A stretch of 34,562 bases of DNA from Rhodospirillaceae bacterium (GTDB lineage Bacteria; Pseudomonadota; Alphaproteobacteria; Rhodospirillales; JABHCV01), in NCBI GenBank assembly GCA_018671895.1, contig JABHGV010000057.1, positions 1 through 34,562 of the forward strand, given 5' to 3'. The translations under genes were made by a program, and so were the position numbers. Numbering within the stretch: the stretch's first letter is position 1; every line of letters starts with the position of its first letter. Shown here in pieces: positions 1 through 34,562 of the stretch. The notes beneath the pieces were generated by a model that made no database searches, was not told the DNA's origin, and was given only the letters and a program-made list of their open reading frames with translations.

Positions 1-877
1 TGGCGACCAGAAGCGGTGCCTGCATATCATCCATTTTGTACTTCAGCGCGATGGCGTAATGGGTCGGGTTGGTAATCACCACATCGGCTTCCGGAACAGA
101 TGCCATCATCCGCTGCTGGGCCCGTTCGGCCCTGATTTTCCGGATGCGTCCCTTAATCAGCGGGTCACCATCGGATTGCTTAAGCTCTTCCTTGACCTCT
201 TGCTTGGTCATCTTCATTTGCTTGTTGTAGCTGTACTTCTGATAAGCCAGGTCGAGCATGGCAACCGCCGTCATCACCCCCATGGACCCCAGCGTGAACC
301 AGATAGCAACAATCTGCACCCGGTCCAGAACCGTATCGAGGCCGCGCAACGAGAACAGCGTTATGTCACCGAGAAGCGGTACTGCCAGAATATAAGCGAC
401 CAGGGACACCGTGGCGATTTTGACAATGCCTTTGGCAAACTCGATCACACCCTTGACCGAAAATATTTTTTTTGTGCCCTTGATCGGATCCAGTTTCTTG
501 AAGTCCGGCTTTATTTTAGACGGGGCCCAGATCAGACCGAACTGAGCCAAATTCGAGATGATGGCGATCAACACCAGAGCAAGCAAAAACGGCCACAGAA
601 TGAACCCCAACTCTATGAAAACATCGGCCATCATTTTTTGAATTTCTCTGGGCCCTATCGTCATCTGATAACCGCCACCGATGAACTTCGCCCCGAGAAG
701 TCGAATATCTGTGGCAATGCCCGATGACATCATCATCAAGCCAAAAGCCGCGCCCAGCAGCATCGCCCAGTGCTTGATTTCCTGCGATTGGGCAACCTGA
801 CCCTTCTCCCGAGCCTTTCTTATTCGTTTCGGGGTTGGTTCTTCTGTTTTTGATGAGTCGTCTTCGTCTTCTGCCAA
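1..877 (-). CDS. flhB: Flagellar export-gate switch protein FlhB (partial, C-terminus beyond window)
   Basis: FlhB is the inner-membrane export-gate protein that switches the flagellar type III system from rod/hook to filament substrates after self-cleavage. The window encodes residues 1-292. The N-terminus carries the family signature EEPTPKRIRKAREKGQV (about residues 12-28), followed by hydrophobic helices and the autocleavage motif NPTH at residues 270-273, then YAIALKY. The C-terminal rest of the cytoplasmic domain lies left of base 1. The start is a TTG at 877-875: the codon just before it is a TAA in the same frame, and the next in-frame ATG would remove the conserved N-terminal motif. 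It lies 5 bases downstream of the fliR stop and is the last visible gene of the flgB operon. The identification is firm; only the start codon is unusual. Confidence 0.96.
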   Translation of the reverse strand, partial: MAEDEDDSSKTEEPTPKRIRKAREKGQVAQSQEIKHWAMLLGAAFGLMMMSSGIATDIRLLGAKFIGGGYQMTIGPREIQKMMADVFIELGFILWPFLLALVLIAIISNLAQFGLIWAPSKIKPDFKKLDPIKGTKKIFSVKGVIEFAKGIVKIATVSLVAYILAVPLLGDITLFSLRGLDTVLDRVQIVAIWFTLGSMGVMTAVAMLDLAYQKYSYNKQMKMTKQEVKEELKQSDGDPLIKGRIRKIRAERAQQRMMASVPEADVVITNPTHYAIALKYKMDDMQAPLLVA

Positions 878-882
878 TTAAA

Positions 883-1644
883 TCAAGGCTCCAACATGTG
901 AATCAGGTTGTCTTCATAACGTGTCAGGAAATACATGAAAATGGTCGTCAGGGATAATGACAGCAACATCAACTGTCCGCCGATTTGCAATGGCATGGCA
1001 ACAAAGAAAACCGGCAATGCCTGCATCAGGCGTCCCAAAATACCAAGGCCAATGTAATAAATCATTGATGTGACGATGAACGGCGACGCCAATTGCACAC
1101 CCAGCGTGAACGAGTCCGCGACCCGGCGCGCAACCAGCGCAGAAAAATCGGCCAACGGCAGGGGCTGACCCGGCACGAACAGGGTATAGCTTTCGCCGAT
1201 TCCCCTGATCATCAGATGATGCAGGTCGGTAATAAACAACAAAGTCATCCCGATGGTCCCCATAAATGAAGCAAGGATAGAGCTTTGCTGATTGGTGATC
1301 GGATCCTGAATAAGGGCATTGGCCAGCGAGGAGAAAAGTGCAATGAGAGTTCCTGCTGTTTGCAGGGCCGCGGTCATAACCCGGGCAACCAGCCCGAGAA
1401 ATCCCCCGACAATGACCTCTCCGATCAACAGTATGCCCAATCCTGTCGCCGTCTCGGGCATCCCCGGCAGGCTGTTCATCAGGAACGGCATCAGCATCAG
1501 GCTGAGCCCCAGCGCGACGGCCAGGCGCATCATCGGCTTGACGTAATCGGAACTGAATCCGGGCAACAACATGAACACGGCGCCTACACGGGCAAAGATC
1601 AGGAAGAAGGCAAAAACGTTAAGCTTCAGGAGTTCCTCAAGCAT
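883..1644 (-). CDS. fliR: Flagellar biosynthesis protein FliR
   Basis: FliR is one of the three export-gate core proteins (FliP, FliQ, FliR) that form the protein-conducting channel inside the MS ring. The 253-residue product has the usual family length and is highly hydrophobic, with several predicted membrane segments, beginning MLEELLKLNVFAFFLIFARV and containing LLPGFSS near residue 26. The ATG at 1644 is preceded by a GGAGGGG ribosome site about 8 bases upstream. It follows fliQ by 19 bases and precedes flhB by 5, so the genes are evidently co-transcribed. No oddities seen. Confidence 0.97.
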   Translation of the reverse strand: MLEELLKLNVFAFFLIFARVGAVFMLLPGFSSDYVKPMMRLAVALGLSLMLMPFLMNSLPGMPETATGLGILLIGEVIVGGFLGLVARVMTAALQTAGTLIALFSSLANALIQDPITNQQSSILASFMGTIGMTLLFITDLHHLMIRGIGESYTLFVPGQPLPLADFSALVARRVADSFTLGVQLASPFIVTSMIYYIGLGILGRLMQALPVFFVAMPLQIGGQLMLLSLSLTTIFMYFLTRYEDNLIHMLEP

Positions 1645-1663
1645 GAAACGTCACCCCTCCCTG

Positions 1664-1930
1664 TCAGCCCAATGCGATGATTCGGTCGAACAAGCGGTTC
1701 GAGAATTCGATGACGGTGGTCATCATGAACGGCAGGAACAAGACGATGGCGAAGAAAATAGCAATGATCTTCGGAACAAACGTCAGGGTCATTTCCTGAA
1801 TCGTTGTCAACGCCTGAAACAGAGCAATGGCAAGACCAATCAGCAGGCCGGAAAACATAATCGGGCCGGCCGTCTTTAAAATGACGAAAAGTGCATCACG
1901 TCCCACTTCAAGAACCGCAGCCTCATTCAT
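1664..1930 (-). CDS. fliQ: Flagellar biosynthesis protein FliQ
   Basis: FliQ is a small two-helix inner-membrane component of the export gate. The 88-residue protein matches the family length. It has two hydrophobic helices (about residues 14-40 and 50-75) around the conserved segment QALTTIQEMTLTFVPKI. It sits between fliE and fliR in the same direction, 24 bases after the fliE stop, as in other alphaproteobacterial clusters. The product is complete and conventional. Confidence 0.97.
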   Translation of the reverse strand: MNEAAVLEVGRDALFVILKTAGPIMFSGLLIGLAIALFQALTTIQEMTLTFVPKIIAIFFAIVLFLPFMMTTVIEFSNRLFDRIIALG

Positions 1931-1954
1931 ATTCTTGCCTCAACAGCCAACAAA

Positions 1955-2272
1955 TCAAACCGGCATCCGAAGAATTTCCTTGTAAGCATCAACGACCTTG
2001 TCGCGAACGGCAACGACCACTTGCAAGGTGGCTTCAGCTTCGGCAATGGCGGTGACCACCTGATTCATATCGGCCCGGTCATTAATAGCCGCCAAGCTGA
2101 TCGCTTCCTGCTTTTCGCCAATCTTAACCGCCTCTTTGATCGCGCCCTTGACCAGACCGGCAAACGGACTGTCCTGTCCGGCATCACGCGCTTCCATTCC
2201 GGCGCCTGCGTTTTGCGGCGATTTTGCATAGGCCGCGACGGCATTTGCTACATTTTGTACGGGAATTGCCAT
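1955..2272 (-). CDS. fliE: Flagellar hook-basal body protein FliE
   Basis: FliE joins the MS ring and export gate to the proximal rod. The 105-residue product has the family's typical C-terminal half: NDRADMNQVVTAIAEAEATL, VVAVRDKVVDAYKEILRMPV. The ATG at 2272 has a well-placed AGGAG six bases upstream. It lies 35 bases after flgC in the rod operon. The N-terminal third is low in conservation, as is usual for FliE. Confidence 0.95.
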   Translation of the reverse strand: MAIPVQNVANAVAAYAKSPQNAGAGMEARDAGQDSPFAGLVKGAIKEAVKIGEKQEAISLAAINDRADMNQVVTAIAEAEATLQVVVAVRDKVVDAYKEILRMPV

Positions 2273-2307
2273 TTTAAACTCCTAATTTCCTAAAGCCGCA
2301 AACGCGA

Positions 2308-2718
2308 TTAGCGCAAAAGGTCGATGGTGTTGTTAATCATGGTTTTCGATGTCTTCATGACGTTCAGATTGGCGTCGTAGGAACGCTGCGCCTCGCGCAT
2401 ATCCATCATTTCGATCAGTGAATTAACGTTGGGGGTCTGGATGTATCCATCACTGCCCGCTGCCGGGTGGGACGGGTCATACTTCTTCTTGAATTCGGAA
2501 CGATCGGGTAACACTTTGTCGACCTTGACCGTATCAAGACCAATGGTCCGATCGAGCGTGTTCTTGAAGGTAACGACCTTGCGACGGTACGGCGTTTCGC
2601 CCGGCGATTGCGGTACTGACCCGGCATTCGCAATATTTTCGGAAATCACCCTCAGGCGAGTCCCCTGCGCTCTCATCCCGGAGGAGGAAATTCTGAGCGT
2701 CTTCATAATGTCGTCCAT
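2308..2718 (-). CDS. flgC: Flagellar proximal rod protein FlgC
   Basis: FlgC polymerises into the proximal rod. The N-terminal helix MKTLRISSSGMRAQGTRLRV and the motif ISENIANAGS are the rod/hook-family signature, and the C-terminal helix MREAQRSYDANLNVMKTSKTM is the matching coiled-coil partner. Length (136 residues) is normal. The ATG at 2718 adds four residues before MKTL and has GGAG 8 bases upstream, so I prefer it over the internal ATG. It is the second gene of the flgB operon. Confidence 0.96.
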   Translation of the reverse strand: MDDIMKTLRISSSGMRAQGTRLRVISENIANAGSVPQSPGETPYRRKVVTFKNTLDRTIGLDTVKVDKVLPDRSEFKKKYDPSHPAAGSDGYIQTPNVNSLIEMMDMREAQRSYDANLNVMKTSKTMINNTIDLLR

Positions 2719-2765
2719 GGTGCCTACTCCCTTAACTCTTCAATAAGAGCCGTCTTAAGCGTCGT

Positions 2766-3170
2766 TTACTTGTTGCCGATAGCCATCCGGATCATGTCCA
2801 GATTTTTTTTATAGATCTTGGTCATAAACTTATGATCAATGGATGTTTCGTTGACCTTGGCCATTTGTTCTTCCAACACCACGGAGTTTCCGTTCGGCGA
2901 GGTTTCATAAGGACGGCGTTCGGTAACGGTTGCGTAATCCCGGATCCGCTTTGGTCGCCCGGCGATAAGTCCGGGCCCGTTGGCATCAAGATTCAACTGC
3001 ATGTTTTCGGAACGAACAAGCTCATCGAAGCTGTAACGCTTCAAGTCACTGGGTGCGTATTTAGGGGTATCGGAATTGGCGATGTTCTGCGCCAGAATTT
3101 CCTGGCGCTGGGTCAACCACGAAAGCCGTTTTTTAACGGCTCCGAACAGAGACATTCTTTCGAATTCCAT
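2766..3170 (-). CDS. flgB: Flagellar proximal rod protein FlgB
   Basis: FlgB is the innermost proximal rod subunit. The sequence contains WLTQRQEILAQNIANSDTPK (about residues 18-37), the rod-protein signature, followed by the typical APSDLKRYSFDELV, and a C-terminal helix ending DHKFMTKIYKKNLDMIRMAIGN. I chose ATG at 3170 (134 residues). An upstream in-frame GTG at 3179 would add three residues and cannot be excluded. It is the first gene of the leftward rod/export operon, so its promoter should lie in 3171-3458. Confidence 0.96.
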   Translation of the reverse strand: MEFERMSLFGAVKKRLSWLTQRQEILAQNIANSDTPKYAPSDLKRYSFDELVRSENMQLNLDANGPGLIAGRPKRIRDYATVTERRPYETSPNGNSVVLEEQMAKVNETSIDHKFMTKIYKKNLDMIRMAIGNK

Positions 3171-3458
3171 AACAACCACTCACCCTTCTTTTAACTGCCG
3201 GTCGGTCCCAAACGACCCGCAGACACATGCCTTGGACTCTGAGTATCACCACCCAACGCTTAACATCGGGTAAACGACTGAAAAGACTCATGCATTCACC
3301 ACCCTCCCGCACAGGAAAACACCGGCGACGCCCGTTAACACCCTGAAAATTAAGGCGTAAACGGTGCTTTTGCCCTTAAAGAATTATTAAGCATGATGTA
3401 CCACCATCAACATCGGGACTTAAAAGGGCAAAATCTTGTGGTTAGGGCTTAAAGACTC
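3171..3458. promoter_or_regulatory. Divergent control region between flgB and the flhX-like gene
   Basis: This 288-base gap separates the leftward flgB operon from the rightward fliO-fliP group and must hold both promoters. It contains three GANTC sites (3235-3239, 3285-3289, 3454-3458), a TTAA-N7-TAAA element at 3260-3274 that is one base from the CtrA consensus, and a 10-base inverted repeat TTTTGCCCTT (3368-3377) / AAGGGCAAAA (3424-3433) spaced 46 bases apart. I found no convincing sigma-54 -24/-12 pair. The sites are seen directly; CtrA or methylation control is inferred. Confidence 0.45.
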
Positions 3459-3836
3459 TTGTCAAAACACAATAACAGCACGCGGGATCAATCCGGGGCG
3501 GAGCAAAACGCAGGCTCATCGCGCGCCGATCAGATCGCTGTTGCCCTGAAATACACCGCCGAAGACGAATTTGCGCCAAAAGTCACCGCCGGTGGCCGAG
3601 GCGCCATCGCCGAACAAATTCTGGAAATTGCCTTCGCGACCGGCATTAAGGTTCGCGAGGATGCTGATTTGGCCGAAATGCTCAGCGCCATCGATATCGA
3701 TTCAGAAATACCCCTCGAGGCTTTCGCCGCCGTTGCCGAGATTCTAACCTACGTTTATCGGGCCAACGGCAACCTTTCGGACTACCTGACCCCCGATGAT
3801 GGTGATTCTGATACAGAACAGGATATGCCCGCATGA
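3459..3836 (+). CDS. FlhB C-terminal-domain-like protein (FlhX/YlqH type)
   Basis: The 125-residue, soluble, acidic product resembles the cytoplasmic C-terminal domain of FlhB just downstream of its cleavage site. It has IAVALKYTAEDEFAPKVTAG, then GIKVREDADLAEML, and EIPLEAFAAVAEILTYVYRA. It has no membrane segment. The NPTH autocleavage motif is absent: the FlhB-like part begins after R-A-D-Q, where FlhB would have N-P-T-H. Proteins of this layout (FlhX, YlqH; annotated as EscU/YscU/HrcU-family switch proteins) are known, and some can partly replace the cleaved FlhB fragment. The start is a TTG right after a GACTC site. It overlaps the next gene by four bases and heads the fliO-fliP group, which fits a role in export switching. 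Confidence 0.8.
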   Translation: MSKHNNSTRDQSGAEQNAGSSRADQIAVALKYTAEDEFAPKVTAGGRGAIAEQILEIAFATGIKVREDADLAEMLSAIDIDSEIPLEAFAAVAEILTYVYRANGNLSDYLTPDDGDSDTEQDMPA

Positions 3837-4165
3837 CCCCCGCAGAAACGCCGACGGATCAAATCGCCGCCATATATGACGAGATCGAAAAGGTCGATTC
3901 GGTCATCACCACGGCCCAGCGTCTGCTGGCAGATGGAAAAATTGTCGATCTGTCCGCGCTGGAAGGAAGAGTAGAATCCTTGTGCGACCAGATTATCGAC
4001 GCCGACGTGGATAGCACTGACGACATCAGTCAGGCTTTAAGGGACGTTCTGGGGAAGCTTGAGCGACTGGGTGAAGAACTTGTCGCCCAGCACGAGGCCG
4101 CTGGTGGTGATATTTCCGACATGCCCGTCAAAAAAGCCATCGACGCCTACGAAAAGGATTCCTGA
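3833..4165 (+). CDS. Unknown small acidic helical protein between flhX-like gene and fliO
   Basis: I do not recognise a family for this 110-residue protein. It is strongly acidic and predicted to be mostly alpha-helical, with heptad-like stretches (YDEIEKVDSVITTAQRLL; DDISQALRDVLGKLERLGEEL) and no membrane segment or signal peptide. Its ATG overlaps the upstream stop codon (ATGA), which implies translational coupling to the FlhB-C-like protein, and fliO starts 5 bases after its end. The size, acidity and helicity would suit a small flagellar chaperone or adaptor, but that is only inference from context. Confidence 0.75.
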   Translation: MTPAETPTDQIAAIYDEIEKVDSVITTAQRLLADGKIVDLSALEGRVESLCDQIIDADVDSTDDISQALRDVLGKLERLGEELVAQHEAAGGDISDMPVKKAIDAYEKDS

Positions 4166-4170
4166 AACCA

Positions 4171-4548
4171 ATGGATGGAATGGATATCGGTCTCGGCGAC
4201 TATATGAAATTCGTGCTGTCGTTGGTTTTCGTCCTTGCCCTGATTGGCTTGGTGACGGTGATTGCTCGACGCATGGGCTTCGGCATGCCGGTTATCAACA
4301 AGTCTGCCGCCGAACGCCGCCTCAGTATTGTCGAGGCGATGAACGTTGACGGCAAAAGACGGCTGCTTCTGGTCCGCCGCGACGACAGGGAACATCTGGT
4401 GCTGCTGGGGCCATTAGAAGACCTGCTGCTTGAAGCTGGCATCAAGGCCCCGGAAAACACCTTTTCCAGAACCCTGCAAGCGGCTGCCAAAGCGGCCAGC
4501 CAGCAAGACATCACGACCGTCGAGCCCGATCACAAGGACCCGCGATGA
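4171..4548 (+). CDS. fliO: Flagellar biosynthetic protein FliO
   Basis: FliO is a bitopic membrane protein that helps assemble or stabilise the FliP ring. The 125-residue product has one membrane helix (about residues 12-31, FVLSLVFVLALIGLVTVIAR) and then the FliO/FliZ-family cytoplasmic part: RLSIVEAMNVDGKRRLLLVR and REHLVLLGP. The stop overlaps the fliP start (ATGA), and the family and its partner gene are adjacent. I chose ATG at 4171. A second Met three residues later is possible. Confidence 0.9.
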   Translation: MDGMDIGLGDYMKFVLSLVFVLALIGLVTVIARRMGFGMPVINKSAAERRLSIVEAMNVDGKRRLLLVRRDDREHLVLLGPLEDLLLEAGIKAPENTFSRTLQAAAKAASQQDITTVEPDHKDPR

Positions 4549-5288
4549 CCCGTCGATTAGCCCTTCCCGTCATTATAGGCCTGCTGGTTCTCGCCGTTCC
4601 GGACGTCGCTTTTCCTCAAACCCTGTCGCTGGATATGGGCGAAGGCGGTGGTTCGTCAACGGCTCGCATTATCCAGCTGATCCTGCTGATGACGGTTCTG
4701 ACACTGGCACCGTCGATGCTGGTCATGGTCACATCGTTTACCCGAATTATCATCGTTCTGTCGTTCCTGCGTACCGCCATGGGTGTGCAACAAACACCGC
4801 CCAATCAGGTGCTGGTCAGTCTGGCGTTATTCGTCACCATGTTCATCATGATGCCGGTCTTCGAAGAGGCCTATGACAACGGCATCAGTCCGCTGATCGA
4901 AGAACAGATTGATGAAGAAGCCGCCATTGAACGCAGCATCGCGCCGTTCAAGACGTTCATGATGACGTATGTGCGCGAGCGCGACTTGGCGCTGTTCGCC
5001 GACATTGCAAAAATTCCGGACGAGGAAATCCGCAATGAAATGCCGCTGCGGGTCCTGGTCCCGTCATTCATGATCAGTGAATTGCGGCGTGCCTTTGAAA
5101 TCGGCTTTCTGATTTTTATTCCGTTTCTGATTATCGACATGGTCGTGGCGTCGGTTCTGATGTCCATGGGCATGATGATGCTGCCACCGATTATCATCGC
5201 GCTGCCGTTCAAGATCATTTTCTTCGTGCTGATCGACGGCTGGTACATGGTGATCGGCAGCCTGGTCCGAAGCTTCGGCGGGGCCTAG
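4545..5288 (+). CDS. fliP: Flagellar biosynthesis protein FliP
   Basis: FliP forms the pentameric core of the export channel. The 247-residue protein has a cleavable signal peptide (about residues 1-25), the signature MLVMVTSFTRIIIVLSFLRT, GVQQTPPNQVLVSLALFVTM, a periplasmic loop, and FMISELRRAFEIGFLIFIPF near residue 176. These are diagnostic. It is coupled to fliO by a 4-base overlap. Its 3' end overlaps the 3' end of the convergent TPR gene by four bases. Confidence 0.98.
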   Translation: MTRRLALPVIIGLLVLAVPDVAFPQTLSLDMGEGGGSSTARIIQLILLMTVLTLAPSMLVMVTSFTRIIIVLSFLRTAMGVQQTPPNQVLVSLALFVTMFIMMPVFEEAYDNGISPLIEEQIDEEAAIERSIAPFKTFMMTYVRERDLALFADIAKIPDEEIRNEMPLRVLVPSFMISELRRAFEIGFLIFIPFLIIDMVVASVLMSMGMMMLPPIIIALPFKIIFFVLIDGWYMVIGSLVRSFGGA

Positions 5289-8200
5289 TTAATCGAACTC
5301 AGCTTCTGTTCTTTCAGGCGTTCCTGAAAGGCTTCCATAAAGGACTGGAAATTCTCGACGTCGGCGACCTTGCCGGCAATCGACGCATAATCAATCAAGC
5401 CAAAGGATTGCGGGCTGGCGATCAGCCTGAAGGCATCGCGGAAGGGGCCTTCGTCCATGGCTTCGCCATAATCCCGGCGCAACCTGTCGATGCCGCGTTC
5501 GTTGCCGCTCAACGTCATGGCGACGGCCAGGTTCAGGATTGTCTGACCTTGTTTTTCATCGACCGGTTCCTTTGGCTTGGCACCATACGAGCGGGCCAGA
5601 CGGCGCAGGCTGATCGATGCCTGTACCCAGTCTTTGCCGTTCCAGAAAATCTCGGTGCGCAGCAAGTCGGCGTTGATGCTTTTGTCGTCTTTCAACAACG
5701 CCAATGCTTCTTCGTCGCTGTCCATCCCCATCAAGGCACGGGCCCTGAGGTGGCGGCGTTGTTCCTCCAGTTCCGGTTCTGGATCGGCGACGAAGGTCGC
5801 GTCAAGGGCATCCAGTGCCTGTTCGTATTCGACGGCGATGACGTGAACCAGTGCCAGTTGTGCACCAACCCGGGATTTTTCCTGACCTTCCAGCCGGAAT
5901 TCGACCTGCCCTTGCAACAGGGCGGCGGCACGGTCCAGCAGGTCGACATCAACCAGACGGTCGGCCAGCTTGCGGATCATTTCATCGCCCAGTTCACCGG
6001 GCGGCGTCAGTTCCTTGAATTCGTCATACAACGCAATTGCCGTTACCGGCGGCAGGCTGTCGGCGTCATCTTCCAGATACAGGTTGGCAAATGAATCGGT
6101 CATTTGCTGAGTGATTTCCGGAGCCTTCGGGTTATCGCGGAAATGGGTCGCGGCCTGGCGCAGGGTTCTCAGCCCATTACGATAGTCGCCGACTTCCAGA
6201 TACAAATCACCGAGGCGACGCAGGAACTTGAACTCGAACTCGTCTCCACGCCATGCGAACCGCAATTTTTCCAGTTCCGTTATTGCTTCATAGGCATCGA
6301 TTTTTTTCAGCTTCAGTAACAGTTCGGTGCGCGATACGGCGGCCTTGGCGCGGCTGGGCCGATGCGGGCCTTCCATGACCTCTTCCCAAACACCGACGGC
6401 ACCATCGAAATCGCCGCTGAGCTCACGCAGGCGTCCAAAGACAAAATTTATCTGACTCTTCTGCGCCGGATTCGGTTCCGCCGCCTTCAATGCCTCCAGA
6501 TATCGAGTCGCCTGTTTGATATCGCCCAGTTGCACGGCGGCCTCGGCAATCAGGATTTCCAGCGGGATCTTCAACGGTCGTGGATAGGGCCGGGTAATCA
6601 CCCCCATGCGCCTGAGGTCGGGGGCCGCACCAAATATATCGTCTTCATAAGCCCTGAGGGCAGCGCGCCAGAAGCGAGCTTCGTCGTTATCTTTCAAGAC
6701 CTCGGCATCAAGCTCTCCATGGGCATCGCCATACCGCCCCATGGTCACATTGATCGCTCCCTTCATGCCCTTGAAGTCGGCTGTCTCGAGAATTGCCGGA
6801 CGATTTTCCGAGATTATTTTCAGGACGCCCAGTGCTTCTGCCCCAAAGCCATTGGCGAAGTAGAAATTAGCCAGGTCCATGCGGGCTTTCTCGAGCCCGG
6901 TCTTTTTGCTGCGAACGATGGCATCCTGAAATTTCAGTTTTTCCTCGGTAAAGATTTCGATGTTCGCATCCCGCCATTTCTCCAGGTCGAACATGCGGGT
7001 CAGTTGCCGCATCGAGACGCCCTCGCCCAGCTTGCTGCCTGCTGCGATGTCTGCCGACACGGCGGAGATCTTCAAACCGGAACTGCTTGTCACCTCGACC
7101 CCCTGCCTGAGCGGCCGGACCCTCAGGTCGTCGCTCCTGGGCTGGAAGGCCAGCCCCTGACTGGATGGCAATATTCGCGCCTGCGGATAGTCGTAACGGG
7201 TGGCGATACCATAGCCCAACGGAATGACCGGAACGACGACCAGACTGTCGCCGACTTCCGGGTCGGTCAAGGTAATGGCATTACCCGGTTCCGTGACCGG
7301 CAGGAACAAACGCGCGCCGATCGGCGAGTTCGGTTGCGCCGTCGTTTCAATGACGGTTTTCGGTGCCAGCGGCTGCTTACGGAATTCCAGTATCCAGGCC
7401 AGTCCATCGCGCTTCAGGTCCGGGTTGATGCCCGTCACCGTCGACAGCCTGAGCAGCGTTGCCCGCTCGTTGGGGACCTGTTCGATACTGCGGATGATAT
7501 TTCCGCCTGCCGTCCTCAGCTCCTCGACATCCATCGCCGTCGGCTTATCGAAAACCACCCACAGGTAATCTGCGCGACGGAATACGGCGGCAGCGACCGG
7601 TTCGTCCCAATCAATTCTGATGCCGATGGAATCGACACCACCACCGACGGCCTGTGCCTTCATCGGACGCGATGGTCCACGCTCGCGATTACCCCCGGCA
7701 CTGCCCAGCGGGGCTTTCGGCCCCCCAGGCATCGCTGCGGCGGGCTGACTGCCATCGACAATCTGGACCCCCGACAACTGACTGAAAGCCGATGTATCCA
7801 TGCCTGACGAATCCCTCGCCTTGCTTGCCGAAGCCGGAGGCGTCAGAGCCGTTGGCGGGGGTGTCAGAGCCGTTGGCGGGGGTGTCAGGGCGGTGGGTTT
7901 GGATGGCTGCGTCGGCGATGCTGTGGCCGCCGCCTGTTGAACGGGACTGACGGGCACCGCATCCGGGGCGGGCGCCTCTGCTGGCGTTGTGCCGGTCGCA
8001 TCAGCGTTGATTTTTTCCTTGGCCTTCTTGATTGCATCGGCGATGGACAGTTTCTTTGGTGCTTCAGGTTTCTTGGCTACAGAAGCTGGTGTAGCCGCAG
8101 GTGCTTTGTCAGCCGCGGGCGCTTTCTCCGCAACCTTCTTTGCTGCTGGCTTCGGTGCCGCTGTCGCCTGGGTGGTCTCGCTGGGGGCCATAACATCGAC

Positions 8201-8971
8201 AACGACCTTGGGCCCGGACAGGAAATGCCTGATTTTTGAATTTTCAGAAACACCCAGCACCACCTCGACGCCATCATCCGTCGCACTGGTGCTGGCGCTG
8301 GATATAAACTTCGGGGGGCGTCGTTGCAGATTGCCCAAGCTCAACTGTGCCGGTCTGGCAAAGCGTATCGTCGTCTGGCCGCCATTCTGGTCGAGCTGAT
8401 AGCCGACCTTGCTCGGCCAGTCGAAAACAATGCGGGTGTATTTTTCGTGCAATCCGGTACGCACCTTGACCGTCGGGCCCGTCCCCGCCGATGCCTGAGC
8501 CGCGGCTGGTTTGGCCGCAGGCGCAGATTTGGCCGCAGGCGCTTTGCCGGCCGCGGGCGCTGGCGTCTCGGCTTTCTCGGCGACCGGCTTGGGTGCATTG
8601 TCAATAACATCGACGATGGCGGCTGCGCCCATATCAAAACTGCGAACGCCGAAATCCCCTTTCAGGGTAAAAGATACTGACCGGCCATCGGCCCCCGGTT
8701 CGGCGGCGCTGATGTACTTCTGCAAACTTCTGACAACTCCGGTGTAGTTCGCCTCGATGGCATCACTGAAACGAACGACCAGCCTGTCGCCGCTGGCGGA
8801 TGCGGTAAAGGGTACCGGTGAGGGCCAGTTAAAGACGATGCGGCCATAACCATCGTGGACGGCTGAACGCACCTTGACCTCGACGGCGAAGGCGCTGACG
8901 GCGGAAACCATCAGCACCAGTGCCGTTAATGACGCCAGCATATATCCTGGTCTGATGCTCAAACGCTTCAT
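5285..8971 (-). CDS. Large TPR envelope protein with AMIN-like repeats
   Basis: This 1228-residue exported protein begins with a signal peptide (about residues 1-29). Two similar beta-rich modules follow, VKVRSAVHDGYGRIVFNWP (33-51) and VKVRTGLHEKYTRIVFDWP (168-186), and a shorter relative IRIDWDEPVAAAVFRRADYL (451-470). They look AMIN-like, a fold used for envelope targeting. The modules are separated by Ala/Pro/Lys-rich linkers (about 127-162 and 266-380), the second ending in three TALTPP units. The C-terminal half (about 690-1200) is helical with TPR-like repeats. Its start codon overlaps the MotB stop (TGATG), so it is co-translated with the stator genes; a stator- or motor-associated periplasmic scaffold is a reasonable inference. 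The specific function is unknown to me. Confidence 0.85.
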   Translation of the reverse strand: MKRLSIRPGYMLASLTALVLMVSAVSAFAVEVKVRSAVHDGYGRIVFNWPSPVPFTASASGDRLVVRFSDAIEANYTGVVRSLQKYISAAEPGADGRSVSFTLKGDFGVRSFDMGAAAIVDVIDNAPKPVAEKAETPAPAAGKAPAAKSAPAAKPAAAQASAGTGPTVKVRTGLHEKYTRIVFDWPSKVGYQLDQNGGQTTIRFARPAQLSLGNLQRRPPKFISSASTSATDDGVEVVLGVSENSKIRHFLSGPKVVVDVMAPSETTQATAAPKPAAKKVAEKAPAADKAPAATPASVAKKPEAPKKLSIADAIKKAKEKINADATGTTPAEAPAPDAVPVSPVQQAAATASPTQPSKPTALTPPPTALTPPPTALTPPASASKARDSSGMDTSAFSQLSGVQIVDGSQPAAAMPGGPKAPLGSAGGNRERGPSRPMKAQAVGGGVDSIGIRIDWDEPVAAAVFRRADYLWVVFDKPTAMDVEELRTAGGNIIRSIEQVPNERATLLRLSTVTGINPDLKRDGLAWILEFRKQPLAPKTVIETTAQPNSPIGARLFLPVTEPGNAITLTDPEVGDSLVVVPVIPLGYGIATRYDYPQARILPSSQGLAFQPRSDDLRVRPLRQGVEVTSSSGLKISAVSADIAAGSKLGEGVSMRQLTRMFDLEKWRDANIEIFTEEKLKFQDAIVRSKKTGLEKARMDLANFYFANGFGAEALGVLKIISENRPAILETADFKGMKGAINVTMGRYGDAHGELDAEVLKDNDEARFWRAALRAYEDDIFGAAPDLRRMGVITRPYPRPLKIPLEILIAEAAVQLGDIKQATRYLEALKAAEPNPAQKSQINFVFGRLRELSGDFDGAVGVWEEVMEGPHRPSRAKAAVSRTELLLKLKKIDAYEAITELEKLRFAWRGDEFEFKFLRRLGDLYLEVGDYRNGLRTLRQAATHFRDNPKAPEITQQMTDSFANLYLEDDADSLPPVTAIALYDEFKELTPPGELGDEMIRKLADRLVDVDLLDRAAALLQGQVEFRLEGQEKSRVGAQLALVHVIAVEYEQALDALDATFVADPEPELEEQRRHLRARALMGMDSDEEALALLKDDKSINADLLRTEIFWNGKDWVQASISLRRLARSYGAKPKEPVDEKQGQTILNLAVAMTLSGNERGIDRLRRDYGEAMDEGPFRDAFRLIASPQSFGLIDYASIAGKVADVENFQSFMEAFQERLKEQKLSSIN
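7842..7900. repeat. 21-bp tandem repeat inside the TPR envelope gene
   Basis: Two perfect copies of a 21-base unit (gtcagagccgttggcggggg plus t; 7842-7862 and 7863-7883) are followed by a third degenerate copy. On the coding (minus) strand they encode TALTPPP repeated, within the Pro/Ala-rich linker. Copy number is in frame and could vary between strains by slippage. Confidence 0.85.
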
Positions 8972-9675
8972 CAGAATTCACCGACGGTCGGGAAGACGAC
9001 GATATCGACTCGCCGCCCAAGGGCCTGACGCTTTTCAGCATCAATGTCGGGCAGTTGCGTGTAATGGCTGTCGGCGTAGCCAAACGAGGTTATTTCCTCG
9101 ATAAAGCCCGACCGCTTCAGGGTGTTGGCGACGGCCGTCGCGCGCCCCATCGACAGTTCCCAATTTGACGTGTACGCCGTGCCCGACGGTGGCGACGGGT
9201 CCGTATGGCCGTTAATGCCAACCCGGTTGCCAACATTGCGCAGGACTCCGCCAAGATTGAACAGCGCCTTCTTCGCCCCATCGTTCAACACCGCCTTGCC
9301 CGGTTCGAACAACAAATCACCCGGCAGGGCGATGACCAAACGGTCTTCCATGCGCAACAGGCGGCTATTCATAAGAAGCTCGTCCTTTGACGTCGCGTCG
9401 GTCAGCACCGAAGCCAGATAATCCAGATTAATCGCACGCTTCCTGAACAACGTCTCGATGTTGAAACTCGACGTCGCCGATGCCTCGGCCTTGGTACTGG
9501 ATGGGTTAAGGCTTTGCGACAGCGCATCAATGACGTCATTCCATCGGTCGACCTTGATGTTCGACATGGAAAACAGCAAGACGAAGAATGTCAGCATCAA
9601 CGACACAAGGTCGGTGAACGTAATCATCCAGGCTACGCCCTGTTTCGATTCCATCCTGAAATCATCGTCGTCCAT
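8971..9675 (-). CDS. motB: Stator protein MotB (OmpA-domain)
   Basis: MotB anchors the stator to peptidoglycan and carries the proton- or sodium-binding aspartate. The 234-residue protein has one membrane helix, MITFTDLVSLMLTFFVLLFS, with the essential Asp at residue 22. A plug/linker region follows, then an OmpA-like domain: LLFEPGKAVLND (121-132), INGHTDP (154-160), SNWELSMGRATAVA (170-183) and RRVDIVV (221-227), the peptidoglycan-binding signature. It lies 10 bases after a second MotB-like gene and overlaps the TPR gene start by one base. The matching MotA is about 14 kb away on the plus strand (23423-24238). Confidence 0.93.
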   Translation of the reverse strand: MDDDDFRMESKQGVAWMITFTDLVSLMLTFFVLLFSMSNIKVDRWNDVIDALSQSLNPSSTKAEASATSSFNIETLFRKRAINLDYLASVLTDATSKDELLMNSRLLRMEDRLVIALPGDLLFEPGKAVLNDGAKKALFNLGGVLRNVGNRVGINGHTDPSPPSGTAYTSNWELSMGRATAVANTLKRSGFIEEITSFGYADSHYTQLPDIDAEKRQALGRRVDIVVFPTVGEF

Positions 9676-9685
9676 GAGCTTCCTT

Positions 9686-10384
9686 CTATTGCTCTTTCAC
9701 AGCGTCGGGCTGCGAGAAATCTAGTTGCGCCTCGTCACTACTGCGAACGTAAAATAAAATGTTTATCTCGTCGGGCGCGCCGGCCTTAATACCGACCGAC
9801 ACGCTGTCAGGCGGCACCCCACGCGACATCATCTCGCGAACAAAAGCACCGGCCCGGGACATTTCCAATGTCTGGCCAATGGGCAGGCTTCTGTTCGATG
9901 TGTAGGCGCTGCCGATGATGAATTCCATGTCAAAGCGCAGTCCGGCCGGACGACCGCTGAGAGAGGCGACAATCCGGTCCAGCAGAGGCTGATAGGTTTC
10001 TCTGATTTCCGCCTTGTCTTCTTCGAACATGACGTCAGCATTCAGCTGCACCCGCATCAAACGCCCCGGCTGAACGACCTCGACTTTACTGACCTGAATG
10101 GTCGTCGAAAAAATATTGGTGATTTGTTCCTGAAACTGCTGTCCCGCCAATATTTTCCCATCAGAGCTGCTATCGGACGTCAGGTGCAGGCTGGGTGGCA
10201 GAATGGTCGTGAATGTCGACGTCAGGCTTTCCATGGCGGCCTTCGACTTGACATCTTCCAGGGTTGAAATGCTGACCAGCAGGATGAAAAACGCCAGGAC
10301 AAGAAGATAGAGCGCCAGAAACAAGGCGATGCTGGACCCACCGTGTCCTTCTGTCGGGTCGTGAAATTCTTCCTGTACGGCCAT
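9686..10384 (-). CDS. Degenerate MotB-like paralogue without the channel Asp
   Basis: The 232-residue protein has the MotB layout: short cytoplasmic N-terminus, one membrane helix (about 18-40), a linker, and an OmpA-like C-terminus starting VMFEEDKAEIRETY (118-131). Aligned on FFILLVSIS (32-40) with FFVLLFSMS of the neighbouring MotB, the ion-binding Asp is replaced by Ala24. The OmpA part also lacks the GHTD motif and the arginine pair before V-D-I; only LPIGQTLEMSRAGAFVREMM (167-186) keeps the helix pattern. So it probably neither conducts ions nor binds peptidoglycan in the standard way. It lies 17 bases after cheZ and 10 before motB, in the same operon. A structural stator partner is plausible but inferred. 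Confidence 0.8.
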   Translation of the reverse strand: MAVQEEFHDPTEGHGGSSIALFLALYLLVLAFFILLVSISTLEDVKSKAAMESLTSTFTTILPPSLHLTSDSSSDGKILAGQQFQEQITNIFSTTIQVSKVEVVQPGRLMRVQLNADVMFEEDKAEIRETYQPLLDRIVASLSGRPAGLRFDMEFIIGSAYTSNRSLPIGQTLEMSRAGAFVREMMSRGVPPDSVSVGIKAGAPDEINILFYVRSSDEAQLDFSQPDAVKEQ

Positions 10385-10401
10385 CTAGGAAATGTTACTC
10401 C

Positions 10402-11064
10402 CTAGTCAAAGCTTGCTAAAAGGTCGTTAATTTCCGCCTGAGATTTAGCTTTGTCTGTCGCCTGCGGACCATTCAGCAGATCCTCGTCGGTTACTTCCTT
10501 CTTCTTTTTGGCCTTTTTCCTGGCCGGCGTTTTCTTGCCGTCACTGAACGCAGAAATCAAGCTGTCAACTTTCAGCTCTATGTCCTGAAGAGTGCTGACG
10601 ACTTTCGAGATTCGCTGTCCGGTAATATCCTGGAAGCCACAGGCTTCGTAAATTCCACTGGTCGCCATCATCATCTTGTCAGCGGCTTCGCCTTCAAGTC
10701 CGGATGTTACGTCTTCAATAATTTCCGTAGCATCCATGATGGCGTTGGTGGCATCCGCCGTTGCCGCCACAATGGCATCAAGTTCATCGGCCGCAGTCGG
10801 CAGGAAATCATCCTTGACCTCGTCAGGATTAAGCGCAGCAATATCGGTACGCGCTTTCTTGATGAAATCGGCAAGCACTTCCAGTTCGGAAAACAGCTTG
10901 TATTCGCTTGGCGCTTTGCTGCCGGTCGACTTGACGACCTTCTTGACCACCTTCACAGCCTTACTCGCCGATGCCTTTCTTTTGGCATTGGTTTTGGGCT
11001 TGGCTTTTGGGACGGCCTTACGAGACTTGGCCCCTTTTTTTGCGGGAGTTTTAGCAGCAGGCAT
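10402..11064 (-). CDS. cheZ: CheY-phosphate phosphatase CheZ with Lys/Ala-rich N-terminal tail
   Basis: CheZ dephosphorylates CheY-P. The helical core (about residues 53-172) contains CGFQDITGQRISKVVSTLQD, in which Asp146 and Gln150 match the catalytic Asp/Gln of the family. The C-terminal peptide QAEINDLLASFD (209-220) matches the CheY-binding tail. Between them is a basic linker (about 176-189). The first 50 residues are a Lys/Ala/Pro-rich, histone-H1-like segment (AKKGAKSRKAVPKAKPKTNA and on) not found in classical CheZ. The gene lies 20 bases after cheY in the same direction, consistent with partner genes. The tail may be a localisation or nucleic-acid-binding segment; this is not shown. 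Confidence 0.9.
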   Translation of the reverse strand: MPAAKTPAKKGAKSRKAVPKAKPKTNAKRKASASKAVKVVKKVVKSTGSKAPSEYKLFSELEVLADFIKKARTDIAALNPDEVKDDFLPTAADELDAIVAATADATNAIMDATEIIEDVTSGLEGEAADKMMMATSGIYEACGFQDITGQRISKVVSTLQDIELKVDSLISAFSDGKKTPARKKAKKKKEVTDEDLLNGPQATDKAKSQAEINDLLASFD

Positions 11065-11084
11065 GGGTTAGCTCTCCCCCGAGC

Positions 11085-11474
11085 CTAAAAATCTCCGAGC
11101 ACACTGACCAGTTTGGCCTTCAGAGTTTCAGCGTTAAACGGCTTAACAATATAGTTGGAAACGCCAGCTTCCTTGGCGGCGATAACGTTTTCAGACTTAC
11201 TTTCAGCAGTAATCATAATGAACGGCAACGGTTTTAATTTGTCATCACCGCGAACCTCGCGCAGCAATTGAATGCCGGTCATCGGTTCCATATTCCAGTC
11301 GGAAATCACCATGCCGAAGTCGCTCTGCTCCTTGAGCATATCCAGCGCCATGGAGCCATCCGTCGCTTCCTCGACATTGTTGAAGTTCAACTGTTTGAGG
11401 AGGTTGCGGAGAATTCTCAACATCGTTTTGTAATCATCGACGATGAGAATCTTCATGTTCATATCGACAGCCAT
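11085..11474 (-). CDS. cheY: Chemotaxis response regulator CheY
   Basis: A 129-residue single-domain receiver. The acidic pair is Asp13/Asp14 (ILIVDDYKTMLRI), the phosphoacceptor is Asp59 (MVISDWNMEPMTGIQLL), the switch Thr is Thr89 and the conserved Lys is Lys111 (IVKPF). The motif DWNMEPMTG is typical of CheY that binds FliM. It precedes cheZ and follows a MotE-like gene, in the operon that begins with fliM, its probable target. No output domain is present. The start may be residue 1 (Met) or one of two nearby Met codons. Confidence 0.97.
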   Translation of the reverse strand: MAVDMNMKILIVDDYKTMLRILRNLLKQLNFNNVEEATDGSMALDMLKEQSDFGMVISDWNMEPMTGIQLLREVRGDDKLKPLPFIMITAESKSENVIAAKEAGVSNYIVKPFNAETLKAKLVSVLGDF

Positions 11475-11598
11475 TTAGCACTCCATTTTCCGGCTACTGT
11501 GATGCATCTGCATATGCATCCGTTAATCATTGTGAGTATTCAAAAAACACTCGTAGTTACTTGTTAAATCAAGGGGCTAACGTTCGCAACCCCTATAA

Positions 11599-12300
11599 TC
11601 ATCCTCCTGCCTTCATACTCTCGTTTGGCAGGTCTCTCAGCCTCGACAATTCGACGGTCATTTCTGTTGCTTTCGCCGGGTCCATCTTGGCCATAATTGG
11701 TGCCAGCTTCCTCTCGCTCATGCGTTCGGTAACCAACAATAACGTATCCATTCCCATTTCCTCAAAGATGCGAGCTGCATCCTTGGGTTTCATATTTTCA
11801 TAAATTTTCACGAGACTCTGAATCTTGGCAATTTGCTGTTCATCATAGGTCTTGATGAGTTTCTCGATGGTCGATTGAAACTCTCTTAATTCTGCGATTT
11901 TCTTCTCGATTCGGGCCTCGGCAGCGGCCAGTAATCCCTGGCGCAACTCCATTTCTTTTTCCCGGTCGACCAAGCTCTCACGGCGGTCGGCGAGACGTTG
12001 CAGCAAATCAATTTCGGCCTGCGTCAACAGGGTCGGGTCATTGGTGACGATGCGCGATACGTCTTCTGCTTCGGTATCATCCGCCGCATCCTCGTCAGAC
12101 AATCCCAGATCCTCGCCTTCCTTGACAATTTCTTCCGTTGTCGGCTTTTCCTGGGCGCGCGCACTGGAAACGGAAATAGGACTGGCCGTCATTCGCCCCG
12201 TCTCCGACGGACTTTCAAGCACACTCCAGACGTCACTGATTTTGACCGTCAGCAGCAGCGCGGTAGCGAAAATTGTGACTGGCAGGAAGCGAATTTTCAT
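11599..12300 (-). CDS. MotE-like flagellar protein (MgtE N-domain-like)
   Basis: With the ATG at 12300 (GGGA 9 bases upstream) the product has 233 residues. It has an N-terminal hydrophobic segment (about 6-20, signal or anchor), an acidic low-complexity region, a long coiled coil (about 105-165, RRESLVDREKEMELRQGLLA and on), and a C-terminal MgtE-N-like helical repeat, IYENMKPKDAARIFEEMG. This architecture matches MotE-type proteins of alphaproteobacteria, which act as periplasmic chaperones for motor proteins. It sits between the DUF6468-like gene and cheY. A longer start at 12348 would overlap the upstream gene by 26 bases and lacks a clear ribosome site. Confidence 0.8.
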   Translation of the reverse strand: MKIRFLPVTIFATALLLTVKISDVWSVLESPSETGRMTASPISVSSARAQEKPTTEEIVKEGEDLGLSDEDAADDTEAEDVSRIVTNDPTLLTQAEIDLLQRLADRRESLVDREKEMELRQGLLAAAEARIEKKIAELREFQSTIEKLIKTYDEQQIAKIQSLVKIYENMKPKDAARIFEEMGMDTLLLVTERMSERKLAPIMAKMDPAKATEMTVELSRLRDLPNESMKAGG

Positions 12301-12322
12301 AAACTTTTCCCGTATCCTATCA

Positions 12323-12844
12323 TCAGCGCACCTGGCGCAGAGCCTCAATTAAATCCCGTTCGGCTTGCGCCCTCGACTCTTCATTGTCGACGTCTTCTGC
12401 AGCATTAATCTTATCTAGGGCCTCAGCCCCTGCTTGACCAGCACTTTCACGGTCAAACGCAACATCGGCGATGGTTTCAATGCCAACCATCTTTTCCTTC
12501 TCGATTCCGGAGTCTGCCGCCGCGCCATCGACGTCTCGTGACCCACGAATGGCACCTTCAAGACGGTCAGCTGTCGTCGTTCCCCGGTCGATCAAATATG
12601 TCAGGTCCTCGCGCAATCCGTCGGCAGCCTCGATACCGTTCTGCAATTGTGTTGTCGTGCCCTTCAGTCGTTGAATACTGTCTTCGGCGCGCGTCGTTGA
12701 CTCAACGAAAGTCGCGGCAAGTTTTTCCAGGTCGTCCTTATGCTGACGAAGACTGCTGAGTTTACGATTCAAAACAACGGCATAGCCGATGGACGCGGCC
12801 AACAGGACGACAAGCAGTAAATCAAGGGCAAGTGACAGGTTCAC
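12323..12844 (-). CDS. DUF6468-like membrane-anchored coiled-coil protein
   Basis: From the GTG at 12844 the product is 173 residues: an N-terminal membrane helix (LALDLLLVVLLAASIGYAVV, about 4-23), a basic LNRKLSSLR turn, then a long acidic helical region with heptads (about 35-85) and a charged tail. This matches the DUF6468 proteins found beside fliM in alphaproteobacterial flagellar operons, whose function is not established. The GTG lies one base after the fliM stop, which favours it over the ATG at 12865 inside fliM. It was probably the second or third gene of an intact fliL-fliM operon. Confidence 0.78.
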   Translation of the reverse strand: MNLSLALDLLLVVLLAASIGYAVVLNRKLSSLRQHKDDLEKLAATFVESTTRAEDSIQRLKGTTTQLQNGIEAADGLREDLTYLIDRGTTTADRLEGAIRGSRDVDGAAADSGIEKEKMVGIETIADVAFDRESAGQAGAEALDKINAAEDVDNEESRAQAERDLIEALRQVR

Positions 12845-12845
12845 G

Positions 12846-13181
12846 TTAGCGCATCTCCTCGTCATCCTTGATAAGCCGGTCTTCAATACGAATAGCCATC
12901 TGTTCACCCTTGCGTCCCATGGATCCTGTGTACAACGGGAAACCGCCACTGCTCATCTTGATCAGGGACGTCGGCGTCGCGTTAAGCATCAACTGAGACC
13001 CGGGTTGCAGGGCGAACACGTCGCTCAGTTTCATATTCAACTGATCAAGCACGGCCTCTACTTCCACTTGGGTCATCCAGAGTTCTTCGGCAAGGTGCGT
13101 TTCCCAAATGGAGTCACGACCAAATTTTTCACCCATGAACATTTGCAGCAGCAATTCACGAACCGGTTCCAGCGTCGCATA
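12846..13181 (-). pseudogene. fliM: FliM, 5'-truncated (C-terminal third only)
   Basis: FliM is the C-ring switch protein that binds CheY-P. Only the last 111 codons remain, from YATLEPVRELLLQMFMGEKF through the C-terminal SpoA-type domain (VEAVLDQLNMKLSDVF, then GGFPLYTGSMGRKGEQMAIR). The CheY-binding N-terminus and the middle domain are missing: upstream of the Tyr codon (13181-13179) the minus-strand frame runs into the antisense of flgA. An intact FliM is about 320-370 residues. The frame stays open to 13442 but encodes nonsense there. At 13177-13181 the bases GCATA fit both fliM and flgA, so this is a clean join. See findings. Confidence 0.9.
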
Positions 13182-13962
13182 CTCCCCGGAACCGGGCAAG
13201 AGGGCGGTCTTCGACACCACCTGGCTGTACAAGGTGGCGCGTGGATACGGGCTCGCCTGGAAACCGCTAAGCAACAAGCAGCAGGCCGTTGTTCGTCGTG
13301 AAAGTATCGCCATCAAGCGAGCGGAAATCGAAGACAACATCCTTGGCGCCCTGATCGAACAGGGCACCAGCCCGGAAATGAGCGTCGAACTTTCCAACCG
13401 GATGCTGCAAATCCACGTCCCCAGCGACACCGAGGCAACCATCGCCGTTGAGGATTTGCTGGTTGATCAACGCACCAGCCGGTTTACCGCATGGCTGACT
13501 GCACCTGCCAATGGCCCGGTCAGCAGCCGCACCCGGGTCACCGGCCAGATCGTCAAGATGGTCGATGTTCCGGTGCTTAATAATCGTATTGCCAGGGATC
13601 AGATCATCCGCGCCGAAGACCTGAAGTGGATCAAAATTCGTTCGAAACGCATCCAGGATGATGTCGTCACCAACGCAAATGGACTCATCGGCATGACTCC
13701 GAAACGGGTTCTGCGATCCGGCAAGCCTGTCAGCAATTCCGATATCAGCCGTCCCTTGCTGATCAAGAAAGGCGGACTGGTGACCATGGTTCTGAAGTCT
13801 CCCTTCATGACCCTGACGTCACAGGGCCGTGCCCTTGATAACGGCAGCGATGGCGACGTCGTGCGCATCACCAATACGCAAAGCAATAAAACGGTCCAGG
13901 CCGTCGTCACCAATACCGGGCAGGTGCGGGTAACCAGCGCCAGTAGCCTGGCAATGAACTAG
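13177..13962 (+). pseudogene. flgA: FlgA P-ring assembly chaperone, 5'-truncated
   Basis: FlgA is the periplasmic chaperone for P-ring assembly. About 261 codons remain, from AYSPEPGKRAVFDTTWLYKV to the stop. The SAF-like domain (VLNNRIARDQIIRAEDLKWI) and the C-terminal beta domain (GLIGMTPKRVLRSGKPVSNS, LIKKGGLVTMVLKS) are intact. The signal peptide and first N-terminal residues are absent, so the product could not be exported. The frame is open back to an ATG at 13108, but that segment is antisense fliM, so the ATG is not the natural start. It is 23 bases upstream of flgH, the usual partner. Confidence 0.88.
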
Positions 13963-13985
13963 GCAATGAAGTAGGAGCCTTCGAT

Positions 13986-14741
13986 ATGAAACATAAATTC
14001 AAGGCAAGAACGGCAACCGCCATTGCCCTGACGTTGGGGCTGACGGCGTGCGCCGACACCCTCAGTCGATTGTCAGAAGTCGGCAATGGCCCAAAGATGA
14101 CGGAAATATCCAATCCGACCAGCAAACCTGATTATCGGCCGGTCAACATGCCGATGCCGACCCCGGAAATGGTCGAGGAAAACCCGAACTCGCTGTGGCG
14201 GGCCGGGGCACGGGCATTCTTCAAGGATCACCGGGCCAAGGAAATCGGCGATATCCTGACGGTCGAGCTGGACTTCACCGATACCGCCACTTTGGACAAC
14301 ACAACGACGCGCGAAAGAACCGACACGGAAACCACCGGCGTCACCAACCTGCTGGGTCTGGAAACCGAATTCCACAAGGTCTTGCCCCAGGGTCTGGTCC
14401 CGTCGACTGCCGGCACATGGAGTGCCGATCACGACACCGAAGGCGTCGGCAACATAACCCGTACGGAAGTGGTCCAGTTATCGATGGCGGCCGTGGTCAC
14501 GCAGATTCTGCCGAACGGCAATCTGGTCATCATGGGACGCCAGGAAATGCTGGTGAACAAGGAACTCAGGGAATTGATGGTGACTGGCGTCATTCGCCCG
14601 GGCGACATCGAATCTGATAACACCATCGCACACACCAGCATCGCCGAAATGCGCGTCGCCTACGGTGGACGCGGAACACTAAGCGAATTGCAGAAACCCC
14701 GTTGGGGAACACAAATCTGGGATATCATCTTCCCGTTCTAG
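13986..14741 (+). CDS. flgH: Flagellar L-ring lipoprotein FlgH
   Basis: FlgH forms the outer-membrane L ring. The 251-residue product has a lipoprotein signal peptide ending in the lipobox LTAC (Cys at about residue 21) and the family segments NSLWRAGARAFFKDHRAKEI, GDILTV, and VVTQILPNGNLVIMGRQEML followed by VNKELRELMVTGVIRPGDI. It ends WGTQIWDIIFPF. The ATG is preceded by TAGGAG 8 bases upstream. It is complete, unlike its neighbour flgA, and is followed by a strong terminator. Confidence 0.97.
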   Translation: MKHKFKARTATAIALTLGLTACADTLSRLSEVGNGPKMTEISNPTSKPDYRPVNMPMPTPEMVEENPNSLWRAGARAFFKDHRAKEIGDILTVELDFTDTATLDNTTTRERTDTETTGVTNLLGLETEFHKVLPQGLVPSTAGTWSADHDTEGVGNITRTEVVQLSMAAVVTQILPNGNLVIMGRQEMLVNKELRELMVTGVIRPGDIESDNTIAHTSIAEMRVAYGGRGTLSELQKPRWGTQIWDIIFPF

Positions 14742-14766
14742 GTTTCCTTGAAAACCTGGAAAACTC

Positions 14767-14798
14767 AAAGGCCGGTGCATTGCACCGGCCTTTTTTTT
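14767..14798 (+). terminator. Rho-independent terminator of flgH
   Basis: A 12-13 bp GC-rich stem (AAAGGCCGGTGC at 14767-14778 with GCACCGGCCTTT at 14782-14793) with a 3-base loop is followed by T8 (14791-14798). It lies 26 bases after the flgH stop. Confidence 0.92.
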
Positions 14799-14949
14799 AG
14801 GCCCGCTGCGCGGCGAGTATTCTGGAAGTCAGGTTTTAATTTTGACAGGAGATTGATTCTACAAGCCCGCGACTGCGGGCCGCCGACCGTTCGGCGAGAG
14901 CCAAGGGGCGAAGAGCCCCGCCCGGCAATTGAGGGGCGAGCAAAAAAAG
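14799..14949. other. Intergenic stretch between the flgH and dksA terminators: hairpins and one dispersed repeat
   Basis: Between the two convergent genes lies a run of short hairpins (GCCCGC-GACT-GCGGGC at 14865-14880; CGCCGA-CCGT-TCGGCG at 14881-14896) and the dispersed repeat at 14821-14843. I see no gene here. An open frame across it on the plus strand passes through both terminators and is not credible. Confidence 0.7.
14821..14843 (+). repeat. Dispersed intergenic repeat, copy A (partial)
   Basis: The core TCTGGAAGTCAGGTTTTAAT matches the copies near 17284, 17430 and 30750 in the same relative order. The left arm is only weakly similar. It lies between the two terminators. Confidence 0.6.
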
Positions 14950-14975
14950 AGCCGACGCAATGCGTCGGCCTTTTT
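14942..14975. terminator. Bidirectional terminator downstream of dksA
   Basis: The stem GCCGACGCA (14951-14959) / TGCGTCGGC (14961-14969) is flanked by A7 on the left (14942-14948) and T5 on the right (14971-14975), so it can end transcription from both sides. It follows dksA on the minus strand. A further perfect palindrome, ATTAATCGCC-TT-GGCGATTAAT, spans 14981-15002 and overlaps the dksA stop. Confidence 0.85.
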
Positions 14976-14997
14976 GAGAGATTAATCGCCTTGGCGA

Positions 14998-15432
14998 TTA
15001 ATCGTCTCTATGCGTCTTTTCCATGCGCTCGTGGCGTTCCTGGGCCTCGATGCTCAAGGTTGCGATGGGCCGCACTTCCAATCTCGACAGGCTGATCGGT
15101 TCGCTGGTCTCTTCGCAATACCCGTACTCGCCACGTTCAATGCGTTCAAGCGCTTCATCAATTTTGGAAATAAGTTTGCGTGCCCGGTCGCGGGTCCGCA
15201 ATTCCAAAGAACGATCAGTCTCGATTGAGGCACGATCGGCAATGTCCGGTTCCTGGATGCCACCCTCTTGAAGGTGTTGAAGCGTCTCGTCAGACTCGTT
15301 CAGCAATTCCTTGCGCCAAGCCAGAAGCTTCATGCGGAAATATTCCGTCATCTCCGGGTTCATAAACTTTTCTTTTTTTGAAGGCCGGTAATCCGGAGCC
15401 AATGTAACGTTCATGGACTTCTTTTTCCCCAT
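14998..15432 (-). CDS. dksA: DksA/TraR-family transcription regulator (single-Cys form)
   Basis: DksA binds RNA polymerase through its secondary channel and, with ppGpp, tunes stable RNA and flagellar transcription. The 144-residue product has the two-helix coiled coil with Asp/Ala near the tip (DIADRASIETDRS, about residues 76-88) and the zinc-finger region YGYCEETSEPISLSRLEVRP. Only one of the four zinc-ligand cysteines remains; the others align with Thr, Ser and Ala, as is usual in alphaproteobacterial DksA. ATG at 15432 has AAGGA 8 bases upstream. The dksA-fliX neighbourhood is known from other alphaproteobacteria. Confidence 0.95.
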   Translation of the reverse strand: MGKKKSMNVTLAPDYRPSKKEKFMNPEMTEYFRMKLLAWRKELLNESDETLQHLQEGGIQEPDIADRASIETDRSLELRTRDRARKLISKIDEALERIERGEYGYCEETSEPISLSRLEVRPIATLSIEAQERHERMEKTHRDD

Positions 15433-15602
15433 TGCGTTTCCTTAATCCTCAACCATCGTGGATGATTGGCGCGGAATATAGGGGGGCAAGGCACAAGGGG
15501 CAAGGGGACTTTTTCAATAATCCCCTCAACGCCCCTTATTTTTCTGTGATAATTCCGGAAACGCGCACAATACAATAACCAACAAACGCCGCCAAAACCC
15601 GC

Positions 15603-15725
15603 CTAGCGGGTCAACTTGGCGATTTCAACTTCCGCCCGCAATTCAATTTCATCAATGATTTCATTGAGTTTCGAGTCTTCCGTCTGGCGTCTCTGGGCGC
15701 GCATTTTCTGAGCCCGCCCGGTGGC
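15603..15725 (-). pseudogene. fliX: Probable 3' remnant of fliX
   Basis: A minus-strand frame of about 40 codons ends at the TAG at 15605-15603 and encodes RAQRRQTEDSKLNEIIDEIE, then LRAEVEIAKLTR. This resembles the C-terminus of FliX, the alphaproteobacterial assembly factor that partners FlbD, and it lies immediately upstream of dksA as fliX does elsewhere. No start codon with a ribosome site is present. To the right the sequence changes to flgE on the opposite strand, so at least the first two thirds of the gene are missing. The FliX assignment rests on a short segment and on position. Confidence 0.55.
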
Positions 15726-17171
15726 ACCGCGGTACTGACGCTTGAAGACGGAACAGCGACAACGCCGCTAGTTTACCAGAGCATCGGACAGCTTGAATTC
15801 AACGTGCTCAACGCGGCTGGTGATTCAACCCGCCGCCCGGCCGATGGTTCAACCGTTATTATCGACGGCGTCACCTACGAATTCGACTCGGACGCGACAT
15901 CGACTGCAACCGTGGCCGTCGACATCAGTTCCAACACGACGCTAGCCCAGGACGTCCAGGCCTTGGTCAATGCGGTTAAGGGATATGACACTGATTTTGC
16001 CAACTATGGCGACACACCGACGGTCAATTCCCGCATTTCCATCAGCCCTGGTTCTTCGACAACCATCCTGTTTCAAGATGACGGCACCAAAGCAATTGTC
16101 GTCGACCCGACCGGCATGCTGGACAGCACCGGTGTGCGCGTCAGCGCACAGGACAATTCCTTCACGGTCAAGAAACAGGATCTGGCCTACACCGACTCCG
16201 TGCAGTTCAAGTTCACGACCATGGCCACCGACGGCGACACCGTTGTCATCAACGGCCTGACCTACACTTTCTTGACCGCCGAAGCAGCCGACACCGCCGG
16301 TGGTGACAGGACCATCTTCACCGATAACACGGCGGCAACGGCAGCCAACTTGCAAACCATGCTGACTGACCTTGAAGACGCCATTGAAGCCAACGACTCG
16401 AACTTCGCATCGGGTGGTGCCAGCGTCGATATCCGTGCTTACGGCAACTCGACAACGTCGAATACGTTACAACTGAAATCGCTCAGCAGCGGTACCTACG
16501 ACGTCGATTTCGCGGGCATCACCGGCACGACGACGACCGTTACCGAAACCGACGACACGGCTTTCACCGGCACGACGCAAGCCGTCAATACGGCGGCGGG
16601 CATCAAGTTCTCAAGTGATGGCCTGCCGAACGCTGTTAACGTCGCCGAGATCGAAATCCTCGATTTCGATAACGGTGCCGCGAACATGGATGATGACGCA
16701 TCGAATGCATCGCAAATCACGCTCGATTTCGGAACCATCAACGAAGCCAACGGCATGACCCAGTTTGGTGCCAGTTATACGCCAGTGTTCATCAACCAGG
16801 ACGGTTCGCGCTTTGGCACCTTCGCCGGTGTCACGGTGGGATCGGACGGGCTGGTAACGGCGCTGTTCGATAACGGTGAAACGCGACCGATCTACCAGAT
16901 CCCCATCGCAACCTTCGTTAACGTCAACGGTCTTGAAAGCCGCACAGGTAATACCTGGAACGCTTCGCAAGCATCGGGTGACTATACATTGCGCACGGCC
17001 GATAACGGACCGGCCGGGCAAACAGTTCAGGGGGCACTTGAAGCCTCCACCGTCGATATTGGTGAGGAATTCACCAGTATGATCGTGGTCCAGAGAGCCT
17101 ACTCTGCGTCCGCGAAAATCATCAGCACCGCCGACCAAATGTTGGAAGAGCTGATGAGGGTGAAACGTTAG
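15726..17171 (+). pseudogene. flgE: Hook protein FlgE, 5'-truncated
   Basis: FlgE is the hook subunit. The C-terminal signature is intact: QIPIATFVNVNGLESRTGNT, then QGALEASTVDIGEEFTSMIV and VQRAYSASAKIISTADQMLE. Upstream is a Thr/Asp-rich variable domain of about 330 residues with two related modules, DGSTVIIDGVTYEFDSDA and DGDTVVINGLTYTFLTAEA. The conserved N-terminal helix of hook proteins (Met-Ser-x-Phe-Gly-Ala-Leu type) is missing; the frame is open leftward into the fliX remnant. A GTG at 15804 could open the frame but has no family support. The boundary lies within 15700-15745. Without the N-terminal helix the protein could not be exported or polymerised. Confidence 0.85.
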
Positions 17172-17219
17172 TCCCTAACTAACGCCAACCCAAAACCACA
17201 AACCCACGTCCCAAACCCA

Positions 17220-17258
17220 GTCCCGACAATGGTTCCCGCCATTGTCGGGACAACTTTA
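17220..17258 (+). terminator. Likely terminator downstream of flgE
   Basis: A 13-bp perfect stem (GTCCCGACAATGG 17220-17232 / CCATTGTCGGGAC 17239-17251) with a 6-base loop lies 48 bases after the flgE stop. The following tract (aacttta) is T-poor, so termination efficiency is uncertain. Confidence 0.6.
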
Positions 17259-17263
17259 TATAT

Positions 17264-17305
17264 GCACCCTGCGGGGTGATGCCTCTGGAAGCCAAGTTTT
17301 AATTA
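17264..17305 (+). repeat. Dispersed intergenic repeat, copy B
   Basis: Copy B runs GCACCCTGCGGGGTGATGCC then TCTGGAAGCCAAGTTTTAAT. It shares both arms with copies C and D (reverse orientation) at 30741-30791 and 17415-17467. Confidence 0.7.
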
Positions 17306-17320
17306 GCAACAAGAGCTATA

Positions 17321-17394
17321 CCGTCACCCCCGCGTAGGCGGGGGTCCAGAGATGTTTAAATAAAACTGGATACCCGCCTTCGCGGGAATGACGG
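17321..17394. repeat. REPIN-like inverted pair of palindromic repeats
   Basis: The outer ends CCGTCA (17321) and TGACGG (17394) are inverted. Each arm contains its own palindrome: CCCCCGCGTAGGCGGGGG on the left and CCCGCCTTCGCGGG on the right. The arms are separated by an AT-rich spacer (about 17351-17364). This is the layout of a REP doublet, with no coding capacity. The inverted-repeat structure is directly visible; mobility is inferred from the family. Confidence 0.8.
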
Positions 17395-17414
17395 ACGAGA
17401 AAGAATTTCCTGTC

Positions 17415-17467
17415 ACCAATTAATGTCTGGATTCCAGAGTCCGCGCCATCCGAAGGATGCGCTTACC
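17415..17467 (-). repeat. Dispersed intergenic repeat, copy D
   Basis: Read on the minus strand it runs GCGCATCCTTCGGATGGCGC, then CTCTGGAATCCAGACATTAAT. It is closest to copy C, with 19 of 20 bases identical in the hairpin-forming left arm by eye. Confidence 0.75.
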
Positions 17468-17482
17468 AAGAGAGCACGACAC

Positions 17483-18961
17483 TTAAAGGGAATCCAGTTC
17501 TTCAGCTATTTTGTTAAAGATATTTTCCAACTCTTCTTCGCTCTCGCCGAAGCAAACCGTCATCGACGGGAACCAGGGATAATCCTCGTCAGACCCTAAG
17601 AAACTCCAGTCGTCCAGTTTTGGGCTGCGGGTGACGCGCCATGTCGGGCGACCGAGCGCTGCGGCCATCATCGGCAAATAGGTGTCGGCCGAAACGACCG
17701 CATCGAGGCCTGACAAAAGCGCCGCCGTATCGTCCATGTCATCGGCCAGATCAATATCGTTTAAAACATCCAGGGTGATGCCGAAACGCGCCTCTATATC
17801 GGCCTTTTCATCGGGTGTCATGTTTGCCTGTACCGAAATAAAACGAACACCGGGAAGCGCGAACACAGGTGCGAAACAATCGATGGGTGGATAACGGGTC
17901 TGGCGTTTTTCGGTTATAAATACCGACCGCCACGCGACACCGATTTTCAATCCCGGTCCCAACGCCGCCAGTCGCTTTTTCCAGGCGCCGCTGCGTCCAG
18001 GATCGGGTTTCAGAAAACCATCGTGGGTTGGAAAACTGTCCAGACCTGGACGATAGAACCGCGGCAGGCTGCCTTCGGGCGTCATAAAATCGAGAGGCTG
18101 GTGGTCATCCAGCCAATCATGGTCTTCCCAGTTGCCGCTGGTTTCCTTGTAGTGTTTGGTGCCGTGCACGATGGCATCGGGGTACGACCGCTGGAATAAC
18201 GTCACCAGCCTTTCATCGACCTCGATCAGTACCTGCTCGGCATCATCAATGATATCGCCCAGACAATTGGCAAACAGAATCTGGTCGCCCAGCCCCTGTT
18301 CGCCCCAGACAAGGACTGTCTTGCCGCCCAGGTCTTCGCCGTTCCAGACGATTTCGGTAAACGGTCCCAGACTGCCAATGACATGACGCCATTCGAATTC
18401 CATCCATCCGCGGGGCAAATCTCCGGCGGACAGCAGCGTCAATGACTCGCATGTGTCGGTATCGGCGTATTCCGGGTTCAGCCTCAGGGCGCGGCGATGC
18501 CACAACAATGCCTCGTCTATATTGCCATCAATTTTCAGGACGATGCCCAAGGCGAACAAGGCCTCGTGGTTGCTGGAATCCACATTGATGGCATCACGGG
18601 CGGCCTTTTGCAGTGTATCAAGCAGCCCCGTGAGCCCCTTAAACGACGCATCAAGCCCATACGCATTGCGGACTGCCATCGCAGCTGGCGCCAGTTTTCC
18701 GGCCGCAATCAAAGCCTCGGCCAGATCACGCTGGAAAGCCGGGCTCGAACCATCAGCCTCGACGGCCTTGGCAAAAAAGTTCAGCGCCGCTTGCGGGTTG
18801 TTCAAACGGGTCGATAAATGGCCCAGAAAATTGATAATACCCGCCTGTTCCGGGTCCTTTTCAAGGGCTTCACGGCAGAGATCGAAGGCGTCCTTGATAT
18901 GTCCCGCCCGTTCATGCTCGCGGGCACGCTCCAGCACGGTGTTGATTTTATTCAGGCCCAT
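17483..18961 (-). CDS. TPR protein with glycosyltransferase-like C-terminal domain
   Basis: The 492-residue product starts with TPR repeats (about 5-180; e.g. GHIKDAFDLCREALEKDPEQ, GNIDEALLWHRRALRLNPEY). The second half resembles GT-B/GT9-like domains: KTVLVWGEQGLGDQILFANC (about 212-231), LKIGVAWRS, and DAVVSADTYLPMMAAALGRP. Such fusions in flagellar loci are often linked to flagellin or other surface glycosylation, but the substrate cannot be inferred here. I chose the ATG at 18961 (GGA with proper spacing) over a GTG at 18970. It occupies the place downstream of flgE where flgK and flgL often lie. Confidence 0.8.
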   Translation of the reverse strand: MGLNKINTVLERAREHERAGHIKDAFDLCREALEKDPEQAGIINFLGHLSTRLNNPQAALNFFAKAVEADGSSPAFQRDLAEALIAAGKLAPAAMAVRNAYGLDASFKGLTGLLDTLQKAARDAINVDSSNHEALFALGIVLKIDGNIDEALLWHRRALRLNPEYADTDTCESLTLLSAGDLPRGWMEFEWRHVIGSLGPFTEIVWNGEDLGGKTVLVWGEQGLGDQILFANCLGDIIDDAEQVLIEVDERLVTLFQRSYPDAIVHGTKHYKETSGNWEDHDWLDDHQPLDFMTPEGSLPRFYRPGLDSFPTHDGFLKPDPGRSGAWKKRLAALGPGLKIGVAWRSVFITEKRQTRYPPIDCFAPVFALPGVRFISVQANMTPDEKADIEARFGITLDVLNDIDLADDMDDTAALLSGLDAVVSADTYLPMMAAALGRPTWRVTRSPKLDDWSFLGSDEDYPWFPSMTVCFGESEEELENIFNKIAEELDSL

Positions 18962-19025
18962 ATTTTCCACAGTCTTTTGCCGACACGCTCGCCGATATTT
19001 GTACAGTCAATATTAACCATAGACC

Positions 19026-19041
19026 TTAGCCAATTTTTAAC
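19026..19041 (+). promoter_or_regulatory. Candidate CtrA box upstream of sciP
   Basis: TTAG-N7-TTAAC, one base from the CtrA consensus TTAA-N7-TTAAC, lies 49 bases upstream of the sciP ATG. A sciP promoter driven by CtrA is established in Caulobacter; here it is a sequence match only. Confidence 0.4.
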
Positions 19042-19089
19042 GGGGTGACTGTAGTCTTTGTAATCAAAGCACAATATGAGCGGAACCCG

Positions 19090-19365
19090 ATGCCACCATT
19101 TCAAGTTTCTACACGACCCATCGACCCCAACGGCGCGCCCATGTCTCGCGAAGACCTGCCGCCGCCAGACACAAAACGATGGGTTATCAGGCGCAAGGCG
19201 ACGGTTGTTGCCGGGGTTCGTTCGGGGCTGATTTCACTTGAAGAAGCATGTGAACGTTATGCACTTTCCGTCGATGAATTCCTGTCCTGGCAAAACCAGC
19301 TCGACACCCACGGCATGAATGGCCTGCGCGCCACCGGTATTAAGAAATACCGCCCCGATTCCTGA
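19090..19365 (+). CDS. sciP: CtrA inhibitor SciP (DUF1153)
   Basis: SciP is a small helix-turn-helix protein that binds CtrA and prevents it from activating target promoters. From ATG 19090 the 91-residue protein carries the family core DLPPPDTKRWVIRRKATVVA, LISLEEACERYALSVDEFLS and WQNQLDTHGMNGLRATGIKK. The GTG at 19045 would extend it by 15 poorly conserved residues. GAGCGG precedes the chosen ATG. It sits 153 bases upstream of fliF and may be separately transcribed. Its presence with ctrA in one window is consistent with CtrA-SciP control of this cluster. Confidence 0.92.
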   Translation: MPPFQVSTRPIDPNGAPMSREDLPPPDTKRWVIRRKATVVAGVRSGLISLEEACERYALSVDEFLSWQNQLDTHGMNGLRATGIKKYRPDS

Positions 19366-19382
19366 CATCGCAATTCACCAGA

Positions 19383-19453
19383 GAATCCACTAGGCAAAAA
19401 TTGCCCGGTATTAACCACTTGTTCACGAAGCACTCCTTAGCCTAGGCCCTAAG
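19383..19453 (+). promoter_or_regulatory. Candidate fliF promoter elements (GANTC, CtrA-like box, palindrome)
   Basis: The 153-base sciP-fliF gap contains GAATC (19383-19387), TTAA-N7-TTCAC (19411-19426; one base from a CtrA box) and an imperfect palindrome CTTAGCCTAGGCCCTAAG (19436-19453). CtrA control of fliF is known in Caulobacter; no sigma-54 promoter with correct spacing was found. Confidence 0.4.
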
Positions 19454-19518
19454 ATAACTGGGATAAGCGCCGCCTTAGGCACGTGGCGTATCAATGGGTT
19501 TGGATAAGGGACTAGGGC

Positions 19519-21177
19519 GTGGATACATTATTGCAGGCATTGCGGAACCTTGGACCATTACGTCTGACCGTCATGGGCGGCGTCGCGATGGCGCTGATTG
19601 GATTTTTCATCTTCCTGACGACACGCTTGACGTCGCCTCAACTGGAGCTCCTGTATGGCGGTCTGGAAAGCGACGACGTCTCGCAAATCATGACCGAACT
19701 CGCAACCACGAACACACCGTATGAACTGCGTGGTGGCAATCAAGTCTTCGTCCCATCTGATAAAGTCTCCCAGGTCCGCCTGAGCATGGCATCGAAGGGA
19801 ATTCCCAGTGGCGGCTCTATCGGATATGAAATTTTCGACGAAGCCAGCAGCCTGGGAACAACAAATTTTATCCAGAATATCAACCTGTTACGCGCCCTTG
19901 AGGGAGAGCTTTCCAGAACCATCAAGGACATATCATCGGTTAAATCGGCCCGTGTCCATCTGGTTTTGCCGAAGCGTGAGCTGTTCAGCCGACAGGCCCA
20001 GCAGCCGTCTGCATCGATCGTGCTGAACATGTCCGGTGGGATGCGCCTTGGCGCTGAACAGGTTTCTGCCGTCCAGCATCTGGTCGCCGCTGCAGTGCCC
20101 GGCCTGAACCCGAACCGAATTTCCATCGTCGACAACAAAGGCTCGCTTCTGGCCCGTGGATTCGAGGAAGAAGGCACCCCTGGTGCGATGTCGGCAAAGG
20201 GCGAAGAGCGCAAGCTAGCAATGGAAAAAAGGCTTTCCCAGACTATTGAACAATTGCTCGAAAAGACCGTTGGTTTTGGCAAGGTTCGCGCTGAAGTTAA
20301 CGCCGATATGGATTTCGACCTGATTACCACCAACGAGGAACTCTATGACCCGGAAGGTCAGGTGGTACGCTCGACACAGTCTGTCGAACAGGGTGCCTCG
20401 AGCGAAGAATCGGACGGCGCCACACCGGTTAGCGTCGCCACCAACCTGCCCGATGCCAATTTGGGATCTTCCACATCATCGGCCAGTCTTAACACCAAGG
20501 AAAACCGCACCGAAGAAACCGTCAATTACGCCAATTCCAAGAAAAGCATCAGTCACACGCGTGAGGCTGGCGTTGTTACGCGGCTGTCGGTGGCGGTGCT
20601 TCTGGACGGCACTTATAGCGAGGACGAGAACGGCGACAAGGTCTATCAGCCCCGTAATGAGGCTGAAATGGAACTGATGGCAACGCTGGTCCGCAGCGCC
20701 ATCGGCTTCAGCGCCGACCGGGGCGATTCTGTCGATGTTATCAATATGCAGTTCGCAGACCTTGATACCGGCGTAGAAGAAGAGCTTGAGCTGTTCTTCG
20801 GTCTCGACAAGAACGACCTGCTGAGAATGGCGGAAATCCTTGTTTTAAGCATCGTTGCCATCCTGGTTATCCTGCTGGTTGTCAGGCCGCTGGTCTCAAG
20901 AGCATTCGAAGCCTTGCCCGCAGCCATGGCCGAAGGCAAAATGCTAGCTGATCAGACAACTGCCGCCGCAACCGCCGCACTAACCGCACCTAGCGCAGGT
21001 GCACCGGCGCCCAGCGACGCGCCCGGCATTGAAGATCAGTATGACGAGTTGATTGATATCGACCGCGTCGAAGGCAGGGTCAAGGCATCCTCGGTCAAGA
21101 AGGTCGGCGAAATTGTCGCCAAGCATCCGGAAGAGGCCCTGTCGATTGTTCGTTCGTGGATGTATCAGGAAGGTTAA
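19519..21177 (+). CDS. fliF: Flagellar MS-ring protein FliF
   Basis: FliF forms the MS ring, the base on which the motor is built. The 552-residue product has two membrane helices (about 23-38, GGVAMALIGFFIFLTT, and 440-460, ILVLSIVAILVILLVVRPLV), with ring-building motifs between them: YGGLESDDVSQI, GSIGYEIFD, NINLLRALEGELSRTI and SARVHLVLPKRELFSRQAQQ. A C-terminal FliG-binding tail ends EEALSIVRSWMYQEG. The start is a GTG with AAGGGACTAGGG before it. It opens the large rightward operon; fliG follows after 13 bases. Confidence 0.98.
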   Translation: MDTLLQALRNLGPLRLTVMGGVAMALIGFFIFLTTRLTSPQLELLYGGLESDDVSQIMTELATTNTPYELRGGNQVFVPSDKVSQVRLSMASKGIPSGGSIGYEIFDEASSLGTTNFIQNINLLRALEGELSRTIKDISSVKSARVHLVLPKRELFSRQAQQPSASIVLNMSGGMRLGAEQVSAVQHLVAAAVPGLNPNRISIVDNKGSLLARGFEEEGTPGAMSAKGEERKLAMEKRLSQTIEQLLEKTVGFGKVRAEVNADMDFDLITTNEELYDPEGQVVRSTQSVEQGASSEESDGATPVSVATNLPDANLGSSTSSASLNTKENRTEETVNYANSKKSISHTREAGVVTRLSVAVLLDGTYSEDENGDKVYQPRNEAEMELMATLVRSAIGFSADRGDSVDVINMQFADLDTGVEEELELFFGLDKNDLLRMAEILVLSIVAILVILLVVRPLVSRAFEALPAAMAEGKMLADQTTAAATAALTAPSAGAPAPSDAPGIEDQYDELIDIDRVEGRVKASSVKKVGEIVAKHPEEALSIVRSWMYQEG

Positions 21178-21190
21178 GGTAAACTGAAGC

Positions 21191-22216
21191 ATGGCAAAGG
21201 CTAAAGACGACCTGCGAAATCTATCGGGCCCGCAAAAGGCGGCGATCTTCATGCTTGCGCTGGGCCAGGAACATTCAGCAGGCATGTTCGAGTTGATGGA
21301 CGATGAAGAAATTCGCGACATGTCGCAGACCATGTCAACTCTGGGCAACATCAATTCCAGCCTGATCGAACGCCTGTTCGTCGAATTCGCCAACCAATTG
21401 TCCGGTGGGGGTGGCGGTTCGGTCATTGGTTCGTACGACACTGCAGAACGGCTTCTTTATCAAGCCCTGCCAGAAGATCGCGTTTCCCAGATTATGGAAG
21501 AAATTCGCGGCCCTGCAGGCCGTACCATGTGGGATAAGCTGGGCAACGTTAACGAGGCGGTGCTCGCCAACTACCTGAAAAACGAATACCCGCAGACGGT
21601 TGCCGTCGTGCTCTCTAAAATTCGCGCCGATCATGCCGCCCGTGTGCTGGCGGTCCTGCCGGAAAACTTCTCCATGGAAGTCATCATGCGCATGCTGCGG
21701 ATGGAATCAGTACAAAAAGAGGTGCTGGATCACATCGAAAAGACCCTCAGGACAGAATTCATGACCAACCTGGCGCGCACGGCACGTCGCGACAGCCACG
21801 AAATGATGGCCGATATCTTCAACAACCTGGATCGCAATACGGAAAGCCGGTTTATGACCGGACTGGAAGAACGCAACAGGGAATCGGCCGAAAAGATCAA
21901 GGCATTGATGTTCACCTTCGACGATCTCGCCAGGCTCGACAACTCCGGTGTCCAGACGGTCCTGCGTCAGGTCGAAAAGGACGCCCTGGCAATGGCTTTG
22001 AAGGGTGGTTCCGAAGAAGTCAAGACGCTGTTCTTCCAGAACATGTCGGAACGTGCCGGCAAGATGATGAAGGAAGACATGGACGCCATGGGCGCTGTTC
22101 GCCTGAAAGAGGTCGACGAGGCCCAGGCAGCCATCGTCCAGACCGCCAAGGCCCTGGCCGATGCTGGCGAAATCGTCATCGCCGGTTCCGGCGAAGAAGA
22201 CGAGCTGGTGTACTAA
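21191..22216 (+). CDS. fliG: Flagellar motor switch protein FliG
   Basis: FliG couples stator torque to the rotor and helps set rotation direction. The 341-residue protein has the N-terminal FliF-binding domain ([20 protein letters not shown]), the middle EHPQ-like region ([20 protein letters not shown]) and the C-terminal torque helix [20 protein letters not shown], which carries the expected charged residues. It is complete and lies between fliF and fliH. Because FliG is intact while FliM is truncated, the C ring would be incomplete if the junction is real. Confidence 0.98.
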
Positions 22217-22219
22217 CGT

Positions 22220-23023
22220 ATGACCGCAACCGTAGAAAAATTCATGTTCGAGACGACCTTCGACGAAATGTCGGAGCCAGAAATTGTTGTCCCGGAGCCG
22301 GAAGACGAGGAAAAAGAAGAAGAACCGGAAATCATTGTTCCGACCTTTTCCGAAGAAGAACTGAATGCCGCACGCGAGGAAGGCTTTGCCGCTGGCAAGC
22401 AGGAAGGGCAGCAGGAAACGTCGGTTTCCGTCGAGGCACGTATCGCGGAACTGCTCAGCGTTATCGAAACAAAGTGTCAGGATGTTTTTCAGATGCAAAT
22501 TGACGGCAATGTCGAGTTATCCCGCGGTGCCGTGACAATCGCCAGTGAAGTCGTCCACAAAGTCGTTCCCAGTCTTGTCGGGAATGTAGCCCTGGACGAG
22601 ATCGAGCGGGTTATTCAGTCCATCTTCGAGAAAATTGTCGAAGAACCGCGTGTGACGATTTTCGTCAGCGCCGAATTGGTAGATGATCTGCGGGCACGCA
22701 TCGAAAACATGAGCAAAAGCCGCACATACGAGGGAAATATGCATGTGCAGGGCGACGACACAATGCCAACAGGTGATTGTCGCCTGGAATGGTCAAACGG
22801 TGGCACCGAACGCAACAGTGTCGACCTGTGGAGCGATATCGACACCATTATCGACAGCTATCTGGACGGTAAACCAACAATTTGGAGTCGCTCTGACGAG
22901 CCCGCCAGCGACACCCCGAACGACACCCAGGACCCTGTCGCCGAAACACAGAAAACTGAGCTTGACAGCACCGTTGAAATGAACGATCCGGCACCCGAAA
23001 TTCAACCCGAAGCTGACGAATAA
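22220..23023 (+). CDS. fliH: Flagellar assembly protein FliH
   Basis: FliH binds and regulates the export ATPase FliI and docks it at the C ring. The 267-residue product is highly acidic with a long helical centre (about 50-110, EEELNAAREEGFAAGKQEGQ). The C-terminal domain VSLVGNVALDEIERVIQSIF-like region and LEWSNGGTERNSVDLWSDID match the FliH/YscL family. The extreme C-terminus (about 225-267) is an acidic Asp/Pro/Glu tail of unknown role. It starts 3 bases after fliG. Length is near the alphaproteobacterial norm. Confidence 0.9.
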   Translation: MTATVEKFMFETTFDEMSEPEIVVPEPEDEEKEEEPEIIVPTFSEEELNAAREEGFAAGKQEGQQETSVSVEARIAELLSVIETKCQDVFQMQIDGNVELSRGAVTIASEVVHKVVPSLVGNVALDEIERVIQSIFEKIVEEPRVTIFVSAELVDDLRARIENMSKSRTYEGNMHVQGDDTMPTGDCRLEWSNGGTERNSVDLWSDIDTIIDSYLDGKPTIWSRSDEPASDTPNDTQDPVAETQKTELDSTVEMNDPAPEIQPEADE

Positions 23024-23038
23024 GGTCAGGAGGAAATT

Positions 23039-23407
23039 ATGGCTGACGAAAAAGATCTGGAATTATCCGAACTTGAAGTAGACGAAGCCGCAGAAGGTGA
23101 GGCAGCAGCAGCGCCGCCCCCGGCAATGGAGGCTCCACGCGATATTCCCGACCTGCCAGCAAGCGCGCAGGACCTGGAAGCCGTTTACGACATTCCGGTT
23201 CAGGTTTCCGCTGTTCTTGGAAAAACCCACATGCAGGTCAGCCAGTTGCTGAAATTGGGGCGGGGTGCGGTCGTCGAACTGGACCGCAAGGTCGGCGAGG
23301 CCATAGACATTTACGTTAATGACCGTCTGGTAGCGCGTGGCGAGGTCGTCGTCGTCGAAGACCGTCTTGGCGTGACCATGACGGAAATCATCAAGACAGA
23401 ACGCTAG
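23039..23407 (+). CDS. fliN: Flagellar motor switch protein FliN
   Basis: FliN forms the lower C ring. The 122-residue protein has an acidic Ala/Glu-rich N-terminus (1-45) and a complete SpoA domain: VYDIPVQVSAVLGKTHMQVS, LLKLGRGAVVELDRKVGEAI, DIYVNDRLVARGEVVVVEDR and LGVTMTEIIKTER. A strong AGGAGG-like site precedes the ATG. It follows fliH by 15 bases. Confidence 0.97.
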   Translation: MADEKDLELSELEVDEAAEGEAAAAPPPAMEAPRDIPDLPASAQDLEAVYDIPVQVSAVLGKTHMQVSQLLKLGRGAVVELDRKVGEAIDIYVNDRLVARGEVVVVEDRLGVTMTEIIKTER

Positions 23408-23422
23408 GCAGGAACCCGGTTA

Positions 23423-24238
23423 ATGGCAAACGGCGGTGAAACTATAAATATCCGTAAAGTGAAGTCGTCGATGGACATGGCAACCGTCATCGGGCTGATC
23501 TGTGGTTTTGGGCTGATTACAGCCGCCATTGTGCTGGGCGGCGATCCAGCGTCATTTGTCAATCCGCCATCGATCCTGATCGTTGTCGGCGGCACGCTGG
23601 CCATTACCACCATGTGCTTTTCCATGTCGGAAATTGGCCATTCCGTGAAAATCATCGCCAAAACATTCTTCTTCTCGTCACGCGATCCGTCCGACGCCGC
23701 CATGCAAATTCTGCAAGTCGCCGAACTGGCGCGCCGTCAGGGCGTGCTGTCGCTGCAAAACGTACTTGATGGCCTGCGCCCTGAGCCGTTCCTGTACAAG
23801 GGCATGCTGATGGTCGTCGATGGGACGCCGGGCGAAGAAGTCGAACTGATTATGCGCCGCGACCTGAACGCGACGCTGACGCGCCATCACAAAAGTACCA
23901 ATGTGCTGCGAAAAGCAGCTGAATTTGCACCGGCCATGGGCCTGATCGGCACCTTGATCGGTCTGGTGCAGATGCTCGGCAATCTGGATGATCCCTCGAC
24001 CATCGGTCCGGCCATGGCCGTCGCCCTGCTGACCACATTTTACGGTGCTGTGCTGGCAAACATGGTGTTCTCGCCGATGGCTTCGAAGCTGGAGCGGAAC
24101 TCGGCGGAAGAATCCATGGTCAACACAATTTACATGATGGGGGCGGCATCCATCGGTCGGCAGGAAAACCCGCGCCGCCTGGAAATGCTGCTCAACAGCA
24201 TACTGCCCCCGGGTAAACGCGTGCAATATTTTGACTGA
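23423..24238 (+). CDS. motA: Stator protein MotA (MotA/PomA family)
   Basis: MotA is the multi-pass stator subunit paired with MotB. The 271-residue product has four membrane segments, a cytoplasmic loop with EEVELIMRRDLNATLTRHHK, the proline-containing helix AAEFAPAMGLIGTLIGLVQM and the last helix VALLTTFYGAVLANMVFSPM, all hallmark features. It lies between fliN and flbD, whereas its partner motB is about 14 kb away on the other strand, an arrangement common to this group. The four membrane segments fit the PomA/MotA type; the ion (H+ or Na+) cannot be told by eye. Confidence 0.95.
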   Translation: MANGGETINIRKVKSSMDMATVIGLICGFGLITAAIVLGGDPASFVNPPSILIVVGGTLAITTMCFSMSEIGHSVKIIAKTFFFSSRDPSDAAMQILQVAELARRQGVLSLQNVLDGLRPEPFLYKGMLMVVDGTPGEEVELIMRRDLNATLTRHHKSTNVLRKAAEFAPAMGLIGTLIGLVQMLGNLDDPSTIGPAMAVALLTTFYGAVLANMVFSPMASKLERNSAEESMVNTIYMMGAASIGRQENPRRLEMLLNSILPPGKRVQYFD

Positions 24239-24265
24239 ACCAAGACTGACTGACGGAAACGAAGT

Positions 24266-25606
24266 TTGATGCGATTACTGATTATCGGAACTCTGGACGG
24301 ACAAATCGGCGGCGCCAGCCGTATCGCCGTCGAACGTGGTGCGAAAGTAACCCAGGTCGACGACATTCAGGGTGGGCTGGAGACGCTCCGCGCCGGAAAT
24401 GGTGCCGATCTGTTGATGGTCGACGTCAATCTGGACATCGGCTTGTTGATATCCTCGCTTGAGGCCGAACGAATCACCATTCCCGTCGTCGCCTGCGGCA
24501 TCGGCAACGATACCCGCGCTGCGGTCAAGGCTATCAAGGCCGGGGCCAAGGAATACATCCCGCTGCCGCCGGACACCGACCTGATCGCCGCCGTACTTTC
24601 GGCCGTTACCGAAGAAACCCACGCCATCGAATTCAAGGATCCGGCCATGGCCGAGGTTCTGAAAATGGCGACCCAGGTCGCGCCCAGCGATGCCAGCATC
24701 ATGGTCACCGGCCAGTCCGGTACCGGCAAGGAACTGATGGCCCGCTTCCTGCACGCCAAGAGCCTGCGCTCGAAAGGACCGTTCATCGCCGTCAATTGCG
24801 CAGCGATCCCTGAAAACCTGCTTGAATCAGAACTGTTCGGTTACGAAAAGGGCTCTTTTACCGGTGCCGTTGCACGCCGCATCGGTAAATTCGAAGAAGC
24901 CAACGGCGGCACCCTGTTGTTGGACGAAATCAGCGAGATGGACCCGCATCTTCAGGCCAAACTGCTGCGCGCAGTGCAGGAACGGGAAATCGACAGGATT
25001 GGCGGCACCAGGCCGGTTAAAGTCGATGTCCGTATCGTCGCCACCTCGAACCGCAATATGGCCGATGAAATTGCCGAAAATCGCTTCCGCGAGGACCTGT
25101 ATTTCCGCCTCAACGTCGTTAATCTGGCGTTGCCCTCGCTTTCGGAACGGCCCCTGGACATTCTCCATCTGTCCAGCCACTTCATTGCCAAATACGCCAA
25201 GGAAAACTGCGTCGATGCCCTGCCCTTGTCAGACAGCGCCACACAGGCACTTCAAGACTATCCATGGCCGGGGAACGTTCGTGAACTGGAAAACGCCATG
25301 CACCGTGCCGTGCTGCTGTCCAGCGGTAAGGAAATCAGCACCGACGCCATCCAGCTGACAGCGGCGGCATCGAGCAGTGATAAGGCCGCACCAACGGCAA
25401 TCGGCGGCGACATGGTCGGCCAGACTGTCGCCCAGGTCGAACGCGGCCTGATTATCGACACCTTGCAACACTGCCTGGGCAATCGCACGCACGCCGCGAA
25501 CATCCTTGGAATTTCCATTCGCACGTTGCGTAACAAACTGAAGCTTTACAACGAGCAAGGTTTTGCCGTCCCGATGCCCGGCGAAACCGAACGCCCGTCC
25601 GTTTAA
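24266..25606 (+). CDS. flbD: Sigma-54-dependent flagellar transcription activator FlbD
   Basis: FlbD activates class III/IV flagellar promoters with sigma-54. The receiver-like N-terminus (about 1-115) lacks the usual acidic pair (it reads IIGTLDG) but keeps an Asp at 52 (LLMVDVNLDI). The AAA+ domain has Walker A GQSGTGKE (148-155), a GSFTGA loop (195-200; consensus GAFTGA) and Walker B TLLLDE (215-220). A Fis-type helix-turn-helix ends the protein (RTHAANILGISIRTLRNKL, about 406-424). The atypical receiver is a family trait, because FlbD is thought to be controlled by FliX rather than by phosphorylation. It lies between motA and flhA. Confidence 0.95.
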   Translation: MMRLLIIGTLDGQIGGASRIAVERGAKVTQVDDIQGGLETLRAGNGADLLMVDVNLDIGLLISSLEAERITIPVVACGIGNDTRAAVKAIKAGAKEYIPLPPDTDLIAAVLSAVTEETHAIEFKDPAMAEVLKMATQVAPSDASIMVTGQSGTGKELMARFLHAKSLRSKGPFIAVNCAAIPENLLESELFGYEKGSFTGAVARRIGKFEEANGGTLLLDEISEMDPHLQAKLLRAVQEREIDRIGGTRPVKVDVRIVATSNRNMADEIAENRFREDLYFRLNVVNLALPSLSERPLDILHLSSHFIAKYAKENCVDALPLSDSATQALQDYPWPGNVRELENAMHRAVLLSSGKEISTDAIQLTAAASSSDKAAPTAIGGDMVGQTVAQVERGLIIDTLQHCLGNRTHAANILGISIRTLRNKLKLYNEQGFAVPMPGETERPSV

Positions 25607-25636
25607 CGAATAAAGACGAGAGCCCAGAAGGCAAAA

Positions 25637-27763
25637 ATGGCCGACGCTCAAAGCGAAACAACAACCGCCCCACAGACGCCGTCATTCGGTCTGCAAGATG
25701 TGGTCGGGTTTATCACCAAGCGCGCCGATATCGCGCTGGCCCTGGGTGTCGTCTGTATCCTGGTGGTATTGATCCTGCCAATGCCGAAATGGCTTCTGGA
25801 TATCGCCCTTGCGTTTTCCATCACGTTTTCCGTGCTCATCCTGATGACCACCTTGTTTATTACCAAGTCGTTGGAATTCAATGCTTTTCCGACAGTCATC
25901 CTGCTCGCGACGATGATCCGCCTGTCCCTGAACCTGGCCTCGACCCGCCTGATCCTGAGTGACGGTCACACCGGACCAGACGCCGCCGGTAAAGTCATTG
26001 AAGCCTTCGGCGGTTTCGTTATGGGTGGCAATTTTGTTATCGGTATTATCGTCTTCGCGATCCTGGTTATCGTCAACTTCGTCGTCATCACCAAGGGTTC
26101 CGGGCGTATCGCCGAAGTTTCAGCGCGCTTCACCCTGGACGCCATGCCCGGTAAACAGATGGCCATTGATGCCGACCTGTCGACCGGCCTGATCGACGAG
26201 GCCGATGCACGGGCCCGACGCAAGGAACTGGAAGACGAGAGCACTTTCTTCGGAGCCATGGATGGTGCATCGAAGTTCGTTCGTGGTGATGCTGTCGCTG
26301 GCCTGATGATTACCTTTATCAACGTCATCGGTGGCATGATCATCGGTGTCGCGCAGAACGATCTGACCTTTGCTCAGGCCGCCGAGACTTATACCCGCCT
26401 GACCGTCGGTGATGGCCTGGTCTCGCAAATCCCGGCGTTGATCGTCTCGACCGCCGCCGGTCTGATGGTGACGAAAGCCGGTATCGGTGGCACTGCAGAC
26501 AAAGCATTGTTCTCGCAACTGGGTGGGCGTCCGCGCGCCATGGGCGTCAGCTCATTCTTGCTAATTTCACTAGCGCTGTTGCCCGGCATCCCTGCAGTTC
26601 CGTTCGTTATTCTGGGCACTATCACCGGTTTCATTTCGCTGTACGTCGGCATCAGCCAGAAAAAGACACAGGATGAGGCGCTTGAAAAAGCCGAGGAAGA
26701 GGCCTTAGAGCCATCGAAGGCCGAAGAAGAGCCCATCGGCTCGGCCCTGAAGATAGACTTCCTGCGCCTTGAGCTGGGCTACGGCCTGTTGTCGCTGATT
26801 AACAACCCCCGCGACGGCCAGCGCCTGACCGACCAGATCAAGGCGCTGAGACGGCAAATGGCATCGGACATCGGTTTCGTCATGCCGTCGGTCCGTATTC
26901 AGGACAACATGCAGCTTCCCGCCAACACCTATGTCGTCCGGGTCAAGGAGATCGAGGCCGGGAATGGCGATCTGCGCCCCAACATGTTGCTGGTGATGGA
27001 TCCGCGCGGCGAGGAAATCACCCTGCCCGGCGAGAAAACCACCGAGCCGACATTCGGCCTGCCAGCCATGTGGATTGACGAGACAAACCGCGAAGAAGCA
27101 CTGTTCCGTGGCTACACGGTGGTTGATCCGGCGACCGTCATCACCACCCATATAACAGAGGTCATCAAGGACAACATGGCCGAGCTGCTGTCCTATGCGG
27201 AAACGCAAAAACTGATGGACGAGCTGGACAAGGAACATCAAAAACTGATTGGCGACATGATCCCGGCGCAGATATCGCTGGGCGGCGTACAACGCGTCTT
27301 GCAGAACCTGCTGGCCGAACGGGTGTCGGTGCGCGACCTGCCGACTATTCTGGAAGGCATATCGGAAGCCTGCGGCCAGACCCGCAACATCACCATGATT
27401 ACCGAACATGTCCGTGCCCGACTGGCCCGACAAATCAGTTCAATCAACACCAACGAGGCCGGGTTTATCCCGCTCGTTACCTTAAGCCCGGAATGGGAAC
27501 AGGCCTTTGCCGAATCCCTGGTCGGCACCGGCGAGGATCGCCAGCTTTCAATGCCGCCAAGCCGCTTGCAGGACTTCATTCAGGCACTGCGTAACGGCTT
27601 TGAGCGTCAGGCAATGATGGGCGAAACACCGGTATTGCTGACCAGCCCGCCGATCAGGCCGTTCGTGCGCTCCATTGTTGAACGTTTCCGCCCGATGACG
27701 ACGGTGATGTCCCAGAACGAAGTTTATTCAAAAGCCAACATCAAAACCGTTGGGCAGGTGTAA
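25637..27763 (+). CDS. flhA: Flagellar export-gate protein FlhA
   Basis: FlhA is the large export-gate subunit that uses the proton motive force and docks substrates and chaperones. The 708-residue product has about eight membrane helices (28-330) with the FHIPEP-family signature LATMIRLSLNLASTRLILSD near residue 94. A cytoplasmic nonameric domain follows (about 360-700), including PSVRIQDNMQLPANTYVVRV and VLQNLLAERVSVRDLPTILE. It ends SKANIKTVGQV, the usual C-terminus. The stop is directly followed by the flhG ATG. Confidence 0.98.
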   Translation: MADAQSETTTAPQTPSFGLQDVVGFITKRADIALALGVVCILVVLILPMPKWLLDIALAFSITFSVLILMTTLFITKSLEFNAFPTVILLATMIRLSLNLASTRLILSDGHTGPDAAGKVIEAFGGFVMGGNFVIGIIVFAILVIVNFVVITKGSGRIAEVSARFTLDAMPGKQMAIDADLSTGLIDEADARARRKELEDESTFFGAMDGASKFVRGDAVAGLMITFINVIGGMIIGVAQNDLTFAQAAETYTRLTVGDGLVSQIPALIVSTAAGLMVTKAGIGGTADKALFSQLGGRPRAMGVSSFLLISLALLPGIPAVPFVILGTITGFISLYVGISQKKTQDEALEKAEEEALEPSKAEEEPIGSALKIDFLRLELGYGLLSLINNPRDGQRLTDQIKALRRQMASDIGFVMPSVRIQDNMQLPANTYVVRVKEIEAGNGDLRPNMLLVMDPRGEEITLPGEKTTEPTFGLPAMWIDETNREEALFRGYTVVDPATVITTHITEVIKDNMAELLSYAETQKLMDELDKEHQKLIGDMIPAQISLGGVQRVLQNLLAERVSVRDLPTILEGISEACGQTRNITMITEHVRARLARQISSINTNEAGFIPLVTLSPEWEQAFAESLVGTGEDRQLSMPPSRLQDFIQALRNGFERQAMMGETPVLLTSPPIRPFVRSIVERFRPMTTVMSQNEVYSKANIKTVGQV

Positions 27764-28558
27764 ATGAGCACCAGCACAACCACCTCGCCCCTTGCGCCAA
27801 GACCCTCTGGACGATCCCAGGGACAGAACATGATTGCCATCGCGTCTGGCAAGGGCGGTGTCGGCAAGACCTGGTTCGCCATCACCCTGACCCATGCACT
27901 GGCGCGTGAAAACCTGAAAACCCTGTTGTTTGACGGTGATCTCGCCCTCGCCAATCTGGATATTCAGCTTGGCTTGATGCCGAAACACGACCTGGGCAGC
28001 GTCATCGCCGGACGACTGACCCTTAATCAGGCTGTCCTGCCCTACGAAGACGGCAATTTTGATATCGTCGCCGGACGGTCCGGGTCCGGTGGACTGGCCA
28101 ACGTCCCAGCCAGCCGCTTGCAAGTGCTGGGCGATGATCTGGTGCTGCTGTCTGCCGGTTATGACAAGGTGATCATTGATCTGGGGGCCGGTGTAGAACG
28201 AACCGTGCGCCAGCTGACCCATAATGTTGGCACCTGTCTTGTCGTCGCCACCGACGAGCCGACTTCGCTGACCGATGCCTACGCCTTCATCAAGGTGACG
28301 CACATGGAGAGGCCCGGCGCCGATATCCGTATCGTCATCAACATGGCCAATTCAACCCGCGAGGGAGAGCGCACATACAATACGCTGCTCAAGGCCTGTG
28401 AAGGGTTCCTTAAAATTTCTCCACCTTTGATCGGAGTGATCCGCCGCGACAACAAGGTGCGTGAATCGATCAAGAGCCAGTCGTCGATCCTGACGCGCTT
28501 CCCCAATACCGAGGCCGCCACGGATGTCGAGGAGATCGCCGCCAAACTCAAGGATTGA
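27764..28558 (+). CDS. flhG: Flagellar number regulator FlhG (FleN, MinD-like ATPase)
   Basis: FlhG is a MinD-family ATPase that limits flagellar number and inhibits FlhF or sigma-54 activators. The 264-residue protein has a deviant Walker A KGGVGKT (30-36), the MinD-type segment LLFDGDLALANLDIQLGLMP, VIIDLGAGV and a C-terminal amphipathic region. Its ATG follows the flhA stop with no gap. In most bacteria flhF lies between flhA and flhG; no FlhF (SRP-GTPase) is present in this window. Alternative: another MinD-like ParA protein, but position favours FlhG. Confidence 0.85.
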   Translation: MSTSTTTSPLAPRPSGRSQGQNMIAIASGKGGVGKTWFAITLTHALARENLKTLLFDGDLALANLDIQLGLMPKHDLGSVIAGRLTLNQAVLPYEDGNFDIVAGRSGSGGLANVPASRLQVLGDDLVLLSAGYDKVIIDLGAGVERTVRQLTHNVGTCLVVATDEPTSLTDAYAFIKVTHMERPGADIRIVINMANSTREGERTYNTLLKACEGFLKISPPLIGVIRRDNKVRESIKSQSSILTRFPNTEAATDVEEIAAKLKD

Positions 28559-28579
28559 GCCGGGAGGCCAAGGGTCAAT

Positions 28580-30307
28580 ATGCCCACCATTACGCCACCG
28601 CCGCCAGCGCTTACGCAAGCCGCCATGCCGACGCCACCACCGCTAGCCGTCGTGCAGAATCCGCCGGTCGCGATTACCCAGCTTAGCCTGGGTCATGTGC
28701 TCGAGGCGGCGCTGACCGCCCAAGTCGGCAAAGATCTGTACACCCTGAAAACGCCACTTGGACAATTGACGGTACAGACGACGCTGCCGCTGCCGAAACT
28801 CTCGAACCTGGTGCTGCATTTACAGTCACTGACGCCACAGGCCCAGTTCGTCATCAATTCAATCAACGGCAAACCCCCGGAAGGCACCCTGCGGCCTACA
28901 ATGGCACAAGCCGGACAGGCAGGGCAGACAGCAACGGCAAATACCGCCAGCGCCAGTCCGGCAGCCGGTCCGCTGACACTGAATGCCGGGACAACGCTTC
29001 AGGCTTCCTTGTTACGCCCCTTGGCCCAACCAGCAGTGGCAGCCTCGCAAGCCACCGGAACCGTAGCGTCACAAACGCTTGCCAATGCGCCCGGGAACAC
29101 TCCCGGTACCAGCACCGGGGCTGGTTTCACAGAAGGTCTTAAACAGAACATCACCAAGGGTCTCAGCAAAGGCTTCGGCAATCTCGCCTCGCGGGTGCTG
29201 CCTGCTGGCAATGCCGCCAAGACCGTCACCTCATCGGGCAAAACAGCCTCTACAACCGCTGCAAAAACCGCACAGGCATCCCATTCGGCACAGGCAGCCG
29301 GATCCACCGGAAACGCCAAGGGAACCCAGTATTTATCATCGGGGACGCAGTTCAGCATCAAGATTGGCAAAATCGTCTTGCCGTCCGCCACCGCCACGGA
29401 CGCCACACCCGCGGCCCCAAAATCCGCGACAAGCAATTTAAGCATTGGCCGCACCTTGACCGGCACGGTATCGGGCACGACAACGACGGGACATCCAATT
29501 GTGCAGACAAATTCCGGTGTTTTTGCCCTGAAGACGCCCGCGGCCCTGCCGCGCGGCAGCATCATTACGTTCGATATCACCACCCCGCCTATACAGCCGA
29601 AGGCCGAACCAGGTGTGCATTTAGGACTTGGTCGTGAAAACCTGTTCATGTCTCGAAAATGGCCGGCGCTGGAGGAAACAGTCACCACCATCCACGAGGC
29701 ATCCCCGGCATCGGCTCAACAAATTGTCCAGAACATCCTGCCCCGCCCCGGTCCGGCACTGACGGCGACCGTGCTGTTTTTCCTGACTGCCCTGCGTGGC
29801 GGCGATATGCGCGCCTGGCTCGGTGAAGCACCGGTACGCACCATTGAACGCACACGCCCCAACCTTCATTCCCGCCTGAACGATGATTTTCAGACCCTTG
29901 GGCGTATATCTGATGACTCGGCCAAGGGCGACTGGCGCGTTGCCCTGATTCCCATCAACAGCGGCGAGGCGCTGGAACAAATCCGCATGCTGATGCGCAA
30001 CGACGAAAATGATGATGAAGAAAGTTCCGAAAAATCAAACACGCGGTTCATCATCGATGTCATCCTCAGCCGCATGGGACGGATACAGCTAGATGGACTG
30101 GTCCGCGATGAAGGAAAAAAACTGGATCTGATTGTGCGTACGGAAATGCCGCTGACCGACGAAATCCGATACGATATTCAGGAAATCTTCCAGAATTCAT
30201 CTGAGGCCTTTGGACTTAGCGGTGGCGTTGGTTTTCAGGCAGCCCCGCCCAACTTCATTGATGTCGATGATCCGATTTCAAATGAAGAAATGGGACTCGT
30301 GGTTTAG
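28580..30307 (+). CDS. FliK-like Ala/Thr/Pro-rich protein of the flagellar operon
   Basis: The 575-residue protein starts with a Pro-rich segment and a beta-rich region (LSLGHVLEAALTAQVGKDLY). A long low-complexity Ala/Thr/Gly stretch follows (about 110-310), with a second related beta region (LSIGRTLTGTVSGTTTTGHP). The C-terminal domain (about 490-560) reads LSRMGRIQLDGLVRDEGKKL and IVRTEMPLTDEIRYDIQEIF. Its leader-GxIxLD pattern resembles the C-terminal FliK (Flg_hook) domain, and the flexible centre fits a length ruler. It sits 22 bases after flhG in the flagellar operon. I call it FliK-like with moderate confidence; direct similarity would need to be confirmed. Confidence 0.55.
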   Translation: MPTITPPPPALTQAAMPTPPPLAVVQNPPVAITQLSLGHVLEAALTAQVGKDLYTLKTPLGQLTVQTTLPLPKLSNLVLHLQSLTPQAQFVINSINGKPPEGTLRPTMAQAGQAGQTATANTASASPAAGPLTLNAGTTLQASLLRPLAQPAVAASQATGTVASQTLANAPGNTPGTSTGAGFTEGLKQNITKGLSKGFGNLASRVLPAGNAAKTVTSSGKTASTTAAKTAQASHSAQAAGSTGNAKGTQYLSSGTQFSIKIGKIVLPSATATDATPAAPKSATSNLSIGRTLTGTVSGTTTTGHPIVQTNSGVFALKTPAALPRGSIITFDITTPPIQPKAEPGVHLGLGRENLFMSRKWPALEETVTTIHEASPASAQQIVQNILPRPGPALTATVLFFLTALRGGDMRAWLGEAPVRTIERTRPNLHSRLNDDFQTLGRISDDSAKGDWRVALIPINSGEALEQIRMLMRNDENDDEESSEKSNTRFIIDVILSRMGRIQLDGLVRDEGKKLDLIVRTEMPLTDEIRYDIQEIFQNSSEAFGLSGGVGFQAAPPNFIDVDDPISNEEMGLVV

Positions 30308-30318
30308 GATCAAGCCTT

Positions 30319-30711
30319 ATGGACGTAAGCGAAAGACGCAAACATCTGCCAACAACACGCAATCCGGACGGCAAGCTGGATTACGTAACCACACTTGTCG
30401 GCCATATGGCCGCCGTAAGCGATATGGAACGCAGTTCCGTCACCCTGCGCTATGTGCCGGACAAGCTGATTCTGGAACCGGCAGCCTTCGGCAAGTATCT
30501 GGATGTTCTGGGAACGGTCGAATGGCCGACACTGGAAGAGGCAGCAGCCGTAATCCTGAATGACATCAACAATGAATTGATTGCCCGCTGGGTTCAGGTT
30601 TCCATCGACACGCCGGATCAGGTTCACCCCGGTATCGCCAGTCATGAAGTATTGCTGGAAGATCAGCAGCCAAAATGGAGCAACCCGGAACTCTTATCAC
30701 GTTTAAAGTAG
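30319..30711 (+). CDS. Small QueF-like T-fold protein lacking the catalytic Cys
   Basis: The 130-residue protein contains TLRYVPDKLILEPAAFGKYL (about 42-61), which resembles the QueF (preQ0 reductase) segment IRYVPDK...LKLYL, followed by EEAAAVILNDINNELIARWV and QVSIDTP. Aligned by eye without gaps, the QueF motif TSLCPVTGQPDF falls on VGHMAAVSDMER, so the catalytic Cys position is Met. The protein therefore probably has the T-fold but not the reductase activity. It is 11 bases after the FliK-like gene and ends the operon. Its role in or near the flagellum is unknown. The resemblance is my reading and needs a profile search. Confidence 0.55.
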   Translation: MDVSERRKHLPTTRNPDGKLDYVTTLVGHMAAVSDMERSSVTLRYVPDKLILEPAAFGKYLDVLGTVEWPTLEEAAAVILNDINNELIARWVQVSIDTPDQVHPGIASHEVLLEDQQPKWSNPELLSRLK

Positions 30712-30740
30712 AGAGTTGGAAATGACGGTGTATCGTTTCG

Positions 30741-30791
30741 CCAATTAAAGTCTGACTTCCAGAGGCTGCGCCATCCGAAGGGTGCGCCTAC
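30741..30791 (-). repeat. Dispersed intergenic repeat, copy C
   Basis: Read on the minus strand it runs GCGCACCCTTCGGATGGCGC, then CTCTGGAAGTCAGACTTTAAT. It lies between the two convergent gene ends at 30711 and 30793, where it may also form a hairpin; no T-run follows. Confidence 0.75.
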
Positions 30792-30792
30792 A

Positions 30793-31215
30793 TCATGCCT
30801 TCTTACGCGCGTAGCCCTGCAAACCGATTTCGTCGAGGACCATTTGTTCGCGAACGGCGAGTTCCTTTTGCTCGCGCACTTCCCTGTTCTTCTGGGCGGT
30901 TTCGTATTTTTTCAACTCGCGATAGGCCTCGTTCAATTCCTCGCGGGCGACTTCGGCTTCTTGTTCAGATTGTTGAATTGACAGCGCTATCCGTTCGCGC
31001 CGCTCAATCACATGGTTGGCATAGTTGCCGTACAGGAACCCGGCTTCCGAGGGATCGTTGGCGGCACTGGCCTGCTCTTCAATCAACTCTTCTTCAAGCA
31101 ATTGCGCCTGATTCTGCAAGGCATTGATCAGACGCAGAATTCCACCAAGCTTTCGGCGTTTCTGGTCAACCGTCCACTCATTCAGTCGGATCAACGTTTT
31201 CAGGCTGCGGGCCAT
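30793..31215 (-). CDS. fliJ: Flagellar export protein FliJ
   Basis: FliJ is the coiled-coil stalk of the FliI ATPase and links it to FlhA. The 140-residue product is basic at its N-terminus (LKTLIRLNEWTVDQKRRKLG) and then almost entirely coiled coil, with YGNYANHVIERRERIALSIQ and KYETAQKNREVREQKELAVR. Length and composition match the family. It starts 9 bases after fliI, and the ATG has AGGA upstream. Confidence 0.92.
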   Translation of the reverse strand: MARSLKTLIRLNEWTVDQKRRKLGGILRLINALQNQAQLLEEELIEEQASAANDPSEAGFLYGNYANHVIERRERIALSIQQSEQEAEVAREELNEAYRELKKYETAQKNREVREQKELAVREQMVLDEIGLQGYARKKA

Positions 31216-31224
31216 TCAGCTTTC

Positions 31225-32730
31225 CTAGGTATTCAACGAATTAATGTCTTGCAGGGTTTCCGTACTTAAAGTCTGGTCCGTCCCCGGCTGGGCAGACACC
31301 GGCGCTGGTGCCGGCGCTTCCGGCGGTGGCGCCTCAGGAGCAGGTGGGGGTGGGGGTGGTGCTGCCTGCTGCGGGGGCAGTTGAGCATCCCCTTCCGTCG
31401 CCTCGGTCATGTCGAGTATTTCCTGTAGTTGCGTATAGCAGCTCTGCAAATCCGTCCGATCTTCCTTGGTTTGCGCCAGGAACGCTTCGATTGCCGGATA
31501 ATAATGAATTGCTTCGTCAATTTCGGCATCACTGCCCCGTCGATAGGCACCCAGCCGGATCAGCTCCGCCATATCTTCATAGGTCGCCAGCAACTTGCGG
31601 GCCCGATTGACGATGGCGTTTTCATCATCGCTGTTACAGGCTGGCATGGTTCTGGAGACACTTTTCAGGATATTGATCGCCGGATAGCGACCCCGTTCTG
31701 CGATTTCTCTATCAAGCACCACGTGACCATCGAGAATGCCACGAACCGCATCTGCGACAGGCTCGTTGTGATCGTCCCCTTCGACCAGAACCGTGAACAG
31801 GCCGGTAATGGAGCCCTGACCTTCGGCTCCCGGGCCGGCGCGTTCCAGCAGGCGCGGCAGTTCAGCAAATACTGATGGGGTGTATCCCTTCGATGCCGGT
31901 GGCTCGCCAGCCGACAAACTGATTTCCCGCTGCGCCATGGCAAAACGGGTGACACTGTCCATCAGGCATAGCACATCAAGATTCTGATCGCGGAAAAACT
32001 CGGCAATCGCCATCATGACATAGGCGGCCTGACGGCGAACCAGCGGAGGTTCATCCGATGTGGCAACGACAACGACACTTCGCGCCATGCCCTCTTCGCC
32101 AAGATCATCTTCAATAAATTCACGGGCCTCGCGACCACGTTCGCCAATCAAGCCGATGACCCCTGCTTCGGCATTCGTATGACGCGCCATCATAGACATG
32201 ACCGTCGACTTGCCGATACCTGAACCGGAAAAGATGCCCATGCGCTGTCCCCTACAGCAGGTCAGGAAGGCATTCAGCGCACGCACCCCAAGGTCGATCT
32301 TCTCGCCGACACGGCGGCGCGTATGAGCATCGGGCGGGCTGGAATGAACCCGATAGGCCGTCGGCCCCTTGACCAGAGGCCCCAGGCCATCGGCCGGTTC
32401 ACCAAAGGCATTGACGACACGTCCCATCCAGCTGATATTGGGATAGATGATAGGGTCGGTAATGCTGACTTCTGCGCGACTGCCCAAGCCGATACCGTCA
32501 AGCGAGCCAAACGGCATCAACAGGGCGCGTTCATTTCTGAAGCCAACAACTTCGCACATCACCTTGCGCCCATCGCGACCGACCAGACGGCACCTGTCAC
32601 CAATGGACAATGTATCGCGAATCCCTTCGATTTCGACCATCAGCCCGACGATCGACGCGACCCTGCCGTAGACACTGTGGTCCGACAGGTGGCCGATTTC
32701 ATTGACGATATTATCGGTCAGGTTTTTCAA
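31225..32730 (-). CDS. fliI: Flagellum-specific ATPase FliI with Pro/Ala-rich C-terminal tail
   Basis: FliI is the export ATPase. The core matches the family: VYGRVASIVG near residue 20, Walker A GSGIGKST (169-176), Walker B DVLCLMDSVTR (252-262), and PPASKGYTPSVFAELPRLLE. Family members are normally about 435-460 residues; this one has 501 because of a Pro/Ala/Glu-rich tail (about 442-501) containing a run of Pro residues and ending SLNT. The start is a TTG at 32730 preceded by a G-rich ribosome site; no better start is in frame. It heads a fliI-fliJ unit facing away from ctrA. Confidence 0.96.
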   Translation of the reverse strand: MKNLTDNIVNEIGHLSDHSVYGRVASIVGLMVEIEGIRDTLSIGDRCRLVGRDGRKVMCEVVGFRNERALLMPFGSLDGIGLGSRAEVSITDPIIYPNISWMGRVVNAFGEPADGLGPLVKGPTAYRVHSSPPDAHTRRRVGEKIDLGVRALNAFLTCCRGQRMGIFSGSGIGKSTVMSMMARHTNAEAGVIGLIGERGREAREFIEDDLGEEGMARSVVVVATSDEPPLVRRQAAYVMMAIAEFFRDQNLDVLCLMDSVTRFAMAQREISLSAGEPPASKGYTPSVFAELPRLLERAGPGAEGQGSITGLFTVLVEGDDHNEPVADAVRGILDGHVVLDREIAERGRYPAINILKSVSRTMPACNSDDENAIVNRARKLLATYEDMAELIRLGAYRRGSDAEIDEAIHYYPAIEAFLAQTKEDRTDLQSCYTQLQEILDMTEATEGDAQLPPQQAAPPPPPPAPEAPPPEAPAPAPVSAQPGTDQTLSTETLQDINSLNT

Positions 32731-32846
32731 GCGGCTGCCCCCCTACCTGGAAAGCAACACGTGGTGTGCCCTTGCGGACGACCGGAAACAGGCCCTGATT
32801 GTTTCATTCGTATACCCAATTTCATCCCGTTCCGATTATCGCCAAA

Positions 32847-32947
32847 GAGTCTTTAAATCTTTGTAAAGGCTCTCATCGAGCATTTCGTCAGACCAGGCAA
32901 CAATTATGGTTAACAATTGTTAACAAAAATGGTTAATATATCGAATC
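32847..32947 (+). promoter_or_regulatory. Candidate ctrA promoter: GANTC sites and CtrA-like boxes
   Basis: The 240-base fliI-ctrA gap holds GAGTC (32847-32851) and GAATC (32943-32947), the CcrM methylation sequence. Between them is a perfect 16-base palindrome, GTTAACAATTGTTAAC (32909-32924). Three TTAA elements (32910, 32920, 32933) are spaced like a CtrA array but with N6 and N9 spacing instead of the consensus N7. In Caulobacter the ctrA P1 promoter is methylation-sensitive and CtrA autoregulated. The sites are seen; their function here is inferred. They may also serve the divergent fliI promoter. Confidence 0.55.
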
Positions 32948-32970
32948 CGGTTCGGTAAGGGGAGATCCAG

Positions 32971-33678
32971 ATGCGAGTGCTTTTGGTTGAGGACGATCAG
33001 GCGACAGCGCAAAGCCTGCAAATGATGCTTGAATCCGATGGTATGGTCGTCGATGCGACCGATCTTGGCGAAGATGGCCTGGAAATCGGCAAGCTTTACG
33101 ATTACGACATTATTATTTTAGACCTGATGCTGCCTGATATCGATGGCATTGAGGTCCTGCGCAGGTTGCGCGATGCCCGCGTCGAAACACCAGTTTTGAT
33201 CCTGTCGGGACTGACCGAGGCCGACGACAAGGTTAAGGGACTGGGCACAGGTGCTGACGATTATCTGACTAAACCTTTCGACAAGGCCGAATTGATGGCC
33301 CGTATTCAGGCCATCGTCAGGCGTTCAAAAGGCCATGCCCAATCATTGATCCATACTGGAAAGATGAGCGTCAACCTGGACGCCCATACAGTCGAGGTCG
33401 AAGGTCAGCCGATCCACCTGACCGGCAAGGAATATGGCATTCTTGAACTGCTGTCGCTGAGAAAGGGAACGACCCTGACCAAGGAGATGTTCCTGAATCA
33501 TCTGTACGGCGGCATGGACGAGCCGGAACTGAAAATAATCGATGTATTTATCTGCAAGCTGCGCAAAAAGCTGAGCGCTGCGACCGATGGTGATAATTAC
33601 ATCGAGACCATTTGGGGCCGTGGCTATGTTCTAAGGGATCCGGACGGGGCCGGTGAGGCGAGCGCGGCTGAGGCCTGA
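32971..33678 (+). CDS. ctrA: Cell-cycle response regulator CtrA
   Basis: CtrA is the alphaproteobacterial master regulator of cell-cycle, flagellar and division genes. The 235-residue product has a receiver with acidic pair Asp8/Asp9 and phosphoacceptor Asp51 ([10 protein letters not shown]), and Lys at KPF. The winged-helix DNA-binding domain, [20 protein letters not shown] then [20 protein letters not shown] and [12 protein letters not shown], is the near-invariant CtrA signature. The ATG has GGGGAG about 7 bases upstream. A 20-residue Gly/Ala/Glu tail follows the usual end. It is convergent with cheR, 10 bases apart. Confidence 0.98.
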
Positions 33679-33688
33679 AGAACAGCTG

Positions 33689-34522
33689 TCAGCTAGCAAA
33701 TGTCAAATCCGATTCAGCCTTGCAATAGACTCCGCGAAAGCCTGAAATCGGCTTGAATTTATCAGAGACACCAAGCACCGTTTCGGCGCCGCCTAAGAAA
33801 AGCACACCATCATCGGCCATCAAACGGCTGATTTGTTCCAGAACCTTGCCTTTTGTATCCTGGTCAAAGTAGATCAGCACGTTCCGGCAAAAAACGATGT
33901 CAAATTTTCCAAGCGGCGATAGGTCGGTCAGAAGGTTATATTCCTTGTAGGTCACCATGGCGCGCAAGGCCGCATCGGCTTGCCACATATCGTCCTGCTT
34001 GACGAAATACTTCAGCAACATCTGAATTGGAAGACCGCGTTGTACTTCGAACTGGGAATACAGGCCTGATTTTGCCTTTTCCAGAATCTCCCTGGAAATA
34101 TCGGTGCCGACGATTTCCGTCCTCCAGCCTGCGAGTTTTGCCGCCTCTTCACGAATGAGCATACCAATGGAATAGGGTTCCTGACCACTGGAAGCCGCAG
34201 CACACCATAGACGGAAAGATTTCTTGTCACCCCGCGTAGCCAGCAAATGCGGCATGACGTGATCGCGGAACAAATCAAACGGCTTGTTGTCGCGAAAAAA
34301 GAATGACTCGTTGGTGGTCATCGCTTCCGTCACATCGCGTATCAGCTCATCGTCTGCATTGCCCTTCAGGGTATCGACCAAATCTTCAAGTCCCTTCAAG
34401 CCACGCTTGCGGGCGATGGGCATCAAGCGACTTTCCAGCAAGTAGCCCTTGTCCTCGTTCAACACAAGGCTAGACTCCCGCTTGATTAATTCTGCCAGAA
34501 ATTCAAAATCTCCCGGCCTCAT
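33689..34522 (-). CDS. cheR: Chemotaxis methyltransferase CheR
   Basis: CheR methylates glutamates of chemoreceptors with S-adenosylmethionine. The 277-residue protein has the helical N-domain (FEFLAELIKRESSLVLNEDK), NESFFFRDNKPFDLF, SAM-binding WCAAASSGQEPYSIGM (about 106-121), VGTDISREILEKAK and FDIVFCRNVLIYF (about 205-217). The ATG at 34522 has AGGGGG about 6 bases upstream. It is complete. No receptor or other che genes except cheY and cheZ are seen in the window; they may lie further right. Confidence 0.96.
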   Translation of the reverse strand: MRPGDFEFLAELIKRESSLVLNEDKGYLLESRLMPIARKRGLKGLEDLVDTLKGNADDELIRDVTEAMTTNESFFFRDNKPFDLFRDHVMPHLLATRGDKKSFRLWCAAASSGQEPYSIGMLIREEAAKLAGWRTEIVGTDISREILEKAKSGLYSQFEVQRGLPIQMLLKYFVKQDDMWQADAALRAMVTYKEYNLLTDLSPLGKFDIVFCRNVLIYFDQDTKGKVLEQISRLMADDGVLFLGGAETVLGVSDKFKPISGFRGVYCKAESDLTFAS

Positions 34523-34562
34523 GGTGCCCCCTTGGAAATAAAGTTCTCAACGTAGGGCGTAA

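Follow-up and report, generated by a model that had tools for sequence, protein, structure and literature searches.

How did fliM and flgA, two flagellar genes read in opposite directions, come to be joined head to head with the 5' ends of both missing? The question arises from the window, by which we mean the whole stretch of DNA that was analyzed, 34,562 bases in length. The window makes up the whole of contig C31 in an assembly, designated G000, that comprises 2.50 Mb in 98 contigs and is scored as 98.53% complete and 0.16% contaminated; there is no N in the window. The nearest relatives used for comparison (G001 to G005) belong to other genera of the same family; no congener of G000 was found, a FlgA scan of genome contigs having given one locus.

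The fliM side of the join is a 3' remnant on the minus strand (12846..13181). Its translation, YATLEPVREL...DDEEMR followed by a stop, supplies the last 111 residues of FliM with the gene's own start lost. Its only Pfam content is the C-terminal FliMN_C domain, PF01052, where the full-length FliM of G002 has PF02154 at residues 110-300 as well as PF01052 at residues 321-391. The alignment follows four relatives back to YATLEP and diverges exactly at the LLP or MLP that precedes this motif in all four, E replacing P in the window. The flgA side is a plus-strand remnant (13177..13962) that reads AYSPEPGKR... and carries PF13144 at its C-terminal end. It matches the relatives from VAYSPEPGKR onward; their VAY or IAY is preceded by roughly 65-100 residues, counted from start codons inferred by eye and including a signal-peptide-like stretch, all of which the window copy lacks. 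The abrupt beginnings described in the original prediction, FliM at Tyr-Ala-Thr-Leu-Glu-Pro and FlgA at Ala-Tyr-Ser-Pro-Glu without a signal peptide, are both borne out by these alignments.

The join itself (junction 1) lies at 13174..13181. These bases (GTCGCATA) fit both fliM and flgA at the protein level, two of them being wobble positions, and the run common to both genes is about 2 to 8 bases long, with some two certain and the remainder dependent on the parent sequence. The bases GCATA at 13177-13181, earlier proposed as a five-base microhomology, do fit both genes and are a plausible choice within that range; a length of exactly five is consistent with the data. Under a simple model, five or more common bases at a random join have a probability of ~0.005. 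The open frames of both remnants continue over the junction, each along the antisense strand of its neighbor (12846-13442 on the minus strand, 13108-13962 on the plus strand), and each of these longer frames starts with an ATG (at 13442 and 13108, respectively). This is probably chance, and we give it no weight.

The interval between fliM and flgA can be read in three same-family relatives, G002, G003, and G004, while in G001 and G005 a contig ends there. In all three, the remainder of fliM is followed by fliL, which shares its strand, then by flgF and flgG on the opposite strand, and then by the beginning of flgA, which is read in the same direction as these two; Pfam matches in G002 confirm FliL, FlgF/FlgG, and full FliM. 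The genes fliL, flgF, and flgG also stand between fliM and flgA, in the same orientations, in G012, which lies outside the family; the arrangement had been predicted in this form. The interval measures about 3.7 kb in G002.

A second head-to-head join, of the same type and larger, occurs 2.5 kb from the first, at 15708..15713 (junction 2). On its minus-strand side is a 3' remnant of fliX (15603..15713), consisting of the last 36 residues and the stop, 81-92% identical to four relatives; the G002 orthologue belongs to Pfam family PF10768 (FliX). On its plus-strand side is flgE (15708..17171), encoding a hook protein without its N-terminal third, which starts at about residue 243 of 728 in G002 numbering and is 71-72% identical to residues 243-728 of the G002 protein. 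The G002 FlgE has PF00460, PF22692, PF07559, and PF06429, while the window copy retains PF06429 only. Alignments make 0-6 bases at this junction compatible with both genes, the range again depending on the parent sequence. In G002, the sole same-family comparison for this interval (flgE and flgD fall outside the stretches compared in G003 and G004), about 24.6 kb separates the two join points. It holds a second hook-like gene, flgI, flgN, flgK, flgL, sugar/glycosylation genes, flaF, flbT, the main flagellin gene, fliK, and flgD, where the fliK and glycosylation labels are our own assumption. Pfam supports FliX, FlgN (below cut-off), FlgK, FlaF, FlbT, flagellin, FlgD, FlgI, and FlgE, and FlgL weakly. 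Between the two junctions are two intact genes, flgH for the L ring (13986..14741, plus strand; PF02107 over 2-172 of 172) and a gene that we take to be DksA/TraR-like (14998..15432, minus strand; 86-87% identical to G001-G004). The stops counted for these two arise because the reference frames were extended from stop to stop; both genes are open.

At each join, either side gives a clean alignment with one gene in the relatives, and the change is abrupt at one point. No insertion sequence or other mobile DNA was seen at junctions 1 and 2, and flagellar coding sequence abuts both sides. Contiguous flagellar genes are missing by comparison with intact relatives, and the flanks are colinear, for the second interval with G002 only within the family. 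A colinear deletion had been proposed for the first join, and the order and orientation of the missing genes in relatives agree with it; the larger second deletion had been overlooked.

Of the functions missing from the window, those searched for were not found elsewhere in G000, with the exceptions of a distant FliL paralogue and an accessory flagellin with flaF. The original prediction had called for a search of the rest of the genome for fliL, flgF, flgG, and full fliM. Family searches of the whole assembly found no FliM core (PF02154), no FlgI, no FlgD, and no N-terminus of the FlgE/F/G/K type (PF00460) beyond those of FlgB, FlgC, and a 114-residue orphan; the same PF00460 model matches FlgF, FlgG, FlgK, FlgE, and the second hook protein of G002. 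These negative results, which cover the FliM core, the rod/hook N-terminus, FlgI, and FlgD, led us to reject an intact second set of the lost genes at another place in G000. FlgN, FlbT, and FliK lay outside these genome-wide searches, and FlgL was covered only through a weakly matching flagellin model. The orphan, on contig C33 (locus positions 5645-5986), has the flagellar rod N-terminal motif, and the gene beside it has an apparent homologue, likeness being judged by eye, that adjoins a similar orphan in G012 (3421-4371). The only FliL-family match (C9:41898-42482) is 30% identical to FliL of G003 and lies away from flagellar genes, and it was rejected as a surviving fliL in favor of a distant paralogue.

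The sole flagellin gene in G000 is at a contig end (C92, positions 3-1044) with flaF downstream, near what are presumably YggT-like and FolD-like genes. Its identity to the flaF-adjacent flagellin of G003 (C14) and G001 (C174) is 33-34% across 262 residues. The main flagellins of G002 and G003, which are 57% identical to each other, are matched by it in part only. From these comparisons we read it as an accessory type, the main flagellin apparently having been lost. Among 100 genomes including G000, FlgA was found in 83, FliM core in 83, and FlgI in 82. Five of the 83 FlgA-bearing genomes have no FliM core: G000, G011, G027, G028, and G032. The last four, with completeness of 73-94%, are not shown to be deletion cases.

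Much of the flagellar supercluster is retained. On the minus strand at the left end of the window are flhB (2..877; PF01312), which runs off the contig, fliR (883..1644; PF01311), full length by comparison with G003 and G004, fliQ (1664..1930; PF01313, and similar to relatives), a gene that we take from its position and its homology to relatives to be fliE (1955..2272), and the intact proximal rod genes flgC and flgB (2308..3179; PF00460 in both, PF06429 in flgC). On the plus strand follow fliO and fliP (4171..5288; PF04347, below cut-off, and PF00813), intact fliF and fliG for the MS ring and rotor (19519..22216; Pfam and relatives), a fliH-like gene with fliN and motA (22220..24238), and intact flhA (25637..27763; PF00771 and relatives), while fliJ and fliI (30793..32730, minus strand; PF02050, and PF00006 with PF18269) are open. 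The export gate and ATPase genes are intact, with the qualifications that flhB is cut by the contig end and that the fliH-like gene has no Pfam match and is named from position. The state of the genes from flhB to fliP was judged against G003, G004, and Pfam; fliJ, fliI, cheR, a ctrA-like gene, and the gene at 28580-30307 have no full-length counterpart in the G003 and G004 stretches compared. All retained flagellar genes compared with relatives align nearly end to end and have no internal stops.

No flagellum can do without several of the lost genes, yet those that were retained look maintained, and the remnants of the cut genes do as well. Measured against outgroups, three of the G000 remnants (FlgA, FlgE, and FliX) have diverged no further than intact orthologues. 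Over 105 residues, the tail of FliM is 3-8 percentage points below G002 and G003 in this comparison, to which we attach little weight since the intact motE is lower by a similar amount. Old deletions with decayed remnants find no support in G000, given the undecayed remnants, or in another genome of the order, G031, given low dN: its retained genes and remnants show dN of 0.009-0.143 against its congener G062, similar to the intact pair G049-G062, with dS near saturation. Because the remnants are undecayed, the losses must be recent, or the joins are not fixed, or they are not real.

G031 belongs to another family (98% complete, 10 contigs), and its FlgA and FliM matches also touch head to head (C6:436020). 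The endpoints of this fusion differ from those in G000; 3.8 kb is lost by comparison with the intact congener G062, with 3 common bases. From the sequence comparison, we judge that the fusion arose independently of that in G000. Two further colinear deletions are seen in G031 against G062, their joins lying at C6:421296 and C6:425049, and all three joins are inside a 546-kb contig. One, of about 52 kb with about 70 bases unaligned at the join, brings the second hook-like gene, at its 3' end, up against sequence that flanks the TPR gene neighboring sciP; the other, of 8.8 kb, cuts fliF after about residue 98 and joins it to a point just upstream of flhG. Missing within the 60 kb examined are fliG, fliN, motA, flbD, and flhA, and neither FlgI nor flagellin was found in G031. 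A third genome, G073 (C36:20001-25000), compared with its congener G164, has a flgF::flgH join, a DUF6468::flhB join, and further cut genes. The G073 genome is the smaller of the two.

FliM was matched in 252 of 297 genomes of the order, leaving 45 without a match. We inspected the 22 weakest of the 252 (best E above 2e-160), a set that a small interior truncation could escape, and among them found interior fliM::flgA truncation in G000 and G031 only; the other 20 were full-length divergent FliM or copies cut by contig ends. With two found in 297 genomes by this inspection, the fusion is not supported as a common state in the order. No published report of a fliM::flgA fusion was found in the literature searched here.

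The reading that we favor, with a probability of roughly 0.6, is that two or more separate deletions, colinear and recent, in one flagellar supercluster cost the G000 lineage its main flagellum. The first, of about 3.7 kb by comparison with G002, would have removed fliL, flgF, flgG, and the divergent promoter region and joined fliM head to head with flgA; the second, of about 24.6 kb on the same comparison, would have removed the second hook-like gene through flgD and joined fliX head to head with flgE. Both joins would be present in the cells. They may have arisen by illegitimate (short-homology) recombination or by replication slippage, and one deletion may have relaxed selection and thereby permitted the other. 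No working flagellum forms without FliM, the distal rod (FlgF, FlgG), the P ring (FlgI), FlgD, the hook (FlgE), FlgK, and the main flagellin. The main flagellum can probably no longer be built in G000, and from gene content we infer a non-motile cell.

A population polymorphism and an artefact, taken together, make up a tentative alternative to fixed deletions, one with a minority share of the probability that deserves to be weighed. In a structural polymorphism, which by itself we find rather unlikely, intact and deleted cells would coexist, the assembler would have followed the path with the deletion (or the commoner one), and the sequence from intact cells would have been left unbinned. The lack of decay in the remnants suits this possibility, and natural mixtures of motile cells and non-motile cells bearing deletions are described for Xanthomonas in PMC3826837. 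Against it, the bin yielded none of the deleted functions searched for: the FliM core, the N-termini of FlgE, FlgF, FlgG, and FlgK, FlgI, FlgD, and the main flagellin. One would think a piece of 24 kb long enough to have entered the bin.

An artefact, through chimeric molecules from whole-genome amplification or through misassembly, is likewise unlikely. In its favor, two joins fall within 2.6 kb of each other, and short common bases typify amplification chimeras: in PMC1855051, more than 70% had 2-21 nt of complementarity, and 58 of 475 were direct joins more than 10 kb apart, the form that junction 2 takes. Against this, the same study counts 406 of the 475 as inverted and 11 as direct over less than 10 kb; G000 may resemble these chimeras in short common bases at the join (2-8 and 0-6, depending on the parent sequence) and differs in that its two joins are direct and colinear and both lie in flagellar genes. 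The typical inverted form is absent from G000, although the 69 direct joins among the 475 reference chimeras keep this from being decisive. All four join ends fall in flagellar genes, and similar joins occur in other assemblies, one of them inside the 546-kb contig. De Bruijn assemblers do not join sequences on 5-8 bases. The contig has no N, and since a short common run could not alone have produced such a join, molecules carrying these joins probably existed. An artefact, which the original prediction had set beside a true deletion, is weakened by the independent fusion in G031 and by the second neighboring deletion, and it stands at lower weight. Two direct, colinear joins in flagellar genes, together with parallel deletions in other assemblies, favor biology.

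Very improbable is an order-wide account in which the fliM-flgA and fliX/hook-flgE intervals would be repeatedly excised and selection would still act on the remaining supercluster, G000 shedding switch, distal rod, hook, and main filament and keeping export gate, MS ring, proximal rod, and accessory flagellin as a working secretion device. Most improbable of all is an adaptive reduction in which the export gate, ATPase, MS ring, and proximal rod would be what is left of the flagellum, still in use for secretion. The analogy is to the non-flagellated Lysobacter enzymogenes, whose flagellar type III system still works although flagellin, FliG, and FliM are missing (PMC9927559). The export-apparatus genes, fliF, fliG, fliN, fliE, flgB, and flgC are retained and open in G000, but recency explains their retention equally well, and the genes for chemotaxis and the stator, which have no use in secretion, are equally well retained. 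Within the 60 kb of G031 that was examined, flhA is absent and fliF is reduced to its start, so that no common retained machine is seen, and we found no positive evidence that the G000 remnant serves secretion.

Stepwise deletion, the reading preferred here, is of a known type, deletion being a fairly ordinary route to motility loss. In Xanthomonas fuscans 4834-R, a 33-kb deletion removed rod, ring, hook, and filament genes, and among xanthomonads 5% of tested strains were non-motile and bore deletions; in one epidemic, roughly half of the strains were non-motile (PMC3826837). G000 is similar to the xanthomonads, as described there, in that genes for the rod, ring, hook, and filament have gone from the cluster and in the existence of several deletion patterns, with non-motile and motile strains coexisting in Xanthomonas; the gap in 4834-R, however, holds ISXfu2 and the non-motility of that strain was measured, whereas G000 has two clean joins and is known from sequence alone. 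As in L. enzymogenes (PMC9927559), fliM, flgK, and flagellin are lost while the export apparatus is kept, but G000, known from its genes, also keeps fliG, flgB, fliE, motor genes, and the remnants of cut genes. Related alphaproteobacteria of the Caulobacteraceae show independent, convergent losses of the flagellum (PMC12700997); there the flagellar genes of the affected genomes are wholly gone, whereas the loss in G000 is part-way.

If the joins are an artefact, then a genome scored 98.5% complete can miss most of a machine with its score unaffected. If they are real, the loss of a flagellum would have been caught early, ahead of point decay, and one and the same pair of genes would have been hit by parallel deletions in two families, so that the order and speed of flagellum loss would become testable.
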